Position numbers and translations under genes: made by a program | From: a bacterium | Lineage (GTDB): Bacteria; Bacillota; Clostridia; Lachnospirales; Lachnospiraceae | NCBI GenBank assembly: GCA_028724545.1 | Contig: JAQYCU010000039.1 | Coordinates: 1 to 64,000 of the forward strand | DNA length: 64,000 nucleotides | Direction: 5' to 3' | Part shown: positions 1 to 64,000 of the stretch, piece after piece | Layout of the letters: the number at the start of each line of letters is the position of its first letter | Position numbering within the stretch: position 1 is the first letter of the stretch | Notes under the pieces: model-generated | Database searches by the model: none | Seen by the model: the letters and a program-made list of their open reading frames with translations, nothing else | What the model was told of the DNA's origin: nothing

Positions 1-68
1 CCATGGTCAAGCGGTTAAGACATCGCCCTTTCACGGCGGTAACACGGGTTCAATTCCCGTTGGAGTCA
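1..68 (+). tRNA. tRNA-Glu (TTC), 5' end truncated by window
   Basis: Cloverleaf with anticodon loop CTTTCAC (anticodon TTC), T-arm ACGGGTTCAATTCCCGT and acceptor 3' strand TGGAGTC plus discriminator A. About four bases of the 5' acceptor strand lie before base 1. No CCA is encoded. It is followed after 12 bp by tRNA-Cys, so the two are probably co-transcribed. Confidence 0.9.
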
Positions 69-80
69 CTTTTTTATTAT

Positions 81-151
81 GGCGACTTAGCCAAGTGGTA
101 AGGCACGGGACTGCAACTCCCTGATCATCGGTTCAAATCCGGTAGTCGCCT
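81..151 (+). tRNA. tRNA-Cys (GCA)
   Basis: The acceptor GGCGACT pairs with AGTCGCC, and the discriminator is T, as usual for tRNA-Cys. The anticodon loop CTGCAAC gives anticodon GCA. The T-arm is GGTTCAAATCC. In many Firmicutes the cysS-mrnC-rlmB genes sit together; here a tRNA-Cys lies just upstream of mrnC and rlmB and no cysS is visible. Confidence 0.93.
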
Positions 152-157
152 TAAGAG

Positions 158-187
158 AACCTTATAGAGTATTCTATAAGGTTTTTT
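158..187 (+). terminator. Rho-independent terminator of the tRNA unit
   Basis: An 11-bp perfect stem AACCTTATAGA / TCTATAAGGTT with a GTAT loop runs directly into a T-run. It closes the tRNA-Glu/tRNA-Cys transcript. Confidence 0.85.
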
Positions 188-271
188 CTGTTTACTGTAA
201 ATTCTAAATTTTATTAAGGAAGAAGATAAGGAAGAAAAAATAGCACTAGAAAAAGGAAAGAAGGCAGCAAA

Positions 272-1207
272 ATGGAAAAAAGTGAAAATATATTTTGGAA
301 GAAACCTTTAATTGTTTGCGTATTTGCGATTATCTGTTGCTGTTTGTGGGGAAGTGCTTTTCCGTGCATTAAATTAGGATATCAGTGGTGGGGAATTTCT
401 TCTAATGATACAGGAGCACAAATTCTATTTGCAGGATGCCGTTTTACTTTGTCTGGAATTTTTACGATTCTGATAGGAAGCAGGTTACAGAAAAAGTTTT
501 TAAGACCGAAAAAAGAAAATATAATACAAATTCTTGTGCTGGCGTGCTTTCAGACCGCTGTACAGTATTTCTTTTTTTATACCGGATTAGCCAATACAAC
601 GGGGGTGAAGGCCTCTATTATTACTTCAGCCAATGTATTTCTGGCAATCATCCTTGCCAGTATTTTTATGCGACAGGAAAAAATAAATGGAAAGATTGTA
701 ACAGGCTGTATTTTGGGATTTCTGGGTGTCGTATTGGTAAATATGAGAGCCGGAACAACCGATTTGCAGATAAATGTGCGAGGAGATGGAGCTATTTTTT
801 TATCGGCGTTATCATCAGCGATTTCCTCTGTATTTATAAAAAAGTTTTCGCAGAAAACAAATCCCGTGATGTTAAGTGGTTACCAGTTTTTCTGCGGTGG
901 ACTGGTATTGATTATGTGTGGTTTTCTGGCCGGTGGAAATTTACAGGCTGTTTCTGTTAGGGGAATCGGAATTTTACTTTATTTAGCATTCCTTTCAGCT
1001 GTTGCTTATACGTTATGGGGCATTTTGTTAAAATACAATCCGGTATCCAAAGTGTCGGTATTCGGATTCGCAAATCCAGTGGCCGGTGTGGCGTTATCGA
1101 CAATTATTCTGCATGAAAAACAAGAAGGTGGAATTATCGTTTTTGTGGCACTTTTGCTTGTTTCTGCCGGTATTTATCTGGTAAACTACTGTCCACAGGA
1201 AAAATGA
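272..1207 (+). CDS. EamA/DMT-superfamily transporter
   Basis: A 311-residue integral membrane protein with about ten hydrophobic helices arranged as two EamA repeats. The first repeat carries the typical CLWGSAFPCIKLGY opening of drug/metabolite transporters, and the second starts near GDGAIFLSALSSAISSVFIKK. Family members move amino acids, purines or other small metabolites across the cytoplasmic membrane, usually outward; the substrate cannot be told here. Length fits the family. The ATG is preceded by a GGAAAG-type site. No partner gene is visible; it stands alone between tRNAs and mrnC. Confidence 0.85.
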   Translation: MEKSENIFWKKPLIVCVFAIICCCLWGSAFPCIKLGYQWWGISSNDTGAQILFAGCRFTLSGIFTILIGSRLQKKFLRPKKENIIQILVLACFQTAVQYFFFYTGLANTTGVKASIITSANVFLAIILASIFMRQEKINGKIVTGCILGFLGVVLVNMRAGTTDLQINVRGDGAIFLSALSSAISSVFIKKFSQKTNPVMLSGYQFFCGGLVLIMCGFLAGGNLQAVSVRGIGILLYLAFLSAVAYTLWGILLKYNPVSKVSVFGFANPVAGVALSTIILHEKQEGGIIVFVALLLVSAGIYLVNYCPQEK

Positions 1208-1428
1208 CAGGCGAAAAAGAATAACAGACAAGGTGAGGGCAAAAAGAATTACAGAAGAGATAGGAAAAAAATCCTAGATGAAATGAGAGAAAAATAATAA
1301 ACAAGGCGAGCAAAAAAATCATAGACGAACTGAGAGAAAAATCACAGATGGGCTTAAAAAATAGCAGACAAGATAGGAGAAAACGAATGGATGAAAAAAT
1401 AGAAAATCAAATTATTGAAGGAGAAAAA

Positions 1429-1878
1429 ATGGAAAATAATATGGATTTTTTTGGACAGATTGAAGAACATTTCGGAAAATCAAGAAGGAGTCCTGAACAA
1501 TATTCAGCATTGGGCTTAGCCTATATTGGTGATGCCGTGTATGATATTATCATACGGACAATTATAGTTGATTTGGGAAATAAAAAAGTCAGTCAGTTTC
1601 ATCGTATGACCAGCAGTATTGTTAAGGCAGAGTCACAGGCCAAATTAATGAAAACCATTATGGAAGATTTGACAGAGGAAGAAGAAACGATTTTTCGTCA
1701 CGGACGGAATGCAAAATCTCCAACGTCTGCAAAGAATGCGTCTATTGTAGATTACCGGGTTGCTACAGGATTTGAAGCACTGGTTGGTTACTTATATTTG
1801 CAGCATAAAACAGAGCGTGCTTTGGAATTAATTGAAAAAGGTTTAAAAAAAACAAAGCAATTACCGGAATCAGATTAG
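1429..1878 (+). CDS. mrnC: Mini-ribonuclease III
   Basis: A dimeric RNase III catalytic domain without a dsRNA-binding domain; in Bacillus MrnC matures 23S rRNA. The signature LAYIGDAVYDIIIR contains the catalytic acidic residue, and the C-terminal part has VDYRVATGFEALVGYLYL with the second conserved acidic residue. I start it at the ATG preceded by GAAGGAG at 6-nt spacing, giving 149 residues, close to family length. The track's start 27 codons earlier adds a polar tail, and the ATG at 1387 with TAGGAG is a possible alternative. It is next to rlmB, as in other Firmicutes. Confidence 0.9.
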   Translation: MENNMDFFGQIEEHFGKSRRSPEQYSALGLAYIGDAVYDIIIRTIIVDLGNKKVSQFHRMTSSIVKAESQAKLMKTIMEDLTEEEETIFRHGRNAKSPTSAKNASIVDYRVATGFEALVGYLYLQHKTERALELIEKGLKKTKQLPESD

Positions 1879-2055
1879 CAGCGAAAATGCCGGTGGAAAT
1901 CAATTTGTGCATTTTAGAAAATCGTGTTATTATCGATGATAGAGTATAGAATGGCAGATTGCCAGATAGTTTGAAATTGAATTACAGGGTAGCAGATGGG
2001 AAAGTGTTGCTGGTAGATTCATAGCAGTGTAGTGAGGATAGAGAGGATAGAAAAA

Positions 2056-2805
2056 ATGAGATACGAAGAGTTAACAATAGAAGGAAGAAATGCCGTAATA
2101 GAGGCATTTCGGGCAGGAAAAACAATTGACAAACTTTTTTTACTGGATGGATGTCAGGACGGACCAATCCGAACCATTCTGCGTGAGGCAAAAAAAACGG
2201 ATACCATTATTAATTTTGTGCAGAAAGAGCGTTTGGACCAGATGTCAGAAACGGGAAAACATCAGGGTGTGATTGCTTTTTCGGCAGCATATCATTATGG
2301 TACGGTAGAAGAAATGTTGCAGAAGGCAGAAGAAAAAGGGGAACCACCTTTTTTGATTCTTTTAGATAATATTGAGGACCCACATAATTTAGGCTCAATT
2401 TTGCGTACGGCAAATCAGGTTGGTGCACATGGTGTCATTATACCAAAGAGAAGAGCTGTCGGTCTGACGGCTACGGTTGCTAAGGCTTCAGCGGGCGCAA
2501 TTAATTATACACCTGTTGCAAAGGTTACTAATCTTGTAAAAACGATTGAGGAACTGAAAAAGCAGGGAATGTGGTTCGTTTGTGGTGATATGGATGGAGA
2601 ATCTATGTACCAGTTAGACCTTACCGGACCAATGGGGGTTGTGATTGGCAATGAGGGGGATGGCGTCAGCCGTCTGGTCAAAGAAAAATGCGATTTTGTT
2701 GCCAGCATACCAATGTTTGGCGATATTGATTCCTTAAATGCTTCAGTGGCAATGGGAGTATTGTCATATGAAATTGTACGACAGAGGATACAAAAAAATA
2801 AGTAA
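2056..2805 (+). CDS. rlmB: 23S rRNA (guanosine-2'-O)-methyltransferase RlmB (TrmH family)
   Basis: A SpoU/TrmH methyltransferase of about 249 residues. The N-terminal substrate-binding domain starts YEELTIEGRNAVIEAF, and the C-terminal trefoil-knot SAM domain shows motif 1 LLDNIEDPHNLGSILRTA, motif 2 VVIGNEGDGVSRLV and motif 3 IPMFGDIDSLNASVAMGVL. It methylates G2251-type sites in the peptidyl transferase region of 23S rRNA in family members. The ATG follows GAGAGG; the track's GTG at 2032 has no ribosome binding site. It sits between mrnC and the sigma factor gene, the conserved Firmicutes order. Confidence 0.93.
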   Translation: MRYEELTIEGRNAVIEAFRAGKTIDKLFLLDGCQDGPIRTILREAKKTDTIINFVQKERLDQMSETGKHQGVIAFSAAYHYGTVEEMLQKAEEKGEPPFLILLDNIEDPHNLGSILRTANQVGAHGVIIPKRRAVGLTATVAKASAGAINYTPVAKVTNLVKTIEELKKQGMWFVCGDMDGESMYQLDLTGPMGVVIGNEGDGVSRLVKEKCDFVASIPMFGDIDSLNASVAMGVLSYEIVRQRIQKNK

Positions 2806-2954
2806 AGAGTAAAAGAAAGCAAAAGGAAGTAAAACAAAACCAAAGTAAGACAACATCAAAACAGAAGAACATCAAAACAGCAGAACAGAAGAACAGCAGA
2901 AAAAAAGACACAGGATGGCAAAAGAAATAAGAGAAGAAAATGCGAGGAATTAAG
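2806..2954 (+). repeat. Purine-rich spacer with nested tandem repeats
   Basis: Almost free of T on the + strand. It contains AACATCAAAACAGAAG followed directly by AACATCAAAACAGCAG (2852-2883), then AACAGAAG and AACAGCAG (2884-2899). It separates rlmB from the sigma factor gene and encodes nothing recognisable. Confidence 0.75.
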
Positions 2955-3578
2955 ATGGGGATGGATTTCCAAACGATGGATGTGCTACAAATTATTGAAT
3001 TGGCACAGAGTGGAAATGGTGATGCAATTGCATATTTAATGGAAGAATATAAAAGTATGGTAAGAGCTCTGTCACGTCCGTTGTTTCTGATTGACGGGGA
3101 CCAGGATGATTTAATACAGGAAGGTATGATAGGTCTGTTTAAAGCTATTCAGACATATGATGCAAAAAAAGGTACGTCGTTTGACACATTTGCTAATTTA
3201 TGTATTTCCGGTCAGTTATATTCAGCTATTAAGATTTCTAATCGTAAGAAAAATATGCCACTAAATTCCTATATTTCGATATATTCTGATGGAGAAGATG
3301 AGGAAACAGGAGTACCGGAAAATTTATATGAATTTGATTCTGCTTTTGCAACAAGGCAGCAAAATCCGGAAGAAATTGTAATTAGTCAGGAAAATGCAAA
3401 AAATATAAAGAAGAAACTGATTAGCCGTCTGAGCAAGATGGAAATACAGGTGCTGGATTTGTTTTTGAAAGGACTTACCTATCAGGAAATAGCGCAGCAG
3501 TTAGGAAAATCGCCAAAGACGATAGATAATGCCTTGCAGCGAATCAAGAGCAAATTAAAGAAAATCAGAAAATGCTGA
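2955..3578 (+). CDS. RNA polymerase sigma-70 family factor, SigH-like
   Basis: A sigma factor of about 207 residues. Region 2 is clear (DDLIQEGMIGLFKAIQTYDAKKGTSFDTFA, where the core-binding and -10 recognition helices lie), and region 4 is near the C-terminus (LTYQEIAQQLGKSPKTIDNALQRIKSKLK). Size, lack of region 1.1 and position after rlmB match the SigH/stationary-phase sigma gene of Firmicutes. GAGGA lies 6 nt before the chosen ATG; the track's start at 2940 has no such site. The encoded regulon cannot be inferred here. The upstream spacer is a purine-rich tandem repeat. Confidence 0.85.
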   Translation: MGMDFQTMDVLQIIELAQSGNGDAIAYLMEEYKSMVRALSRPLFLIDGDQDDLIQEGMIGLFKAIQTYDAKKGTSFDTFANLCISGQLYSAIKISNRKKNMPLNSYISIYSDGEDEETGVPENLYEFDSAFATRQQNPEEIVISQENAKNIKKKLISRLSKMEIQVLDLFLKGLTYQEIAQQLGKSPKTIDNALQRIKSKLKKIRKC

Positions 3579-3656
3579 GGGAATAAGCCGGATGAGCAAA
3601 AACAAGCCAGAATAAGAGGGGGAAGGAAAAATAAACAGGACGAGGCGAAAAAGCAC

Positions 3657-3685
3657 TTGAAATATTTTGCATACTGAGGTATAAT
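3657..3685 (+). promoter_or_regulatory. Sigma-A promoter of tRNA-Thr
   Basis: TTGAAA, a 17-bp spacer and a perfect TATAAT, placed 13 bp upstream of the tRNA-Thr 5' end. This is a near-consensus housekeeping promoter. Confidence 0.85.
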
Positions 3686-3698
3686 ATCGTTTGTGATT

Positions 3699-3771
3699 GC
3701 TGCTATGGCTCAGGAGGTAGAGCGTCGCCTTGGTAAGGCGGAGGCCACGGGTTCAAATCCCGTTAGCAGCT
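3699..3771 (+). tRNA. tRNA-Thr (GGT)
   Basis: The acceptor GCTGCTA pairs with TAGCAGC, with discriminator T. The anticodon loop TTGGTAA gives anticodon GGT. D-arm GGCTCAGGAGGTAGAGC and T-arm CGGGTTCAAATCCCG are standard. No CCA is encoded. Confidence 0.93.
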
Positions 3772-3773
3772 TA

Positions 3774-3812
3774 AAAAGCGAGGAGTCATTTTAACAGGCT
3801 CTTCGCTTTTCC
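3774..3812 (+). terminator. Rho-independent terminator after tRNA-Thr
   Basis: Stem AAAGCGAGGAG / CTCTTCGCTTT with one G-T pair and a 13-nt loop, followed by TTTTCCTT. It directly follows the tRNA. Confidence 0.8.
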
Positions 3813-3820
3813 TTATTTAT

Positions 3821-3965
3821 AGAAAATTATTTGCATTTTGCGAGTAAAGATACTTATTTGTATTTTTGTAAGTAATGATATTTATTTACATTTATTTGCA
3901 GCTAACAGAAAATTATTTGCATTTTAGCAGGTAAATGAGGAAATTGTGAAACGGGGAAACGTTTC
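3821..3965 (+). promoter_or_regulatory. Iterated TTATTTRYA motifs upstream of amino acid importer
   Basis: Five copies of TTATTTGCA or close variants start at 3827, 3854, 3882, 3892 and 3913, all in the same orientation. The first and last lie in a 19-bp perfect repeat AGAAAATTATTTGCATTTT (3821-3839 and 3907-3925). TTTATAGAAAATT also resembles half or more of a CodY box (AATTTTCWGAAAATT). A 10-bp palindrome GAAACGTTTC (3956-3965) lies just before the start codon. The bound regulator is unknown; control by amino acid status is an inference. Confidence 0.5.
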
Positions 3966-3980
3966 GGATTGGAGATGTAT

Positions 3981-5579
3981 ATGAAAATAAGAAAAAGTAG
4001 TATTTGTTTTACTTTATTGTTGGGAGTGTTCCTTCTGGCAGGAAGTCTGTTTTACCATCTGGAAGCATCGGCAGCCAATCAGGAAGACGGTACTGTATTT
4101 ACTGTAGGGTTTGATGCCAGTTTTCCACCATATGGATACAAAGATGGAGAAGGGGAATACGCCGGCTTCGATTTGGATTTGGCGCAGGAAGTTTGCAACA
4201 GAAGAGGTTGGACTCTGAAAAAGCAGCCGATTGACTGGGATTCTAAAGATATGGAATTAAATTCCGATATGATAGACTGCATCTGGAATGGTTTTACCAT
4301 AAACGGCAGGGAAGACAAATATACATGGATTGGACCATATGTAGATAATTCCCAGGTCGTTCTGGTCAGTCAGAATAGTGGTATAGAGAAACTGAACGAT
4401 TTAGAGGGGAAAATTGTTGTAGTGCAGGCCGATTCCTCAGCACAGGCAGCATTGACAGGGGAAGATGCAACACAGGAGAATCAGGCATTAGCCGGTTCTT
4501 TTGGAGAACTGCAGATTGTTGGTGATTATAACAGTGCGATTATGAATCTGGAGGCAGGAGCCGTAGATGCCATTTGTCTGGATGTTGGCGTGGCAAAATA
4601 CCAGCAGAAAAATCATGACAAACTTGTGATTCTGGAGGAAACTCTTTCGACGGAAGGATACGGAATCGGTTTCAAAAAAGGAAATACAAAACTCCGGGAC
4701 CAGGTACAGGAAACTTTGTTTGAAATGCTTGATGATGGAACATTTCAGAAGATAGCAGAAAAATATGAAGATTACAATTTGCCGGAATGTATTTGTCTGT
4801 CAAAGGATACACCGGGCGTTGAGGAAACCTTAGCAGCAAGTGACGGCGAGAAGAAAGAAGCCGCACAGGAAAAAACTTCTTCCGGTATGGTCTTTTTGGA
4901 AAAAGTAAAAACAGGTTTTGCAAATTTTGGAGATATTATCAAACAACTGCTTTTTGGTTTTGGGGCAACATTATCCATTTTTGTTCTGACATTACTGTTC
5001 TCCTTACCTCTTGGACTGTTGATTACATTTGGAAGAATGTCTAAAAATATTATTTTAAGAGGCATTACTAAATTCTACATATCTGTTATGCGTGGAACTC
5101 CGTTAATGCTGCAGCTTCTGGTAGTATTCTTTGGACCATATTATCTGTTTGGCGTAAAATTGTCATCATTTGGACCATATTACCGGTATATTGCTGTTAT
5201 TATAGGATTTTCACTTAATTATGCTTCGTATTTTGCAGAAATTTACCGTGGTGGAATTGAAAGTATTCCGGATGGACAGAGAGAGGCAGCAGCCCTTTTG
5301 GGATACAACAGAGTGCAGACGTTTTGCAAGATTATTTTCCCACAGATGATTAAAAAAGTTATGCCGTCTGTTACAAATGAAATTATCACATTAGTAAAAG
5401 ATACTTCATTGGCATTTGTGCTGGCATATACAGAGATGTTTACACTTGCAAAACAGATTGCAGCGTCTATGACAAATATTATGCCGTTATTTGTGGCAGG
5501 CATCTTTTACTACATATTTAATTATCTGGTTGCTTATATTATGGAAAAAATTGAGCAGAAACTGGGTTATTATAAGTAG
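3981..5579 (+). CDS. Polar amino acid ABC importer, fused substrate-binding protein and permease
   Basis: One polypeptide with three parts. A signal peptide covers about residues 1-31 (ICFTLLLGVFLLAGSLFY). A type 3 periplasmic-binding domain (about 40-270) has FDASFPPYGYKDGEGEYAGFDLDLA and ends KIAEKYEDYNL. A C-terminal HisM/GlnP-type permease has about five helices and the EAA loop YRGGIESIPDGQREAAALLG, which contacts the ATPase. It imports a polar amino acid or related compound; the ligand is not evident. I chose the third in-frame start (ATG at 3981) because TTGGAG lies 6 nt upstream; the track began at a TTG. The ATPase gene follows after 88 bp. Confidence 0.92.
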   Translation: MKIRKSSICFTLLLGVFLLAGSLFYHLEASAANQEDGTVFTVGFDASFPPYGYKDGEGEYAGFDLDLAQEVCNRRGWTLKKQPIDWDSKDMELNSDMIDCIWNGFTINGREDKYTWIGPYVDNSQVVLVSQNSGIEKLNDLEGKIVVVQADSSAQAALTGEDATQENQALAGSFGELQIVGDYNSAIMNLEAGAVDAICLDVGVAKYQQKNHDKLVILEETLSTEGYGIGFKKGNTKLRDQVQETLFEMLDDGTFQKIAEKYEDYNLPECICLSKDTPGVEETLAASDGEKKEAAQEKTSSGMVFLEKVKTGFANFGDIIKQLLFGFGATLSIFVLTLLFSLPLGLLITFGRMSKNIILRGITKFYISVMRGTPLMLQLLVVFFGPYYLFGVKLSSFGPYYRYIAVIIGFSLNYASYFAEIYRGGIESIPDGQREAAALLGYNRVQTFCKIIFPQMIKKVMPSVTNEIITLVKDTSLAFVLAYTEMFTLAKQIAASMTNIMPLFVAGIFYYIFNYLVAYIMEKIEQKLGYYK

Positions 5580-5667
5580 TGAAAAATATGTCGAATGCAA
5601 AGCAGAAATTGTGCAATGACAACCTATAGAAATATGTCCCAAAAACGGGACAGCAGGAGGTGGCAAA

Positions 5668-6393
5668 ATGAAAAATGTACCAGTATTGGAAATGGAACAT
5701 GTGAGTAAGAACTTTGGTGAATTAGAGGTATTAAAAGATATATCTGTTAAGGTGGAGGAAGGAGAAGTTGTATCGATTCTCGGACCTTCCGGCTCAGGCA
5801 AGTCAACGTTGCTTCGCTGTGCAACGAATCTGGAAAAGATGACTTCTGGCAAACTTTCCTATATGGGAGAAACCGATGAGAAAGAAATGAAAAAGTATTA
5901 TGGCCTGGTATTTCAGAATTTTAATTTATTTCCACATTTTTCTGTCTGGAAAAATATTGTAGATGCACCAATTTCCGTACAGAAGAGAGAGAAAGAAGAA
6001 GTTTACAGTCAGGCAAAATCATTGATAAAAAAACTTGGACTGGAAGGAAAAGAAGACAGCTATCCATGCCAGTTATCGGGAGGACAGCAGCAACGAGTTG
6101 CAATAGCAAGAGCATTGGCGATGCAGCCTAAGATTCTCTTTTTTGATGAGCCGACATCTGCACTGGACCCGGAACTTACGGCAGAGATTTTGAAAGTTTT
6201 GCGTGAACTGGCAAAAGAGAAGATGACAATGGTAATCGTAACGCACGAAATTGATTTTGCACGTCAGGTTTCGGACAGGGTTATTTTTATGGACGGCGGT
6301 GTTATTGTAGAGGAAGGTGTTCCGGAAGATGTTATCGACCATCCTTCCAATGACAGAACACAGAACTTCTTAAAGAAACTTCAGCGTGAGTAG
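5668..6393 (+). CDS. Amino acid ABC transporter ATP-binding protein (GlnQ/HisP type)
   Basis: A 241-residue ABC ATPase. It shows Walker [13 protein letters not shown]-loop [11 protein letters not shown], signature [16 protein letters not shown], Walker [15 protein letters not shown] and switch histidine VTHE. The FNLFPH stretch is typical of polar amino acid importers. It pairs with the fused receptor-permease upstream; two copies of each half would form the complete importer. AGGAGG sits 7 nt before the ATG. Confidence 0.94.
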
Positions 6394-6416
6394 ATTGGGA
6401 CAGAGGACACAGAAAT

Positions 6417-6686
6417 ATGATAGCGATATATTTTATGGCAGTCAATCTGCTTGGCTTTCTGATAATGGGAATCGATAAGGTGAAGGCAAAAAAGCATGCC
6501 TGGCGAATACCCGAAAAAACGTTATTTTTTGTGGCTTTCCTTGGAGGCAGTCTTGGAAGCTGGGCCGGAATGTATTTTTTTCGGCACAAGACCAGACACT
6601 GGTACTTCGTAGTGGGAATGCCGGCTATTCTGTTTGCGCAGATTATCATTTTATATCTGCTGGGTGACAGAATACCGGGATTATGA
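6417..6686 (+). CDS. DUF1294 family small membrane protein
   Basis: An 89-residue protein with three or four hydrophobic helices and the DUF1294 pattern: MGIDKVKAKKHAWRIPEKTLF, GGSLGSWAGMYFFRHKTRHWYF. Function is unknown in the family. It begins 23 bp after the ABC ATPase and may be carried on the same transcript, but such proteins are also found with unrelated neighbours. Confidence 0.82.
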   Translation: MIAIYFMAVNLLGFLIMGIDKVKAKKHAWRIPEKTLFFVAFLGGSLGSWAGMYFFRHKTRHWYFVVGMPAILFAQIIILYLLGDRIPGL

Positions 6687-6715
6687 TAAGCAGAAAATGT
6701 GCGTAAACAAAGCCT

Positions 6716-6785
6716 GATATCAGGAAAACCAGAAACACTGGAAATAAATAACGACATCAGAAAAACCAGAAACGTTGAAAATAAA
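6716..6785 (+). repeat. Imperfect 33-bp direct repeat, period 37 bp
   Basis: Copy one begins GATATCAGGAAAACCAGAAA (6716) and copy two GACATCAGAAAAACCAGAAA (6753); both end GGAAATAAA or GAAAATAAA. This is a purine-rich tandem duplication between the DUF1294 and DUF1858 genes. Confidence 0.75.
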
Positions 6786-6828
6786 AGCAGACAGTAGGAA
6801 ACAGGGAATACAAAAAAGGAGAATTGTC

Positions 6829-7029
6829 ATGGTCATTACAAAATATTCATTGATAGGTGCAATTTTACAATATTATCCCAGTGCAAAAGAATGTTTCGAG
6901 GAGATGGGGATGCATTGTGTATCCTGTCACTTATCGCCACGCGAAACACTGGAGCAGGCATGCACTACACATCAGTGCGATTTGGACGAACTGATACAAA
7001 AACTGGACAGGCATATTAATGGTGAATAG
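6829..7029 (+). CDS. DUF1858 domain protein (hybrid-cluster-associated redox disulfide)
   Basis: A 66-residue protein with the CVSCHLSPRETLEQAC motif of the DUF1858 family, including the CxxC pair (MHCVSCHLS) and the later Cys. The family is named after its association with hybrid cluster proteins, but no hcp gene is present here. AAAAGGAG precedes the ATG by 7 nt; the track's ORF start 18 codons upstream is in the repeat spacer and has no ribosome binding site. A redox role is an inference from the cysteines. Confidence 0.82.
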   Translation: MVITKYSLIGAILQYYPSAKECFEEMGMHCVSCHLSPRETLEQACTTHQCDLDELIQKLDRHINGE

Positions 7030-7043
7030 TTCCAATTGCAAGT

Positions 7044-7077
7044 AGTACTTTATTCCTGTACTTTTTTTTGGTATAAT
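7044..7077 (+). promoter_or_regulatory. Terminator-like stem followed by extended -10 promoter
   Basis: A short stem AGTAC / GTACT runs into TTTTTTTT, then TTGGTATAAT (extended -10, TATAAT at 7072-7077). Transcription would begin near 7084, right at the track's ATG (7085), which supports the later ATG at 7112 as the real start of the next gene. Confidence 0.55.
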
Positions 7078-7111
7078 TCTTGATATGATTAATTACATTT
7101 GGAGGGAAGTT

Positions 7112-8824
7112 ATGAAACGAAGAATAACAGCAATGCTGATTGCGATGTTAAGTATTACGTCTGTTCTATGTTCCACTGTTGTGTCACAGGCAGAAGTGAT
7201 ACATGAAACAGATTTAGAAGATTATCTGCTGGAAGAACTTTCTTCGGCACATGCTCTGGGAATGGGGATTTCGATTGTCAGTGCTGATAAGGAGTTGTAT
7301 TGTGCTGCATACGGAATGGCGCAGAAAACAGAGGCAGATTATGTACTGGGAGATTTGACAAAATCTTTTACGGCTGCCGGAATTATGCGTCTGGAAGAGG
7401 ATGGCGAACTTTCCCTGGAGGATACGATAGGCGACTTTTTATCGGAATATAAAGGATTTAAAGATATTACTATCCGTGAACTTCTGACACAGACAAGTGG
7501 TATTGCGTCAGGACAGACAATGGATGATGCAAATCCTGAGGGAACAAAGGGAACATTTGAGGATGCAAACTTAAACTATACAATTCTTGGTGACATTATT
7601 GCAACCGTGTCCGGAATGGAATATGAAGAATATATTTCAGACAATATTCTGGACCCGTTGGAAATGACATCAACATATTCTATGCGTCATGATGCAGACA
7701 TGGGCGAAGGAATGATAAATGGTTACAAAAACTATTTTGGATTTCCTTTTTCATACAAATATCAGTATTCAGCAGATGAAAAGTGGATGACAGTTCCGTC
7801 TTCTTATATGATTTCTGATGTGAAGGATATGGGAAGATATCTGCAGATGTATTTGCAGGACGGAGGCGATGTTTTATCAGAAGAAAGTATTGAGAGTATG
7901 CTTTCCGGTGATACAGTGGTTCCAAAGAGCGAAAAGATTTCCAAAGAAATTTTTGGCAAAACTGCAAAATATGGAATGGGCTGGATTGAGAAGGAAACAG
8001 ATGGACAGAAAGTACTGTATGCTTCCGGAAAAACAGAAGGACATACTACTATGATGATGCTGCTTCCAGAACAGAATGTTGGTATCGTGATGATGTTTAA
8101 TTCAGCAGATGCGCTGGTTGGACAGAAACTGATTCAGCAGCTTGCAGAGGGTGTGATTGCGATTGAATTAGGAAACACACCGGAAACGATTGGGGACAAT
8201 ACTTACTTTTTGCAGCATATTGCTTATGATGTGCTTATGCTGTTAGTTCTCATTGCAGCATGTCTGCCTATTTTCCTGATGAGTGTATGGTGCAGAAAAC
8301 GCCGCCAGAAACTGGCTGATGTACCGGGAATTATTGCAGATGTGGTGATTCATATTATTCTTCCGACAGTGGCATTGGTAGTGTTTAGCAGATTGATGCC
8401 GGCGTATTATGCCGTGAAATTTATGCCGGATGTATTTTATGTTAGTTGTCTGACGATTGGTGTTCTTTATCTGGGAGCACTGGTTAAGCTGGTTGCCGGC
8501 ATTGTGATTGCAGTGAAGGGACCGGAAAAGAACGACGGCAAAGATGAGGAAGAAAAGGCAGAGCCGGAGCAATCTGAAGAAAAGTCTGATGATGGCAGTG
8601 AAAGCGACGAAACGGAAAAGGCAGAGCCGGAGAACGATAGCAAAGTTGATGAGAAAGTCGACAAGACGGAGGCTGAGTCAAAAGAGCCGGAAGAAGATAA
8701 AAAAGATGAAAACGATAAGACCGGTGATGAAACGGTAGAAACAGAAAAAACGGAAGATGACAAGAAAGAAGAAAATAAAACAGAAGATGATAAAACAGAT
8801 GAGGAAGACAAAAAAGAAGTCTAA
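7112..8824 (+). CDS. Membrane-anchored beta-lactamase-fold protein, probable pseudoenzyme
   Basis: 570 residues. It has a signal peptide (about 1-30), a class C beta-lactamase/serine hydrolase-like domain (about 40-350), three or four membrane helices (about 365-470) and a very acidic, Lys-rich tail made of EKTEDDKKEE-like units. The SxxK motif normally seen as GSxTKxFTA reads GDLTKSFTA, so the nucleophilic Ser is Asp81; YxN reads DAN (151-153). The remaining fold markers, such as LTQTSGI and LGDIIATVSGMEYEEYI, are well kept. I infer a binding or sensory role at the cell surface rather than hydrolysis. GGAGGG precedes the chosen ATG. Confidence 0.8.
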   Translation: MKRRITAMLIAMLSITSVLCSTVVSQAEVIHETDLEDYLLEELSSAHALGMGISIVSADKELYCAAYGMAQKTEADYVLGDLTKSFTAAGIMRLEEDGELSLEDTIGDFLSEYKGFKDITIRELLTQTSGIASGQTMDDANPEGTKGTFEDANLNYTILGDIIATVSGMEYEEYISDNILDPLEMTSTYSMRHDADMGEGMINGYKNYFGFPFSYKYQYSADEKWMTVPSSYMISDVKDMGRYLQMYLQDGGDVLSEESIESMLSGDTVVPKSEKISKEIFGKTAKYGMGWIEKETDGQKVLYASGKTEGHTTMMMLLPEQNVGIVMMFNSADALVGQKLIQQLAEGVIAIELGNTPETIGDNTYFLQHIAYDVLMLLVLIAACLPIFLMSVWCRKRRQKLADVPGIIADVVIHIILPTVALVVFSRLMPAYYAVKFMPDVFYVSCLTIGVLYLGALVKLVAGIVIAVKGPEKNDGKDEEEKAEPEQSEEKSDDGSESDETEKAEPENDSKVDEKVDKTEAESKEPEEDKKDENDKTGDETVETEKTEDDKKEENKTEDDKTDEEDKKEV

Positions 8825-8882
8825 AAATGCGATAGAAAACGAGTAGAGATATAATAGAATCAATCACATACAATAGAAAAAG

Positions 8883-8911
8883 TTGACAGAGTAAATAAAA
8901 TTTGTTAATAT
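8883..8911 (+). promoter_or_regulatory. Promoter of the ilvBN T-box transcript
   Basis: Perfect TTGACA, 17-bp spacer, TAATAT. It lies about 25 bp before the T-box Stem I. Confidence 0.7.
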
Positions 8912-8935
8912 TATCAAAAATTGTAAATCGAAATG

Positions 8936-9210
8936 CTATGACGAGGAGGAGTACATATAGCGTGAGAGCGTAGAGAGAAGATGGCTGGTGAAAATCTTTG
9001 TTTCAGTTATATGGAAGTAGCCTCTGAGCAGTGGACCGAAAGGAATGATTTCCAAGTAGACTTCAACGGAGATTCCACCGTTATCAGGAAAACAATATTG
9101 ATGGCAGCAGCCGGCGTATTGTAGAGAGCAAAAAGAGATTTTTGAATTTAGGTGGTACCGCGGAACTTATTCGTCCTAAACTGGCAGGTTTGTTAGTTTA
9201 GGACTTTTTT
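8936..9210 (+). promoter_or_regulatory. T-box riboswitch, probable Val specifier
   Basis: Stem I starts near GACGAGGAGGAGTACATATA and is closed by TATATGGAAGTAGCCTC. The AGTA/GAA loop-E pair is followed by GTA (9017-9019) at the specifier position, reading Val. The conserved T-box AGGTGGTACCGCGG (9150-9163) would pair with the uncharged tRNA acceptor end. The terminator GTCCTAAACT / AGTTTAGGAC plus T6 (9173-9210) competes with the antiterminator. Binding of uncharged tRNA-Val would allow read-through into ilvB. The specifier assignment is by hand folding. Confidence 0.9.
9173..9210 (+). terminator. T-box-controlled terminator
   Basis: A 10-bp perfect stem GTCCTAAACT / AGTTTAGGAC with TTTTTT. 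Its 5' strand overlaps the region after the T-box motif, as expected for attenuation. Confidence 0.9.
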
Positions 9211-9348
9211 AACGTTAAACTTGCAATCAGATGCAAGTTTCCGGTCTGATTTTCGATTAACAAAAAGCAGCCTGAGGCAGTATTGCAGTAAAAACAGAAT
9301 GTGTCAGAAACAGTATCACATCATAGAAAAAAGAAAGGTGGTTCATTT

Positions 9349-11070
9349 ATGGTAAAGGGAACAGAGATTATAGTGAAAGCATTGAAGGAAGAAGGAGTGG
9401 ATACCTTATTTGCCTATCCGGGTGGTCAGGCAGTGGATATCTTTGATGCATTATATGACCAGAATGATATAGAAATCATACTGCCCAGACATGAGCAGGC
9501 TTTGATTCATGCAGCAGATGGTTACGCACGTTCCACCGGAAAAGTTGGTGTATGTCTGGTAACGAGTGGTCCGGGTGCAACAAATCTGGTAACGGGAATT
9601 GCAACTGCAAATTATGACAGCGTTCCTCTGGTATGTATTACGGGACAGGTTCCTTTAGGTCTGATGGGAAATGACGCTTTTCAGGAAGTTGACATTGTAG
9701 GCATTACAAACAGTATTTGCAAATATGCAGTAACGGTCCGTACAAGAGAAGAACTTCCAAAAATTCTAAAAGAAGCATTTTATATCGCACGCACAGGAAG
9801 ACCGGGGCCGGTTGTTGTTGATATTCCAAAGGATATTCAGCAGGCAATGGGCAGCAACGAATATCCGACAGAAGTGAATATTCGTGGTTACAAACCAAAT
9901 GACAGTGTTCACGTAGGACAGATTAAAAAGGCTGTCAGTATGCTGAAAAAAGCGAAGAAACCTCTCTTTTTGATAGGTGGGGGTGTCAATATCTCCGGTG
10001 CCAATGAAGAGATGAAAAAATTAGTGGATGTGACAGGAGTTCCCGTTATTACGACGATTATGGGAAAAGGTGCGATTCCGACCTCGCATGAACTTTATAT
10101 GGGAAATATCGGTATTCACGGCAGTTATGCAGCTAATCACGCCGTAGCAGAATGTGACTTGCTATTTTCCATTGGAACCCGTTTTAATGACCGTATCACA
10201 GGAAAAATCAGTGAATTTGCCAAAAATGCAAAAATCGTTCATATCGATATTGACTCTGCGTCCATTTCCAAAAATATTGTCGTTGACATTCCGATTGTGG
10301 CAGATGCAAAAATGGCCATTGAAAAACTTCTTGAGTATGTTACAGAATTAAAGATTGATAAATGGGTAGAACAGGTAAAAGGCTGGAAAAGAGATTATCC
10401 GATACATATGAATCAGTATGACGGTCTGACACCGGAAAAAGTCATTCAATATATTAATGAAAATTTCACGCATCCGATTATCACAACGGATGTAGGACAG
10501 AACCAGTTATGGGCAACACAGTATATGGAACTGGAGAGCAACCGACAGTTTTTGACCTCTGGCGGACTGGGAACAATGGGATATGGATTCCCGGCAGCAA
10601 TCGGTGCCCAGTTAGGCAATCCGGAACGTACTGTTATTGCAATTTCCGGTGATGGTGGTATGCAGATGAATATTCAGGAACTGGCGACAGCAGTTGTATT
10701 GGAACTGCCATTGATTCTTGTTGTATTTAACAATGGTTATCTGGGAAATGTGCGACAGTGGCAGGAATTGTTTTATAACAAGAGATATTCTTCCACTTGT
10801 CTGCGATATCGCAAGAGCTGTGAGAGAAACTGTAAAGACAGGGATAAATGTTGTCCAAAATATACACCGGATTTTGTGAAACTGGCAGAAAGTTATGATG
10901 CGTATGGCATCCGTATCACAAAAGAAGAAGAAATTGCAAAAGCATTTGCGTATGCGAAAGAGCATAAAAATGCACCGACAATCATTGAATGTGTCATTCC
11001 AAGAGAGGCTAATGTATTTCCAATGGTTCCAACCGGAAAACCGTTGAATGAAATGATAATGGACTGCTAA
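9349..11070 (+). CDS. ilvB: Acetolactate synthase, large catalytic subunit
   Basis: A ThDP-dependent enzyme of 573 residues that condenses pyruvate into acetolactate (Val/Leu) or with 2-ketobutyrate (Ile). Domains in order: N-terminal pyrimidine-binding domain (FAYPGGQAVDIFDALY, catalytic Glu in PRHEQALIHAADGYAR), central FAD/NADP-like domain, and C-terminal ThDP domain with GDGGMQMN...NNGYLG. The C-terminal domain carries a Cys-rich insert, TCLRYRKSCERNC and DKCCPKY. AAAGGTGG precedes the ATG; the track's GTG is 16 codons too early. ilvN follows, and a Val T-box controls the pair. Confidence 0.95.
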   Translation: MVKGTEIIVKALKEEGVDTLFAYPGGQAVDIFDALYDQNDIEIILPRHEQALIHAADGYARSTGKVGVCLVTSGPGATNLVTGIATANYDSVPLVCITGQVPLGLMGNDAFQEVDIVGITNSICKYAVTVRTREELPKILKEAFYIARTGRPGPVVVDIPKDIQQAMGSNEYPTEVNIRGYKPNDSVHVGQIKKAVSMLKKAKKPLFLIGGGVNISGANEEMKKLVDVTGVPVITTIMGKGAIPTSHELYMGNIGIHGSYAANHAVAECDLLFSIGTRFNDRITGKISEFAKNAKIVHIDIDSASISKNIVVDIPIVADAKMAIEKLLEYVTELKIDKWVEQVKGWKRDYPIHMNQYDGLTPEKVIQYINENFTHPIITTDVGQNQLWATQYMELESNRQFLTSGGLGTMGYGFPAAIGAQLGNPERTVIAISGDGGMQMNIQELATAVVLELPLILVVFNNGYLGNVRQWQELFYNKRYSSTCLRYRKSCERNCKDRDKCCPKYTPDFVKLAESYDAYGIRITKEEEIAKAFAYAKEHKNAPTIIECVIPREANVFPMVPTGKPLNEMIMDC

Positions 11071-11147
11071 AAGTTGACAAAGCAGTTTTTGGCAGAAAGA
11101 AATAAAAAAGAATAAATACATTGGTCGGCAGAAAGGATGGATAAAAT

Positions 11148-11654
11148 ATGGAAACGAAAAAGAGATATATTTCACTTTATGTAGAAAACAGAATTGGTGT
11201 ACTGGCAAAAATTTCCGGACTTCTGGCTGGAAAATCTTATAATCTGGACACTTTGACAGTAGGAGAAACCGAAGACCCGACAGTATCCCGGATGACAATT
11301 GGTCTGACGATAGATGATGTCACATTTGAGCAGGTCAAGAAACAGTTAAACCGTTGTGTTGTTGTTATCAAAGTCATTGATTTTTCGGAAATTCCGATTC
11401 ACAAGAAAGAATTGCTTTTTATTAAAATATCAAGCTGTTCCGAGAAGGACAAAGCAGAAATTTTTAGAATTGTAGAAGCTTTTTCTTTGCAGGTTATAGA
11501 TTATGATAAGAGCCACGTTCTGGTACAGTGTGTCAAGACAGAACGTGCTAATAATGACATTATTGCATTGTTTAACAAGACATTTGTGAACCGAATTGAA
11601 GTGGTCCGTGGTGGTGGTGTTGCGATTGAAGGCATTTCATCACAGGAGCAGTAA
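11148..11654 (+). CDS. ilvN: Acetolactate synthase, small regulatory subunit
   Basis: 168 residues. An N-terminal ACT domain (YISLYVENRIGVLAKISGLLAGKSYNLDTL) binds the branched-chain amino acid effector, and a C-terminal ALS_ss_C domain follows (ELLFIKISS...). It activates IlvB and gives feedback inhibition by Val in family members. AAAGGATGG is upstream of the ATG, and the gene lies 77 bp after ilvB in the T-box operon. Confidence 0.95.
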   Translation: METKKRYISLYVENRIGVLAKISGLLAGKSYNLDTLTVGETEDPTVSRMTIGLTIDDVTFEQVKKQLNRCVVVIKVIDFSEIPIHKKELLFIKISSCSEKDKAEIFRIVEAFSLQVIDYDKSHVLVQCVKTERANNDIIALFNKTFVNRIEVVRGGGVAIEGISSQEQ

Positions 11655-11707
11655 AATAACAGTAAAAATGGACACAAAAATGAGCAAATAGAAAAGGGAG
11701 GAAACGG

Positions 11708-12277
11708 ATGCAGTGGGACAATGAATTTTTAATTCCATTATACAATGCACTGCTGATACCGGCAGCAGTCTTTGGAATAGGACTGATTGTTGAGTGGATA
11801 GGAGGTCTCCTGACTACATTTCTGGGGATGTTGTTCGGAGGAAAAATTGCATTTTTTATCCGAAATCGGCTGACTTTTATCGGAACGGTGCACCACGAAC
11901 TGGCACATGCGCTGTTTGCGTGGATATCGGGTGCGAAAGTGACGAAGGTGGAATTGTTTCACGTAAGGGGAGAACAGCTGGGATGTGTCGAATTTTATCC
12001 CAGGGGAAACACTTTTACAAAAGCAATCCAGATGATGTTAGCCAGTATTGCACCGGTTGTCTGTGGTGCCGTCAGTTTGTGCGTATTATCCTGGTTCTGG
12101 TGTTATCGCTGTACGCTGACGTGGCATTATATTCTGACGGGATATCTTATGGTCAGCATTTTGTTTCATATGAATATGAGCTCACAGGATATAAAAAATG
12201 CATGGAAAGGGATGCCCCTGACCATGCTGATTTGTTATATTATTTTCTATGTTACAAAAATAAGTTTTATTGGTTAA
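11708..12277 (+). CDS. M50-like membrane metalloprotease
   Basis: 189 residues with four or five hydrophobic helices. The zinc motif HELAH (in TVHHELAHALFAWISGAKVTKVELF) lies at about residue 64 after the first helices, as in M50-type intramembrane proteases. The second metal-binding Asp motif (NxxPxxxxDG) of S2P enzymes is not seen; NMSSQDIKNAWKG may supply the acidic ligand. The substrate is unknown. GGGAGG precedes the ATG. It could belong to the ilv transcript (53-bp gap), but there is no functional link I can name. Confidence 0.7.
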   Translation: MQWDNEFLIPLYNALLIPAAVFGIGLIVEWIGGLLTTFLGMLFGGKIAFFIRNRLTFIGTVHHELAHALFAWISGAKVTKVELFHVRGEQLGCVEFYPRGNTFTKAIQMMLASIAPVVCGAVSLCVLSWFWCYRCTLTWHYILTGYLMVSILFHMNMSSQDIKNAWKGMPLTMLICYIIFYVTKISFIG

Positions 12278-13696
12278 TTATGCCATTATCCGAAGTCCCT
12301 TTGGATAATGGTTTTTTAATATTCCATTCTGGGCTTTGCCCCATCCTAAAGAAACGCCGTCATAGGATACCAGCGTCCAGGAACGGAATGTCGTGTCACA
12401 GGGAATGGTTTCTCCTTTCAGATACCGGAGTGCTGTTTCATAATCACATTCCTGACATTGCATAACATCTTTTGGTGCCAGTGCTTTCGCAAGAGCATGC
12501 GCCGGCTCAAAACGGTTCTTCTTGAGTGTTCCCAGATGCAGTCCGGCTCTCACTACTTTCAAGCCCTGCACGGAAGGCATCTGACGTGGAAGAAGATAGA
12601 GTTCGTTGCCAAAATACTGATAGGATGCATTTTCTGAAAGGTAACGTAAAATGGAATAGGCTGCATCAGCAGGTTCCTTCTGCAAAAACTGTTTGCAGAA
12701 AATTTCATAATCTTCTAATGTATTCTGTGTTTTTTTCGTGGCAGACTTTTTCTTGCCTTTTTTATCTATATGTCCGTGTGCAGACGGTAAGGCTCCAGAC
12801 TTTCGCAAACGTGCCACAAAATGACCTTCACCCTGCAGTTTGTGTGGCCATAAACGAAGTGCTTTTTGTGTTTCAGGAGTTTGTCCCCCTTCCAGACCAC
12901 AATCGTCCGGAAGAATCTGACGCCAGTCTTCTAACTGGTAATCAGGATATTCCTCTAAAAACCACGTTATCATTTCTTCGTCTTCTTCTGGCGCAAAAGT
13001 GCATGTGGAATATACAAGAACGCCACCGGGAGCCAGCATCCGGTCAGCACATTCCAGTATCATTTTCTGACGGCTGGCACAGACGGCAACCTGCTCTGGC
13101 GACCACTCCTGGATTGCCATTTCATCTTTACGAAACATTCCCTCACCGGAGCAAGGAGCATCCACTACGATTTTGTGAAAAAAGAGTGGAAAATGTTCTG
13201 CCATACGGTCGGGTGGTTCGTTGCATACGACGCAGTTGCCGACACCACAACGCTCGACATTTTGTGATAAAATTTTGGCACGGGCAGAAAAAATCTCATT
13301 GGATACCAAAAGACCTTCTCCAAGAAGACGGCCTGCTATCTGTGTAGATTTGCCACCGGGCGCAGCACATAGGTCACAGATAATATCGCCGGGCTCCGGT
13401 GCCAGCAGGCTCACAACGGACATGGCACTTGGTTCCTGAATATAGTAAGCCCCTCCTTCGTGAAGAGGGTGTCTGCCGGGATGTTCCTCTGAAACAGCAT
13501 AAAAGCCTTCCTTTGCCCATGCGACAGGTGTCAGGGTAAAAGGAAGGTTTTTATTACAGTCTTCTTGCTGATATTTCAGAGGATTGATACGCAGTCCGTA
13601 TGCCTTTGGCTGCTGATAACTGGCAAAGAAAGCATCAGCTTCGCTGCCCAGCTGCTCTTTCATACGGGATATAAAATCATCTGGTAAATTTGTCAT
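12278..13696 (-). CDS. RsmF-like rRNA (cytosine-C5)-methyltransferase (NOL1/NOP2/Sun family)
   Basis: 472 residues. The N-terminal RsmF-type region (PKAYGLRINPLK) is followed by the SAM domain with DLCAAPGGKSTQIA, the VDAPCSGEGMFRKDE motif IV holding one catalytic Cys, and YSTCTFAPEEDEEMI, motif VI with the nucleophilic Cys. A C-terminal RsmF/FAU domain ends near SLGWGKAQNGILKNHYPKGLR. It methylates a cytosine in 16S rRNA in relatives. An ATG with AGGAC-type site is used. It converges exactly on the M50-like gene. Confidence 0.92.
   Translation of the reverse strand: MTNLPDDFISRMKEQLGSEADAFFASYQQPKAYGLRINPLKYQQEDCNKNLPFTLTPVAWAKEGFYAVSEEHPGRHPLHEGGAYYIQEPSAMSVVSLLAPEPGDIICDLCAAPGGKSTQIAGRLLGEGLLVSNEIFSARAKILSQNVERCGVGNCVVCNEPPDRMAEHFPLFFHKIVVDAPCSGEGMFRKDEMAIQEWSPEQVAVCASRQKMILECADRMLAPGGVLVYSTCTFAPEEDEEMITWFLEEYPDYQLEDWRQILPDDCGLEGGQTPETQKALRLWPHKLQGEGHFVARLRKSGALPSAHGHIDKKGKKKSATKKTQNTLEDYEIFCKQFLQKEPADAAYSILRYLSENASYQYFGNELYLLPRQMPSVQGLKVVRAGLHLGTLKKNRFEPAHALAKALAPKDVMQCQECDYETALRYLKGETIPCDTTFRSWTLVSYDGVSLGWGKAQNGILKNHYPKGLRIMA
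12283..12316 (+). terminator. Terminator at convergent gene ends
   Basis: Perfect 9-bp stem CCATTATCC / GGATAATGG, loop of 11 nt, then TTTTTT. It serves the + strand ilv/M50 transcript and lies inside the last codons of the opposite methyltransferase gene. Confidence 0.85.
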
Positions 13697-13710
13697 AATA
13701 GTCCTCGTTT

Positions 13711-14349
13711 TTAAATCAAATCTGAGATATCAATATTTTCGCCGGTAATGCCGACATGGGCACCATCTTTTGCTTCAGAAGTATCTTTGTGTGCAACAAG
13801 CCATTTGTTTAAAGCCCACAGGTATTTATCTTCTTCATTTTTTGGTGTAATATTTGGCATTTCTTCGTTTGTGCCCTTTGGTAAAACAATAATCACACGG
13901 AAACCGTCACCTTTCTTTGCACTGCACGGAGCGTAGTGTAATGTGGTAGCGTAGAGTTCCACACCGGTTCCTTTCGGACATAAGAAAGCTTCTGTTTTAG
14001 AAGAATCAATCTGTCCGTTTTTGATATCCTGCTGGCGTGCTACCAGTAAGATAACATCATCAGCAGCAATGTCGATTTCGCTATCTCTGTGGTATTCAAA
14101 GCAATTTAACAGGGTGTTGGTACCATTGCAATAACCAATCTGGATTGGCATACCACCATAACAATTATCTCTGAGTTCAGTGTAAACACTGGTTGCTTCC
14201 AGCACATCTACAGAAGGAACATAAATAACAGAGTCAGCAGGCTTTTCGGAATTTGCTTCCAGCGTAGCAAGTAAATCTGTAAAATCATATCCTTCCACAA
14301 CTTTTCCATACATAGCAAATGCTTCGTCAAAAACTGATTGAATTTTCAT
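13711..14349 (-). CDS. DUF4867 family protein
   Basis: 212 residues, cytoplasmic, cupin-like in sequence texture. Recognisable DUF4867 features are YCNGTNTLLNCFEYHRDSEI, VILLVARQQDI and TLHYAPC. The family has no proven activity that I can name; members are often near sugar isomerase genes, but none is here. Start chosen at the ATG with GGAGG 6 nt upstream; the track start is 40 codons too early. It sits 14 bp upstream of the RsmF-like gene and may be co-transcribed with it. A 7-bp stem CTGCAAC / GTTGCAG (14376-14398) lies in its 5' leader. Confidence 0.75.
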   Translation of the reverse strand: MKIQSVFDEAFAMYGKVVEGYDFTDLLATLEANSEKPADSVIYVPSVDVLEATSVYTELRDNCYGGMPIQIGYCNGTNTLLNCFEYHRDSEIDIAADDVILLVARQQDIKNGQIDSSKTEAFLCPKGTGVELYATTLHYAPCSAKKGDGFRVIIVLPKGTNEEMPNITPKNEEDKYLWALNKWLVAHKDTSEAKDGAHVGITGENIDISDLI

Positions 14350-14513
14350 AGTAAACCTCCATATTTTCGTGATTTCTGCAACTTTTAGCCGGTTGCAGTT
14401 TTTTGTAAATTCATTATAGCATAGTTGGGAAAGGATTTGAAGAATCAGTTTTGCCGGTATGACAGACAAGGGAAAAAATAATGATTTTGGAAGGAATTGT
14501 CGCTTTCGCGTTA

Positions 14514-14542
14514 TTGTATTATAAAGGAAATCACGCTATAAT
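14514..14542 (+). promoter_or_regulatory. Promoter of nitrilase-family gene
   Basis: TTGTAT, 17-bp spacer, perfect TATAAT, with transcription expected about 35 bp before the ATG at 14584. Confidence 0.7.
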
Positions 14543-14583
14543 AGAGAGAACGAGGTCTGACAAGAGGATGAAAGGAGATTGTT

Positions 14584-15387
14584 ATGAGGATAGCACTGGG
14601 ACAACTTCACATTTTATGGAAGGACAGGACGGCGTCTATATTGCATGCTGAGCAGATGATTGCTGATGCGTCGGAGGCTGCGTGTGATGTGATTTTATTT
14701 CCTGAATTATCGTTTACCGGGTTTACGAAGCAAATCGACCAGATTAGTGAACCAAAGGAACAGTCCCAGACGGTCAGCAGAATGAAAGAACTGGCACAAA
14801 AGTATCAGATTGCTATTGGTTTTGGCTGGTCTGCCAGTGGAAAATCAGCAGGAGATAAGTCTGTGAATTATTTTACGCTGGTTGATGCTGATGGAAATAT
14901 TGCCGGTGAATATTCCAAACTTCATCCGTTTACGTATGGTGGGGAAAGCGAGTGTTTTGAAAAAGGAAATGAAATTGTAACTGTACCATTTTTGGGACAC
15001 ACGGTTGGACTGTTTATCTGCTATGACTTGCGATTCCCGGAGATTTTCCAACTGGCATCGCGTAAGGCTGATGTTCTGTTTGTAATTGCAAACTGGCCGG
15101 CGATACGGAGTGCACACTGGGAAACACTGTTACGCGCAAGGGCAATTGAAACGCAGTCATATGTTGTTGGTGTCAATTGTGTAGGAGAAATAGACCAGAT
15201 ACAATATTCCGGTGACAGTATGGCAATCGATTCCATTGGTAATATTCTGGGTAAAATTTCCGGAAAAGAAGGAATTTTAGTCTGCGACATTGATGACCGT
15301 GCATGGAGTTTAAGAAACAAATTTGCAACGGCAGCAGACCGCAGAGAAGATTTTTATATAGAGCATTTTCAAAAAGAGGACAGATAA
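14584..15387 (+). CDS. Carbon-nitrogen hydrolase (nitrilase superfamily, omega-amidase-like)
   Basis: 267 residues with the whole Glu-Lys-Cys triad: Glu in FPELSFTGF, Lys in YSKLHPF and Cys in GLFICYDLRFPEIF. Motif spacing and NWPAIRSAHWETLLRARAIETQSYVVGVN match the YafV/Nit2 branch that deaminates omega-amides such as 2-oxoglutaramate. It cleaves a C-N amide bond in the cytoplasm. AAAGGAG is directly before the ATG. The TPR protein gene begins 12 bp later, so the two probably share a transcript. Confidence 0.88.
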   Translation: MRIALGQLHILWKDRTASILHAEQMIADASEAACDVILFPELSFTGFTKQIDQISEPKEQSQTVSRMKELAQKYQIAIGFGWSASGKSAGDKSVNYFTLVDADGNIAGEYSKLHPFTYGGESECFEKGNEIVTVPFLGHTVGLFICYDLRFPEIFQLASRKADVLFVIANWPAIRSAHWETLLRARAIETQSYVVGVNCVGEIDQIQYSGDSMAIDSIGNILGKISGKEGILVCDIDDRAWSLRNKFATAADRREDFYIEHFQKEDR

Positions 15388-15399
15388 GGGGAGGACAAG

Positions 15400-17562
15400 A
15401 TGAGACAGTATGAATTGGCAATCCGCATTGCACAGATACATCATTTGGTAGATGAGAGAAAATATAAAAAGGCACTGGCTGTAATTCAGACGCTGGATAT
15501 GCGACAGGTCCGTTCGCTCAGCGATTTAAAAGTATTTGCTGAAGTCTATACCAGAACGGAGCAGTTTGAAGCAGCAAAAGCAACATACCTGCGTATTTAC
15601 AGACGTTCGCATACAAGACGGGTATTGTATCGCCTGATTTATTTATCTATCAGAACAAATGCGCTGGAAGATGCAGAGGCGTATTATCAGGAATTTGTGC
15701 GTATGAATCCGAACAAGCGTGACGCTTTGATTTTGCGTTACCGGATTGATAAGGCATCTGGTGCACCAATCGGACAGCTGATTGAAATTCTGCAGGAATT
15801 AAAGCAGGAAGAATATATTGAAGAGTGGGCTTATGAACTGGCAAAATTGTATCACCGTGCCGGACGGCGTGAAGAATGCCGTGCTGAGTGCGAAGACATT
15901 ATTTTGTGGTTTGGTACCGGAGAAATTGTGGAACGGGCAAAAATACTGATTGAACATCTGGAAGCACATGACCCAATGCCATATTATGATGACAAGGATT
16001 TTACGGCACCCAAAAAAGAAGAACCGAATCCGGATGATACAGGCTCTCTTCCGGACCTGAATGAATTTATAAAGGAGCGCAAGGCACAGAAAAAGGAAGA
16101 ACGTCGTCTGGAAAGAGCGACAAGACAGGACAGATATGACGAGGAAGAGGAAATAGCAGAAGAGATGCCGGAGGATATGTCAGATGACATAGAACAGGAT
16201 GATTTTGACTGGGAAGAAACGAAGCACCCCGACAAAAAAGCATCAGCAGAAGATGAATTTATTGATGATTATGAAGATGATACATTTGAAGCAGATGGAC
16301 TGGAATTGTCGAAAAAAGCAATGGGAAAACTGTCCGGATTGTTAAAATTAGGAAAAAAGGAAGAACACCAGCAGGAGAAAGAAGAAGGTCGAAAAGAAGA
16401 AGGTCAGAAGGAAGAACCGGAAAAAGCAGAAATACCGGAGTATCATCACTCACAATCGGGAACCGGTATTACACAGGATTTAGCAAAAGAAATTGCTGCT
16501 ATTTGTGAGATGGAGCAAAGAGAGCAGTTAAAGGAAAAAGCAGTAAAGGTGATTAATGAAGTTCCTGATGCAGCAAGCAATGTGGTAGAACGGATGCAGC
16601 AGGCGATTCAGAAAACAGCAAACAAAACCTACATTCCACTGGATGTAGAAGAAATTTATTCTGCAGCAGAGCCGGTACAGCCAGAAGAAGAACCAATACA
16701 GGCAGAAGAAGAACCAATACAGGCAGAAGAAGAACCAATACAGGCAGAAGAAGAACCAATACAGGCAGACGCAGAGCCGGTACAGCCAGAAGAAGAACCG
16801 GTACAGTCAGACATAGAACCGGAACAGTCAGATGAAGACGCAATACAGGCAGACGCAGAACCGGCACAGAATGACACAGAACTTTTGCAGCAGTTATTGC
16901 AGGAAGAAATCGTAGAAAAACCAGAAGAAACTTTGTCGCAGGAGGCAGAATCCAAATCAGAGGCGCAAATCACACCGGAGGAAAAATCTGCACCAGAGCC
17001 AGAGTTACAGGAAGATACAGCGTCGGCACTGGAAAATTATGAAGCACCGGATATTCCGGTTGTGGAAACAGAATATATGGAAATGCCGGAAATCACATAT
17101 GCTGATTTGCCGACAACGAGAGCATTGCAACGTTCTTTTCGGGATATACTAACTTTAATCAGAGGAGAACTGGACCCGTCGCATTTTGTTCTGATGGGAG
17201 ATGGAACGGAGCGAATCGTAGGTGTTTCCAAACAGATTGTACGAGTAATGAAAGAAACCGGATATTTGTCACAGGGACGTATCGCGAAGATACAGGCTGC
17301 CCAGTTAAACAAAATGGATGTTATCAGTTTCCGGAATCAGTTAAAAGGCAATTGTCTTTTGATAGAAAATGCAGCAGATTTATTATTCCCGACAATTACC
17401 AAACTGTTTTCCATTATGGACGAATACTGTGGCGACATTGTCATTATTCTGGCAGATGAAGGAACAACGCTTGACCAGCTGTTCCGTTTCGTACCGGTTT
17501 TAGCAAAAAAATTCAAATATATTATTGATATTTCAAAGTATACCAAGAAAGACTATGAGTAA
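15400..17562 (+). CDS. TPR protein with acidic repeat linker and degenerate AAA-like C-terminus
   Basis: 720 residues, not recognised as a named protein. Residues 1-200 are helical TPR-like repeats (QFEAAKATYLRIYRRSHTRRVLYRLIYLS; EDAEAYYQEFVRMNP). Residues about 200-570 are acidic and low-complexity, including a tandem EEEPIQA run. Residues about 575-720 resemble the CbxX/SpoVK AAA fold: LMGDGTERIVGVSKQIVRVM stands where a Walker A should be but lacks GKT; NCLLIENAADLL and IVIILADE match Walker B and sensor-1 regions. I infer an ATP-independent scaffold. GGGGAGGA precedes the ATG. No signal peptide. Confidence 0.65.
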   Translation: MRQYELAIRIAQIHHLVDERKYKKALAVIQTLDMRQVRSLSDLKVFAEVYTRTEQFEAAKATYLRIYRRSHTRRVLYRLIYLSIRTNALEDAEAYYQEFVRMNPNKRDALILRYRIDKASGAPIGQLIEILQELKQEEYIEEWAYELAKLYHRAGRREECRAECEDIILWFGTGEIVERAKILIEHLEAHDPMPYYDDKDFTAPKKEEPNPDDTGSLPDLNEFIKERKAQKKEERRLERATRQDRYDEEEEIAEEMPEDMSDDIEQDDFDWEETKHPDKKASAEDEFIDDYEDDTFEADGLELSKKAMGKLSGLLKLGKKEEHQQEKEEGRKEEGQKEEPEKAEIPEYHHSQSGTGITQDLAKEIAAICEMEQREQLKEKAVKVINEVPDAASNVVERMQQAIQKTANKTYIPLDVEEIYSAAEPVQPEEEPIQAEEEPIQAEEEPIQAEEEPIQADAEPVQPEEEPVQSDIEPEQSDEDAIQADAEPAQNDTELLQQLLQEEIVEKPEETLSQEAESKSEAQITPEEKSAPEPELQEDTASALENYEAPDIPVVETEYMEMPEITYADLPTTRALQRSFRDILTLIRGELDPSHFVLMGDGTERIVGVSKQIVRVMKETGYLSQGRIAKIQAAQLNKMDVISFRNQLKGNCLLIENAADLLFPTITKLFSIMDEYCGDIVIILADEGTTLDQLFRFVPVLAKKFKYIIDISKYTKKDYE
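16684..16767 (+). repeat. Four perfect 21-bp in-frame repeats
   Basis: Unit GAAGAAGAACCAATACAGGC plus A, repeated four times without a mismatch, encoding EEEPIQA. Diverged units continue on both sides (about 16665-16878), such as GCAGAGCCGGTACAGCCA. The perfect identity suggests recent slippage or an active variable-number locus. Confidence 0.95.
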
Positions 17563-17584
17563 TTGCATAGAAATGAGGATTAGT

Positions 17585-19234
17585 ATGAAAGATATCAGTT
17601 ATGCTATCAATGTAATAGGACATATTAACCCGGACACCGATTCCCTTTGTTCGGCAATCGCATATGCCCATTTAAAAAGAGAGATTACCGGACAGAATTA
17701 TGTAGCAAGGAGAGCCGGTCAGATTAATGCGGAGAGCAAATTCGTTTTAGACTATTTTCAGGCAGAAATCCCGGATTATGTGGGCGACATCCGTACCCAG
17801 GTTATGGATATTGACGTAAACCGTGTCAACGGCGTTGATGCCGAAATTTCTCTGAAAAAGGCATGGAAAATAATGCAGGAGGGAATGCTGCAGACGCTTC
17901 CCGTTGTGGGAGAAGACGGTAATCTGCAAGGTCTGATTACGATTGAAGATATTGCAAAATCTTATATGGATGTCTATGACAGCACAATCATTGCCAAAGC
18001 AAAAACACCATTTCGGAATTTGATTGAAACATTGGAAGGCGAACTGCTGCATGGTAATCCGGAAGAAAAAATTCAGTCAGGAAAATGCCTGATTGCAGCA
18101 GCGAATCCTGATTTGATGGAAAGTTATATTGAAAAAGATGATATTGTGATTTTGGGAAACCGTTATGAATCCCAGCTTTGCGCAATCGAGATGGGAGCAA
18201 AATGCATCGTGGTCTGCGATGGCGCAATGGTTTCTTATACGATTAGCCGACTGGCCGAAAATCACGGCTGTTTCATTATCAAAACACCATATGACACGTA
18301 TACGGCATCCCGTCTGATTAACCAGAGTATCCCGATTGGATTTTTTATGAAAAGAGAGCATCTGGTTACTTTTGGACTGGGTGAGTTTTTAGATGATATC
18401 AGGGAAACAATGACGAAGAAGCGTTATCGTGACTTCCCGATATTAGACTGGAATGGCAAATACTTTGGAATGATTTCCCGAAGAAGCCTGCTGGGAGCGC
18501 GCAAGAAAAAAGTAATTCTGGTAGACCATAATGAACTGGCGCAGGCAGTAGATGGCATTGAGGAAGCACAAATTCTGGAAATTATTGACCATCACCGGAT
18601 TGGCAGCATTGAAACAATGGGACCGGTATATTTCCGTAACCAGCCATTAGGCTGTACGGCAACCATTATTTATCAGATGTATCAGGAATGTAACGTAGAA
18701 GTTCCACAGAAAATTGCAGGACTTCTGTGCTCGGCAATTTTATCCGATACGCTGATTTTCCGTTCTCCAACCTGTACGCAGATTGACAAAACAGCAGCAG
18801 AGGAACTGGCGCAGATTGCCGGAATTGTACCGGAAGAATTTGCAGCGAAAATGTTCCAGGCAGGAAGCAATCTGTCTGTTAAATCGCCAGAAGAAATTTT
18901 TTATCAGGACTTCAAAAAGTTTGTTCTGGGAGATGTTACGTTAGGTGTGGGACAGATTAATTCTATGACAGAAGAAGAACTGGAATCGATTAAAGACAAG
19001 ATGATTCCGTATTTGCAGAAAGCTCTGACAGACCACGAAGTCGAAATGATTTATTTTATGCTGACAAATATTATGGAAGAGAGTACAGAAATATTATATG
19101 CCGGCAACGGTGCCAGAGAATTGGCACTAAAAGCATTTTCATTGCCGGCAGATACAAAACAAATTATTCTGGAACACACGGTGTCCCGTAAGAAACAGGT
19201 GATTCCTGCGATTATGATTGCTTTGCAGGAATAG
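17585..19234 (+). CDS. Manganese-dependent inorganic pyrophosphatase with CBS/DRTGG regulatory insert
   Basis: 549 residues. A DHH-family N-terminal motif (GHINPDTDSLCSA) and later VDHNE and IIDHHRIGS bind Mn; the C-terminal DHHA2 domain is at about 405-545. Between the DHH motifs lie a CBS domain (QTLPVVGEDGNLQGLITIEDIA), a DRTGG-type domain and a second CBS half (DFPILDWNGKYFGMISRRSLL). CBS-PPases are inhibited or activated by adenine nucleotides, and the DRTGG form binds diadenosine polyphosphates. It hydrolyses PPi. GAGGA lies 5 nt before this ATG. The 3' end overlaps the convergent mrp gene by 23 bp. Confidence 0.92.
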   Translation: MKDISYAINVIGHINPDTDSLCSAIAYAHLKREITGQNYVARRAGQINAESKFVLDYFQAEIPDYVGDIRTQVMDIDVNRVNGVDAEISLKKAWKIMQEGMLQTLPVVGEDGNLQGLITIEDIAKSYMDVYDSTIIAKAKTPFRNLIETLEGELLHGNPEEKIQSGKCLIAAANPDLMESYIEKDDIVILGNRYESQLCAIEMGAKCIVVCDGAMVSYTISRLAENHGCFIIKTPYDTYTASRLINQSIPIGFFMKREHLVTFGLGEFLDDIRETMTKKRYRDFPILDWNGKYFGMISRRSLLGARKKKVILVDHNELAQAVDGIEEAQILEIIDHHRIGSIETMGPVYFRNQPLGCTATIIYQMYQECNVEVPQKIAGLLCSAILSDTLIFRSPTCTQIDKTAAEELAQIAGIVPEEFAAKMFQAGSNLSVKSPEEIFYQDFKKFVLGDVTLGVGQINSMTEEELESIKDKMIPYLQKALTDHEVEMIYFMLTNIMEESTEILYAGNGARELALKAFSLPADTKQIILEHTVSRKKQVIPAIMIALQE

Positions 19235-20060
19235 GAGCCATCTTTTCGATGGCAGAAATGGCATCGTTAATCCAGTCACCTTCTAAATATTCTACTTTTC
19301 CGGCGTCGCTGGCTGCTGAGATAGCAGGTGTCATTGGGATTTTTCCAAGAACCGGAATGTTGTATTCAGCAGCGACTTCGTCAACATGGCTTTTTCCAAA
19401 GATTTCGATGTGCTTTTTGCAGTCCGGACATTCCACATAACTCATATTCTCAATAATGCCTACAATAGGAACATTCATCATCTGAGCCATTTTCACTGCC
19501 TTTGCCACAATCAGGGAAACCAGTTCCTGTGGAGAAGTGACAATGACGATACCGTCAACCGGAATTGTCTGGAATACGGTCAATGGAACATCACCGGTTC
19601 CCGGAGGCATATCTACAACCATGTAATCAACATCTGTCCAGATAACATCCTGCCAGAACTGTTTTACAGTGCCTGCAATAACAGGGCCTCTCCAGATAAC
19701 AGGGTCTGTTACGTCATCCAGAAGCAGATTGACAGACATTGTCTGAATACCGGTATCAGTTACAACAGGATAAATGCCGGAAGCATCGCCCATTGCATGC
19801 TCTGTGATACCAAATGCTTTTGGGATGGATGGGCCGGTAATATCAGCATCCATTACAGCTGTATGATATCCTTTTCTCTGAAAATTCACGGCAAGCATAG
19901 AAGAAATCATAGATTTCCCAACGCCACCTTTTCCACTGACAACACCGATAACTTTTCGTATCGTGCTTTGTGCATGTGGCTGCTCTAAAAAACTCTTAGG
20001 GTCCCTGCTACTACAGTCAACAGAGCAGCTGGCGCAGTCGTGATTGCAATTTTCACTCAT
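19212..20060 (-). CDS. Mrp/NBP35-type iron-sulfur cluster carrier ATPase
   Basis: 282 residues. A Cys-rich N-terminus (CNHDCASCSVDCSSR) may hold a metal or cluster. The deviant Walker A is GVVSGKGGVGKSMISSMLA, with Asp-containing switch DADITGPSIPKAFG and DMPPGTGDVPLTVFQ. The C-terminal CxxC motif is VECPDCKKH, the bridging cluster site. Members transfer Fe-S clusters to target proteins. GGAGG lies about 10 nt before this ATG; the track's start uses a TTG. No iron-sulfur partner is adjacent. Confidence 0.92.
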   Translation of the reverse strand: MSENCNHDCASCSVDCSSRDPKSFLEQPHAQSTIRKVIGVVSGKGGVGKSMISSMLAVNFQRKGYHTAVMDADITGPSIPKAFGITEHAMGDASGIYPVVTDTGIQTMSVNLLLDDVTDPVIWRGPVIAGTVKQFWQDVIWTDVDYMVVDMPPGTGDVPLTVFQTIPVDGIVIVTSPQELVSLIVAKAVKMAQMMNVPIVGIIENMSYVECPDCKKHIEIFGKSHVDEVAAEYNIPVLGKIPMTPAISAASDAGKVEYLEGDWINDAISAIEKMAPIPAKQS

Positions 20061-20286
20061 ATTATTTTTTCCTCCAATCAATAAAATATCTAGATTAAGT
20101 TTCTAAAATAAGTCGCTTTTTTTACCAAAAAACTTTTCAATAACAGGAAAATAAAAGCAAACAGTATTATAACAAGGAATAGATAAAAAGTCCAATTTTT
20201 CCCAAAAGGCTGTTCTAATTATGGCAGGACAGAATATAGATAAGATAGAACTGTTTGCAGAATAGGTAAAGAATGGAGTTGGGTAA

Positions 20287-21222
20287 ATGAAGCAATATGA
20301 ACGAATTGTATCATATATATATCGTTATAATCAGGACATAAAAGGGGCAAATGTCGGTTATGCAAGAGTAGAAAAAAGAGGTGCATTTTGTCGTCTGTTT
20401 ATTCAGATGAGGGCATTGCCTTTAAACAGCGTGCCACAGGTGTATCTGTACCGGCAGGAAGAAAATAGCATACAGACAGTTCTGGCCGGTCAGATGATGG
20501 CAAGAGGCAGCAGTCTGTTATGCAAAGTCAACTGTGAGAGCGAAAATGTATTTGGTACCAATCAGACAATAGATGAGATGGATGGAATTTTTATTTATGT
20601 GGAAAGGCAAAATTATTTTGCAACTTCGTGGAAAAATGATACATTTTATCTTGGAAATTGGGAAGAACCGGTAAGAAAAGATGCAGAGTCAGAAGAGATG
20701 GGGGAAGAACAGGATAAAACAGCCGAAACTGTTGCAATAGAGGAAGGGGTTGCTGAGAAAATTGCTGAAAGTATGGTAGCAGAAGAAAGCAGTCAGGATA
20801 TGCAGATGCAGTCGATTTGTGGTGTATGTCCTTTTAAACGAAAAGCATATGATTATGGCAAAAAAATCCTGATGACATTTCCATCTATGAAACCCTTTGA
20901 ACCGGGTGTGGTAACGGCTTGTGTCCGTATGGAACTGCAGGATATCGGATGCCTGCCAATTGCTTCGTGGCCGTTGTCGGGAAACCGTTTTTTGCTTCAC
21001 GGATATTATTGCTATCGTCATCTGATATTTGCACAGCTGCCGGATGGCCGGTATGTGCTGGGGGTGCCGGGAATTTATAGTGAAAAAGAAAAGAGCAACG
21101 CCCTGCGTTTTGGATTTCCAAGATTTCAGTCCATTGGTGATTTTGGGGCAAAGCAGGGAGCGTTTGGCTACTGGATGCTGGTGCTTCCGGGAACGGAACA
21201 GTCAGAATTGCTTCCCACATAA
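20287..21222 (+). CDS. Conserved hypothetical protein (possibly DUF6128)
   Basis: 311 residues, soluble. An N-terminal beta-rich region (YIYRYNQDIKGANVGYARVEKRG...) and a C-terminal conserved block (KPFEPGVVTACVRMELQDIG, FLLHGYYCYRHLIFAQLPDGRYVLGVPGIY) flank an acidic linker at about 125-175. Layout and the LLHGYYCYRHL block remind me of the Lachnospiraceae DUF6128 family, which I cannot verify. The function is unknown. GGAGTTGGG lies before the ATG. Its last 55 bp overlap a convergent acetyltransferase gene. Confidence 0.6.
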   Translation: MKQYERIVSYIYRYNQDIKGANVGYARVEKRGAFCRLFIQMRALPLNSVPQVYLYRQEENSIQTVLAGQMMARGSSLLCKVNCESENVFGTNQTIDEMDGIFIYVERQNYFATSWKNDTFYLGNWEEPVRKDAESEEMGEEQDKTAETVAIEEGVAEKIAESMVAEESSQDMQMQSICGVCPFKRKAYDYGKKILMTFPSMKPFEPGVVTACVRMELQDIGCLPIASWPLSGNRFLLHGYYCYRHLIFAQLPDGRYVLGVPGIYSEKEKSNALRFGFPRFQSIGDFGAKQGAFGYWMLVLPGTEQSELLPT

Positions 21223-21752
21223 GAAAAAAGAAGATGGTCTGTCCAGATACCATTGATTTGCGCAAAAGAAGACAGATCCCCTTCTTCGGCAAAACCCAGA
21301 CGGGACAGTAAACGGATGGAGGAAGTATTATCAGGCTGTACAAAAGCTTCTATCCGGTGCAGGTGAAATTCCTGCATTACAATTGGCAGCAGAAAAGAAA
21401 GTGCTTCTGTCATATAGCCGTTATGGCAGGCTGTTTCTCCGAGTTTGTACCCTAACATACATTTTTGAAAAGCACCGTGCATAAAATTGCTAAAACAGAC
21501 GGAGCCAATAGGAACGGATGGATTTTCCTTTGCAAAAATCCAGTACCGGATATAGGAAAGTTTTAAAAATGCGTGATATTCACAGGAAAGATTTGACGCA
21601 TGAAAAGATGCAGTATAAAAATTTGCAGGACGTTTTGGCTCGTAAGGCTCCAGAAAATCCTTGTTTTCACAATAAAAGTCACATACGGTCTGAGCCTGTT
21701 CTGCGTTCAAAATTTGTAATGAGAGCCGTTCTGTCTGATAAATAAACTGCAT
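21168..21752 (-). CDS. GNAT-family N-acetyltransferase (RimJ/RimL type)
   Basis: 194 residues. The acetyl-CoA-binding strand-loop is seen in MLGYKLGETACHNGYMTEALSFLLPIVM, followed by HRIEAFVQPDNTSSIRLLSRLGFAEEG, the classical RimJ/RimL pattern; the N-terminus reads YQTERLSLQILN. Likely acetylates a protein N-terminus or small molecule. AGGAGGTATC precedes the ATG at 21752; the track start is 26 codons early. The final 18 codons are antisense to the previous gene. Confidence 0.88.
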   Translation of the reverse strand: MQFIYQTERLSLQILNAEQAQTVCDFYCENKDFLEPYEPKRPANFYTASFHASNLSCEYHAFLKLSYIRYWIFAKENPSVPIGSVCFSNFMHGAFQKCMLGYKLGETACHNGYMTEALSFLLPIVMQEFHLHRIEAFVQPDNTSSIRLLSRLGFAEEGDLSSFAQINGIWTDHLLFSYVGSNSDCSVPGSTSIQ

Positions 21753-21863
21753 ATGATACCTCCTAAAATATCTCACCTGCCAGACTGCCTGACGAAAAGT
21801 GGATGTACAGGCATTGCTGATTGTGGACATACCAACTTTGCAAAAAAGTGGAAGTCTTGCTTT

Positions 21864-21893
21864 TTGTGAGTTATTTCGCTAAACTATTATACA
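21864..21893 (+). promoter_or_regulatory. Possible promoter of tadA
   Basis: TTGTGA, 18-bp spacer, TATACA. A modest match but in the right place for the + strand gene, in a region divergent from the acetyltransferase. Confidence 0.4.
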
Positions 21894-21960
21894 GTAAAAA
21901 TCAGACGGGGGCAAATAGGCAGCGCAGATTACCCGTGCAAAGAACGGAGAATTATCGTCT

Positions 21961-22431
21961 ATGGAAAAAGATGAAAAATATATGAAGGAAGCAATCAGAC
22001 AGGCGAAAAAGGCAGCAGCCATAGAGGAAGTGCCAATCGGCTGTGTGATTGTCTACCAGGACAAAATTATCAGCAGAGGGTATAATAAAAGAAATCTGCA
22101 GGGAAGTACACTGGCACATGCCGAACTTCTGGCAATCCAGAAAGCAAGCCGGAAATTAGGTGACTGGCGTCTGGAAGACTGCACGATGTATGTCACATTA
22201 GAGCCGTGTCCGATGTGTGCCGGAGCGATTGTGCAGGCAAGGATTCCACGTGTTGTTATCGGAGCAATGAATCCCAAAGCAGGCTGTGCCGGCAGTATTT
22301 TAAATCTGCTGGAAGAGAAACGTTTTAACCATCAGGTGGAAACCAGACGTGGTGTTTTAGAAGAAACCTGTCGAAATCTGATGAAAGATTTTTTCAAGGA
22401 ACTGCGCAGAAAAAAAGGGCAGGAAAGATAA
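21961..22431 (+). CDS. tadA: tRNA-specific adenosine-34 deaminase
   Basis: 156 residues. The zinc-dependent deaminase motif is HAELLAI, with catalytic Glu, and PCPMCAGAIVQARI, giving the two Cys ligands. It converts A34 to inosine in tRNA-Arg. The N-terminus (YMKEAIRQAKKAAAIEEVPIGCVIV) is typical. The neighbour downstream is the SRP RNA gene, as in many Firmicutes. Confidence 0.95.
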   Translation: MEKDEKYMKEAIRQAKKAAAIEEVPIGCVIVYQDKIISRGYNKRNLQGSTLAHAELLAIQKASRKLGDWRLEDCTMYVTLEPCPMCAGAIVQARIPRVVIGAMNPKAGCAGSILNLLEEKRFNHQVETRRGVLEETCRNLMKDFFKELRRKKGQER

Positions 22432-22467
22432 TTCAGACAAGGAAAATGATTTCATTCAGACCAAAAC

Positions 22468-22496
22468 TTGACATCCTGTCAGACAGACGATATAAT
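22468..22496 (+). promoter_or_regulatory. Consensus promoter of SRP RNA
   Basis: Perfect TTGACA, 17-bp spacer and perfect TATAAT. Transcription would begin about 22503, at the 5' end of the SRP RNA. Confidence 0.92.
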
Positions 22497-22504
22497 GAAA
22501 AAAC

Positions 22505-22776
22505 ATTCGCACTAGCCGGGGAGTCAGCGGTGCCCTGTACCTGCAATCCGCTATAGCAGGGGTGATGTTCTGTTTCGGATTTATTATTTGTAAAGCTGCC
22601 CAGTGTATGTGGCGTTGAAGTTTTGGTCTTGCGCAATGGAAACTTACGAACCGTGTCAGGAGGGGAACCTAGCAGCACTAAGTAAGAACTTCCGTGTGCC
22701 GCGAGGTTGCCGGAACTGAGCTGGCAGCATTGGTAACGTTTACTGTAATATTTACAACGCAGAATGTGCGGATTTT
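22505..22776 (+). ncRNA. ffs: Signal recognition particle RNA, large bacterial form
   Basis: The Alu domain is present at the 5' end (AGCGGTGCCCTGTACCTGCA, ATCCGCTATAGCAG). The SRP54-binding hairpin is GTGTCAGGAGGGGAACCTAG followed by CAGCACTAAGTAAGA. The 5' ATTCGCAC pairs with 3' GTGCGGAT, and a T-run ends the transcript, giving about 270 nt. It follows tadA and has a consensus promoter. It forms SRP with Ffh for membrane protein targeting. Confidence 0.93.
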
Positions 22777-22785
22777 TTATAAACA

Positions 22786-22848
22786 GAGTTTCAGATATTT
22801 CCCTTACCTTTTTGATGAGAGGCATATCAAATGTGAAACTCCTTTTTT
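22786..22848 (+). terminator. Two-tier hairpin with T-run after SRP RNA
   Basis: Outer stem GAGTTTCA / TGAAACTC encloses an inner stem TTTGAT / ATCAAA and is followed by CTTTTTTATTTTT. It looks like a back-up terminator or a short structured RNA. Confidence 0.6.
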
Positions 22849-22883
22849 ATTTTTATGGAAAATAGGAAAAAGCAAAGAAATGC

Positions 22884-22914
22884 AAGTGCAAAGTGCCAGA
22901 TTTGCGCTTTTTTT
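22884..22914 (+). terminator. Terminator-like hairpin, copy A
   Basis: AAGTGCAAA / TTTGCGCTT with T7. It shares core AGTGCAAAG with copy B about 95 bp downstream. Confidence 0.65.
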
Positions 22915-22953
22915 ATAGAATAGGAAATTGCTCATAATGTAGTGTTAAGCCAA

Positions 22954-23009
22954 CAAGAATTTTCTTTGAAAATTCTTGCAGTGCAAAGCGCTGGCTTTGC
23001 ACTTTTTTT
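22954..23009 (+). terminator. Double hairpin and T-run, copy B
   Basis: First stem CAAGAATTTTC / GAAAATTCTTG with a TTT loop, then a perfect 10-bp stem AGTGCAAAGC / GCTTTGCACT followed by T7. It isolates the next promoter from upstream transcription. Confidence 0.8.
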
Positions 23010-23022
23010 ATTATATAGAAAA

Positions 23023-23051
23023 TTGACGGTATTGTTTTTAGAATGTATAAT
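23023..23051 (+). promoter_or_regulatory. Promoter of cNMP-binding-domain gene
   Basis: TTGACG, 17-bp spacer, perfect TATAAT, about 50 bp before the GTG start at 23103. Confidence 0.85.
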
Positions 23052-23102
23052 ATATGTTAGCATATTATTTTTGGGTTTACGCAAAAGGTCGGAGGAGAAG
23101 CA

Positions 23103-25433
23103 GTGAAAGCGGAATTGAAAAAAAACAGTGTCAATCAGATTATTAAAGGAACAACCTTGTTTGAGGCAGGCGATTCTATCGGTGAAATCGGACTGGTTGT
23201 AAAAGGAAGAGTCCGGGTTCAGTCAGAAGGAATCAATCTCGTTCTGGGTTCCGGCAACTTTCTGGGGCTTTGCGATTTGACACAGGACAGTTATCAGGCA
23301 ACATATACGGCAGAAACCAATCTTGTAGTTTATGCTTTCCCGGTTTCTGATTTACAGTCAGAAGTCCGTGCCCTGATAAAAGTAAATAAAGATTATGCAC
23401 CGTTAATGGTGTCTACATTAAGTAAATATATTCGTGAAATCTCCAAAATTTTAGGAGAAATGCAGGAAACGGCAGAGTCGCTGTTTAATTTTATAAAAAG
23501 TGCTTATCAGTCATATCAGGAAATCGGCAAGCAGCAGGGGGTTACGACATCAAACCTCCGGACTCTTGAAGAACTGGAGCTGTATCGTGAGGAAAATCCT
23601 TCCGAGCAGGAGCTTATTGCTTATTATTGTGCGTGTGCTGATTTGCCTTCTGAGGTTCAAAAAACATATTTTGGTGCCGGTGAAATCATTGCGACACATC
23701 ATATTCTGGAAGAAATATCTCTCGTTAACAAGATGTTTACGCAATGTTATGATGTAGCCTGCTATCTGAAAGAAATGGCCAATCCGCTTTGCCTGGATGA
23801 CAGAAGCCTGTATACGATTGTATTGCAGCAGGCAACTATGATTCAGCACGCAGGTGAGTCTGTGTCAGATGTTATGTCACTTTTTGATGACATTATAGAC
23901 CGTGTCAATTCTTTGGAAAATCTTCTGATTGATAAAGCAGGAATTGAATTAGAAATTGACCATGAATTTATGGAAGATGCTTATTTTGAACTGCTCAATG
24001 GAACTAGTCCGACGGCAGATGATGGGGAACTGGCACTTGTAGAAGAACAGTTTATCAGCACGGATGAACTGGTAGGTGCGTTAGACCAGATTTTGGCATA
24101 TGGGCAGCTGGAGCCGGAAGCAGAAGAACAGTTTCGTTCAGATGTTTCTGCGTTTATGGCACTGCCGGACAAATATGCTACGGATGATGAAGCAAGAAGT
24201 ATCAGAAGAGGCCTGCAGAAGGTTTATTACAGCTTATATAAAAATGTTTTCCTGAAAGATTTTCATTCGACAGAAGAAACACCACTGGTCATTGACTTGT
24301 TTTTACGTTACGGTTTTTTGAGTGAAAAACTCGTATCCGAGGAAATTCAGGAAGAATTGCTGACAATCGATACCTACCATTCCGGTATGGGACCGTGCAA
24401 AGTTTATGATATGAAAGAATGGCTGACTCTGATTCTAAAGGGAGAAAAGGAACCGTCAAAGAGTGAGTTTGACTTAGATTATGAAGAAAATCTGCGTGAA
24501 CTGCGAAAAACAGGACATATTACCGTTGAGCAGCAGGAAAAGATGGCAAAAGATATTAATGCAAAATTCGACTACGAAGTGCAAAATATGTTCCGTACAA
24601 ATCATAGAATTGTCTTCGGACAGGTTACGGCTTTTGTTCCATTTTTATTTACCGAAGGCTGCACAAGCTCCATTAACAGGGGGTATTTATCAAAAGACAA
24701 GGTAAATGCAGCAGTCAAGCGCCTGCAGCAGATTGATTATTCCGTATTTTACCGGGAAGGACTTTATGCAAAAGAGGGCAGTGAATTTGCAAAAGAATAT
24801 ATACAGCAGGAAGTATTTCCGGATATTATCTTAATGCCGATTTACGGAAACAAAAGCGTTATGTGGCAGGAACTCAGTGGACGCCGGAGAAATTCCAAAG
24901 GAAGATTTCTGCTTCCAATATTTATGGAAGGCGATTTAAATAGTGAGATGATTAAATTGTTTGGCCGTTTCCGTTGGGAATTATGCCGAACCATTCAGGG
25001 TGCGTCATGGAACAATATCCAGAGCAAATCCCTGACAAGCGAATATTTTGATTTTGTGCAGTTCTATCGCAAAAACAGGGAATTGTCAGAAGATAAAAAA
25101 GAAAAATTAAAAATGCAGATACAGAAGAGCAGAAACAATACAAGGGAAGTTTTTGTCATTGATTATGAAAACTGGGTAAAACATGAGGCACAGGGCGGAC
25201 TGTGTCTGACAAAACCAGTCAGAGAAATTATGGCTACCTATTGTCCGTTCCCACGCGAACTTCGTGAAAAGGTAAGTGAGCAGCCAATGTTTCGTGATGC
25301 GATGGCACGTTTCCAGAGAGAACGCGCAAAGAAAACAAAAGAGTATGACTTGAAATTTAAAGTGTGGGAAAAAGAACAGGCAGAAGTTCCACCAGAAGTT
25401 ATAGAAACCAAACGTTTCTATACAGAACTTTAA
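23103..25433 (+). CDS. Large protein with N-terminal cyclic-nucleotide-binding-like domain
   Basis: 776 residues, start GTG with GGAGGAG. Residues about 8-115 have the Crp/cNMP-binding beta-roll pattern (IKGTTLFEAGDSIGEIGLVVKGRVRVQ, GNFLGLCDL). No helix-turn-helix follows, so it is not a normal Crp regulator. The remaining 650 residues are soluble, mostly helical and not recognised. No membrane helix or signal peptide is seen. Relatives seem confined to Lachnospiraceae-type genomes in my memory. I do not assign a function; a cytoplasmic signal-responsive protein is the most that can be inferred. Confidence 0.65.
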   Translation: MKAELKKNSVNQIIKGTTLFEAGDSIGEIGLVVKGRVRVQSEGINLVLGSGNFLGLCDLTQDSYQATYTAETNLVVYAFPVSDLQSEVRALIKVNKDYAPLMVSTLSKYIREISKILGEMQETAESLFNFIKSAYQSYQEIGKQQGVTTSNLRTLEELELYREENPSEQELIAYYCACADLPSEVQKTYFGAGEIIATHHILEEISLVNKMFTQCYDVACYLKEMANPLCLDDRSLYTIVLQQATMIQHAGESVSDVMSLFDDIIDRVNSLENLLIDKAGIELEIDHEFMEDAYFELLNGTSPTADDGELALVEEQFISTDELVGALDQILAYGQLEPEAEEQFRSDVSAFMALPDKYATDDEARSIRRGLQKVYYSLYKNVFLKDFHSTEETPLVIDLFLRYGFLSEKLVSEEIQEELLTIDTYHSGMGPCKVYDMKEWLTLILKGEKEPSKSEFDLDYEENLRELRKTGHITVEQQEKMAKDINAKFDYEVQNMFRTNHRIVFGQVTAFVPFLFTEGCTSSINRGYLSKDKVNAAVKRLQQIDYSVFYREGLYAKEGSEFAKEYIQQEVFPDIILMPIYGNKSVMWQELSGRRRNSKGRFLLPIFMEGDLNSEMIKLFGRFRWELCRTIQGASWNNIQSKSLTSEYFDFVQFYRKNRELSEDKKEKLKMQIQKSRNNTREVFVIDYENWVKHEAQGGLCLTKPVREIMATYCPFPRELREKVSEQPMFRDAMARFQRERAKKTKEYDLKFKVWEKEQAEVPPEVIETKRFYTEL

Positions 25434-26161
25434 ATCCACCCACCATCTAAAGTGATTACCTGACCCGTCAGGTAATCATTTTTTTCGTTAATATCATAGG
25501 CCAGACGTGCCACTTCTTCTACAGTTCCCAGTCTTCCGGCAGGGATTTCTTCCGTGAGGGCAGTAAGTTCCTCTTCTGATAAGAAAGCATTCATCTGGGT
25601 ATCAATCGCGCCACAGGCAATGGCATTGACCTGAATGTTACTTGGTGCCAGCTCCTTTGCCAGTGCTTTTGTGAATGCATTGATGCCACCTTTTGTTGTC
25701 GAGTAGGCAACTTCCGTAGAAGCACCGACGCAGCCCCAGACAGAAGAAATAGAAAGAATTTTTCCGGATTTTTCCGGGAGCATCATCTGAATGGCTGCCC
25801 TGCTGCAATAAAATACAGAGTTTAAGTTGGTGGACAAAACAGCATTCCATTCCGAATCCGTCATATCCTGCAGCAGTCCGATATGCGAAATGCCGGCATT
25901 GTTAATTAAGATGTCTAAATGACCAAATTGTTTTTTGATTTGTGCAAAGAAAGAAGTGACGTCCTCGGAATTACCCATATCACCGGTAAAGGCGAGGCAG
26001 TCCGTGCCAGAACGAAGGATGCTGTCCTGTACCTTCAGCAGTTCCTCTGTATGATTACGGCAGCAGATAGCGACACGATATCCTTTTTGTGCATAATATA
26101 ATGCAATGGCTTTGCCGATTCCCCGGGAAGCCCCCGTAACAGCAACTGTTTTTTGTGACAT
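25430..26161 (-). CDS. SDR-family reductase, probably EF-P 5-aminopentanone reductase (YmfI-like)
   Basis: 243 residues with the NAD(P) motif TGASRGIGKAIA, NNAGISHIG, catalytic Ser in SSVWG, and YSTTKGG with Tyr and Lys. The C-terminal text (DTQMNAFLSEEELTALTEEIPAGRLGTVEEVA, GQVITLDGGWI) is closer to YmfI than to FabG. YmfI reduces the 5-aminopentanone modification on elongation factor P. No fatty acid synthesis genes are nearby, which agrees. AAGGAG lies 8 nt before the ATG. It overlaps the convergent gene by 4 bp. Confidence 0.75.
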   Translation of the reverse strand: MSQKTVAVTGASRGIGKAIALYYAQKGYRVAICCRNHTEELLKVQDSILRSGTDCLAFTGDMGNSEDVTSFFAQIKKQFGHLDILINNAGISHIGLLQDMTDSEWNAVLSTNLNSVFYCSRAAIQMMLPEKSGKILSISSVWGCVGASTEVAYSTTKGGINAFTKALAKELAPSNIQVNAIACGAIDTQMNAFLSEEELTALTEEIPAGRLGTVEEVARLAYDINEKNDYLTGQVITLDGGWI

Positions 26162-26249
26162 AATAAGCACTCCTTTCACAAATCAGACAATAAGCAGTAT
26201 GCGACAACTGCTGTTAAGAGTATAGCACGAATTGAAAAAAACGTAATAC

Positions 26250-26278
26250 TTTACATAATTTTCTTTTTTTGATATAAT
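26250..26278 (+). promoter_or_regulatory. Promoter of LytR_C-domain gene
   Basis: TTTACA, 17-bp spacer, perfect TATAAT, about 54 bp before the ATG. Confidence 0.8.
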
Positions 26279-26331
26279 AAACTGTATGTTTGAATTTAAA
26301 AAGACAATTTAACGGAGAGAAAGGTACTGCG

Positions 26332-27603
26332 ATGAAAAAGAGTGTTTTAAAAATGTTTCTTATGAGTTTACTGAAATCGTTGCTTTGTATCGTTATTATT
26401 CTTGGGGTTGGATTAATTAGTTACAAAATTTCTTACACCGTATTATCTAAGAGTAGTGATGGTCTTAGTACAGATAGTGACAATTTAAAAGATATTATGG
26501 ATGAAGCGACAACAGATGAGATTTCTAAGAATTTAATCTATGTTTCAGATGATAAGAATAAGATTACACATCTGATGCTGGAAATCTGCAATACAAAGAC
26601 ATATAATATGGACTACATTACCATACCGGTAAGAACAGATTATACCATACCATCTGTTATGTATCGCAAATTGTGTCAGGTAAACCAGGAGATTCCACAG
26701 GTTATCCGTGTATCAAAGTTAAAACAGTATTTTGAAAACGAAGATGATGCATATGGTTATGGTGTGTTAATTTTTGAAAAGATGCTGGGAACGGATATCA
26801 GTTATTATACGGCAATTTCGGAAGAAACCTATGAAAATCATTATACAGAGCAAAAAGTAAAAGTTGCATATAAGGCGAAGAGTTCTATTAACAATACGCC
26901 GGGACCGGACGGAACAACACCGGAGTCCAACACAACTATCAAGACAAAAATGAAGATTTCTGTTCTGAGTGAGGCATATACCAGCCAGTTAAAAGACTTA
27001 GGCTCTGACCAGGAAAAGATAGCTGATTATATCAAAGACCAGTATGAGCGTGTATCTTCCAACTTAACAGTATTTAATAAAATCGGTTATCTGGAAGCAT
27101 ACCAGAAGATGAATGTTGACTATTATCATTACTGGGGCGTTCCGGGTACTTATTCCGGAAAAGTATTTGAAGTAGATACAAAAGCGACAAAGAAAGCATT
27201 AAAGCAGCTGACAGGAAATGAAACAGCATATACACAGGCACAGGACCTGACAGCAAAGAACATGATTTCTGAAGTAGTTTCATCATCATCAGATGAGGAA
27301 GAAGATGATGATTCAGAAGAAAGCACGGAAAGTTCCAAAGGACTTAAAATTTATGTTTTAAATGGCAGCCAGATTGGAGGCCTTGCTTCTAAAACAAAAC
27401 AGAAATTAGAAGAAGAAGGGTATACGGTACCTAAAATTGGCAATTATACAGATGAAACATTAACCAGAACACGAATTGTAGTATCTAAGAAGGGGCAGGG
27501 AGAAGATTTAAAAGAATATTTTAGTGATCCGGAGATTACCACAGGCGATGTGACTTCGGGATATGATATCGAAATCATCCTGGGTACAGCGGATGCTAAC
27601 TGA
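26332..27603 (+). CDS. Membrane-anchored LytR C-terminal domain protein
   Basis: 423 residues. One N-terminal membrane helix (about 8-35), an LCP-like extracellular part (ITHLMLEICNTKTYNMDYITIPVRTDY; DDAYGYGVLIFEKML), an acidic linker (SSSSDEEEDDDSEESTESS) and a C-terminal LytR_C domain (KIYVLNGSQIGGLASKTKQKLEEEGY). LCP proteins attach glycopolymers to peptidoglycan, but the Arg residues of the LCP active site are not obvious here, so I do not call it a transferase. The next gene, a TagA-like glycosyltransferase, begins 17 bp later, supporting a cell-envelope glycopolymer role. Confidence 0.75.
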   Translation: MKKSVLKMFLMSLLKSLLCIVIILGVGLISYKISYTVLSKSSDGLSTDSDNLKDIMDEATTDEISKNLIYVSDDKNKITHLMLEICNTKTYNMDYITIPVRTDYTIPSVMYRKLCQVNQEIPQVIRVSKLKQYFENEDDAYGYGVLIFEKMLGTDISYYTAISEETYENHYTEQKVKVAYKAKSSINNTPGPDGTTPESNTTIKTKMKISVLSEAYTSQLKDLGSDQEKIADYIKDQYERVSSNLTVFNKIGYLEAYQKMNVDYYHYWGVPGTYSGKVFEVDTKATKKALKQLTGNETAYTQAQDLTAKNMISEVVSSSSDEEEDDDSEESTESSKGLKIYVLNGSQIGGLASKTKQKLEEEGYTVPKIGNYTDETLTRTRIVVSKKGQGEDLKEYFSDPEITTGDVTSGYDIEIILGTADAN

Positions 27604-27619
27604 TTGGTAGGAAGGTAAT

Positions 27620-28369
27620 ATGCAGGCTTCAGTTAAAATTATGGATATTGACGTCGATATGTTATCTAACGACGTTTTTATAGAAAAAATCAATGAATAC
27701 CTGACAGACGAACGCTTAGAGGTAATCTTGTTTGCCTCAACAGAACTTTTAAATTATGCCGTGCAGGAAGAAGAATACCGGGAAGTGATAGACAGGGCTG
27801 AACTTGTCCTGCCGGGTGAGGAAGCACTTCTAAGTGCATATCATGCAGATGTTTTAGAGGCAGGCGATATGGTTGTAAGCTGCAAAAGTTTCGGCATGGT
27901 TCTGGAAAAACTCAAAAAAGAAGACAGAACAATTTATATTTTGTCAAAAGGTGAAGAAGATATCAGACTGCTGACAGGATATTGTAAACGGATGCAGCCC
28001 GAACTTAAAATTGTCGGCGACTGCTCTTACAGTGAAGATTTGGATGATGCAGCCATTGTAAATGAGATTAACAGCCATATTCCGGACATTCTGCTGGTAG
28101 ATTTGCCGACAGGCATGCAGGAAAAATGGATTATGGAACATGTTTCCCTGCTGAATGCAAAACTCTGTATTGCAATCGGTGGTGTGGCTGGGCTTATTAT
28201 GGCACAGGAGAAAAAAACACCGATGTGGATAAAAAGACTGCATTTAGACGGTCTTTATCATAAACTGGTCAGAGAGCAGACGGTAAAAAAAGATTTCCGT
28301 GCACGCATATTTCGGAAAAAAGTGGTGCAATATAATAATCAGATAGATGAGAAAAAGGATGATAATTAA
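27620..28369 (+). CDS. WecG/TagA/CpsF-family glycosyltransferase, divergent
   Basis: 249 residues with family layout: IMDIDVDMLSNDVFIEKINEYL at the N-terminus, RTIYILSKGEEDIRLLTGYCKRMQPELKIVGDCSY in the centre, and LLVDLPTGMQEKWIMEH then IAIGGVAGL. Members transfer ManNAc onto lipid-linked carriers in wall teichoic acid or enterobacterial antigen synthesis. The usual NPDG-type motif holding the catalytic Asp reads LVLPGEEALLSAY, so the Asp seems absent. Activity is uncertain. GGAAGG precedes the ATG. Operon with the LytR_C gene. Confidence 0.8.
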   Translation: MQASVKIMDIDVDMLSNDVFIEKINEYLTDERLEVILFASTELLNYAVQEEEYREVIDRAELVLPGEEALLSAYHADVLEAGDMVVSCKSFGMVLEKLKKEDRTIYILSKGEEDIRLLTGYCKRMQPELKIVGDCSYSEDLDDAAIVNEINSHIPDILLVDLPTGMQEKWIMEHVSLLNAKLCIAIGGVAGLIMAQEKKTPMWIKRLHLDGLYHKLVREQTVKKDFRARIFRKKVVQYNNQIDEKKDDN

Positions 28370-28386
28370 ATTACCATCCTTTTTTG
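28354..28386 (+). terminator. Terminator after TagA-like gene
   Basis: Stem AAAGGATGATAATT / AATTACCATCCTTT with one mismatch and a short loop, then T6. It overlaps the last codons of the glycosyltransferase gene. Confidence 0.8.
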
Positions 28387-28423
28387 TTTGCTATTTCATA
28401 AAATTGCAATATGGAGAGAAATT

Positions 28424-29278
28424 ATGCAGGAAGCAATGGAAAAAGGTGTGAAAATAGTAGCCGGTACATTTCTGATGGCAACGGCAGTAAATTTTGTGTT
28501 TGAACCGATGAATATGGTAATAGGAGGCGTGGCAGGTTTTTCGATTCTTATCAAAGACATCACAAGTGCTTATTATCAGGGAGGCATTCCGGTCTGGCTG
28601 ACAAACGTATTGCTAAATATTCCGATTTTTTGCTGGGGATATTTTGTGAAGGGGAGAAAATTTCTGACCTACACATTGTTTGCCAATATCTGCTATTCCT
28701 TCTTTTTGTTCGCGCTTCCGGTTATGTCCATTTCGCAAAAAGACTATTTTCTGGCTGCATTATACGGGGGTGTCCTGACGGGTGCCGGACTCGGTCTGGT
28801 ATTTGCTGCCGGATATTCAACAGGAGGCACGGATTTGCTTAGCAGCATCCTTCACGAATATATCCGGAACTGCTCTGTTGCGTCCATTCTGTTTTGTATC
28901 GATGCCGTTATTATTTTGCTTGGTGCACTTGTGTTTGGGATTCCGTCAGCAGCCTATGCAATTTTTGCCGTATTTTTGTCTTCCAAAATTATGGACAGCA
29001 TTTTGTCGGGACGAAAAACCGAAAAGCAGGTATGGATTATCTCGGAAGCTTACCAGAAAATCGGGGAAGAAATTATGGAGCATGTAAAAAGAGGGGTGAC
29101 CAGTGTGCCCGGAAAAGGGATGTACAGCAATGATGATAAAAATATATTGTTATGTGTGGTGGAAAAACGGCAGATTGTATCTGTCGTGGGTATCGTGCGC
29201 CAAAATGACAAGGCAGCATTTGTGATAGTGCAGGATGCAACAGAAGTGATGGGAGAAGGATTCCAGAAGATGGAGTGA
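28424..29278 (+). CDS. YitT family membrane protein
   Basis: 284 residues. Five to six hydrophobic helices with the YitT pattern (INMVIGGVAGFSILI-type segment, TGAGLGLVFAAGYSTGGTDLL) are followed by a DUF2179 cytoplasmic domain at the C-terminus (KRGVTSVPGKGMYSNDDKNILLCVVEKRQI). The role is unknown in the family; a transporter or sensor has been suggested from the architecture. GGAGAG precedes the ATG at 28424; the track's start is a TTG 12 codons earlier inside the terminator. Confidence 0.9.
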   Translation: MQEAMEKGVKIVAGTFLMATAVNFVFEPMNMVIGGVAGFSILIKDITSAYYQGGIPVWLTNVLLNIPIFCWGYFVKGRKFLTYTLFANICYSFFLFALPVMSISQKDYFLAALYGGVLTGAGLGLVFAAGYSTGGTDLLSSILHEYIRNCSVASILFCIDAVIILLGALVFGIPSAAYAIFAVFLSSKIMDSILSGRKTEKQVWIISEAYQKIGEEIMEHVKRGVTSVPGKGMYSNDDKNILLCVVEKRQIVSVVGIVRQNDKAAFVIVQDATEVMGEGFQKME

Positions 29279-29514
29279 AAAGAATAAAATTTGGCAAAAC
29301 CAACAATTTTTGGACGAATTTTATGGAATATTTTCTACGTTTTGAACGAAAAAAAATAAAAGTATACGCTTTGCACAAAATAGGAATTGTTTCTTTGGCA
29401 ATTTATGCTATGGTAAACGAAAACTTAATGGTGTATTATATGTTTTGTGATGAGCGTAATAGAAAATTACGCAGATAAAAATATTATTTATTGATATATG
29501 GGAGGATACATAAT

Positions 29515-30627
29515 ATGGCAAGTTTATCATTAAAAAACATTTCTAAAACTTATCCAAACGGATTTCAGGCTGTTAAGAATTTCAACCTTGATATTGCAGA
29601 CAAGGAGTTCATCATTTTCGTAGGACCTTCAGGATGTGGTAAGTCTACTACACTTCGTATGATTGCAGGTCTTGAAGAGATTACAGAAGGTGAATTATGG
29701 ATTGGTAACAATATGGTAAATGATGTTGAACCTAAGGATAGAGATATTGCGATGGTATTCCAGAACTACGCTCTTTATCCACATATGACAGTTTATGACA
29801 ACATGGCATTTGGTCTTAAATTAAGAAAGACACCAAAGGATAAGATTGACAAGTTAGTTAGAGAAGCTGCTAAGATTCTTGATATTGAGTCATTATTAGA
29901 CCGTAAGCCAAAGGCTTTATCAGGTGGTCAGAGACAGCGTGTAGCTATGGGACGTGCAATCGTTCGTAACCCTAAGGTATTCTTAATGGATGAGCCTTTA
30001 TCAAACCTGGATGCTAAGCTTCGTGTACAGATGCGTATCGAGATTTCTAAACTCCATCAGAGTCTGGAAGCAACTATCATCTACGTAACACATGACCAGA
30101 CAGAGGCTCTTACACTGGGAACACGTATCGTAGTTATGAAAGATGGTGTTATGCAGCAGGTTGCTACTCCTATCGACCTTTATACAAAACCTTGCAATAT
30201 GTTCGTTGCAGGATTCATCGGTTCTCCACAGATGAACTTCATCGACTGTAAAGCAGTTCAGGATGGAAATGATGTAAAACTTGAGTTTGGTTCATACGCA
30301 GTAAAACTTCCTGAGAACAAAGCTGAGAAACTGATTGAAGGTGGTTTCATCGGTAAAGATGTTGTATTAGGTATTCGTCCAGAAGATATTAAAGATGAAG
30401 AAATCTTTGTTAATGCTGGTACAGATAATATCTTAGAAGCAACAGTTAAGGTATATGAAATGCTTGGTGCTGAAGTATTCTTATACTTCACAGTTGAAGG
30501 CGTTGATATTACAGTTCGTGTTAACCCACGTACAACTGCACGCCCTGGCGATACTATCAAGATTGCACTTGATACAAGCAAGATTCATGTATTCGACAAA
30601 GAAACAGAAGTTACTATTACAAACTAG
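29515..30627 (+). CDS. msmK: Sugar ABC transporter ATP-binding protein (MsmK/UgpC type)
   Basis: 370 residues. ABC domain with Walker A GPSGCGKSTTL, signature LSGGQRQRVAMGRAIVRNP, Walker B VFLMDEPLSNLDAKLR, and a C-terminal TOBE/MalK regulatory domain (IGSPQMNFI, LGIRPEDI). It energises carbohydrate importers. No permease or binding protein is nearby, so it is probably a shared ATPase serving several systems, as MsmK does in streptococci. The gene uses far more AAC, ATC, GAC, GGT and CGT codons than neighbours, a mark of high expression. GGGAGGA lies 8 nt before the ATG. Confidence 0.93.
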   Translation: MASLSLKNISKTYPNGFQAVKNFNLDIADKEFIIFVGPSGCGKSTTLRMIAGLEEITEGELWIGNNMVNDVEPKDRDIAMVFQNYALYPHMTVYDNMAFGLKLRKTPKDKIDKLVREAAKILDIESLLDRKPKALSGGQRQRVAMGRAIVRNPKVFLMDEPLSNLDAKLRVQMRIEISKLHQSLEATIIYVTHDQTEALTLGTRIVVMKDGVMQQVATPIDLYTKPCNMFVAGFIGSPQMNFIDCKAVQDGNDVKLEFGSYAVKLPENKAEKLIEGGFIGKDVVLGIRPEDIKDEEIFVNAGTDNILEATVKVYEMLGAEVFLYFTVEGVDITVRVNPRTTARPGDTIKIALDTSKIHVFDKETEVTITN

Positions 30628-30656
30628 TCTGATACAGGATTATAAAGTATTTCCAA

Positions 30657-30689
30657 AAGGATGTTGTCATTTGGCAACATCCTTTTTTT
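30657..30689 (+). terminator. Terminator of msmK
   Basis: AAGGATGTTG / CAACATCCTT stem with an 8-nt loop followed by T7, 30 bp after the stop codon. Confidence 0.92.
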
Positions 30690-30741
30690 GCTCTTTGTCA
30701 AGAGGTGGGGGGAAAAGAACCTTTTATATTTTTTTTGGAAT

Positions 30742-30772
30742 CCGGGAAAATTAATTTTACCCGGTATTTTTT
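30742..30772 (+). terminator. Second terminator-like palindrome
   Basis: CCGGGAAAATTAATTTTACCCGG, a near-perfect palindrome, then TATTTTTT. It may act as a backup to the msmK terminator or on both strands. Confidence 0.65.
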
Positions 30773-30831
30773 CAAGCAGGACAGAGGGCGATTTTTTGTG
30801 AAAAACGCCGATTTCCTATAGAGATTCAATA

Positions 30832-30860
30832 TTTACATTTGTACAAAACAATGATAAAAT
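30832..30860 (+). promoter_or_regulatory. Promoter of CdaR-like regulator
   Basis: TTTACA, 17-bp spacer, TAAAAT, 45 bp before the ATG of the regulator. Confidence 0.75.
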
Positions 30861-30905
30861 GGACGTATAGGCGTATTTGAAGTATAAAAATGTTGGAGGA
30901 AAAAT

Positions 30906-31994
30906 ATGATATCAAATCAAGTGTTACAGACAACGATAGACGGTTTGAAAAATATTACACGCATCGACATCTGTGTAATGGACATTGAAGGCAAGGCACT
31001 TGCTACTACAATTAATAATGTTGAAGAATATGAAGAAGCAGTTATGGCATTTGTAGATTCTCCGGCAGATAGTCAGGTGCTGCAGGGTTACCAGTTTTTT
31101 AAAGTATTTGACGAGCATCAGTTAGAATATGTTATTTTGGCAAAAGGCGACAGCGATGATGTTTATATGGTCGGCAAACTTGCTGCATTTCAGATTAGCA
31201 ATCTTTTAGTTGCTTACAAAGAGCGATATGATAAAGATAATTTTATAAAGAATCTTTTGTTAGATAACCTTTTGCTGGTTGACATTTACAACCGTGCTAA
31301 AAAACTTCATATTGAAACGAATGTAAAGCGTGTTGTATTTCTGATTGAAACAAAAAACGAAAAAGACACCGGTGCATTAGAAACAGTGAAAGGCCTTTTC
31401 GCAGGCAGAAAACAGGATTTTATAACACAGGTAGATGAGAAGAATATCATTTTGGTAAAAGAAGTTGGAGAAGGCGAAGATTATTCCGATATGGAAAAGA
31501 CAGCCAAAGTGATTCTGGATATGCTGAATACAGAAGCAATGACAACGGTGCACGTTGCATATGGAACAATGGTAGAGGAAATCAAAGATGTTTCCCGTTC
31601 CTATAAAGAGGCGAAGATGGCGTTAGATGTCGGTAAGATTTTCTACAGTGACCGTAACGTAATTGCTTATAGCAGTTTAGGAATCGGCAGGCTAATTTAC
31701 CAGCTGCCAATGCCACTTTGTAAAATGTTTATCAAAGAAATCTTCGGAGATAAATCACCAGATGAATTTGATGAAGAAACCATTGCCACTATCAATAAGT
31801 TTTTTGAAAACAGCCTGAATGTTTCGGAAACTTCCAGACAATTATATATCCATCGAAATACATTGGTATATCGTCTGGACAAGTTACAAAAAAGTACAAA
31901 TCTGGATTTGCGAGTATTTGATGACGCGATTACATTTAAGATTGCTTTGATGGTAGTAAAATATATGAAATACATGGAAAGTTTTGAATATTAA
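30906..31994 (+). CDS. CdaR/PucR-family transcriptional regulator
   Basis: 362 residues. An N-terminal sensory region (about 1-130, DICVMDIEGKALATTI), a central GGDEF-like CdaR domain (VVFLIETKNEKDTG... VHVAYGTMVEEIKDVSRSYKEAKMALDVG) and a C-terminal PucR helix-turn-helix (NVSETSRQLYIHRNTLVYRLDKLQ). Family members respond to sugar acids or purine breakdown products. Its ligand is unknown. Placement directly before ftsEX recurs in Clostridia as far as I recall, but a regulatory link is not shown. GGAGG lies 6 nt before the ATG. Confidence 0.88.
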   Translation: MISNQVLQTTIDGLKNITRIDICVMDIEGKALATTINNVEEYEEAVMAFVDSPADSQVLQGYQFFKVFDEHQLEYVILAKGDSDDVYMVGKLAAFQISNLLVAYKERYDKDNFIKNLLLDNLLLVDIYNRAKKLHIETNVKRVVFLIETKNEKDTGALETVKGLFAGRKQDFITQVDEKNIILVKEVGEGEDYSDMEKTAKVILDMLNTEAMTTVHVAYGTMVEEIKDVSRSYKEAKMALDVGKIFYSDRNVIAYSSLGIGRLIYQLPMPLCKMFIKEIFGDKSPDEFDEETIATINKFFENSLNVSETSRQLYIHRNTLVYRLDKLQKSTNLDLRVFDDAITFKIALMVVKYMKYMESFEY

Positions 31995-31998
31995 TATC

Positions 31999-32032
31999 GT
32001 GCGTGGGCAAATTCAAGGATGAGTCCACGCAC
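31999..32032 (+). other. Hairpin between CdaR-like gene and ftsE
   Basis: Perfect 8-bp stem GTGCGTGG / CCACGCAC with an 18-nt loop, without a T-run. It lies between the stop codon and the ftsE ribosome binding site and may be an mRNA stability or processing element. Confidence 0.5.
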
Positions 32033-32057
32033 ATTCTGCATAAAAGGAGAAAATTAT

Positions 32058-32756
32058 ATGGAAAACAGCACACCGTTAATTGCATTAGAAGACGTCGTGG
32101 TACGTTATACGGCTGGAACAGAAGCACTAAAGAAAGTAAACCTTTCTGTCGGGAAAGGAGAATTTGTTTTTGTTGTCGGAAGCAGTGGCTCCGGAAAATC
32201 CACCCTGATAAAGACACTTTTGGGAGAAGTGCCAGTAACATCAGGCAGCATCAGAGTTTCTGGAAAGCAGCTGAACAAACTAAAAAGAAAAGAATTACCC
32301 TATTACCGAAGAATGCTGGGCGTCGTATTTCAGGAGTTTCGTCTGTTAGAAGACCGTAATGTCTATGAAAATGTTGCACTGGCACAAAGAGTTATCGGTG
32401 TCAGCAATGAGCGCATCAAAAAGAATGTTTCGATTATGCTGGATATGGTAGGGCTGAATGATAAAAGCAGGGATTATCCACAGGAATTGTCCGGTGGAGA
32501 ACAGCAGCGAGTTGCGATAGCCAGAGCAATGGTAAACAGGCCGGGCATTCTGCTTGCTGATGAGCCGACAGGAAATTTAGACCCCAACAACTCCTGGGAA
32601 ATTATGACATTACTGGAAGAAATGAATAAACTGGGAACTACGGTTATTGTAGTTACGCACAATAATGAGATAGTTGACAGGATGAAGAAACGTGTTGTCA
32701 CACTTCATCAGGGAAATTTGATAAGTGATGAGGCACAAGGAGGATATGTACAGTGA
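32058..32756 (+). CDS. ftsE: Cell division ATP-binding protein FtsE
   Basis: 232 residues. ABC ATPase with Walker [37 protein letters not shown] (typical FtsE text), signature [16 protein letters not shown] and Walker B ILLADEPTGNLDP. With FtsX it forms an ABC-type machine at the septum that activates a peptidoglycan hydrolase instead of transporting. AAAGGAG precedes this ATG; the track start is 13 codons early. It overlaps ftsX by 4 bp. Confidence 0.95.
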   Translation: MENSTPLIALEDVVVRYTAGTEALKKVNLSVGKGEFVFVVGSSGSGKSTLIKTLLGEVPVTSGSIRVSGKQLNKLKRKELPYYRRMLGVVFQEFRLLEDRNVYENVALAQRVIGVSNERIKKNVSIMLDMVGLNDKSRDYPQELSGGEQQRVAIARAMVNRPGILLADEPTGNLDPNNSWEIMTLLEEMNKLGTTVIVVTHNNEIVDRMKKRVVTLHQGNLISDEAQGGYVQ

Positions 32757-33655
32757 AAACACTTGGTTATGGATTAAAGCAGGGAATGAAAAATATATGG
32801 CAAAACAGATTGTTTTCGTTAGCAGCGATAGGAACGATTGCCACCTGCCTCTTTCTGTTGGGGATTTTCTACGCGCTGCTCAGTAATTTTCAGCATATGG
32901 TATATAACGCAGAGAGCACGGTCGGAATTACCGTGTTTTTTGAGGAAGGATTGCCACAGGAGCAGATAGAGCAGATAGGCGACCAGATAAAAACGTGCAA
33001 AACTGTTGAGAAGGTAACGTATGTTTCAGCGCAGGAGGCCTGGGAAAAGTTTCAGAAAGAAATGTATTCGGACGAAGGTGCTTTAGAAGATACCTTTGGA
33101 GATGAAAATCCGTTAAAAGATTCAGCATCCTATGAAGTATATTTAAGTGATGTGTCGAATCAGGAAAGCATTGTGCGAACCATCAGTGATATGGAAGGTG
33201 TGCGCAAAGTAAATGGCTCCAGCACGGTAGCAAACGGACTGAGCAGTTTTAATGCACTGATTGCTTACGTTTCAGCAACAATTGTTATTCTGCTTTTGCT
33301 GGTTTCGGTATTTCTGATTAGCACGGCAGTAGCAACCGGCATCCGTGTCAGAAAAGACGAGATTTCCATTATGCAGTATATAGGTGCAACAGATGCTTTT
33401 ATCAAGACGCCGTTTATCATTGAAGGTGTCGTAATTGGTCTGACAGGGGCGATTATTCCACTGATTGTATTGTGGTTTTTATACGAAAAACTAATCGATT
33501 TTATACTGGCTCATTTTTCAGTATTATCGCAATGGCTGGCATTTGTACCGGTGGCAGAAGAGTTTAAGGTGTTACTTCCACTTTCCCTGCTGGTAGGTGT
33601 CGGAATCGGTTTTGCAGGCAGTGCGATGTCAGTACGGAAACATTTGTTGAGGTGA
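32753..33655 (+). CDS. ftsX: Cell division membrane protein FtsX
   Basis: 300 residues, GTG start inside the ftsE stop (GTGA), with AGGAGG upstream. Four membrane helices: one near residue 25-45, then three at about 175-295, with a large extracellular loop between the first two that contacts the hydrolase. Text such as KNIWQNRLFSLAAIGTIATCLFLLG and VRKDEISIMQYIGATDAFIKTPF is diagnostic. Confidence 0.95.
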   Translation: MKTLGYGLKQGMKNIWQNRLFSLAAIGTIATCLFLLGIFYALLSNFQHMVYNAESTVGITVFFEEGLPQEQIEQIGDQIKTCKTVEKVTYVSAQEAWEKFQKEMYSDEGALEDTFGDENPLKDSASYEVYLSDVSNQESIVRTISDMEGVRKVNGSSTVANGLSSFNALIAYVSATIVILLLLVSVFLISTAVATGIRVRKDEISIMQYIGATDAFIKTPFIIEGVVIGLTGAIIPLIVLWFLYEKLIDFILAHFSVLSQWLAFVPVAEEFKVLLPLSLLVGVGIGFAGSAMSVRKHLLR

Positions 33656-33664
33656 TGAAAGAAT

Positions 33665-35008
33665 ATGAAGAAAAAAATCGTTTTAGTCGCAGTACTCTGG
33701 GCTTTCGGGGCTGTTCTGACCGGCAGTGGCTCTTTGCAGACGTTGCTGTTTGGGCATCCGTTTTTTGAGAACCAGAACGTGCAGGCAGAAAAAGCAATTG
33801 AAAGTGAGATAAATAAGACAAACCAGAAAAAGCAGTCTTTGCAGGAAGAAAAAAAGCAGTTGGAAAGCGACATTGCTGCCATCGAGTCCAAAAAAGACAA
33901 TGTTGTAGAATATATTCAGACACTGGATGAAAAATTAAATGGTCTGTCTGAAAAAATAGAGAAGAACCAGGAAGAAAGCACGGCTGTAAAAGCACAGATA
34001 AAAAACTTGCGAAAAAAGAAAAAGCAGGCGCAGAAGCAGAAAGAAAGCCAGTATGATACCATGAGCAAGCGCATAAAATACATATATGAAAATGGGAACG
34101 ACGGCTATCTGGAACTTTTGCTGGAATCCAACAGTTTGTCAGAACTGTTTAATCGTGCTGAGTATGTCAGCAAAGTCACAAATTATGACAGGCAGATGTT
34201 GAAAAATTATCAGGAAGTCTGCCTGCAGATAGAACAGTCGCAAAAACAACTCAAAGAACAGCTGGCCGAACTGACAAGTCTGAAAGACAGTCTGAAGCTG
34301 GAAAAAGATTCTGTTAATCTGCTGGTAGATAAAAAGACAGAGCAACTTAACAAATACCAGACATTAGTAAGCAATAAGAGTAGTGAGGTTGCCAGTACGA
34401 ACAACCTGTTACAGCAACAGGAAGATGCATTGGAAAAACTGATGGCAGAACAGCGTCGTCAGGCAGAAGCAGCTGAAAAAGCAGCTCAGAAGAAGCAAGA
34501 GAAAAATACGCAGAGCAACAAAGCGAATAATTCGTCTAATAATACGACAAATAACAATTCGACAAATAATAATACAGCAAGTAACAACACGACTAGCAAC
34601 AATACCGTGTCTAAAGCAGGATATGGATGGCCACTTGCTGCATCCGGAAGGATATCCTCTTATTTCGGTTACCGGACGGCACCGACAGAAGGTGCCAGCA
34701 CGTTCCACAAAGGAATCGATATTTCCATTCCGACGGGAACCGGTGTACTTGCGACAAAAGCAGGAACCGTAGTAACATCATCCTATTCCTCATCAGCAGG
34801 AAATTATATTGCCGTGTCGCACGGAAATGGCGTGTATTCATACTATATGCACTGTTCAAAACTATTGGTAAGTGCAGGAAGCAAGGTTTCAAAAGGACAA
34901 AAAATCGCTTTGTCGGGCAACACAGGAATATCGACAGGCCCTCATCTGCACTTTGCCATTTATGCAAATGGGGCATATGTTAACCCGTTAAATTATGTAT
35001 CCCAATAG
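33665..35008 (+). CDS. Secreted coiled-coil murein hydrolase, M23 family (PcsB/CwlO-like partner of FtsEX)
   Basis: 447 residues. A signal/anchor helix (about 1-25), a long coiled coil (about 38-270), an Asn/Thr-rich linker (NNTTNNNSTNNN) and an M23 peptidase domain at about 315-447. Zinc ligands are visible in FHKGIDIS and GPHLHF. FtsX is known to engage the coiled coil of such proteins (PcsB, EnvC) and release the autoinhibited enzyme, so the three adjacent genes make a functional unit. It cuts peptide bridges in the septal wall. The SD GAGGTG overlaps the ftsX stop. Confidence 0.9.
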   Translation: MKKKIVLVAVLWAFGAVLTGSGSLQTLLFGHPFFENQNVQAEKAIESEINKTNQKKQSLQEEKKQLESDIAAIESKKDNVVEYIQTLDEKLNGLSEKIEKNQEESTAVKAQIKNLRKKKKQAQKQKESQYDTMSKRIKYIYENGNDGYLELLLESNSLSELFNRAEYVSKVTNYDRQMLKNYQEVCLQIEQSQKQLKEQLAELTSLKDSLKLEKDSVNLLVDKKTEQLNKYQTLVSNKSSEVASTNNLLQQQEDALEKLMAEQRRQAEAAEKAAQKKQEKNTQSNKANNSSNNTTNNNSTNNNTASNNTTSNNTVSKAGYGWPLAASGRISSYFGYRTAPTEGASTFHKGIDISIPTGTGVLATKAGTVVTSSYSSSAGNYIAVSHGNGVYSYYMHCSKLLVSAGSKVSKGQKIALSGNTGISTGPHLHFAIYANGAYVNPLNYVSQ

Positions 35009-35071
35009 AAAAAAACAGAACTTGCAGTACCATTTTTGATGTATTATATTATAAAAAAAGAAAGGGAATAT

Positions 35072-36283
35072 ATGAAAAATAAGAATTTTTTAAAAGGTTT
35101 TTTGCTGGGCATCCTCAGCAGTGTGGCAGGAATGTTTCTGTTTATTATGCTCGTTAACGGAGGTGTGCTGAATCTTACGGGAGGAAATTCGGGCAGCCAT
35201 GCTGCTTTGCGACAGAAAATCAACAGCAAAGTCAATGTGCTGGAAGCATATATCGACAAATATTTTTTGGATGACATAGATGAAGAGAAGATGGCAACTT
35301 CGGTTTATAAAGGGGTAATCAATGGTTTAGGAGATGATTATGCAGCGTACTATACAGCCGAAGAGTACAAAGAAATTATGGAAAAAACAGATGGCATTTA
35401 TTGTGGAATTGGTGCCTATATAGCAACAGATACCAAGACCGGACTGGTCAGTATTGTAAAACCAATCAAAAACAGTCCGGCAGAAAAAGCAGGAATCAAG
35501 GCAGGAGATTTAATCTATGCAGTAGATGGAAAGGAGGTAACAGGAGAAGAAATTTCCAGCGTTCAGGCTTTGGTAAAAGGGGAAAAGGGAACAAAAGTAG
35601 TTTTGACAATTGTCAGAAAGGATGAGCAAAAAAAAGTTACTGTTACACGTGATGAAATTGAAGAGGATACTGTAAGCTGCCAGCTGTTGGATGAACAGAT
35701 TGGTTATATACAGGTTACGGGGTTTGAATCGGTGACACCGAATCAATTCAAAAATGCTCTCAAAAAATTAGAAAAGAAAGATATGAAAGCCCTTATCATA
35801 GATTTGCGTGATAATGGTGGTGGGCTGCTGGATGCAGCAGTAGAAATGCTGGACCAGATGTTGCCTAAGGGAGTTGTAGTGTATAGTAAGGACAAAGAAG
35901 GAAACAAGCAGGAATATTATGCAGAAGATGATGATTGCTTCAAAAAACCACTCGCTATTTTGGTGAATGGCAATTCAGCCAGTGCATCAGAAGTCTTTGC
36001 AGGTGCCATTCAGGATGAGGAGGCAGGAAAATTAATTGGCACAACAACTTTTGGAAAAGGTATTGTACAGGGTCTGTTTGGCTTAAAAGATGGTTCTGCC
36101 GTGAAGATGACAACGGCAAAATATTACACGCCAAAAGGACGCAATATTCATGGAAAAGGGTTGACACCTGATATTAAGGTGGAACAGTCAGATGAAAAAA
36201 ACAAGTTACCGGTTAGTAAAAAGGAAGTTGATAACCAGATAAAAGCAGCGTATGACTATTTATTACAGGAAATTGCAAAATAA
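35072..36283 (+). CDS. S41-family carboxy-terminal processing protease (CtpA-like)
   Basis: 403 residues. N-terminal membrane anchor (about 8-30), PDZ domain (GIGAYIATDTKTGLVSIVKPIKNSPAEKAGIKAGDLI) and the S41 catalytic core with Ser in GNSASASEVFAGAIQD and Lys in GTTTFGKGIVQGL. It trims or degrades extracytoplasmic proteins; beside FtsEX-PcsB genes it may control the murein hydrolase. GAAAGGG lies before this ATG; the track began at a TTG 12 codons upstream. Gap of 63 bp to the hydrolase, probably one operon. Confidence 0.92.
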   Translation: MKNKNFLKGFLLGILSSVAGMFLFIMLVNGGVLNLTGGNSGSHAALRQKINSKVNVLEAYIDKYFLDDIDEEKMATSVYKGVINGLGDDYAAYYTAEEYKEIMEKTDGIYCGIGAYIATDTKTGLVSIVKPIKNSPAEKAGIKAGDLIYAVDGKEVTGEEISSVQALVKGEKGTKVVLTIVRKDEQKKVTVTRDEIEEDTVSCQLLDEQIGYIQVTGFESVTPNQFKNALKKLEKKDMKALIIDLRDNGGGLLDAAVEMLDQMLPKGVVVYSKDKEGNKQEYYAEDDDCFKKPLAILVNGNSASASEVFAGAIQDEEAGKLIGTTTFGKGIVQGLFGLKDGSAVKMTTAKYYTPKGRNIHGKGLTPDIKVEQSDEKNKLPVSKKEVDNQIKAAYDYLLQEIAK

Positions 36284-36298
36284 AGCATTTTTCAACAC

Positions 36299-36327
36299 TT
36301 GACAGGAAAACTGTTGCGTGATAAAAC
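36299..36327 (+). promoter_or_regulatory. Promoter of the agr-type two-component genes
   Basis: Perfect TTGACA, 17-bp spacer, TAAAAC. The leader of about 63 nt that follows contains TTACAGTTGC, weakly like an AgrA half-site. Confidence 0.7.
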
Positions 36328-36396
36328 GAAGGAAAAAGGAAAAGCGTGCCGTAACATAGTCTTACAGTTGCTTTTGGGTAAGATAAGGGGATGGCT

Positions 36397-37119
36397 ATGA
36401 TAAGAATTGCAGTATGTGACGATGACATGAAAACATGTAATCTATTAGAAGAGTATATCGCAAAAATATGTGATGATATGGATGTGAAATTAGAACTTCA
36501 CATCTACGACAATAGCACAGAATTGTGCGAATGTGTCCAGAAAGGACAGAAATATGAAGTGCTTTTTCTGGACATTGAAATGCCAAATCGGAATGGCATT
36601 GAAGTGGGAAGTTATCTGCGAAAAAATTGTGGTGATGATTCGATTCAGATTGTGTACATATCAGGAAGTGAGTCATACGCTATGAAATTATTTGAAACGC
36701 ATCCTGTTAATTTCCTGATTAAACCACTGGCTTATGAAGCAGTGGAGGAAACTCTCAAAAATTCATTAGAGTTAATGAATACGATGGCACAAAAATTTGT
36801 GTATCGGAAAAAGCAGGACGTCTATTTCGTGGATTACCGGGATATTATGTATTTTAAGAGTAATAACAGAAAGGTTCAGATTGTAATTCCGGATCAGACA
36901 CTGGATTTTTACGGAAAGTTAGAGGAAATATATCAGACACTTCCGGAATCCAGATTTCTGTATATTCACAAGTCATTTATTGTTAACATTGCATTTATAA
37001 AGACCTTTGAGTATAGCAGTTTAAGCCTGCTAAATGGTGAAGTGCTGCCGATATCCCAGTCGAGGAGAAAAGCGATACGGATAGCACAGGAATCTTTTAC
37101 TTTGGGAGGAAATAAATGA
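36397..37119 (+). CDS. LytTR-family response regulator (AgrA-like)
   Basis: 240 residues. A receiver domain with the acidic pocket IRIAVCDDDMKTC and phospho-acceptor Asp59 in LFLDIEMPNRNG, Thr/Ser and Lys positions in VYISGSESYAM and FLIKPL, then a LytTR DNA-binding domain (DIMYFKSNNRKVQIVI... RFLYIHKSFIVNIAFIKTFEY). LytTR proteins bind 9-bp direct repeats about 21 bp apart. AAGGGG lies 6 nt before this ATG, so the track's ATG at 36391 is less likely. It overlaps the kinase gene by 4 bp and shares the locus with agrDB. Confidence 0.93.
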   Translation: MIRIAVCDDDMKTCNLLEEYIAKICDDMDVKLELHIYDNSTELCECVQKGQKYEVLFLDIEMPNRNGIEVGSYLRKNCGDDSIQIVYISGSESYAMKLFETHPVNFLIKPLAYEAVEETLKNSLELMNTMAQKFVYRKKQDVYFVDYRDIMYFKSNNRKVQIVIPDQTLDFYGKLEEIYQTLPESRFLYIHKSFIVNIAFIKTFEYSSLSLLNGEVLPISQSRRKAIRIAQESFTLGGNK

Positions 37120-38387
37120 CGGTATATACTATGGTTTATCTGATTACAGAAGTATTTTATATTTATATTCTGAATCTGTATTTTAGTTCAGTCTTTGAAG
37201 AGCGCAGAACGAATGCATGGGCTTTGGCAGCGACTTATCTGGGTTTTCTGTTAATAGCAGATGGCGAGTATCTGATACTGAATGATTTCAGGCTGAATGC
37301 ATTATTAAACATTCTGTTTATGTTTGCCATTACGCTTCATTATGAATCGACTATGATAAAGCGTATGCTGACAGTGCTGTTATTGTATATTATAATGGCG
37401 ATGATAGAGTCGGTGATTGTGGCCCTGACTGGCCCTATGGCAGAAATATCCCGTGCCGAATATCAGGAAGTTTTAGGACCTGTTTTTATTAAGTTCGCAT
37501 TGTATATTGTAGTGTTACTGTTGCGCAACTTTAAAAATATCAGAAAGAATATGATATTTCCGAAAACATTGTTACTCAGTATTTTTCTGATTCCGTGCAG
37601 CTCGGTGTATTTGATTTTTAGTATGATTGTCAATAACTTTAATCATTTTGACAAAGTGCAGTTAGTTATCTGCATTTCAGCTATTTTACTGATTAATGTA
37701 GTGGCATTTTATCTGTACGATACGATTGTCAGATATTATAACGAACGAATGGAAACAGAGTTAGTCAAACAGGAAAAACTGTATTATCTGAAACAATTTG
37801 AGTATCTGAAGGACAATGTGGAAGAGGTAAAGGCATTTCGTCACGATTTAAGGAATCATCTGGGCGTTTTGTATGCGATGGTAGACACGCAGCCGGAAGA
37901 AGCCAAAAAGTATATCACAGAAATGAATGGCAGTATGACTGCCGGCAACCTGTATGCCAGAACAGGTAATATTATCATTGACAGCATTGTTAATACGAAA
38001 TTAGCAAAAGCAAAAGAGAATAATGTTGAGATTATTACAAATTTTACAGTTCCTTCTGAAGTGGCAGTGGAGTCATCTGATTTGGTGGCTGTGCTGGGGA
38101 ATATGCTTGATAATGCATTGAATGCTTCCTTGAAGTTGAAAGAAGGACGCAAAATAGAAGTTCAGATTCGTTTTGAAAGAGGAATGTTGCGAATCGACAT
38201 TTCCAATGCATTCGATGGCAATCTCAAGTATGAGAATAACCACCTGGTAACAACAGCGCGAAGGAAAGACGGACATGGTTATGGCATACGGAATATAGAA
38301 AATGCTGTCAGAAAATATCGTGGATGCTATGAGGTATCCTGCAGTGAGTCTATCTTTTGTGCAAGTGCCATAATGTATGTAGCATAA
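37116..38387 (+). CDS. GHKL sensor histidine kinase (AgrC-like)
   Basis: 423 residues. Six or seven N-terminal membrane helices (about 1-210), a coiled linker, phospho-acceptor His243 in VKAFRHDLRNHLG, and a GHKL ATPase domain with N-box LGNMLDNALNASLKL and G-box DGHGYGIRNIENAV. The class HPK10 topology is that of receptors for cyclic peptide pheromones. It is expected to detect the thiolactone made by the following agrD/agrB. ATGA overlap with the regulator gene implies translational coupling. Confidence 0.92.
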   Translation: MTVYTMVYLITEVFYIYILNLYFSSVFEERRTNAWALAATYLGFLLIADGEYLILNDFRLNALLNILFMFAITLHYESTMIKRMLTVLLLYIIMAMIESVIVALTGPMAEISRAEYQEVLGPVFIKFALYIVVLLLRNFKNIRKNMIFPKTLLLSIFLIPCSSVYLIFSMIVNNFNHFDKVQLVICISAILLINVVAFYLYDTIVRYYNERMETELVKQEKLYYLKQFEYLKDNVEEVKAFRHDLRNHLGVLYAMVDTQPEEAKKYITEMNGSMTAGNLYARTGNIIIDSIVNTKLAKAKENNVEIITNFTVPSEVAVESSDLVAVLGNMLDNALNASLKLKEGRKIEVQIRFERGMLRIDISNAFDGNLKYENNHLVTTARRKDGHGYGIRNIENAVRKYRGCYEVSCSESIFCASAIMYVA

Positions 38388-38406
38388 CAGCAAAATACAA
38401 AAAAAG

Positions 38407-38450
38407 AAATCAGAAAATTGTTTGTCAAGAGCAATTTTCTGATTTTTTTT
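38407..38450 (+). terminator. Terminator between agr-type kinase gene and agrD unit
   Basis: Perfect 13-bp stem AATCAGAAAATTG / CAATTTTCTGATT followed by T8. It separates the regulatory operon from the peptide operon. Confidence 0.92.
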
Positions 38451-38475
38451 AATTTTTTTAAAAACTTTTTTAAAA

Positions 38476-38540
38476 TTCAACAAAAACACTGTAAATTTCT
38501 ACAAAACGCTCAAAACGGAAATTTTAAATAGTGCTATACT
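38476..38540 (+). promoter_or_regulatory. Activator-type promoter of agrDB with two direct repeats
   Basis: TTCAACAAAAAC (38476) and TTCTACAAAAC (38497) are spaced 21 bp start to start, the phasing of LytTR operators. TATACT (38535-38540) is a good -10, while the -35 position (CAAAAC) is poor, which suits an activator-dependent promoter with the repeats at about -70 and -50. Binding by the adjacent LytTR regulator is inferred. Confidence 0.6.
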
Positions 38541-38571
38541 AAGGGCGTCACAAGAAGGATGAGGAGTTCGG

Positions 38572-38646
38572 ATGTATTCACGTTGCATTGATACTGGGTG
38601 GGATACAAATGAGTTTTCTCAGGGCAACTTGTTATCCGTCGGATAA
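38572..38646 (+). CDS. Possible 24-residue leader peptide upstream of agrD
   Basis: ATG with GAGGAG at 5-nt spacing opens a 24-codon frame, MYSRCIDTGWDTNEFSQGNL..., ending TAA at 38646. It starts about 25 nt after the predicted transcription start. Its last codons form the 5' arm and loop of the hairpin CTTGTTATCC / GGATAACAAG. I do not recognise the peptide. It could be a regulatory leader whose translation controls the hairpin and agrD initiation. It may also be fortuitous; too short to judge by composition. Confidence 0.45.
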   Translation: MYSRCIDTGWDTNEFSQGNLLSVG

Positions 38647-38650
38647 CAAG
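38628..38650 (+). promoter_or_regulatory. Leader hairpin before the agrD ribosome binding site
   Basis: Perfect 10-bp stem CTTGTTATCC / GGATAACAAG with GTC loop and no T-run. It overlaps the end of the upstream ORF and stops 7 nt before AAAGGAGG. Confidence 0.8.
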
Positions 38651-38676
38651 ACGAGCGAAAGGAGGTCTGGAGGCTT

Positions 38677-38820
38677 ATGAAAAAATTGCTAAGAAAGAGT
38701 ATGCAGTTTTTGGCTACTTTCGGAATTGTTGTAACAGCTACTGCTGCAAATTCAACATGTCTGCTGTTTGCACATCAACCTGAAATGCCAGAAGGCTACA
38801 AGTCACTCCGGAAATTCTAA
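38677..38820 (+). CDS. agrD: AgrD-type cyclic thiolactone autoinducer precursor
   Basis: 47 residues, below the ORF-track cut-off. An amphipathic N-terminal leader (MKKLLRKSMQFLATFGIVVT) is followed by the core around ANSTCLLFA, then the acidic C-terminal recognition tail HQPEMPEGYKSLRKF. Aligning with S. aureus (YSTCDFIM then DEVEVPKEL) and with what I recall of C. perfringens (CLWFT then HQPEEPKSL) predicts a five-residue ring CLLFA closed by Cys28. Two Shine-Dalgarno sequences (AAAGGAGG and TGGAGG) precede the ATG. The stop overlaps the agrB start (TAATG). Function is signalling outside the cell after processing by AgrB. Confidence 0.93.
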   Translation: MKKLLRKSMQFLATFGIVVTATAANSTCLLFAHQPEMPEGYKSLRKF

Positions 38821-39401
38821 TGCTGGAAAAGATATCTGATAAATTAACAAATGCCATGCTAAGAGAAGATACGATTCAGGAAGAAAGCAAAGAACTTTAT
38901 TCTTTTGGCATACAGCAGGGACTTTTCCTGCTGATAGGCGTCATATCATTTATATTCATTGGATGGTGTTTTGGAATGGTATGGCAGGCGTTGCTTTATC
39001 TGGTATTTTACATGCCTATCAGAATTTACGCTGGAGGTTATCATGCTCCGACACAGAAACATTGTTATGTGTTTTCATGTGCCATGCTGGTGCTGGTATT
39101 AGCAGTTATGAAAATAGCGCGCGCACAAACAACTGCATATCTGGTGCTGACGATAGTGGCCGGCGTGGTATTATTTTTATTGGCTCCTGTGGAGGATAAA
39201 CATAAGCCACTCGATGAAAAAGAGGAGTATGTCTACAGAAAAAGAGCATATATTGCTATCAGTATAGAGTTGCTATTATGCCTTATCTGTGTAATGTTGC
39301 GATGGAAAATGCTTTTATGTATCTGTTCTGCAGTAATAACAAATGCGGGTATGACTGCTTTAGGATATATGGTAAATAAAAGCAGAAACACAAATAGGTG
39401 A
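38820..39401 (+). CDS. agrB: AgrB-type peptide-processing membrane protease
   Basis: 193 residues with four to six membrane helices. The catalytic pair His75 and Cys82 lies in RIYAGGYHAPTQKHCYVFS, seven residues apart as in S. aureus AgrB. AgrB removes the AgrD tail and forms the thiolactone ring. The gene starts at the last base of the agrD stop codon, so synthesis is coupled. Length fits the family. A GH5 glycanase begins 13 bp downstream. Confidence 0.95.
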   Translation: MLEKISDKLTNAMLREDTIQEESKELYSFGIQQGLFLLIGVISFIFIGWCFGMVWQALLYLVFYMPIRIYAGGYHAPTQKHCYVFSCAMLVLVLAVMKIARAQTTAYLVLTIVAGVVLFLLAPVEDKHKPLDEKEEYVYRKRAYIAISIELLLCLICVMLRWKMLLCICSAVITNAGMTALGYMVNKSRNTNR

Positions 39402-39414
39402 AAGGAGAATGAGT

Positions 39415-41409
39415 ATGAAGCGAGGAAGATTGAAACGAATAACTAGTTTTCTTTTATCAACAGCATTAATCGGCTCAACCATAGTAACAGGTACAGCCGT
39501 AAATGCAGAAGAGTCAGCCAACTTAATTACAAATCAGTCGGTAACAGGAAGTGCTACCTATGTTGGTACATATCTGAAATCAGATTACTATTCAGCAGGT
39601 TATACCGGACTGGAGATTTCATTTACGTACACGGACCTTGGCACTCTTGCATCTGACAATACAACAGGATTCAATGACACATTTGAATTTCTGGTATTTG
39701 ACAGTGCATGGGGTGGCTGGAACTGTACAAAGGTAGGTCCTGCGGGATATGACCAGACGGAAAACCTTACGGCATCAGATGTTTCGGAAGACACCGAGTA
39801 TACGGTCACGGTTCCGATTGACACAATCGAGGACAAATTAAGTACTTCAAATCCGGTACAGGGTATTAACCTTCAGACCGGTGGAATCGGAAATACGGCA
39901 GTAACAATCAACTCACTTAAATATGTAACAGGTACTGTAGAAAGCCAGCCAACGGTATTAACGGGAGCGTGGCATAAGACAGGTGTTGATGGTGATACGG
40001 AGGAACAGTATGGAACGATGAATCTTACCAGTGGATTTGCAAATGTATATGCTAATCCGTGGAACATTTCTGTATCTAATTTCTCAGTTTCTACATTTAC
40101 AACACCGGTGGTAGCAGTAACAGTAGAGTATGCTGATGTTACAGGTGACCCGATTTATCCACAGTCAGAAATCCTGGATTCTACTACTTATCAGCCGATA
40201 GTAGCGAATTATCCACAGGTGTCAGAAGGAGGAACTGTTACATATGTAACGCAAATTCCAACTACAATGACATCTATGCTCCTTGCATATGACACCTGCA
40301 CCGTTAAAAAAGTAGAAATCTATGATGAGGCAGAAAGTTATACAACAGCTAAGACAAACTTATCAACAACAAATATTACAGCTGCAGTATCGCCATGCTG
40401 GAATCTTGGCAATGCCTTAGAATCTACAAGCAACGGGGAAACAGGAGAAACACTCTGGGGTAATCCGACAATCAACAAGCGTCTTTTTAAGCAGGTTGCT
40501 GCTGTCGGTTTCAAATCTGTTAGAATCCCTGTAACCTGGCTGAGTGCAGTTACAGTAAATGGCAGCACCGGAACAGTTAATACACAGGAATGTGATGCTA
40601 TTCTTGACAGAGTCAAAGAAGTTGTAGATATGGCAATAGATTATGACTTATTTGTTATTATTGATGTGCATCATGATGGTGGAGAAAATGTAACCGGAAA
40701 ATGGCTGGATATTACAGCATCAAACCAGACCGGTATACAGAATGCTTTTGAAGCTCTTTGGACTCGGATTGCACAAAGATTCAGAAGTTATGACCAGCAT
40801 CTGATATTTGAATCTATGAATGAAGTAATGGAGTCAAATAATTATTCAACAAATGTTTCGGATGAAATCTGGACGAATATTAATGATTTGAATCAGATAT
40901 TTGTGGAGGCAGTCCGTGGTGCTGGAGGAAGCAATACCAACCGTTTCCTGATGGTACCGGGATATAATACGAATATTGACAGTACCGTATCAGCTGGTTT
41001 TAGATTACCGGACGACACTGTGTCAAACCGTCTTATGGTATCGGTGCATTTCTATGACCCATATAATTTCACACTGAACACCGGAGATGGAAGTACAACT
41101 TCTATTACTGAGGCTGAGAGTGCTTATATTGGTACACAGTTTGCCAAGTTAAAAACAACATTTGTAGATGAAGGTATTCCGGTTATCCTGGATGAGTTTG
41201 GTGCCGTGGACAAAGACAATCTGGATGCGATTGCAGCTTATACAACGGAAGTAGTCAGTCAGGCACAGGCAAAAGGCATTGGATATGGTTATTGGGATAA
41301 TGGTTATACCGGTGACTATGGTATGGGATTGTGGAACCGTTATACATACGGACAGACGGCATTAGGTGAACGGCTGCTTCCTATATTAGCTGGCAATACA
41401 GCAGAATAG
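39415..41409 (+). CDS. Secreted glycoside hydrolase family 5 endoglucanase-like enzyme
   Basis: 664 residues. A signal peptide (about 1-32, ending TAVNAEE), one or two beta-sandwich carbohydrate-binding-like modules (about 35-305) and a GH5 (beta/alpha)8 domain from CWNLGNALES to the end. The acid/base is Glu470 in FESMNEV and the nucleophile Glu594 in ILDEFGA; DVHHDGG and SVHFYDPYNF are further family landmarks. It should cut beta-1,4-glucan or a related polysaccharide outside the cell. AAAGGAG lies 7 nt before this ATG and 13 bp separate it from agrB, so it seems to be the effector gene of the quorum-sensing operon. No cell-wall sorting motif or dockerin is seen. Confidence 0.92.
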   Translation: MKRGRLKRITSFLLSTALIGSTIVTGTAVNAEESANLITNQSVTGSATYVGTYLKSDYYSAGYTGLEISFTYTDLGTLASDNTTGFNDTFEFLVFDSAWGGWNCTKVGPAGYDQTENLTASDVSEDTEYTVTVPIDTIEDKLSTSNPVQGINLQTGGIGNTAVTINSLKYVTGTVESQPTVLTGAWHKTGVDGDTEEQYGTMNLTSGFANVYANPWNISVSNFSVSTFTTPVVAVTVEYADVTGDPIYPQSEILDSTTYQPIVANYPQVSEGGTVTYVTQIPTTMTSMLLAYDTCTVKKVEIYDEAESYTTAKTNLSTTNITAAVSPCWNLGNALESTSNGETGETLWGNPTINKRLFKQVAAVGFKSVRIPVTWLSAVTVNGSTGTVNTQECDAILDRVKEVVDMAIDYDLFVIIDVHHDGGENVTGKWLDITASNQTGIQNAFEALWTRIAQRFRSYDQHLIFESMNEVMESNNYSTNVSDEIWTNINDLNQIFVEAVRGAGGSNTNRFLMVPGYNTNIDSTVSAGFRLPDDTVSNRLMVSVHFYDPYNFTLNTGDGSTTSITEAESAYIGTQFAKLKTTFVDEGIPVILDEFGAVDKDNLDAIAAYTTEVVSQAQAKGIGYGYWDNGYTGDYGMGLWNRYTYGQTALGERLLPILAGNTAE

Positions 41410-41484
41410 GCTCTTATATGTAAGGTATAATCAGACAATATCAATGAAAAAGAAAACTAGGAAAATGACGAAAGTATACGCGAA

Positions 41485-41513
41485 TTGTAAACGAATAAGT
41501 ATTTATATATATT
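41485..41513 (+). promoter_or_regulatory. Promoter of the 986-residue surface protein gene
   Basis: TTGTAA, 17-bp spacer, TATATT, located after the GH5 stop. It implies separate expression of the next gene. Confidence 0.6.
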
Positions 41514-41544
41514 TTAGAAACTTACGTATAGGAGATATAACTTT

Positions 41545-41602
41545 TGTCCTGTAAAACAGGGTTGTCCTGGGGAGTACTGGAAAAGGAGGTACTCCTCAGG
41601 AC
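41545..41602 (+). promoter_or_regulatory. Structured 5' leader with alternative stems
   Basis: TTGTCCTG occurs twice (starting near 41545 and 41564). CAGGAC at the 3' end can pair with either copy; the second choice gives a long stem GTCCTGGGGAGTAC / GTACTCCTCAGGAC with one bulge or mismatch and an AGGAGG-like loop. The first copy can also close CCTGTAAAACAGG. No T-run follows, so it is not a normal terminator. Confidence 0.6.
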
Positions 41603-41649
41603 AATATTTATATGTATCTCTAAATTTTGGAATATTTAGGAGGGAATCG

Positions 41650-44610
41650 ATGTTGAAAAGCAAAAGTCACAAAAAAATAGTTAGTGTAATAGTATCAACA
41701 GCGTTACTTACTACTTCTGTCCTGACACAAGGAACATATACAAAGGCATCTATGGAGCCGGTGTCAGTGACCAAAGGCAATTATTGCGGGGATATCACAT
41801 ACACATATTTCAAGGATGATACAACTGCCGAAGACACAGCATCCTATTTATTGTTTGAAGGTTCCGGGGCTATGAAGAACATAGAGAACACAGGAGTGAT
41901 TAGTGAGTCAGGGGGATATACGCAAGGCACGAGCCAGCTGGAAAATCAGCCATGGATGCAAAACTGCCTTCCGGATGATGGTCTGGACAGTTATGGTAAT
42001 GAATATATTGACACAAAAATATATAATGATAAGACATTCTATCCACTAACTGAAATAATTGTTGGAGAGAATATAACAGATTTAGGGGTAGGAACTTTTG
42101 CCAATTATAGTACTAGAAGACCGGGACCGACTATCCGGTTAGGAAAAAATATCACAAAATTGCCACGTGAGGCTTTTCAGTTTACAAGGAGGTGCAGTAT
42201 TTATCTATATGGAACGGCGGAAAGGGAGATAGATGAAAATGCGTTTATACGTACTGGAACCACTACCTCTACAGGAAATACGATGTATTTTCCTACAGAA
42301 GAAATGAAGGCGACATTTGAAACATATTTAACCAGTGAGGCTATAGGGTGGACAGAGAAAGAGGTCACAAAGTTTCTTTTTGTAAAACCAAGTCTAAAAG
42401 TAGACAGTTCACCATTATACCTTGCTGTAGCAAAAGGAAAAATAGAAAAAAAACTTCATATAAAAGATGAGGTATATGATAATACTTATCCGGAGGATAA
42501 ATGGAATGCTATGCTGGAGGCACTTGCAGATGGAGAAGCTGCTGTGGCAGCAGAAGATGAGGCATTTGCAAATAGTGCTGAAAGCACATTGACAGAAGAA
42601 ACGGTTGCCACGAAGGCAAAAGCCATAAATGATGCTATCGAAGCAATGTCAGATTCGGATTCTAAATATGATGATTTACAGAGTAAAATAGACGAAGCCA
42701 AGAGAATCAAACCGGAAAAGGATTATTCAAAGAGTTCATGGCAAAAGCTGCAGACTGCTATCAATGATGCTGCACAGCTGGGCAGAGAAGAAGATAATGA
42801 AAAATATGAAACAGCGATAGCAAATCTTGATACAGCAATCAATGGAATGGTCAAGATTACGGAATATAGTGAGGTGCTTGCCAATGCAGAAACCGTTGAC
42901 TTAGAGAGCAAATCCAGCCATACAAAAGCAAGCTGGGATGCTTTTATTACGGCTTTTGAAAATGCAAAAGCAATGCCGGATGATGCTACACAGGAAACGG
43001 TAGACAGCCTGACATCTGCGTTGAAAGCAGCACAGGAAGGTCTTGTTACATTAGACCTGACAGCCATCCAGAAAGAAGTTGCGACTTGGAAAAAGAACGC
43101 AGAAGATGAAGAGCGTATGCTGGAATCTTATACGGCTGAATCGTATAAAAAACTGAAAGAAGCATATGATGCAGCAAAAGAAGTTGCTGAGTTGACTGTC
43201 TATGAGCAGACGAAAGTTACAACACAGGAAGAGATTGATGCGTTACTGGCTGCACTTGTGGATGCAGAAAGAAGTTTGGTGGAACTTGATGCAACGGAGG
43301 CAAAACAAGAGTTAAAGGCATATGTTGAGGAAGTAAAAGCAGCAGGGTATCAGGAAAGTGATTATACAGCAGAAACCTGGCAGGAATATGCGACTGCTTT
43401 AAAACTTGCTGAGAGTACTGCTAATAGAACGAGTAATACCCTAATCAGTATTATCAAGGATAGACAGGAAAATCTAAAGGCAGCAGTTGCAAATCTGAAA
43501 AAACAGGAGCGTGAAGAAGGTGTTTATCTGGAGTATACCGGTTCTTGGATAAAACAGGGCAAGGAAAACAAGATGCAGGGTTATGCGCAGATTGACTCAG
43601 AAGCAGTTTTGAAAACAACGGACTGGTGGATGGAGATTTCAGGTCTTGATTTGTCTGGTATGGAAAATCCAGTATTGGAAGTAGAGTATACGGCTGATGG
43701 TGACACATTGCAGATTTCAGCAAACACAACCGGCACTGCGGGATGGAATGACAATAATCCGGTGCTTACCAGTGGTACGGAAAACACAGGAAAATCCAAG
43801 TTTAAATTAGATAAGGATTATAAGTATATTCTTTTGACATCAAATGCTATGTATCTGGAATATAGCAAAGTAAAAATTTATGATGACAAAGCAGGTCTTG
43901 CACAAGAAATACTGACGGCATCCGTGGATAAAGCAAATAAATTGAAAGAGGCTGATTATACAGCAGAAACATGGAAAGTATTTAAGGCTGCTCTGGAGGC
44001 TGCTGCAAAGATTAGTGATTCTTCGACAGAAGAAGAGATTACGGCTGCTGATACAGCATTGAAAAAAGCAATGGAAGGTCTGAAAAAGGCAGAAGTAAAG
44101 AATGTAACACCTGACACAACAAACGAGAATAAGAATGACAGTACGAAGAATACAGACAGTACGAAGAAGACGGCAGTCAAGGGAACAACATTTACTTCCG
44201 GCCAGCTGGTTTATAAAGTAACAAATGCAGCCAGTGGAAAATGCGCCGTAGCAGTGAAAGCCCCAAAAAGCAAAAAAGTAAGGAGTGTTACCATTCCTGC
44301 AACAGTCAAAAAAGCTGGTATTACCTACAAGGTTACTTCTATTGCTGATAATGCGTTTAAGAATTGCAAGAAATTAAAGAAGGTTACCATTGGAAAAAAT
44401 GTTACTTCAATTGGCAAGAGTGCATTTTACAATGCAAAGGCATTAAAGAAAATTACAGTAAAAGCTACTAAGCTGAAGAAAGTAGGCAAGAAGGCATTAA
44501 AGGGTATTAACAAGAAGGCTGTAGTAAAAGTGCCGAAGAAGAGCTTAAAGAAGTATAAACGTCTTTTCAAAAACAAAGGTCAGAAAAAGACGGTTAAAAT
44601 TAAGAAGTAA
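41650..44610 (+). CDS. Large secreted modular protein with FIVAR-like and BspA-type leucine-rich repeats
   Basis: 986 residues. Signal peptide (about 1-33); an N-terminal region with BspA-like LRR traces (LTEIIVGENITDLGVGTFANY); three or more FIVAR-like helical repeats (SWQKLQTAINDAAQLG; SWDAFITAFENAKAMP; TWKVFKAALEAAAKI); a beta-sandwich module at about 625-745 ending VKIYDDKAG; and a C-terminal BspA LRR plus very basic tail (AFKNCKKLKKVTIGKNVTSIG). FIVAR and LRR modules bind glycans or host proteins in known cases. No LPXTG is seen; the basic tail may hold it to the wall. TTAGGAGGG precedes the ATG. It probably complements the GH5 enzyme, which is an inference from position. Confidence 0.8.
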   Translation: MLKSKSHKKIVSVIVSTALLTTSVLTQGTYTKASMEPVSVTKGNYCGDITYTYFKDDTTAEDTASYLLFEGSGAMKNIENTGVISESGGYTQGTSQLENQPWMQNCLPDDGLDSYGNEYIDTKIYNDKTFYPLTEIIVGENITDLGVGTFANYSTRRPGPTIRLGKNITKLPREAFQFTRRCSIYLYGTAEREIDENAFIRTGTTTSTGNTMYFPTEEMKATFETYLTSEAIGWTEKEVTKFLFVKPSLKVDSSPLYLAVAKGKIEKKLHIKDEVYDNTYPEDKWNAMLEALADGEAAVAAEDEAFANSAESTLTEETVATKAKAINDAIEAMSDSDSKYDDLQSKIDEAKRIKPEKDYSKSSWQKLQTAINDAAQLGREEDNEKYETAIANLDTAINGMVKITEYSEVLANAETVDLESKSSHTKASWDAFITAFENAKAMPDDATQETVDSLTSALKAAQEGLVTLDLTAIQKEVATWKKNAEDEERMLESYTAESYKKLKEAYDAAKEVAELTVYEQTKVTTQEEIDALLAALVDAERSLVELDATEAKQELKAYVEEVKAAGYQESDYTAETWQEYATALKLAESTANRTSNTLISIIKDRQENLKAAVANLKKQEREEGVYLEYTGSWIKQGKENKMQGYAQIDSEAVLKTTDWWMEISGLDLSGMENPVLEVEYTADGDTLQISANTTGTAGWNDNNPVLTSGTENTGKSKFKLDKDYKYILLTSNAMYLEYSKVKIYDDKAGLAQEILTASVDKANKLKEADYTAETWKVFKAALEAAAKISDSSTEEEITAADTALKKAMEGLKKAEVKNVTPDTTNENKNDSTKNTDSTKKTAVKGTTFTSGQLVYKVTNAASGKCAVAVKAPKSKKVRSVTIPATVKKAGITYKVTSIADNAFKNCKKLKKVTIGKNVTSIGKSAFYNAKALKKITVKATKLKKVGKKALKGINKKAVVKVPKKSLKKYKRLFKNKGQKKTVKIKK

Positions 44611-44641
44611 TAAACTAAAATGTTATCTGTTATGTTTTTGA

Positions 44642-44714
44642 GTAATTAGGGTATTAGTCGATTTTATTATATTTTATGGTAATTAGGGTAGTAATCGATT
44701 CCATTATATTTTTA
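44642..44714 (+). repeat. Imperfect 35-bp tandem repeat, period 37 bp
   Basis: GTAATTAGGGTATTAGTCGA (44642) and GTAATTAGGGTAGTAATCGA (44679), each followed by TT-rich TTATTATATTTT or CCATTATATTTTT. It lies between the surface protein gene and convergent thiM. Confidence 0.8.
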
Positions 44715-45524
44715 TAGTAAACTAATGGCATCAATTAATTTAGCCCGGAAAGTCATAGTACCTACACGATATCTCATAGTATCCTTAGCAGCTGTTTCGC
44801 CACAAAAGCCCATTACGGTGCAGGCAGAAACAGCTGCTTTTATGTTGCCAGAACAGGCAAGATAAGCACCAAGAAGGGCAGACGACATACAGCCGGTTCC
44901 GGTTATTTTCGACATCATACTGCTGCCTTGTGTCACATGAAAGACGGAGTTGCCGTCTGAAATAATGTCGGTTGCCCCTGATGCAATTACAATGCAGGAT
45001 AAGGTCTGGCTTAACTGACGGACGATATCATCTGCGTTAGAAATTTGAGTGCCGGCCAATGGTGTGCTGCCATCTGGCAGCAGAATATCTGCCTTGTCAG
45101 CATCTACGCCGACGGAGGTGTTTCTGCCTTCAACGAGTGCTTTGATTTCTGAAAAATTACCACGGACACAGGAAGGTTTTACTGCGTCAGTCAGTTCCCA
45201 GAAGTAGTTCCGGCGAAAGGTGATACCGGCAGTACCTACCGGGTCAATGACAATAGGATGGCCTGCTTTCTGTGCTGCGATGGCAGCAGTTTTCATAGCG
45301 TCCAGACTTTCGGTGGCACCAAGATTGCAGACGAGTGCATCGCAATGAGAAGCCACTTCTGCAACCTCCATCGGATGGTGTGCCATAGTAGGAAGGGCAC
45401 CTGCTGCCAGCAGGATATTGGCGCAGTCATTGGCTGTTACTATGTTTGTAATACAGTGGACAACCGGACTCTTTTTGCGTACCATATTTGTATATTCTTT
45501 TGCCTGTTCAAGTGATAATTCCAT
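44712..45524 (-). CDS. thiM: Hydroxyethylthiazole kinase
   Basis: 270 residues. Ribokinase-like fold: SPVVHCITNIVTANDCANILLAAGALPTMAH, CNLGATESLDAM, VIDPVGTAGITFRRN and KITGTGCMSSALLGAYLAC, with the GTGC anion hole and catalytic Cys. It phosphorylates 4-methyl-5-(2-hydroxyethyl)thiazole in thiamin salvage. CGGAG precedes the ATG at 45524; the track start is 21 codons upstream and would overlap thiW. Partner gene thiW lies 49 bp upstream in the same direction. I see no thiE in the window. Confidence 0.94.
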   Translation of the reverse strand: MELSLEQAKEYTNMVRKKSPVVHCITNIVTANDCANILLAAGALPTMAHHPMEVAEVASHCDALVCNLGATESLDAMKTAAIAAQKAGHPIVIDPVGTAGITFRRNYFWELTDAVKPSCVRGNFSEIKALVEGRNTSVGVDADKADILLPDGSTPLAGTQISNADDIVRQLSQTLSCIVIASGATDIISDGNSVFHVTQGSSMMSKITGTGCMSSALLGAYLACSGNIKAAVSACTVMGFCGETAAKDTMRYRVGTMTFRAKLIDAISLL

Positions 45525-45573
45525 TATAAAACTCCGTTTTCTTTGTATTATTTTTGTCTTTTTCATTATCCAG

Positions 45574-46104
45574 TTATGCTGTTTCATTTATCTGGGCTTT
45601 TAGCTGTTTCAGCAAACCGGATTTCTGCATAGTCAGTACCAGGAAAATGGCAATGATGGTTCCACCACAGGAACTGATAAAGAAAGGAATTACAAAAGTA
45701 AAAAGTGCTGCTGCCTGATTTCCCATCAGGAAAGCTGCGACAGGATAAGAAAGCATACCACCTATGATGGCAGTTCCAAAGACTTCGCCGATAAAAGCGA
45801 AAACAGGTTTTTTGCCGTATTTATAAAGAATGCCTGCCAGAAAAGCACCACACATACTGCCGGGAAAAGCAAGCAGTGTGCCAAGTCCCAGAAGGTTTCT
45901 GAGAAGGCTGGCAATAAATGCTGCTGCCAGTCCGTAGGATGGGCCTAAAAAGATGGCACACAAAATGTTTATTAAGTGCTGGATTGGCGTGCATTTTGAG
46001 CCGAACACCGGAAAAGAAAAAAGTGAACCGATGACGGCAAGTGTAGCAAAGATGGCTGTTAATGATAACTTTTTAATATTTGTACTATTCAAAATTGTCC
46101 TCAT
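45574..46104 (-). CDS. thiW: ThiW, substrate-binding component of an ECF thiazole importer
   Basis: About 176 residues with five or six membrane helices. LTAIFATLAVIGSLFSFPVFGSKCTPIQHLINILCAIFLGP and RNLLGLGTLLAFPGSMCGAFLAG are typical ThiW text. It supplies the thiazole precursor to ThiM together with shared ECF energising proteins encoded elsewhere. The ATG at 46104 lacks a strong Shine-Dalgarno sequence; a TTG four codons later (46092) is preceded by GAGGA and may be the real start. No TPP riboswitch motif is visible in the 250 bp upstream, which is unusual for thiamin genes. Confidence 0.9.
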   Translation of the reverse strand: MRTILNSTNIKKLSLTAIFATLAVIGSLFSFPVFGSKCTPIQHLINILCAIFLGPSYGLAAAFIASLLRNLLGLGTLLAFPGSMCGAFLAGILYKYGKKPVFAFIGEVFGTAIIGGMLSYPVAAFLMGNQAAALFTFVIPFFISSCGGTIIAIFLVLTMQKSGLLKQLKAQINETA

Positions 46105-46238
46105 TTCTGCACTGCTTCGTATGATGGAAAGAGTTCGTGCCAAGCAGTGCCATTGCACGAAACCCGAATTAATTATAACCTATTATGGAATTTCTTCAAG
46201 AACTTTCTGCAGAGAATGGTTTTCGTGTCTGGAAAACA

Positions 46239-46267
46239 TTGCCTTTGCCTGAAAAAAGTGATAAAAT
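46239..46267 (+). promoter_or_regulatory. Promoter of HD-GYP gene
   Basis: TTGCCT, 17-bp spacer, TAAAAT, about 97 bp before the ATG. The rest of 46105-46363 shows no other clear element. Confidence 0.55.
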
Positions 46268-46363
46268 ATAGTTTAGTTATATGGTTGAAAGGTAAAGTTA
46301 CATTGTGTGTACTACTAACAGTATAAATTCATTTAGCATCATTCAGCAAAAAGGGGAAAAGTT

Positions 46364-47491
46364 ATGAAAACAAAAAAAGTTTTAACACCGAATTTAAAGC
46401 CAGGTATGGTTTCTTCGGAAGCAGCATATACTTTTACGAATCATCTTGTTATTCAGAGCAATACTACGCTGACTCCTGAAATTATTGATAAGTTGAAATA
46501 TTATGCGATTAAATCAATAAAAGTCTATGTAACAGAAGAGGAAGAGGGATTAGCAGAGCAGGGAGTACCGGTACAAGAAGAAAAAACGGACGCAGATTTC
46601 GGACTTAATTTGGAAGGCCCTACCTATTTTGAGAGAATCCAGCAAACGGAACATTTTATGGAATTTAAAGAAAATTTTACCAGTTCTGTTAGCAATTTTA
46701 AAGAGCAGTTAAATGATATTGTTGTAAAAAACAGCAGCGATGTTGTGGATGATATGCTGGCAGAAGTGGATTCTATTTTAGCCAGAACACGTAACCCGTT
46801 GCATTTGTTGGACATGATGCAGTGTTTGCGTGGTTTTGATGATATGACTTATATGCATTCTATGAATGTTGCTTTGATTTGTAATGTCATCGGTTCGTGG
46901 GTAGGACTTCCGGAAGATGAAATGCGTGTTTTGATTGTTTCCGGATTGTTGCATGATATTGGAAAGTTAAAAATACCACAGGAGATTATTACCAAACCGG
47001 GCAAATTGACGGATGAAGAGTTTGAAATGATTCGTTCTCATCCAAAGCTTGGATATGATATTCTTCGCTCCAAAGATTTAGATAATCGTATTAAGCTGGC
47101 TGCATTACAGCATCACGAACGCTATAATGGCAGTGGTTATCCACGTCAGCTGACAGGACCGGAGATTAGTAATTTTTCTTCTATTGTTGCCATTGCAGAT
47201 GTATATGATGCAATGACTTCAAACCGTGCATATCGTAAAGGTATTTGTCCGTTTACGGTTATTGCTACACTTGAAAAAGAAAAAGACTTATACGAGCCAA
47301 GTTTGCTATATCTCTTTATGAAGAGAACGATAGAAGCGTATGTTAATACAGAAGTTCTTTTGTCTAACGGTGAACGTGGAAAAGTAGTATTGTTAAACCA
47401 GAATCTGCTTTCCAGACCGGTTGTTATTACAGACAATAAGACATATGATTTGTCGCGTGATTTTAGTGTTGAAATTTCGGCATTAATTTAG
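46364..47491 (+). CDS. HD-GYP domain protein, probable cyclic di-GMP phosphodiesterase
   Basis: 375 residues. An N-terminal DUF3391-like region (KPGMVSSEAAYTFTNHLVI) and an HD-GYP domain: HSMNVALICNVIG, HDIGKLKIPQEII, HHERYNGSGYP (the GYP motif) and ADVYDAMTSNRAYRKG. HD-GYP enzymes hydrolyse cyclic di-GMP to pGpG or GMP. A motility-to-adhesion switch is the usual output. No GGDEF gene is in the window. Single gene with its own promoter. Confidence 0.9.
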   Translation: MKTKKVLTPNLKPGMVSSEAAYTFTNHLVIQSNTTLTPEIIDKLKYYAIKSIKVYVTEEEEGLAEQGVPVQEEKTDADFGLNLEGPTYFERIQQTEHFMEFKENFTSSVSNFKEQLNDIVVKNSSDVVDDMLAEVDSILARTRNPLHLLDMMQCLRGFDDMTYMHSMNVALICNVIGSWVGLPEDEMRVLIVSGLLHDIGKLKIPQEIITKPGKLTDEEFEMIRSHPKLGYDILRSKDLDNRIKLAALQHHERYNGSGYPRQLTGPEISNFSSIVAIADVYDAMTSNRAYRKGICPFTVIATLEKEKDLYEPSLLYLFMKRTIEAYVNTEVLLSNGERGKVVLLNQNLLSRPVVITDNKTYDLSRDFSVEISALI

Positions 47492-47534
47492 TTATTAATT
47501 TAATAATGATAATTACAGAAAAGTATTCTCACGG

Positions 47535-47595
47535 CTGCTGTCGTATCCGTTTTCGGAAAACACAGCAGACGGGGGATGCTTTTTTTGATTCCCCA
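47535..47595 (+). terminator. Terminator-like region after HD-GYP gene with alternative stems
   Basis: CTGCTGT / ACAGCAG forms one stem; ATCC...GGAT within CGTATCCGT and ACGGGGGATGC forms a competing one that abuts TTTTTTT. GGGGGATG and ATTCCCC can also pair across the T-run. A transcription stop is likely, but the exact fold is unclear. Confidence 0.5.
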
Positions 47596-47605
47596 GACCC
47601 CGATA

Positions 47606-47634
47606 TTTACTTTTACAACTGCCCGTGTTATACT
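47606..47634 (+). promoter_or_regulatory. Promoter of the nucleotidase gene
   Basis: TTTACT, 17-bp spacer, TATACT, about 110 bp upstream of the ATG. Confidence 0.5.
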
Positions 47635-47749
47635 AAAAAGTGGAGTATTTTTAAAAAGTTCGACACATTATCGCCATTTTTTGATGCCATAATGTGTTTC
47701 AAAAGTATGAATGGATAGATTGCATTGTGTAATGTGAAGGAGGAAAAAC

Positions 47750-50700
47750 ATGCAGAAGTTTCTGGCAAATTGTGGAAAAAAAGTAGTAATTGGAGTCTTT
47801 TTACTGACAGCCCTGTTGACGGGAGCAAAGGCGCAGGCAGCTGAAACAGCAAGCCTCAGGGTGATTTCTACTACCGATTTGCATAACCAGATTAATAATG
47901 AGAATTATGATGCAGCCACGAAAAACAGAACAAAATCACTCGCCCGTTTAAGTACCATGATAAAATCTGCGCGTGCCGAGGTAACGAGAGGAACAAGCAT
48001 CACAGTAGATGTCGGGGATTCTGTTTATGGTTATGGTGCAGAGAAGATTATGGGAAGTGCTGAACAGCCGGGCGATGCGTTGCAGCCGATTTTTGCAGCG
48101 ATGAAAAAGGTTGGCTATGATGCCATTACATTAGGAAACCATGATTTTGATTATGGATATACATTTATCAAAAACCAGATGATAAAATCCGGCTTAAGTA
48201 ATCTCTGTGTGGTAGCCAATGTAAAAGAGTCTATGAGTGGCACTTATCCGTGGCAGAGAACAAAGATAATTACAAAACAGGTTCAGACTTCGCAGGGAAG
48301 AAATATAAATTTAAAGATTGGTATTGTCGGTGTTACGAAGGCAGAACTGTCAACATATTATGATTATAATGGAATTTTGCAGGGCGAAAGTATTCTGGCT
48401 ACTGTACGCACACAGTCAGCAGCATTAAAGAAGCAGGGGGCAGATATTGTTGTTGTCCTTTCGCATTGTGGATTTGGCGAGGAAAATGCAAAGGATGAGG
48501 ACCCGGAAGTTGGCTATGCATTGTCAAAAATCAGTACGGTAGATTGTGTTATGTTAGGACATCAGCACCGTAATTATCCGTCGGATGATGTCAGCACAAA
48601 ACCATTCTATGAACTGTCAAATATTGACAGAGCCAATGGCCTGACGAATGGCAAGCCGGTTGTAATGGTAGCAGACCATGCTGATGGTATTGGTATTGCA
48701 GATTTGCAACTGAAAATCAGTGGCAGTACGGTTACGGTTACAGGTGCCAGTACAGAAGTCCGGAAATGTTCGGCAGTGGTTCCTGAGGACCCGGAAATAG
48801 CCAGTGTGACAGACACGATGGATTCTCTTATCAAAACCACATATAATGATATTATGGCAAACGTGGCTACGAGCGCAGCAATTACCGGTTATTTTGGACC
48901 ATTAGAGGATAATTACGCGCTGCAGTTAAACAACGAGGCAAAAATACGGTTTGGTCTGCAATTTATACACAGCAGCGCAGGTTCAAGTTATTCTAAGTAT
49001 CACGTTATTGCTGCAACCAGATTTTATCTGGACGGAAGCGAAGGCAAAGATAATTATATTGAAATAGGGGACAACTTTACCCGAAAAGACATTTTGAATA
49101 TACAGGAATATCAGCATAACAACAATTATGTATACTGGATTACCGGTGCGCAGCTAAAGAGGTGGATGGAATGGTCTGCCAGTATGTTTGCGCAAAGCAA
49201 TGAAATTATTACTTCGGATTCTGTGCTTGCACAGCTGATGAAGCAGACTGGGGCAGCTTCGGTTGTATCGAACAGCTGGGTAAAAGGCTGGCAGTCATAT
49301 GCCATATTTGATGGCTTGGAGTATACAATAGATGCTTCACAGCCACCACGCTACAATGTATACGGAGAAGAACTGAATGCTAAGGCATCCAGAATCAAGA
49401 ATCTTACTTATAATGGAAAAGCTGTGACAAATACTACAAAGTTTATTCTGGTAGACAATTACGTATCGAAAGAATCAGCAGTCAGAAGTGCTTTGTATAA
49501 CCAGAGATTAACTTCAAAAGATTTAAGAACATCATACTATTTAGAAAATTATGTAAAAGAACTGGGAAACTTTGACCCGATTACCAATCAGGCTGACCAC
49601 AACTGGTCCGTAAGTTTTGGAACAAAAGGGAAACGTATTGTGCGCTCCAGTTCATTATCTGAAAAATATGCCTTGCTGCAGCCGTGGTACAAGAGTACTT
49701 TGAAAATGACAGAGGACTGTGCATATTATGAGGCTGATTTGGCAAATGGTACAAAAGAAACTGATACATATGGACCATTGCTTGTACTGGCACCGTCCAC
49801 AACAAAAATTACAAACAAAAATGTGACGGTTTATATTCAGGCTTCGGATGCTTCAGGTGTATCACAGATTTCGTATTTGCAGGGACAGCATGATGCAGAA
49901 GATTCTGCATGGGCAAATGCCAAAAAAGTCAGCAACAATGCGCTGACAATTACAAACAATAGTATCTATTCTATTTGTGCAACAGATGGAAATGGAAACC
50001 GAACCGTAAAACATATTGATATCAACAATATTAATACGAAAGTACTGGAAGTACCGACGATTGATAAATTTTCCAATAAGAAGACTTATGTAACAGGAGA
50101 GGCACAGGCCGGTCTGACGGTACATATTTCTGCGTCAGGGAAAAATTATACAACAACGGTAAATGCAAAAGGAAAATATTCCTGCAAAATCAGCAAGCAG
50201 AGAGCAGGCAGGGTGATTTCTGTATATGTTTCTGACAAGTCAGGAAGAAAGAGCAGTGTTGTGAAGACAACTGTGTTACGGCGTGGACCAAATTCACCAA
50301 CATTAAATGCTGTAACGAATAAGACAAAAACACTGACCGGAAAAGTAAATGATACCAATACTACGATTCTGGTTTATGTAGATGACAGAGTGTATGTACC
50401 AAAGTCGCGAGGTATTTCTGTTTATAAAGAGTGCGATAAGTATTCTAAAAAGAAAAAAATTTACTATGCGTCAAAATACAAAGTGTCGAAAGGAACATAT
50501 CATATTACGATTTCTGTTCCGAAAGCAAAGAAGACTATTACGGTATTTGCAGTCGATTCAAAGGGAAGATGCAGTCTGGTAACGAAGCGCAGTACGCAGG
50601 ATGCCGCACCAAACCAGCCACAGGTCAACAAAATCTGTGATGCTGAAAAACTTGTAACCGGCAAGATTCCTTCGGCTACTAAGATATGTAAGGTAACGGT

Positions 50701-51394
50701 AAAAGCAGGCAAGAAAAAATATACTGCAAAGAGCAAAAAGAATGGACATTTTGTGGTAAAGACAGGAGGATTTAAGGCAGGTTCTGTTATTTCTGTTTAT
50801 GCTTCTGATACTAAGAATGGAAAGAAGCGTACCAGTCTTTCTGTAAAATGCACAGTAGGTTCCCAGAATCAGTACATTTCTAAAAACAGTAAGATTACAG
50901 TGAAGTCCATCAGTAACCGTTCTACGGTAGTCAGAGGAAAAGTGACTTCGGCAGGAGATGTCTATATCAATTATGGTACAACAAGTGCCCAGCTGGATAT
51001 TAATAAAGGTGGTTCGTTCTCTTATTCTCTGCCGGAACCGTTAGCAGGAGGCACAGTAGTTTACATTGTGCGTTACAACAAGTCAACGGGCGAAGTAGTA
51101 GAAGTTAAGAAACTTATCGTAAAGATGAAAACGCCTTCCAAGCCGAAACTGGCTACGAAGAAAATAACAAAGGATACGAAGAAGATTGCCGTTTTGGCAG
51201 GCGAAAAGGCAACGGTTGTTGTAAAAACAGGCAAAAAAGTGATAAAAACCACGGCTTGCAAATATGACAAAAAGAAGAAACGTTATGTATATCGCGTTGC
51301 TATTCCAAAGGGAAAAGATAAGATTGTCTGCTATGTACAAAATACTGCCGGCAAGAGTAAAGTTTTGAAAGTGAAGAGAAAAACGGAAAAATAA
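47750..51394 (+). CDS. Large secreted 5'-nucleotidase/2',3'-cyclic phosphodiesterase with C-terminal Ig-like repeats
   Basis: 1214 residues. A signal peptide (about 1-31, ending AQAAE); a calcineurin-like metallophosphatase domain (about 35-330) with STTDLHN, DVGDSVYG, GNHDFDYG, VVLSHCG and LGHQHRN; a 5'-nucleotidase C-terminal domain (about 370-620) with EIGDNFTRKDILNI; then four or five bacterial Ig-like modules (such as PTLNAVTNKTKTLTGKV) to about 1140; and a Lys-rich end. The catalytic part resembles CpdB/YfkN, which release phosphate and nucleoside from extracellular nucleotides. The basic tail probably binds the wall or teichoic acids. Much longer than UshA. No LPXTG seen. Confidence 0.88.
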   Translation: MQKFLANCGKKVVIGVFLLTALLTGAKAQAAETASLRVISTTDLHNQINNENYDAATKNRTKSLARLSTMIKSARAEVTRGTSITVDVGDSVYGYGAEKIMGSAEQPGDALQPIFAAMKKVGYDAITLGNHDFDYGYTFIKNQMIKSGLSNLCVVANVKESMSGTYPWQRTKIITKQVQTSQGRNINLKIGIVGVTKAELSTYYDYNGILQGESILATVRTQSAALKKQGADIVVVLSHCGFGEENAKDEDPEVGYALSKISTVDCVMLGHQHRNYPSDDVSTKPFYELSNIDRANGLTNGKPVVMVADHADGIGIADLQLKISGSTVTVTGASTEVRKCSAVVPEDPEIASVTDTMDSLIKTTYNDIMANVATSAAITGYFGPLEDNYALQLNNEAKIRFGLQFIHSSAGSSYSKYHVIAATRFYLDGSEGKDNYIEIGDNFTRKDILNIQEYQHNNNYVYWITGAQLKRWMEWSASMFAQSNEIITSDSVLAQLMKQTGAASVVSNSWVKGWQSYAIFDGLEYTIDASQPPRYNVYGEELNAKASRIKNLTYNGKAVTNTTKFILVDNYVSKESAVRSALYNQRLTSKDLRTSYYLENYVKELGNFDPITNQADHNWSVSFGTKGKRIVRSSSLSEKYALLQPWYKSTLKMTEDCAYYEADLANGTKETDTYGPLLVLAPSTTKITNKNVTVYIQASDASGVSQISYLQGQHDAEDSAWANAKKVSNNALTITNNSIYSICATDGNGNRTVKHIDINNINTKVLEVPTIDKFSNKKTYVTGEAQAGLTVHISASGKNYTTTVNAKGKYSCKISKQRAGRVISVYVSDKSGRKSSVVKTTVLRRGPNSPTLNAVTNKTKTLTGKVNDTNTTILVYVDDRVYVPKSRGISVYKECDKYSKKKKIYYASKYKVSKGTYHITISVPKAKKTITVFAVDSKGRCSLVTKRSTQDAAPNQPQVNKICDAEKLVTGKIPSATKICKVTVKAGKKKYTAKSKKNGHFVVKTGGFKAGSVISVYASDTKNGKKRTSLSVKCTVGSQNQYISKNSKITVKSISNRSTVVRGKVTSAGDVYINYGTTSAQLDINKGGSFSYSLPEPLAGGTVVYIVRYNKSTGEVVEVKKLIVKMKTPSKPKLATKKITKDTKKIAVLAGEKATVVVKTGKKVIKTTACKYDKKKKRYVYRVAIPKGKDKIVCYVQNTAGKSKVLKVKRKTEK

Positions 51395-51407
51395 AAGAGG
51401 CAGAAAG

Positions 51408-51719
51408 ATGAATACAAGAAAATCGCTTTATGATGTTGCAACTTTTTACAAAAAGGGTGCCGTATTAAAAGCAAGTTACGAAGGAATGCGTTATCAGGTA
51501 GAGCGTGCCGGGGCAGAAGAGGAGTATTGCCTGAAGGTTTCTGTCTGGCCAGAGCCTTTTTGCTACGAAAAAACGCAGCAGGATAAAATAGAAGCAAAAG
51601 AGTTTGCCTATTCGGAAGAAGGTCTGGATGAGGTATATACCTGGCTTTGCAATAAATACGAAGAAGAGCAGGAACGCTGGGAGCATGCCAGAGATTTTCC
51701 TTTGGATGGTGTATTATAA
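51408..51719 (+). CDS. Small conserved hypothetical protein
   Basis: 103 residues, cytoplasmic, acidic (SVWPEPFCYEKTQQDKIEAKEFAYSEEGLDEVYTWLCNKYEEEQERW). I do not recognise a domain; the last part is helical. It starts 13 bp after the nucleotidase gene, and the next small gene follows after another 13 bp, suggesting a co-transcribed set. Confidence 0.65.
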   Translation: MNTRKSLYDVATFYKKGAVLKASYEGMRYQVERAGAEEEYCLKVSVWPEPFCYEKTQQDKIEAKEFAYSEEGLDEVYTWLCNKYEEEQERWEHARDFPLDGVL

Positions 51720-51732
51720 AGGAGGCAGATTT

Positions 51733-51963
51733 ATGGGAAAATTATGGCTGGTTGAGGGATTTTGCCCACAGGACAAATATCATTGTCTGATGCCTGTAGA
51801 ATATGTTCCTGTTGAGAAAAATGGCGAAGTATTCTGCTATAAAAAAGACAGTATGGCATGCAGAAAAGGGAAAGATGGCATATGCGAAGAAGGAACTGCG
51901 TGTGAGTTTTTCAAACAGGCACCAGAGGAACTGGATAAAAATGCAAACTGGTATGAACCATGA
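51733..51963 (+). CDS. Small Cys-containing hypothetical protein
   Basis: 76 residues from an ATG with AAAGGAGG 8 nt upstream; the track's start in the preceding gene is too early. Six Cys (GFCPQDKYHC, FCYKKDSMACRKG, GICEEGTAC) are spread along the chain, which might bind metal or form disulfides. No signal peptide. Not recognised. Confidence 0.65.
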   Translation: MGKLWLVEGFCPQDKYHCLMPVEYVPVEKNGEVFCYKKDSMACRKGKDGICEEGTACEFFKQAPEELDKNANWYEP

Positions 51964-52021
51964 TTTGTAAAAGTATATAGTCCTTGATTTGTAAAAAAAG
52001 AAGTTCAATTTATAAAAAGCA

Positions 52022-52060
52022 AAAAAGTCTGATTCGTAAAAAGTAAGAATCAGACTTTTT
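52022..52060 (+). terminator. Terminator before nth
   Basis: 14-bp perfect stem AAAAAGTCTGATTC / GAATCAGACTTTTT with an 11-nt loop; it can act on both strands. Confidence 0.85.
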
Positions 52061-52075
52061 CGGAAAGAGGAAAAA

Positions 52076-52711
52076 ATGGCTGCGAAGGAAAAGCAAAGAG
52101 TGGAAAGAGTGTTAGCTCTTCTGGACAACGAATACGGAACAGAGTACCGTTGTTATTTGAATTATGAAACACCGTGGCAACTGCTGATTGCAACGATGCT
52201 AAGCGCGCAGTGCACAGATGCCAGGGTAAATATGGTAACAAAAGATTTGTTTGTCAAATATCCAACACTGGAGGATTTTGCAAATGCAGATTTAGAGGAA
52301 CTGGAACAGGATATTAAATCTACGGGATTTTATCATAATAAGGCAAAAAATATTATCGCCTGTACCAAAAAATTGCTGGAAGAATTTCACGGGGAAGTGC
52401 CACGCGATATTGACGACCTGACATCACTTGCCGGTGTTGGACGAAAGACGGCAAATGTTATCAGAGGAAATATCTACCACGAGGCAAGTATAGTAGTTGA
52501 TACACATGTGAAACGTATTTCTAAGAAACTTGGTTTTACAAAGGAAGATGACCCGGAAAAAATAGAATTTGAGCTGATGAAAATTTTACCGGAAGACCAT
52601 TGGATTCTCTACAATATTCATATTATAACGCTGGGGCGTTCTATTTGTACGGCACGGAATCCTAAGTGTGACACCTGCTTCTTACGGGAAGAATGTCCGG
52701 GTGCAAACTAG
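52076..52711 (+). CDS. nth: Endonuclease III
   Basis: 211 residues. The helix-hairpin-helix LTSLAGVGRKTANVI is followed by the catalytic Asp (VVDTHVKRI), and upstream Lys is in the LSAQCTDARVN helix region. The [4Fe-4S] motif is C-x6-C-x2-C-x5-C in CTARNPKCDTCFLREEC. It removes oxidised pyrimidines and nicks the DNA in base excision repair. GAGGA precedes the ATG. Its end overlaps the convergent gene by 4 bp. Confidence 0.95.
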   Translation: MAAKEKQRVERVLALLDNEYGTEYRCYLNYETPWQLLIATMLSAQCTDARVNMVTKDLFVKYPTLEDFANADLEELEQDIKSTGFYHNKAKNIIACTKKLLEEFHGEVPRDIDDLTSLAGVGRKTANVIRGNIYHEASIVVDTHVKRISKKLGFTKEDDPEKIEFELMKILPEDHWILYNIHIITLGRSICTARNPKCDTCFLREECPGAN

Positions 52712-53316
52712 TATTCCAATTTGCAAAGGCGCAGTTGTCTGATGACAGAATCCTTGAGCGAAATGTCAGAATTTTGCACAAGTGTAATCAGTTTATCGAC
52801 TTCTTCCAATTGCTGTTCTCTGGCATAGATATTGCCGAGCGTAACAAAAACACTGGAGATATCGCTGCCAATAGAAAGTGAATATTCCATAATCTGCCGG
52901 GAACGGTCATATTCTTCCTGCTCATATAAGTATTTTCCCCAGTTGTTTAGTGCACGGATAAAAGAAAGAAAGTTCTGGTCGCAGGCAGAAAGTTCTTCTA
53001 AGTTTGTCGGACCATATTTTTCTTTTAAGTCCGTATTAGAATAACCGGACAAATTCAGCATTTTACGTCTGGAACATTCCCGTACTTGATTTTGCAAGTC
53101 CTCTTCCGTTTCATCAAGAGGTGTTCCAAAAGGAAGTGCGTCATTAGGAACCGTGAGGTACGGTAATGAACTGATATCCTGTTTTCTGGCAAAATTGGCT
53201 TGCGCTTCCCGTTCCCAGAAGGCGTCATTTTTTTTAGAAACGTCAGAATGATTTTGTTTCAACTTGACGCGCAGCCATATTACGAATACAATAATGCATA
53301 TAAGACAGATGGGCAT
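52708..53316 (-). CDS. Membrane-anchored protein with TPR-like C-terminus
   Basis: 202 residues. One N-terminal membrane helix (PICLICIIVFVIWLRV) and a soluble region; the C-terminal third reads like TPR helices (NNWGKYLYEQEEYDRSRQIMEYSLSIG, SVFVTLGNIYAREQQLEEVDKLI). AAAGGAAC lies upstream of the ATG at 53316; the track's start is a TTG nine codons earlier. No known family by eye. Divergent from the next small gene. Confidence 0.7.
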   Translation of the reverse strand: MPICLICIIVFVIWLRVKLKQNHSDVSKKNDAFWEREAQANFARKQDISSLPYLTVPNDALPFGTPLDETEEDLQNQVRECSRRKMLNLSGYSNTDLKEKYGPTNLEELSACDQNFLSFIRALNNWGKYLYEQEEYDRSRQIMEYSLSIGSDISSVFVTLGNIYAREQQLEEVDKLITLVQNSDISLKDSVIRQLRLCKLEY

Positions 53317-53360
53317 AATGATGTTCCTTTCTAAAATTAACAAAATGGAGGCATAGTAAT

Positions 53361-53465
53361 ATGAATTTTTTTAATCCTAAGAATCAAAAAAGAATAGCAG
53401 CAGCAATATGTATTTTAGTTATTATTGCTATGGTTGTTCCTATTATATTTGGTTACGCATATTAG
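53361..53465 (+). CDS. 34-residue single-helix membrane protein
   Basis: Below the ORF-track limit. ATG with GGAGG 10 nt upstream encodes MNFFNPKNQKRIAAAICILV followed by IIAMVVPIIFGYAY: a short basic head and one membrane helix. Composition and length recall tiny membrane proteins annotated in Lachnospiraceae, but I cannot name a family. A hairpin TGGAGAAATAC / GTATTTCTCCA (53491-53517) follows the stop. Confidence 0.65.
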   Translation: MNFFNPKNQKRIAAAICILVIIAMVVPIIFGYAY

Positions 53466-53571
53466 GATTGTATAGTAATCAGTTTTGAAGTGGAGAAATA
53501 CATCGGGTATTTCTCCATTTCAATATTACAGAATATGCGAAATGTTGTCAAATTCACCATAAATATTTGAC

Positions 53572-53599
53572 TTGCCAATTTATTATGGTGTGATAAAAT
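53572..53599 (+). promoter_or_regulatory. Promoter of vanW-like gene
   Basis: TTGCCA, 16-bp spacer, TAAAAT, about 37 bp before the ATG. An overlapping TTGACT at 53567 has a 21-bp spacer and is less likely. Confidence 0.5.
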
Positions 53600-53635
53600 A
53601 GATAGAAAAATATGTGAGGAGTATGGAGGCTTTAT

Positions 53636-55165
53636 ATGACAAGCAAAAATAAAAAACTGACAGTACTGTTTGTGATAGGATGTATATGCATTCTGGTGAT
53701 AGCAGGTGCAGTAGGTCTTGTGGCCGGTGGTGCATTTAAGAATAGAAATAAAATAGCAGAAGGCGTTAAAATCAGTGGACTGGATGTTGGAGGCCTGACA
53801 AAGGAAGAAGCACAGAAAAAAGCAGATACCTATATTGAAAAGTTAGAAAACCGAGAGGTTACTATTGTAATAGATGATGCGCAGCAGATAACCACGACAG
53901 CGAAGAATTTAGGATTTTCCTGCGAAGCAGGGGATACGGTTGACAAAGCGTATGCATTAGGAAAATCAAACGGATTGTTATCAGGATTTCATAAAATTAC
54001 GGAAAAAGAGAAGAATAAATTGTCATTTACTACGGAAGTAGATGAGGAAATGGTAAAAATGTTTGTGCAGGAAAACTGCAAGAAATATGACATTACAGCG
54101 AAAAATGCAAAACTGAAGCTGGTCAATGGAGCGTTTAAAGCAACAAAATCGCGTGATGGACGTGAAATCAAAGTGGAAGATACGGCAACAGTAATCAGTC
54201 ACGATTTGCTGAAAAAAGTGTCAGATGAACCGTTAGAGATTGATGCAGTTGTTCAGGTTAAAAAAGCAAAATACACAAAAGAACAGGTGGCAAAGTGTAA
54301 GGATTTATTAGGAAGTTATTCGACATCTTATGCGACATCTACTGCAGCGAGGGCAACGAATGTAAAAGTTGCAGCAAATTACATTAACGGAACGATTGTT
54401 TATCCGGGAAAAACATTTTCTGTCATCAAAACGATTAAAGACCGTACCGAGGAGAATGGTTATCAGGCAGCATCAGAGTATTCCAGTGGAAAAGTAGTAG
54501 AAGGTATCGGTGGTGGCGTGTGCCAGGTATCCACGACCTTATACAATGCCGTTATCAATGCAGAACTGGAAGTTGTTGAGCGTTCGCCACATTCTATGGT
54601 GGTTTCTTATGTAGATGTATCGAGAGATGCTGCAATTTCAGGGGATTATAAAGATTTCAAATTTAAAAACAATACGGACGTACCGGTTTATATTGCTGCA
54701 ACAGCAGATGGTGTTACACTTTCTTTCCGGATTTATGGCGAAGAAACACGTCCGGCAAACAGAACGATTAAGTTCAAACCGGAGATTTTGGAAACCATTG
54801 AGCCGGGGGAAGCAAAAGTGACGGAAGATAAGACAAAACCAGCGTCTTATCGCACGGTAACGCAGTCAGCACACGTTGGATATAAGGCAAAATTATGGAA
54901 AATCGTATATGTTGACGGACAGCGCACGGATAAGATTTTGCTAAATTCCAGTGTATATGCAGCAGAGCCGGAATATGTGACAGTAGGCAAACAGCCGAAA
55001 GAAACAAAAGAGCCAAAGAATACGGAAAAACCGAAAACTTCAGCCAACCCAAAGGAAACGAAATCGCCGAAGGCAAGTGCAAAGTCTACCGTAAAACCAA
55101 AGGCAACGAAAAAACCGGTTGCAACCAGTAAGCCAAAAGCAACAAAAAAGCCGGCAGCAGAATAG
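53636..55165 (+). CDS. VanW family protein with PG_binding_4 domain
   Basis: 509 residues. N-terminal membrane helix (about 8-30), a peptidoglycan-binding type 4 domain (about 38-220; KISGLDVGGLTKEEAQKKADTYI), the VanW domain (about 240-380) with YPGKTFSV, GGGVCQVSTTLYNAV and ERSPHSMVVSYV, and a C-terminal Lys/Pro/Thr-rich tail (KPKATKKPVATSKPKATKKP). Members are cell-wall-associated; the reaction is unknown, and despite the name most are not resistance genes. TGGAGG lies before the ATG. Confidence 0.92.
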   Translation: MTSKNKKLTVLFVIGCICILVIAGAVGLVAGGAFKNRNKIAEGVKISGLDVGGLTKEEAQKKADTYIEKLENREVTIVIDDAQQITTTAKNLGFSCEAGDTVDKAYALGKSNGLLSGFHKITEKEKNKLSFTTEVDEEMVKMFVQENCKKYDITAKNAKLKLVNGAFKATKSRDGREIKVEDTATVISHDLLKKVSDEPLEIDAVVQVKKAKYTKEQVAKCKDLLGSYSTSYATSTAARATNVKVAANYINGTIVYPGKTFSVIKTIKDRTEENGYQAASEYSSGKVVEGIGGGVCQVSTTLYNAVINAELEVVERSPHSMVVSYVDVSRDAAISGDYKDFKFKNNTDVPVYIAATADGVTLSFRIYGEETRPANRTIKFKPEILETIEPGEAKVTEDKTKPASYRTVTQSAHVGYKAKLWKIVYVDGQRTDKILLNSSVYAAEPEYVTVGKQPKETKEPKNTEKPKTSANPKETKSPKASAKSTVKPKATKKPVATSKPKATKKPAAE

Positions 55166-55203
55166 GCAGCAGAAACTTCATATGAAAGAAGTGGTATGGA
55201 AAA

Positions 55204-55308
55204 GCGACAGTGCGTACAGACGAAAGCAGAGAAATGAAGTGCGAAAATGTGTGCAGGCGAAAGCAGGGATATGAAGTGGCGACAGTATGTGCAGGCGAAG
55301 AAAAAATG
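55204..55308 (+). repeat. Three imperfect 37-38-bp tandem repeats
   Basis: Units start at 55204 (GCGACAGTGCGTACAGACGA), 55241 (GCGAAAATGTGTGCAGGCGA) and 55279 (GCGACAGTATGTGCAGGCGA), the last shortened. The spacer between the vanW-like and AIR synthase-like genes is made of this array. Confidence 0.8.
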
Positions 55309-55348
55309 CTATGGAAATAGGATTTGCAGATAAAGGAGAAAGTATAGA

Positions 55349-56329
55349 ATGGAGATAGGAAAAGTACCTGAGAATGTGCTAAAAAGGGCAGTATTTAAGC
55401 AGATAAGAAAAAGACGTCCCGAAGTGATTCTTCACCCGGCTGTGGGAGAAGATTGCAGCGCGATAGCAGCAAAAGATGATGAAATGCTTGTATTTTCAGT
55501 GGACCCGATTACGGTAGCAACAAAGCAGGATGGTATGTTTGCTGTTCATATTACGGCAAATGACCTGGCATCTTCTGGTGCTGAGCCGGTTGGTATTATG
55601 ACAAGTATTCTTTTGCCACCGGGTACAAGAGAGATTCGGTTACGGGAACTTATGCAGGAAATGGAACGGGCATGTGCTTTGCTGCAAATGGAAATTATCG
55701 GTGGGCATACGGAAATATCAGATGCCGTGAATCGTCCGGTAGTAACTGTAACAGGAATCGGCAAAGTAAAAAAAGGGGAGCTGATAACAACAGGTGGCCT
55801 CAAGCCGGGTGATGAATTGGTTATGACGAAATGGGCAGGAATAGAAGGCACGGCAATCATTGCTTCGCAGAAGCGAGAAAAACTGTTAGAAACATTGCCG
55901 GAAGAACTGGTAGATGAAGCAGCATCGTTCCGGGAGTATTTGTCTGTTATGCCGGAGGCAGCAGTTGCGAAACGTGTCGGAGTGAGTGCAATGCATGATG
56001 TGACAGAGGGAGGTATTTTTGGTGCATTGTGGGAAATCGGTGCAGCTGCTGATACGGGTATTACGGCAGATTTGATGAAAATTCCGATTCGTCAGGAAAC
56101 GATTGAAGTGTGTGAAGTGTTTGATATCAATCCGTATCAGATGATGTCAAGCGGCTCTTTACTGATAGGATGTCGTCAGGGAAATCTTCTTGTGGAAGAA
56201 CTAAATCAGGCAGGCATTCCGGCAGTTGTGATTGGCAGGGCGACAGAAACGAATGACAGAATTGTGAGAAATGGAGAGGATATTCGTTTTCTTGGGCCGG
56301 CAGGCAGTGACGAAATATATAAAATATAA
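55349..56329 (+). CDS. AIR synthase/HypE-like protein
   Basis: 326 residues with the two-domain PurM/HypE fold: N-terminal VGEDCSAIAAKDDEMLVFSVDPIT and HITANDLASSGAEPVGIMTSILLP, IIGGHTEISDAVNRPVVTVTGIG, then C-terminal domain with HDVTEGGIFGALWEIG and SSGSLLIG. It likely binds ATP. HypE works in NiFe hydrogenase maturation, but no other hyp gene is near, so its real partner is unknown. AAAGGAG is 10 nt before the ATG. Confidence 0.88.
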   Translation: MEIGKVPENVLKRAVFKQIRKRRPEVILHPAVGEDCSAIAAKDDEMLVFSVDPITVATKQDGMFAVHITANDLASSGAEPVGIMTSILLPPGTREIRLRELMQEMERACALLQMEIIGGHTEISDAVNRPVVTVTGIGKVKKGELITTGGLKPGDELVMTKWAGIEGTAIIASQKREKLLETLPEELVDEAASFREYLSVMPEAAVAKRVGVSAMHDVTEGGIFGALWEIGAAADTGITADLMKIPIRQETIEVCEVFDINPYQMMSSGSLLIGCRQGNLLVEELNQAGIPAVVIGRATETNDRIVRNGEDIRFLGPAGSDEIYKI

Positions 56330-56360
56330 GAAATATGTAAAAAATATTAGATAAAAGGAA

Positions 56361-56460
56361 AATAGAAAAAGTTAGAAAGCGATAGAAAAAGTTAGAAAAC
56401 GATAGAAAAAAGCAGGAAACAATAGAAAAGATAGAAAACGATAGGAAAAGCAAGCATATA
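56361..56460 (+). repeat. Five 20-bp purine-rich tandem repeats
   Basis: Units near 56361, 56381, 56401, 56421 and 56440 of the type GATAGAAAAAGTTAGAAAAC, with increasing divergence downstream. It forms the spacer before the Lrp-type gene. Confidence 0.85.
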
Positions 56461-56510
56461 AAACAATATAAAAAGCAAGAAATACAAGAAAAGCAGGAAA
56501 GAGGTAACGT

Positions 56511-56996
56511 ATGAAAGAGCAAATTTTAAATGCAATCAGCAAAAATGGTCGTTTTTCAACAGAAGACCTGGCTGCCATGCTGGCGACAGATGAAGAAACG
56601 ATTAGAAAAGAAATTAAAGAAATGGAAGAGGATAATGTGATTTGTGGCTATCCGACGCTGATTAACTGGGACCAGACGGATTGCGAAAAAGTAACAGCGT
56701 TAATTGAAGTAAAAGTAACGCCACAACGTGATATGGGATTTAACAAAGTGGCAGAGCGTATTTACCGTTTTGAGGAAGTAGAGAGCGTGTATCTGATGTC
56801 CGGTGGTTTTGACTTAACGGTTATTATTCAGGGAAAGAGTATGAAAGAAGTGGCAAGATTTGTTTCGGAGAAACTGTCAACTCTGGAATATGTCAACAGC
56901 ACGGCGACTTATTTTGTCCTGAAAAAATATAAAGAGCATGGACTGATTATGACAAAAGATAATAACGAATCAGAAAGGATGTTGATAACACCATGA
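56511..56996 (+). CDS. Lrp/AsnC family transcriptional regulator
   Basis: 161 residues. An N-terminal winged helix-turn-helix (NGRFSTEDLAAMLATDEETIRKEIKEMEEDNVICGY) and a C-terminal RAM/AsnC ligand domain (ALIEVKVTPQRDMGFNKVAERIYRFEEVESVYLMSGGFDLTVII). It is cotranscribed with the aminotransferase gene (4-bp ATGA overlap), so it probably controls that gene in response to an amino acid. GAGGT precedes the ATG. Confidence 0.93.
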   Translation: MKEQILNAISKNGRFSTEDLAAMLATDEETIRKEIKEMEEDNVICGYPTLINWDQTDCEKVTALIEVKVTPQRDMGFNKVAERIYRFEEVESVYLMSGGFDLTVIIQGKSMKEVARFVSEKLSTLEYVNSTATYFVLKKYKEHGLIMTKDNNESERMLITP

Positions 56997-58171
56997 GAGA
57001 TCCATTGTCCAAAAAGATAAAGAACATAGAGCCATCCGGTATTCGTAAATTTTTTGATATTGTAAGTGAAATGAAGGACGCCATATCGCTTGGTGTCGGA
57101 GAACCTGATTTTGATACGCCGTGGCATATCAGGGAAGAAGGCATTTATTCGCTGGAACGTGGACGGACTTTTTATACATCAAATGCCGGTTTAAAGGAAT
57201 TAAAGCAGGAAATTTCTTATTATCTGAAACGACGCTTTGATTTGGAATATGATGCAAATCATGAGATTATTATGACTGTCGGGGGAAGTGAAGCAATCGA
57301 CGCAGCATTTCGTGCTATGCTGGATGCAGGCGATGAAGTCTTGATTCCTCAGCCAAGTTATGTTTCGTATGAGCCGTGTGCCATTCTGGCAGATGGAGTG
57401 CCGGTTACTATCCGTTTACGGGAAGAGGACCAGTTTAAACTGACAAAAGACCAGCTGCTGGAAGCGATTACGGATAAGACGAAAATACTGGTTCTGCCAT
57501 TTCCGAACAATCCAACCGGTGCGATTATGACAAAAGAAGATTTGCAGGAAATAGCAGATGTTGTGATTGAAAAAGATTTATATGTGCTTTCGGATGAAAT
57601 TTATTCGGAACTTACATACTCCGGCAGGCATGTTTCAATTGCTTCCTTGCCGGGAATGAAGGAGAGAACAATTGTTATCAATGGTTTCTCCAAGTCTTAT
57701 GCAATGACGGGATGGCGTCTGGGATATGCCTGTGGACCACGGGTTATTTTGGACCAGATGCTCAAAATACATCAGTTTGCCATTATGTGTGCACCGACGA
57801 CCAGCCAGTATGCAGCCGTGGAAGCAATGCGCAATGGAGATGATGATGTAGAACAGATGCGTAATGCTTATAACCAGCGCAGAAACTTTTTGATGAAAGC
57901 TTTTCGGGAAATGGGACTGCAGTGTTTTGAACCGTTTGGCGCGTTTTATGTATTCCCATCCATCAAAGAATTTGGTATGACTTCGGAAGAATTTGCGAAC
58001 CGTCTGCTACGGGAAGAAAAAGTGGCAGTTGTTCCAGGAACAGCATTTGGTGAATGTGGCGAGGGATTTTTGCGTATCTCGTATGCCTATTCCATAGACA
58101 GTCTGAAAGAGGCGTTGGGACGTTTGCAGTCCTTTATTGAAAGACTTCGTAAGGAGAAAGAAACATGCTAA
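56993..58171 (+). CDS. Class I/II pyridoxal-phosphate aminotransferase
   Basis: 392 residues. Fold type I features: GVGEPDFDTPWHI, PLP-contacting VGGSEAIDAAFRA, FPNNPTGAIM, SDEIYSELTY, Schiff-base Lys in INGFSKSYAMTGWRLGY and Arg of FLRISYAYS. Likely acts on aromatic or other amino acids; the specificity is not clear. It overlaps the Lrp-type gene by 4 bp and trmL by 7 bp, so all three form a tight operon. Confidence 0.94.
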   Translation: MRDPLSKKIKNIEPSGIRKFFDIVSEMKDAISLGVGEPDFDTPWHIREEGIYSLERGRTFYTSNAGLKELKQEISYYLKRRFDLEYDANHEIIMTVGGSEAIDAAFRAMLDAGDEVLIPQPSYVSYEPCAILADGVPVTIRLREEDQFKLTKDQLLEAITDKTKILVLPFPNNPTGAIMTKEDLQEIADVVIEKDLYVLSDEIYSELTYSGRHVSIASLPGMKERTIVINGFSKSYAMTGWRLGYACGPRVILDQMLKIHQFAIMCAPTTSQYAAVEAMRNGDDDVEQMRNAYNQRRNFLMKAFREMGLQCFEPFGAFYVFPSIKEFGMTSEEFANRLLREEKVAVVPGTAFGECGEGFLRISYAYSIDSLKEALGRLQSFIERLRKEKETC

Positions 58172-58668
58172 ATATTGTATTATTAGAGCCGGAAATGCCG
58201 GCAAATACAGGAAATATAGGAAGAACCTGCTGTGCGACGGGAACGCGTCTTCATTTGATTGAACCAATGGGATTTAAAATCAATGATAAAATGTTAAAAA
58301 GAGCAGGTCTGGATTATTGGGAGCATCTTGATGTGACAGTATATGATTGTCTGGAGGATTTCTTTGAACAAAATCCGGATGCCGTCGGCAAGATGTTCAT
58401 GGCAACAACAAAAGCCAAACAGAATTATTCTGAAGTATCTTATCCAGAAGATGCATACATAATGTTTGGAAAAGAAAGTGCCGGTATTCCGGAAGAAATA
58501 CTGGTCGATTACGAGGAAACAGCGATTCGCATCCCAATGAATGAAAAAATCCGTTCGCTGAATCTGTCCAACTCGGTAGCAATCGTGTTGTATGAGGCAT
58601 TGCGACAGAATCATTTTGGCTCGATGCAGATAGAGGGGGATTTGCACAGACTGCACTGGAAGGAATAG
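58165..58668 (+). CDS. trmL: tRNA (cytidine(34)-2'-O)-methyltransferase
   Basis: 167 residues, a minimal SPOUT domain: ML-NIVLLEPEMPANTGNIGRTCCATG, FGKESAGIPEEIL and IRSLNLSNSVAIVLYEALRQ, the last two forming the SAM knot. It methylates the wobble base of tRNA-Leu. Overlaps the aminotransferase stop by 7 bp, with AAGGAG upstream. Confidence 0.95.
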   Translation: MLNIVLLEPEMPANTGNIGRTCCATGTRLHLIEPMGFKINDKMLKRAGLDYWEHLDVTVYDCLEDFFEQNPDAVGKMFMATTKAKQNYSEVSYPEDAYIMFGKESAGIPEEILVDYEETAIRIPMNEKIRSLNLSNSVAIVLYEALRQNHFGSMQIEGDLHRLHWKE

Positions 58669-58977
58669 GGAAGGTGCTAGTTTTGTGGGATTTTTTGGAA
58701 TTTATTGGCCCCGGCACCATTACTTTACTTTTTATAAAAAGGGCACGCTCACGCTGCCCAAAAAAAGCAGCAGTACAAAGTATACTAAAAAACAGGATAC
58801 AAGTACTGGCGAGTTTGTAAGCACCCTTTTGTAGAAAAAGGAAACGAATGCTGCCGGGCAATTTAGATTGTGGAAAAATCCATTCCAAAACAATTCAGAG
58901 CAGAGGTGTAGAAGCGACACATTCCTTTCCAAAAAGGGCACAGCTGTACTGCGCAACAGCCGATTCGTGAAATGGCT
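58669..58977. other. Gene-free stretch with hairpins
   Basis: No convincing gene. It holds a GGTGC / GCACC pairing soon after trmL, a hairpin GGGCACGCTCACGCTGCCC (58741-58759) with a T-run only on the - strand, a second AAAAAGGGCAC (about 58932), and AACAGCC / GGCTGT near 58960. Small ORFs on both strands lack ribosome binding sites. Confidence 0.6.
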
Positions 58978-59118
58978 GTGATAAAAAAAGAACTTCCTAA
59001 CAGGCAGCTGTTAAACAGACACTGGTGCTTAGTTGGCGTATTTTGCCAACTTATGCACCACTGTGTTTGTTCCCAAGCGAAAGCGTGCTGCAGTAGGAAG
59101 TTCTTTTTTATCGCATGC
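58978..59118. other. 141-bp element with terminal inverted repeats and internal branched hairpins
   Basis: Ends TAAAAAAAGAACTTCCTA and TAGGAAGTTCTTTTTTA are inverted repeats of about 17 bp. Inside, AAACAGACACTGGTGC pairs with GCACCACTGTGTTTGTT around an inner stem AGTTGGC / GCCAACT, and AGCGAAAGCG forms a small GNRA-type hairpin. T-runs are present on both strands, so it can act as a bidirectional terminator for trmL and the Hsp70-like gene; a MITE or ncRNA is also possible. Confidence 0.7.
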
Positions 59119-59139
59119 CCTTCAACACATGCTGTTTCT

Positions 59140-62100
59140 TTAATAATTCAACTCAACGCGCACAATATTTTCCAGCATCTGTGCCGAATCAAAGTTATCA
59201 TTTGCAATAACGGTATATTCAATCGTATCTGGTGCAACGGCACGGTAATAGATGCCAGCATTCTCATAAGTCCTTGCCAGACGGCAGTTCTTTTTATATA
59301 CATCAAAAATACTAAGCGTACCACTGGCTGCCTCAGAGCGTGGCGAATAGTAAATAGCAAAATCTTCTGTTGAGGCATCACAAAGATAGGTCCATTTGTT
59401 ATATGGCAAAGATGGGTCTGAGATAACCTGGAAAAGATTTTTCTTTTTGTAGCCAATATAATAACGGAAACGGATATCAGAAGACTCATTTGTGATATTC
59501 TGGCTTTGTGGCATAATAATTTTAATACGTCCACCGGGACGGCCTTCCAAAAGACCGAAAGCAACGCCCGTTTTTCCGTTTGGTTTCGTAATCGCTGCCA
59601 GCGTATCTTCTTCTGACGGCTGTGAAATATTCTGTGCCAAATCCCCAATATCAGAAACGCTTTGTGCCAAATCACTGATACCACCCTGCTGCGTCAAAGC
59701 TTCGATAGCAGAAGGTGTATTTTTAGGTGCAGCGATATTCGTGATATTGCTGGTTGCAGCAGACTGCTGTGCAGCTTCAATGCCAGACAACACTTTGGAA
59801 GTTGGAGCAACTCCTTTCTTTGTGTCTGTCATACCAAGAGCAGGATGCAGACGGAAGAAATCATTGCCAATGCTTCCGTTAACGTGATGCTGTAAGTCAG
59901 ATGCATATGTAATCATATAGGTTTCAAAAAGGTCTGTTAATATCTGTGAACGGCTTCCGTTTCCGGCAAGGAAAATGTGAACACAGTTGATATCAGTTCC
60001 TAATTTGCCCTTAAAAGTTGCTTTCAGACATTCAAAGAAGTTTGCGATACCAAGTTCAATTCGTTTATGTAACAATTTGTCCAGTACCTGAATATTAACG
60101 TCCAGTTCGTAATTTAATTTCTGTTCGCCGGTGCGTGTAAACAGTGGAAGTTTAATTTTGCCGGACTGGTAAAGGCTTGCATAATTTTTATCGCGCTCCC
60201 AGAATGGACGGAGTTTTTCCATTAACTGCCGTGTATTGAGTTTTGCTTCCTGCGAATTTGTAATCAGCGATTCGCTTCCCGGGAAAGGCTGACACTCTGG
60301 AGGCAGTGAAAATGTAATATTGTCTTCACGCAGTTTGTCCTGATTTGCACGGAATACTTCATAAGACATCAGCTGCAGGAGGTTTTCACCACCAAGATAC
60401 TGGTCGCCACCACTTCCGTAGCATTCTAACACATAATCATATCTGCGACTGTCGGCAGCATCTGGTGTATGCCAGTGTCCGAAGTCAAAGTCGGTTGTAC
60501 CACCGCCGAAATCAAAGATACCGTAATAGACTTCTTTTTCGCCATTTTCAAGGTCAAAGCCATATTCCTCCAAAGCACAGATAGCATAAGCAGCTGGCTC
60601 AGAAGTACCTTTCATAACACGGAAGTTTTTCATAATTTCTTCGTCGTGCAAAATAGATTCTGGCAGAGATTTTTTGATACCACGGTAAAAACTGTCTACA
60701 ATCTTATCGCAGATAGCATGTTCAAATGTAACAGGAAAAGAAAGTAAATAGTTTAAGAAGATACCATTGTTCATATTGTTAATGGCAAGTCCTATGTAAT
60801 AAGCATAAATTTCAATTGGGTTGAAATCGTCCTCGCCGATTTCTGAAAATGGTGGAAGTGAAATGTCATTTCCAGATTTATCCTTTAAACGGATTTGTTT
60901 CTTCTGGCTGCCTGCCCACTGCTTTAGTTCATTAAAATAAGTATAATAGTCGTTGCTTGTGCTGTTCATCATACTGTTTACGGCAGTGTGGGAGATTGTC
61001 AAATCTTCCCATAAAGTATCAGGACGGCCTTCTTTCTGATGATATAATTCCATAAACCGTTCCAGATTAATTAATTCCATTACGGTAGGGTTTTCATACT
61101 GCATCAAATCAGCTTTTTTAGAAAAATGGCTGGTACCGATTCTCATAGGAATGATTCGTTCCGTATTATCCTGATATACGACAACGGTACTTTTCGTACC
61201 AAAATCAATACCAATAATGCCGTTTGGTTTGATATCGGCAGCAGGATTACGCGCAATCATTGGCGTGTTAACTTTTGCCGTGTATTTAAATGATGTGTGC
61301 TGGTCCTGCCAGAGATTCCAGTGTCCGCGGTTTGGGTCAATCAGAATATTTTCGTCATACCGGTCAAAATCTGCCCGTAACTGGTCGCAGGAAAGCAGAT
61401 GGTCTTTCAAAATCTGTATAGTAGAATCCGACAAATTGTCAAGGGAAATAGTTTTTTCATTGACATCATACAGGAAAGAAGAACGGTAGGCGTTGTCTGA
61501 AATAAATTTAGCTTCGCCGTTCATAATACTTTCCAGAATGACATCCTCACGTATTTTGATAATATCTCCATTCCATTCAAAACAGTCTTTGTTTGTCTGA
61601 TACAGAGAAAGTACATGCTCATAAGTGGAAATTAAATCAGCCGGCAGGTCATCTGGCACCAATTCGTTATCCAGCCAGAAAAAAAGCGTCTTTGCCGGAG
61701 AAATTTCTTCGCTGTCCATTCCATTTAGCCGGTAAAGTGGAATGTGATATGCCTCCAGTTTGGAAAAACCATTCCAACGCTTGGTGCGTATACCGTCTGC
61801 GTGAATTGCTTTACGGAAATCCATCACAGTAAAGAATCCGTCAAATAAATATTCCGGACAAAAATCATATAGTTTGTCAAACTTGCCACCAAAGGAACGT
61901 TTAAATTCGTTCATTGTCATCAGAGTGCCGTTGTAACCGTTAAATTCTTCGTGAAACGTAACCGGGTCATAGGTATGCTTTAAAGAGCAGTGGCCAAGTT
62001 CAAAATTATTCAGATTGGGGAATATGGCAACAACAGCGTTATTGTAGAGAACATCCTTGTTGCTGATATAAAACCAGTCCGAGTGCTTCGTGTGCTCGGT

Positions 62101-62244
62101 AATATAACTGCGCATATGCTCAAAAAACGCTGTTAATAACGCAGACTGTTTTTTGATTAATACGGGTATGTGTTCTTCAATCACCTCGTGAAAAAGGTCT
62201 TCTCCGATTGCAATTTTATCGACCTGTTTTGTTGTAATATTCAT
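59140..62244 (-). CDS. Divergent Hsp70-like ATPase with long N-terminal extension
   Basis: 1034 residues. Residues 1-340 are an unrecognised soluble region. The actin/Hsp70 ATPase domain follows: phosphate-1 loop GIDFGTKSTVVVY (about 345-357), GTSEPAAYAICALEEYG, phosphate-2 GIFDFGGGTTDFDFG (about 575-590) and adenosine motif FLAGNGSRSQILTDLF (near 770). The usual Hsp70 substrate-binding domain is absent; a low-complexity linker (about 800-880) and a beta-rich C-terminus (IRFRYYIGYKKKNLFQVI...) replace it. No signal peptide. AGGAGG precedes the ATG. The upstream coiled-coil gene is its likely operon partner. Function unknown; non-canonical chaperone-like ATPase. Confidence 0.8.
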   Translation of the reverse strand: MNITTKQVDKIAIGEDLFHEVIEEHIPVLIKKQSALLTAFFEHMRSYITEHTKHSDWFYISNKDVLYNNAVVAIFPNLNNFELGHCSLKHTYDPVTFHEEFNGYNGTLMTMNEFKRSFGGKFDKLYDFCPEYLFDGFFTVMDFRKAIHADGIRTKRWNGFSKLEAYHIPLYRLNGMDSEEISPAKTLFFWLDNELVPDDLPADLISTYEHVLSLYQTNKDCFEWNGDIIKIREDVILESIMNGEAKFISDNAYRSSFLYDVNEKTISLDNLSDSTIQILKDHLLSCDQLRADFDRYDENILIDPNRGHWNLWQDQHTSFKYTAKVNTPMIARNPAADIKPNGIIGIDFGTKSTVVVYQDNTERIIPMRIGTSHFSKKADLMQYENPTVMELINLERFMELYHQKEGRPDTLWEDLTISHTAVNSMMNSTSNDYYTYFNELKQWAGSQKKQIRLKDKSGNDISLPPFSEIGEDDFNPIEIYAYYIGLAINNMNNGIFLNYLLSFPVTFEHAICDKIVDSFYRGIKKSLPESILHDEEIMKNFRVMKGTSEPAAYAICALEEYGFDLENGEKEVYYGIFDFGGGTTDFDFGHWHTPDAADSRRYDYVLECYGSGGDQYLGGENLLQLMSYEVFRANQDKLREDNITFSLPPECQPFPGSESLITNSQEAKLNTRQLMEKLRPFWERDKNYASLYQSGKIKLPLFTRTGEQKLNYELDVNIQVLDKLLHKRIELGIANFFECLKATFKGKLGTDINCVHIFLAGNGSRSQILTDLFETYMITYASDLQHHVNGSIGNDFFRLHPALGMTDTKKGVAPTSKVLSGIEAAQQSAATSNITNIAAPKNTPSAIEALTQQGGISDLAQSVSDIGDLAQNISQPSEEDTLAAITKPNGKTGVAFGLLEGRPGGRIKIIMPQSQNITNESSDIRFRYYIGYKKKNLFQVISDPSLPYNKWTYLCDASTEDFAIYYSPRSEAASGTLSIFDVYKKNCRLARTYENAGIYYRAVAPDTIEYTVIANDNFDSAQMLENIVRVELNY

Positions 62245-62303
62245 ATGTGCCTCCTTTTCCCTATACGGACCTCAATATTATATTTGTTTTTGCTGCAGGA
62301 ATA

Positions 62304-62861
62304 CTAATTAATTTCTACAACTGATTTTTTAATTACTTCTCCGGTAAAAGCATTTGTCAGACCAGACAGCAGAACATTGGTAATTGCGCCTGCCGGCTTG
62401 CTTTTTTGCGTACGGATGTGTAAATCAACATCGAAAATATCGCCAATTGCTGTATTCTGTATCCCCAAAAGAGGAGATTCATTTGTCCCATTATACAGAT
62501 GGACAAAATAGGTAATGATTTCGGAAAGAATGGCGACATCAGCCATATTTCCATTCAAAGCCTCTGAACGTGCAAATTCCCAAAGTGCATCAATATTGCC
62601 GGGCTGAACGCCACAAGCTAAAAATTCTTCAAAAGAAGTCCCTTTGAAAATGCCACTCAATGCTTCCAGACTAGGCTCAGACAGGCTTTGATATTTATAA
62701 AAAGTCTGTGTCTGTCGTTGGAAAATTCCCTTGAACTGAAAATATTTTCCCTTATACTCGTCACGCATTTTTTCCGTTTGCAGCAGTTTTTCTTGCGTCG
62801 ATGCTAATTTTTGCTGCAATTCTTCCATTTGTAAATTTACATCATTTTGCTGCTCTGGCAT
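62304..62861 (-). CDS. Small coiled-coil protein paired with the Hsp70-like gene
   Basis: 185 residues. An N-terminal coiled coil of about 50 residues (VNLQMEELQQKLASTQEKLLQTEKMRDEYKGKY) and a compact domain (FQRQTQTFYKYQSLSEPSLEALSGIFKG; LCGVQPGNIDALWEFARSEA-like text). The layout of a coiled coil plus small domain recalls GrpE, the nucleotide exchange factor of Hsp70, but I see no GrpE motif. GGGGG lies before the ATG at 62861; the track start four codons earlier has no site. The 59-bp gap to the Hsp70-like gene suggests one operon. Confidence 0.65.
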   Translation of the reverse strand: MPEQQNDVNLQMEELQQKLASTQEKLLQTEKMRDEYKGKYFQFKGIFQRQTQTFYKYQSLSEPSLEALSGIFKGTSFEEFLACGVQPGNIDALWEFARSEALNGNMADVAILSEIITYFVHLYNGTNESPLLGIQNTAIGDIFDVDLHIRTQKSKPAGAITNVLLSGLTNAFTGEVIKKSVVEIN

Positions 62862-63027
62862 AAATACCCCCATAAATAATTTGAAATACCTGTATCTGAT
62901 ATTACTAAAATATAACTACAATTAAGTATACCATATGTCAGAAAAGGTGGAAAGAAAAAGTTAAGGGAAACGGCAAATCTGACGAAGTAAATAATAGAAA
63001 ATATCAGGAAATGAAATGGGGAATATC

Positions 63028-64000
63028 ATGGATATTAAGAATATTGCTGCTTACGGAAAGCAGATGGTGGAAAAAAATGCAGCCAGTGTCAATTCTTTTT
63101 CAAATATATGCAGTAAAGAAACAAAGAAAACGGGAGATATTGCCGATATGGTATCGGTTGGCACGGGTGCATCGATGACAGATACGGGAGCTTATTTGCC
63201 GGAAAGTCATTTGGAAGATACGGCAAATGCGACAGAAGCAAATTTGCAGAAACAGGAAAATCTTGCCGTGCTGACGGGAAAAGATTATGAAGAGATAGAG
63301 CAGGAAGAAGGCTCTGTATCCGATATGGAGCAGGAGAGCGCAGAGCGTGCTGCTGAAAAGATAAAAGAGCAAAAAGCATTAGATGCTGTCAGAATGCAGC
63401 AGGGGCTTCAGGTAAGAGAAGAACTCAAAGAGGAACTGGAGCAGATACAGGCAAACGGATTTTTGTCGCAGAAAAGCGAGGAGCAGTTGCGCCAACTGTT
63501 AGAAGAGGCCGGTATCCCGGCAACGAAAGAGAATGTTTCACAGGTGCTTACGGCACTTGGAATGGCACAGGAGGCGTTACAGTTAAGCGACCAGTCAAAG
63601 GCATTCCTGATAGAACAGAATCTGCTTCCTACCATAGAAAATCTGTATCAGGGCAAGTATTCCACACAGGGAACGACAAGTGCCAAAACCGTACAGGAAT
63701 TTTCTGAATATGAAGAGCAGATTAACCGTATTCTGGAGCAGTGTGGGAAAAACAGCGAAGCAGACAAACTTTCGGCAAAATGGCTGTTTGCACACGAACT
63801 TCCTGTGAATGAGGTTACTTTGTCGCAGATGGAGAGTCTGCAAAAGATGCAGGAAACAATGACAATGCCAAAAGTCTTAGAGCAGATAGTTTTTTCTATG
63901 TTATCAGGATATGCTGCCAAAGATGCAAATCTGGATACGGAAGGATATGAACAGGCAAGAGATGTTGTGACGAATCTGGCACAGGTGTCGGATGAGGTGA
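63028..64000 (+). CDS. Unrecognised protein (possibly DUF6240), 3' end outside window
   Basis: An open frame from ATG (GGGG upstream) to the window end, missing from the track because it has no stop here: MDIKNIAAYGKQMVEKNAAS and more than 320 residues. It is hydrophilic, rich in Glu, Gln and Lys, with helical stretches (REELKEELEQIQANGFLSQKSEEQLRQLLEEAG). It resembles what I recall as DUF6240, seen near flagellar genes in motile Lachnospiraceae, but I cannot confirm this. No signal peptide. Confidence 0.6.
   Translation, partial: MDIKNIAAYGKQMVEKNAASVNSFSNICSKETKKTGDIADMVSVGTGASMTDTGAYLPESHLEDTANATEANLQKQENLAVLTGKDYEEIEQEEGSVSDMEQESAERAAEKIKEQKALDAVRMQQGLQVREELKEELEQIQANGFLSQKSEEQLRQLLEEAGIPATKENVSQVLTALGMAQEALQLSDQSKAFLIEQNLLPTIENLYQGKYSTQGTTSAKTVQEFSEYEEQINRILEQCGKNSEADKLSAKWLFAHELPVNEVTLSQMESLQKMQETMTMPKVLEQIVFSMLSGYAAKDANLDTEGYEQARDVVTNLAQVSDEV

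Follow-up and report, generated by a model that had tools for sequence, protein, structure and literature searches.

Known agr systems and their relatives

The agr2 locus of Clostridioides difficile has the composition agrACDB and has been proposed to form a single transcript (PMC3754575). The peptide of Clostridium perfringens has a five-residue thiolactone ring and VirS as its reported receptor (PMC7492741), and the AgrD-type ring of Listeria is the pentameric CFMFV (PMC4916163). In Clostridium thermocellum, the AgrD-type pentapeptide is a Ser lactone that is encoded by a gene located outside any agr operon (PMC5322536).

The window examined here, a 64,000-nucleotide stretch of a contig from a Lachnospiraceae genome, adds a complete agr locus from an anaerobe of this family. 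It shares the gene order agrA-agrC-agrD-agrB and the domain content of C. difficile agr2, but whereas a single transcript has been proposed for agr2, in the window agrAC and agrDB are separated by a strong predicted terminator, and agrB is followed by a gene for a cellulase of family GH5. The predicted ring, CLLFA, resembles those of Listeria monocytogenes (CFMFV) and C. perfringens in being pentameric with little or no tail, but the sequences differ. What is shared with C. thermocellum is an AgrD-type cyclic pentapeptide in a degrader of plant fibre; the Ser lactone and non-operon gene of that species are the differences.

The agrA-C-D-B order was also found in other Lachnospiraceae genera and in more distant clostridia. 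These relatives were recovered with an alignment-based scan; a scan of the genome collection using AgrC alone gave no matches. The loci L062 (ring CMLFA) and L072 (from an Anaerocolumna MAG; ring CMLYA) encode some of the closest AgrDs and AgrCs. Both have the same gene order and promoter repeat as the window but differ from it in the ring residues, and L062 also has no GH5 gene behind agrB.

An AgrD precursor with the predicted ring CLLFA

The open reading frame at 38677–38820 on the plus strand runs from ATG to TAA and encodes 47 amino acids (translation MKKLLRKSMQFLATFGIVVTATAANSTCLLFAHQPEMPEGYKSLRKF). It is very probably the agrD gene of a complete agrACDB quorum-sensing locus, in which a peptide with a CLLFA ring would be sensed by AgrC, AgrA-P would provide feedback and transcription would read through into the GH5 gene. 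The product can be divided into a leader (residues 1–24), a possible tail (N25-S26-T27), the predicted ring (C28–A32; codons for Cys-Leu-Leu-Phe-Ala at 38758–38772) and the C-terminal HQPEMPEGYKSLRKF. It has the leader, the five-residue ring starting with Cys and the charged C-terminus of the QPxxP type that are found in the AgrDs of the NCBIfam family TIGR04223 (quorum_AgrD; AgrD family cyclic lactone autoinducer peptide), but no other AgrD in the comparison had the sequence CLLFA.

The ring was positioned using 67 AgrD sequences that were gathered by motif and aligned column by column. As the motif fixed the Cys, a Q/E-P/E pair and a second Pro, and a filter required H, Y, F, N or G at position +5, only the variability of the ring and the conservation of Asn at position −3 constitute independent evidence. 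The entropy of columns +1 to +4 after the Cys was 2.8–3.6 bits, with 65 distinct rings among the 67 sequences, and Asn at −3 was kept in 55. Subject to the filter, position +5 was H or Y in 62 of the 67 and headed a constant Q-P-x-x-P block, so that the alignment consists of a variable ring between the constant flanks [N]xx-C and [HY]-Q-P-x-x-P. The AgrD of the window has this layout, with the Cys/Ser position five residues before the H/Y-Q/E-P block and the ring variable across the alignment. Because the free columns lie inside constant flanks, the ring is predicted to be C28–A32. This supports, by homology, the CLLFA ring that had been proposed in the preliminary description, and it also fits the published pentameric rings.

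CLLFA occurred once among the 67 AgrDs, in the window's own sequence alone, and in a sample of 390 other genomes of the class CLLFA followed by HQP did not occur. The rings nearest to it were CLLFI, CLLFG, CMLFA, CMLYA and CMLFV. A previously unlisted ring sequence is therewith added to a well-known family.

Some known AIPs have rings of other than five residues, and a different size or boundary might also be considered here, for example a six-residue ring in which the last residue is His33. This is very unlikely, as the variability ends before +5, where the constant block begins, and the reported clostridial and listerial rings are pentameric (PMC5322536, PMC7492741, PMC4916163).

Mature form of the peptide

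With CLLFA as the preferred ring, AgrB would cleave the precursor after A32, using His75 and Cys82, and close the five-residue ring via Cys28. A second protease would then remove the leader, either directly before C28 or slightly further upstream, so that the peptide would have no tail or a tail of T, ST or NST. With a tail, the mature peptide may be a thiolactone; with none, it may be a homodetic cyclopentapeptide. The tail-free Listeria peptide is converted from the thiolactone to the homodetic form by an S-to-N acyl shift with a half-life of 1.3 minutes (PMC11297923), and by analogy a CLLFA thiolactone with no tail should be converted in the same way. Because the homodetic form is isobaric with the thiolactone, LC-MS directed at thiolactones alone could miss or misassign the peptide. 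The locus supplies exact masses for a search, with computed [M+H]+ values of 548.290 for CLLFA with no tail, 649.338 with T, 736.370 with ST and 850.413 with NST.

Components of the agrACDB locus

The first gene of the locus, agrA (36391–37119, plus strand; the start may be the ATG at 36397), encodes a 242-aa response regulator with receiver and LytTR domains (PF00072, 45.2 bits; PF04397, 64.7 bits), and its LytTR part matches the structure of Staphylococcus aureus AgrA (3bs1, E=1.7e-6). The agrC gene (37116–38387, plus strand) encodes a 423-aa sensor kinase (PF14501, 66.6 bits) with a hydrophobic N-terminal half, made up of segments over residues 1–207, followed by a phospho-acceptor His243 and a GHKL ATPase domain. 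Residues H243, N329 and D332/N333 (N-box) were invariant in nine homologues. This AgrC, encoded upstream of agrD, would sense the exported CLLFA peptide. The 193-aa membrane peptidase AgrB (38820–39401, plus strand; PF04647, 131.3 bits) has His75 and Cys82 seven residues apart, and both were invariant in an alignment of ten AgrBs. The catalytic His and Cys of S. aureus AgrB are likewise seven residues apart. A sequence search for a solved structural relative of AgrB found none. The features by which an agr locus was recognised, namely an AgrB His/Cys pair, a polytopic GHKL kinase and a LytTR response regulator, were all found.

The genome contains a second agr locus, so that agrACDB could be redundant; it might then, although real, have fallen silent or decayed in this species and yield no active signal. 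We regard this as very unlikely, given that all four genes are intact and the catalytic residues, ribosome-binding sites and promoter repeat are present.

The identity of agrD rests on the match to TIGR04223, on translational coupling to agrB, whose product has the His75/Cys82 pair, and on the adjoining agrC and agrA. The score against TIGR04223 was 36.6 bits (E=3.6e-9; curated cut-off 19 bits), with the match spanning only residues 11–40 of the 47; no Pfam model matched AgrD. Ribosome-binding sites precede the gene at 38658–38673 (AAAGGAGG at 38658–38665 and GGAGG at 38669–38673), and the agrD stop and agrB start share one base (TAATG, 38818–38822). Two other genera have full-length homologues with 49–51 % identity in the same position, flanked by agrC and agrB. 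The region has many short open reading frames of similar length, but that the 47-codon frame arose by chance is practically negligible as an explanation, being already contradicted by the homology evidence, namely the score above the cut-off and the homologues in the same gene position. Judged by its sequence, this is a real gene for the precursor of an AgrD-type cyclic signalling peptide, and an ordinary one. The preliminary description had placed a 47-codon agrD between the promoter and agrB, with Cys as residue 28; the gene is confirmed by this evidence and the Cys by the translated frame. No support was found for the further claim that ORF calling had missed the gene, as agrD is in the mechanical ORF list and is named by the curated TIGR04223 model. 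Comparable genes are annotated as 'cyclic lactone autoinducer peptide' in public records (e.g. NZ_CP067354.1).

The second agr locus (L061, G000:C17:3000-20165) has the order agrA-C-B-D. Its AgrD (C17:12332–12439) differs, with the C-terminal end ACCWILHQPEEPEELSE, and in the end ASACCWILHQPEEPEELSE there are two neighbouring Cys residues where the ring starts. AgrB-like proteins with 26–31 % identity were also seen in phage records (MT836496.1, PV036441.1 and others) from human faeces and from a Ruminococcus phage.

Predicted promoter and operator, and leader, of agrDB

A strong intrinsic terminator, with a 22-bp stem and a T-run, is predicted after agrC at 38402–38450 (plus strand; folding z = −6.3), and agrAC and agrDB are therefore probably separate transcripts. 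Downstream of it is a direct repeat with a 21-bp period, AATTCAACA-N12-ATTTCTACA (38474–38503, plus strand), which is the predicted AgrA operator. Relative to the predicted start site, its centre is at about −58, and it is 31 nt ahead of an extended −10 box, TG-C-TATACT, predicted from the sequence on the plus strand (38535–38540, with the TG at 38532–38533). The corresponding spacing to the −10 box is 27–31 nt in relatives, and the AgrA repeats of S. aureus are centred near −60 (PMC4227749).

A direct repeat with a period of 21 or 22 bp and 0–3 mismatches was found 5′ of agrD in six relatives (L062, L063, L072, L074, L075 and L067), and in each of these the same quality was attained by at most 0.5 % of shuffles. 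It was not detected upstream of agrD in the more distant relatives L077, L083, L086 and L070. This conserved repeat is the probable AgrA operator, and the binding of AgrA-P to it would activate the agrDB promoter and close a feedback loop. It could be used to predict which sites AgrA targets in Lachnospiraceae and in clostridia related to them. Searched against the window's own genome (2.27 Mb), the operator pattern, which was derived partly from the window itself, gave 16 sites at up to two mismatches versus five for a reversed control, and three sites at 0–1 mismatch. The version with a 22-bp period had no matches in the genome at 0–1 mismatch.

A tandem 10-bp CAAAACG repeat between the operator and the −10 box was also considered as an operator and was rejected, as its variants were rarer than those of a reversed-pattern control and it was not common to the relatives. 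The agrD leader contains a perfect 10-bp hairpin just upstream of the ribosome-binding site (38628–38650, plus strand), and the leader as a whole folded no better than shuffles. A known riboswitch or RNA family was discounted, as Rfam gave no match in the leader, hairpin included. The Rfam search of the agr locus for an effector RNA of the RNAIII type also gave no match.

A cellulase gene directly behind agrB

The unusual feature of this agr locus is the secreted cellulase gene directly behind it, a modestly interesting operon arrangement. The gene (39415–41409, plus strand; 664 aa; PF00150, 199.4 bits) starts 13 bp past the agrB stop, with its own ribosome-binding site, and any promoter of its own would have to overlap agrB. 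It is apparently on the agrDB transcript, which would continue into it, and the signal would then control the cellulase. A perfect 18-bp hairpin after the GH5 gene (41561–41605, plus strand; z = −5.7) has AAGGAGG at the loop and no clear U-run. It is the probable end or attenuation point of the agrDB-GH5 transcript, and may be a terminator or a translational control element. It is not a repeated element, as there is a single copy in the genome. The next gene (41650–44610, plus strand; PF13306) encodes a secreted leucine-rich repeat (LRR) surface protein of the FIVAR/BspA type and is probably on a separate transcript from GH5.

The GH5 gene and the gene for the FIVAR/BspA-type LRR protein are conserved as a pair in the window and in L180–L183, which together represent five species of the genus, although the surroundings of the pair differ in each, and the GH5 proteins of the four congeners are 38–60 % identical over their length. 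In L181, a gap of several hundred bases precedes the GH5 gene. No agr genes were found beside the pair in L180–L183, where some of the contigs are short, and no GH5 gene was found behind agrB in the agrACDB relatives. A conserved link between agr and the cellulase was therefore rejected, and of the species sampled only this one has the agrDB-GH5 order. With the link missing from the others, it may be incidental. The apparent placement of a cellulase gene in the signal operon makes this locus a modest system for testing whether fibre degraders couple public goods to signalling.

A copy of the predicted operator near ssrA

A copy of the predicted operator, identical at 29 of 30 bases with the spacer included and one of the three genomic sites at 0–1 mismatch, was found on the minus strand of another contig of the same genome (G000:C12:10829-10858; L216:7830-7859). 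It lies downstream of ssrA at a distance of about 560 bp (tmRNA at L216:6925-7268) and faces a stretch in which no gene of more than about 40 codons is present before the tmRNA is reached. This copy may be a second AgrA target, the promoter of a small RNA, or a relic. A more elaborate arrangement, in which the agrDB promoter directly drives the cellulase as third gene of the signal operon and AgrA-P also drives the ssrA-side promoter to produce a short RNAIII-like effector transcript, is unlikely. If it were true, signal and public-good production would be locked together and an anaerobe would have an RNAIII-like effector. A further site resembling the operator, at G000:C29:25234, points into a gene that is encoded on the other strand, and was judged to be a chance match.

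Follow-up and report, generated by a model that had tools for sequence, protein, structure and literature searches.

Hsp70 machines are normally generalists: they have a peptide-binding domain and come with J-proteins and an exchange factor. The window (the whole stretch of 64,000 nucleotides analyzed here, from a bacterium of the Lachnospiraceae) contains a locus that raises the question of what an Hsp70-like ATPase may be used for when it has no normal substrate-binding domain and is encoded next to a small coiled-coil protein. Gene A (positions 62304 to 62861, minus strand) codes for 185 amino acids from an ATG preceded by GGGGG, and an alternative in-frame start 12 nt upstream would yield 189 amino acids. 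Gene B (59140 to 62244, minus strand) codes for 1,034 amino acids from an ATG preceded by AGGAGG. Both open reading frames are intact and have good ribosome-binding sites, and they follow each other in operon order, A before B, 59 bp apart. A weak extended −10 promoter-like site (TTTCCA-17-TATACT; 62925 to 62953, minus strand) lies upstream of gene A, and the number of promoter-like sites in the region was not above chance. In comparisons with relatives whose B proteins are 72 to 86% identical, pN was 0.08 to 0.17 for B and 0.13 to 0.22 for A, with synonymous positions saturated in both genes (pS, 0.72 to 0.91). This low pN at saturated pS indicated that A and B are maintained as proteins under strong purifying selection.

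Family alignment and profile-profile comparison delimited the Hsp70-type nucleotide-binding domain of B to residues 339 to 800 (59845 to 61230, minus strand), and the ATPase domain is complete (residues about 341 to 781 plus 888 to 900). The phosphate-1, phosphate-2, connect and adenosine motifs of the Hsp70 family are all present, together with the catalytic K/E/D/T/D residues. The corresponding signatures, IDFGTKST (residues 346 to 353), ELKQW (K441), SEPAAYA (548 to 554), FDFGGGTTDFD (577 to 587) and LAGNGSRSQ (759 to 767), are invariant or near-invariant across the Bacillota relatives and the Pseudomonadota plasmid member. K441 (in LKQW), E549 (in SEPAA) and D578, T583 and D585 (in FDFGGGTTDFD), the equivalents of the DnaK/Hsc70 catalytic residues, are invariant in the family alignment of 15 relatives, as are IDFGT and LAGN. 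When compared with a profile of eight DnaKs, B residues 341 to 781 aligned to DnaK residues 2 to 337 (probability, 96.5%; E = 8e-10, a single-pair hhalign value that is not database-calibrated), and the reversed-profile control gave E = 0.21. Searched with the B sequence, Pfam returned no family, and NCBIfam returned a weak DnaK match near residues 547 to 624 (17.7 bits versus a cut-off of 648). The AlphaFold2 model of B was poor (pLDDT 41, from a shallow alignment), and the end regions were not readable from it; a Foldseek search with this low-confidence model returned Hsp70 structures only, among the 50 matches listed. Comparison at the sequence level thus confirmed that B has an intact Hsp70-type ATPase domain and is a strongly diverged relative of the Hsp70 motor.

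Unlike canonical DnaK, B contains neither a recognizable substrate-binding domain nor a lid, and it carries a 338-residue N-terminal region and an unrelated C-terminal domain. The N-terminal region (residues 1 to 338; 61231 to 62244, minus strand) is family-specific and, judged by identity among representatives, fast-diverging; its ∼338 residues had no match in Pfam. Mean pairwise identity among eight representatives was 16% for residues 1 to 285, 32% for residues 286 to 338 and 43 to 44% for the ATPase domain, and the last ∼52 residues of the region (286 to 338; GHWxLW...ARNPxxD) are conserved. In Acinetobacter members of the B family, an Lcl_C domain (PF07603) is found in the N-terminal region. 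Equivalence of the clostridial N-terminus to this domain was rejected, since the alignment was limited to the last 52 residues before the ATPase domain. Toward the other end of B, the family alignment placed an S/A/Q-rich linker of variable length (residues 801 to 884; 59593 to 59844, minus strand) ahead of the last ATPase-domain segment; it is shorter or absent in relatives. Residues 885 to 1034 (59143 to 59592, minus strand) comprise, according to the alignment, the end of the ATPase domain (KTGVAFGLL) and a C-terminal domain that is conserved in all 15 aligned relatives and for which several strands were predicted with low confidence. Profile-profile comparison of these C-terminal ∼130 residues with the DnaK substrate-binding domain gave no match (E = 0.66), and a hidden SBD-beta, considered on account of a D-x-I-x-V-like pattern, was unsupported against the profile of eight DnaKs. 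The remaining sequence is too short for the helical lid of Hsp70. Because B has no general peptide-binding domain and varies at its N-terminus, its partner is probably specific.

The smaller protein is made up of a long helix or coiled coil (residues 2 to 58), a helix bundle (62 to 124) and a GrpE-type beta-wing (132 to 184). Across coil, bundle and wing, its family profile matched a GrpE profile made from canonical sequences of Bacillota genomes (hhalign probability, 95%; E = 3.9e-8), and the beta-wing alone, without the coil, matched equally (94.9%; E = 4.5e-8); reversed controls gave E values of 0.12 to 0.3, all of these being values from one-pair comparisons and not from a database search. 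The wing motif of A reads GDxFDxDxHIR...G-x-I-x-x-VLL-x-GL...G-x-x-I-K-K-x-V-V, its canonical GrpE counterpart being GxxFDPNxHNA...G-T-V-x-x-x-x-QKGY...V-R-x-S-M-V, and A has both the layout of the GrpE family and its motif G-x-x-FD...H...G-x-(V/I)...G(Y/L)...(R/K)-x-(S/A)-x-V. AlphaFold2 (pLDDT 86.6) predicted the GrpE layout, with a single long helix, a bundle of helices and strands in a terminal domain. The best eight Foldseek matches in the PDB were without exception GrpE or GrpEL1 structures, with a best E of 3.5e-3 and a probability of 0.94. TM-scores to GrpE were low (0.28 to 0.39), and the hinge and the coil orientation may differ. The A family did not reach the cut-off of Pfam PF01025 (2 of 16 members matched, with a best E of 0.033), and single-sequence searches of Pfam and NCBIfam with A gave sub-threshold coiled-coil matches only. 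Judged from profiles and predicted fold, A is a genuine but remote homologue of GrpE, and the GrpE family thereby reaches past the detection of the Pfam model. A preliminary description of the locus had called A formally GrpE-like, a likeness that now proves more than formal; its account of B, with intact ATPase signatures, no normal substrate-binding domain and a new N-terminus of ∼340 residues, held throughout.

The two genes had also been proposed to form one module, which is borne out by their strict order and their distribution. B was found in 15 of the 28 genomes of the window's genus, 14 of which also contain A; in the exception (G023), the locus is cut by a contig end. A is likewise directly upstream of B in genomes G015, G007, G346, G478, G394 and G148; the same arrangement occurs on plasmids from Acinetobacter piscicola and a Helicobacter sp., and the pair thus recurs across phyla. 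B is present and A not detectable in G297, and a distant B paralogue in G021 lies among dynamins, without A. Across an even sample of Bacillota, B occurred in 6 of 399 genomes, the window's own included. Distances for A and B were correlated (Pearson, 0.97; Spearman, 0.69; 66 pairs), shared descent being part of the cause. No relatives were found in phage records; matches in viral contigs (23 to 36%) were confined to the Hsp70 ATPase domain. A search of E. coli genomes with the Acinetobacter genes gave no DNA match.

In other lineages, the pair is part of larger cassettes. A HerA/VirB4-like ATPase of ∼1,030 amino acids adjoins the pair or shares its gene cluster in G015, G148, G394 (here assigned by sequence resemblance only) and Acinetobacter. 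The clusters of G148, G394 and Acinetobacter also encode a protein with a glycine/serine-rich N-terminus, and that of Acinetobacter additionally contains WYL, HEPN and dynamin genes. Directly downstream of the pair, G346 and G478 encode a DUF4280-AHH toxin-like protein and Imm11/Imm43, then a 730-aa protein and Hcp-like and VgrG-like proteins (named by Pfam in G346 and by matching gene order and sequence in G478). On the Helicobacter plasmid, the genes downstream of the pair encode an FtsK/SpoIIIE protein and a small protein that, by reading of its sequence, is WXG100-like; HipA is among the genes associated with relatives. The recurrence of the pair as a unit in toxin-delivery and defence-like cassettes suggests a reusable ATP-driven switch, and the gene content of the cassettes directs attention to assemblies that are secreted, injected or involved in conflict.

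On balance, we favor a private Hsp70 machine composed of A and B, in which B would be an ATP-driven switch with a partner-specific N-terminus and A its dedicated GrpE-type exchange factor. A would dimerize through its long helix, and its beta-wing would return B from its ADP-bound to its ATP-bound state, presumably by exchange. The N-terminal region of B may bind one particular partner, replacing the general peptide-binding domain, and the conserved C-terminal domain may be coupled to the cycle of the ATPase, so that this putative client would be loaded, held or released as ATP is turned over. The partner would most plausibly belong to a protein assembly that is located at the surface, secreted or injected, or else be the effector of a conflict system. 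In other lineages, cassettes of the HerA-ATPase and VgrG/Hcp/toxin kinds and cassettes on plasmids would have taken up the pair. Most likely, the pair is an Hsp70/NEF switch dedicated to conflict-related assemblies, or a chaperone of them, its target and its link to defence being putative. Only tentatively do we extend this to an undescribed Hsp70/NEF module, mobile and self-contained, that would have its N-terminal recognition region exchanged between lineages and would power or gate protein delivery or conflict assemblies (HerA-type, VgrG-type) and not general folding, the copy in the window's genus being domesticated and stand-alone. If this is true, the Hsp70 cycle has been converted to a special-purpose switch in bacterial conflict; the basis for this meaning is an SBD-less Hsp70/GrpE-like unit that is conserved across phyla and lies ahead of toxin-delivery and HerA cassettes. 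The module is small and directly testable, with two proteins and one ATPase assay.

A rather unlikely reading takes the pair as a defence module against phages or mobile elements, in which the N-terminus of B would sense a component of the invader and B with A would trigger an effector. The HerA-type ATPases, WYL regulator, HEPN, dynamin, HipA and plasmids associated with relatives would fit such a module, as would the patchy distribution within genus and phylum and the published Hsp70-bearing conflict systems (PMC7159879, PMC11090510). However, the locus in the window's genus shows synteny, with housekeeping and flagellar genes as neighbors, and has no effector, neither A nor B matched a PADLOC-DB 2.0 model, and neither contains an effector-like domain. 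A link to conflict systems, which had been proposed for such ATPases together with a check of relatives for defence islands, stands for other genomes, with their HerA cassettes, WYL/HEPN/dynamin island, VgrG/toxin/immunity genes and plasmids, but not for the copy in the window, which is not in a defence island and for which a stress or defence role is putative. Canonical chaperone genes, which had been described as absent, are indeed missing from the neighborhood, where no J-domain gene was found beside the pair, but not from the genome, which carries canonical grpE and dnaK on contig C24.

The copy in the window's genus is stand-alone and vertically inherited. It is flanked convergently by trmL (58165 to 58668, SpoU methylase) and divergently by a DUF6240 gene starting at 63016. 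An aminotransferase, an AsnC-type regulator, a HypE-like and a VanW-like protein are encoded on the trmL side, and flagellin and FliS-like proteins follow DUF6240 on the other, several of these being named by sequence reading. No HerA-type or VgrG-type cassette partner was found in the window's genome. We consider it unlikely that this stand-alone copy is a chaperone or regulator specific for flagellum or surface proteins, which would explain its DUF6240, flagellin and FliS-like neighbors. The order trmL, B-A, DUF6240, flagellin, FliS-like, malQ is syntenic in several genomes of the genus, A-B lies between flagellin-type genes at locus L027, and the DUF6240-flagellin block is likewise missing from this position in genus genomes without A-B. 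Of four such genomes examined gene by gene, three have a 6-phosphofructokinase-like gene (named by sequence reading) beside trmL. In contrast, homologues in G007, G015, G346, G394 and on the plasmids lie away from flagellar genes. Flagellar dependence by co-occurrence was dropped as an argument: since flagellins are present in all 28 genus genomes, co-occurrence cannot discriminate, and motility does not require A-B. It is very unlikely that A is a coiled-coil scaffold only and B an actin-like polymerizing ATPase, the GrpE likeness being convergent and nucleotide exchange absent: coiled coils give rise to spurious profile matches, actin and Hsp70 share a fold and the TM-scores of A are low, but the beta-wing matches GrpE without the coil whereas its reversed control does not, and the best fold and profile matches of B are to Hsp70 and not to actin or MreB.

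The favored private Hsp70 machine shares with canonical GrpE-DnaK an ATPase domain that is homologous and has identical catalytic residues, a homologous exchange factor (coil, helix bundle and beta-wing) and the gene order, grpE-like then hsp70-like; it differs in that no J-domain gene was found next to it and that canonical grpE and dnaK are encoded separately in the same genome. The position of the pair in G346 and G478, directly upstream of DUF4280 PAAR-like toxin, immunity, Hcp-like and VgrG-like genes, resembles that of type VI secretion effector-loading chaperones or adaptors such as Tap/DUF4123 and Eag. These protein families are unrelated to the pair and, to our knowledge, are not ATPases. 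The GTPase-centred GAP1-N2 conflict loci include HSP70 and GrpE genes and, in some, an HSP70 without the peptide-binding domain; they also encode GAP1, TRAFAC GTPases and FNIII-repeat proteins, the last of which are often DnaJ fusions (Kaur et al. 2020, PMC7159879). Reuse of Hsp70 and GrpE in conflict loci, in part without the peptide-binding domain, is thus shared with these systems, but no GTPase, GAP1 or FNIII-repeat gene lies beside the window pair. In CoCoNuT systems, CnuD has an NBD/SBD layout, degenerate ATPase motifs and McrB/McrC homologues as partners, and some CoCoNuTs carry an ATPase of the FtsK/HerA superfamily, EccE3-HerA (PMC11090510). Common to both are an Hsp70-like ATPase in a conflict system and, in some CoCoNuTs as in some relatives of the pair, a HerA-type ATPase; unlike CnuD, B has intact motifs, no SBD match and no McrBC neighbors at its two-gene locus. 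Searches of an open-access library (without subscription journals and preprints) turned up no description of the A-B two-gene unit, and none was found in PMC7159879 or PMC11090510.

In a tree of the B ATPase domain, G346 was joined with G478 and G297 with G394, several inner branches being unresolved. As bacterial families f62 and f92 are each divided between these two groups, B does not group by bacterial family; its clusters follow the type of cassette.

In the window's genus, the pair formed by gene A (the remote GrpE homologue) and gene B (the Hsp70-like ATPase) occurs at the site of the SpoU methylase gene trmL together with a flagellin/FliS-like block, to which a DUF6240 gene (window 63016-64000) belongs. 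On an Acinetobacter piscicola plasmid, an A-B-containing cluster (locus L030, 4112-18435) comprised genes for a WYL regulator, a HerA-like ATPase with a serine-rich insert and a protein with a glycine/serine-rich N-terminus, as well as gene A, a tandem pair of B genes, a HEPN gene and a gene for a short dynamin-like protein. Both tandem B genes had Lcl_C (PF07603) N-termini, and the cluster adjoined integrase and HipA genes. A-B plus a HerA-like ATPase was also present in genome G015 (L032, 131-13882), following genes for a protein with a metallo-beta-lactamase fold, a protein of 360 aa and a second Hsp70 (929 aa), which clearly matched Pfam HSP70.

Gene B was split by a frame break in L050 (G148) and L031 (a Helicobacter plasmid) and contained one in-frame TAG in L028 (G005); some copies have either decayed or been misassembled.

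In G021 (L034, G021:C13:22000-31817; 399-9818), a diverged Hsp70-like protein with ∼32% identity to the ATPase domain of gene B was encoded in a single row with a pair of dynamin-like GTPases, a protein with Sel1 repeats and a protein of 385 aa. Gene A was absent from this row, which looks like a second, dynamin-linked system. Two Bacillota cassettes, L046 (G346; 8764-19901) and L047 (G478; 1-11275), consisted of consecutive GrpE-like, Hsp70-like, DUF4280-AHH toxin-like, Imm11/Imm43, Hcp-like and VgrG-like genes.
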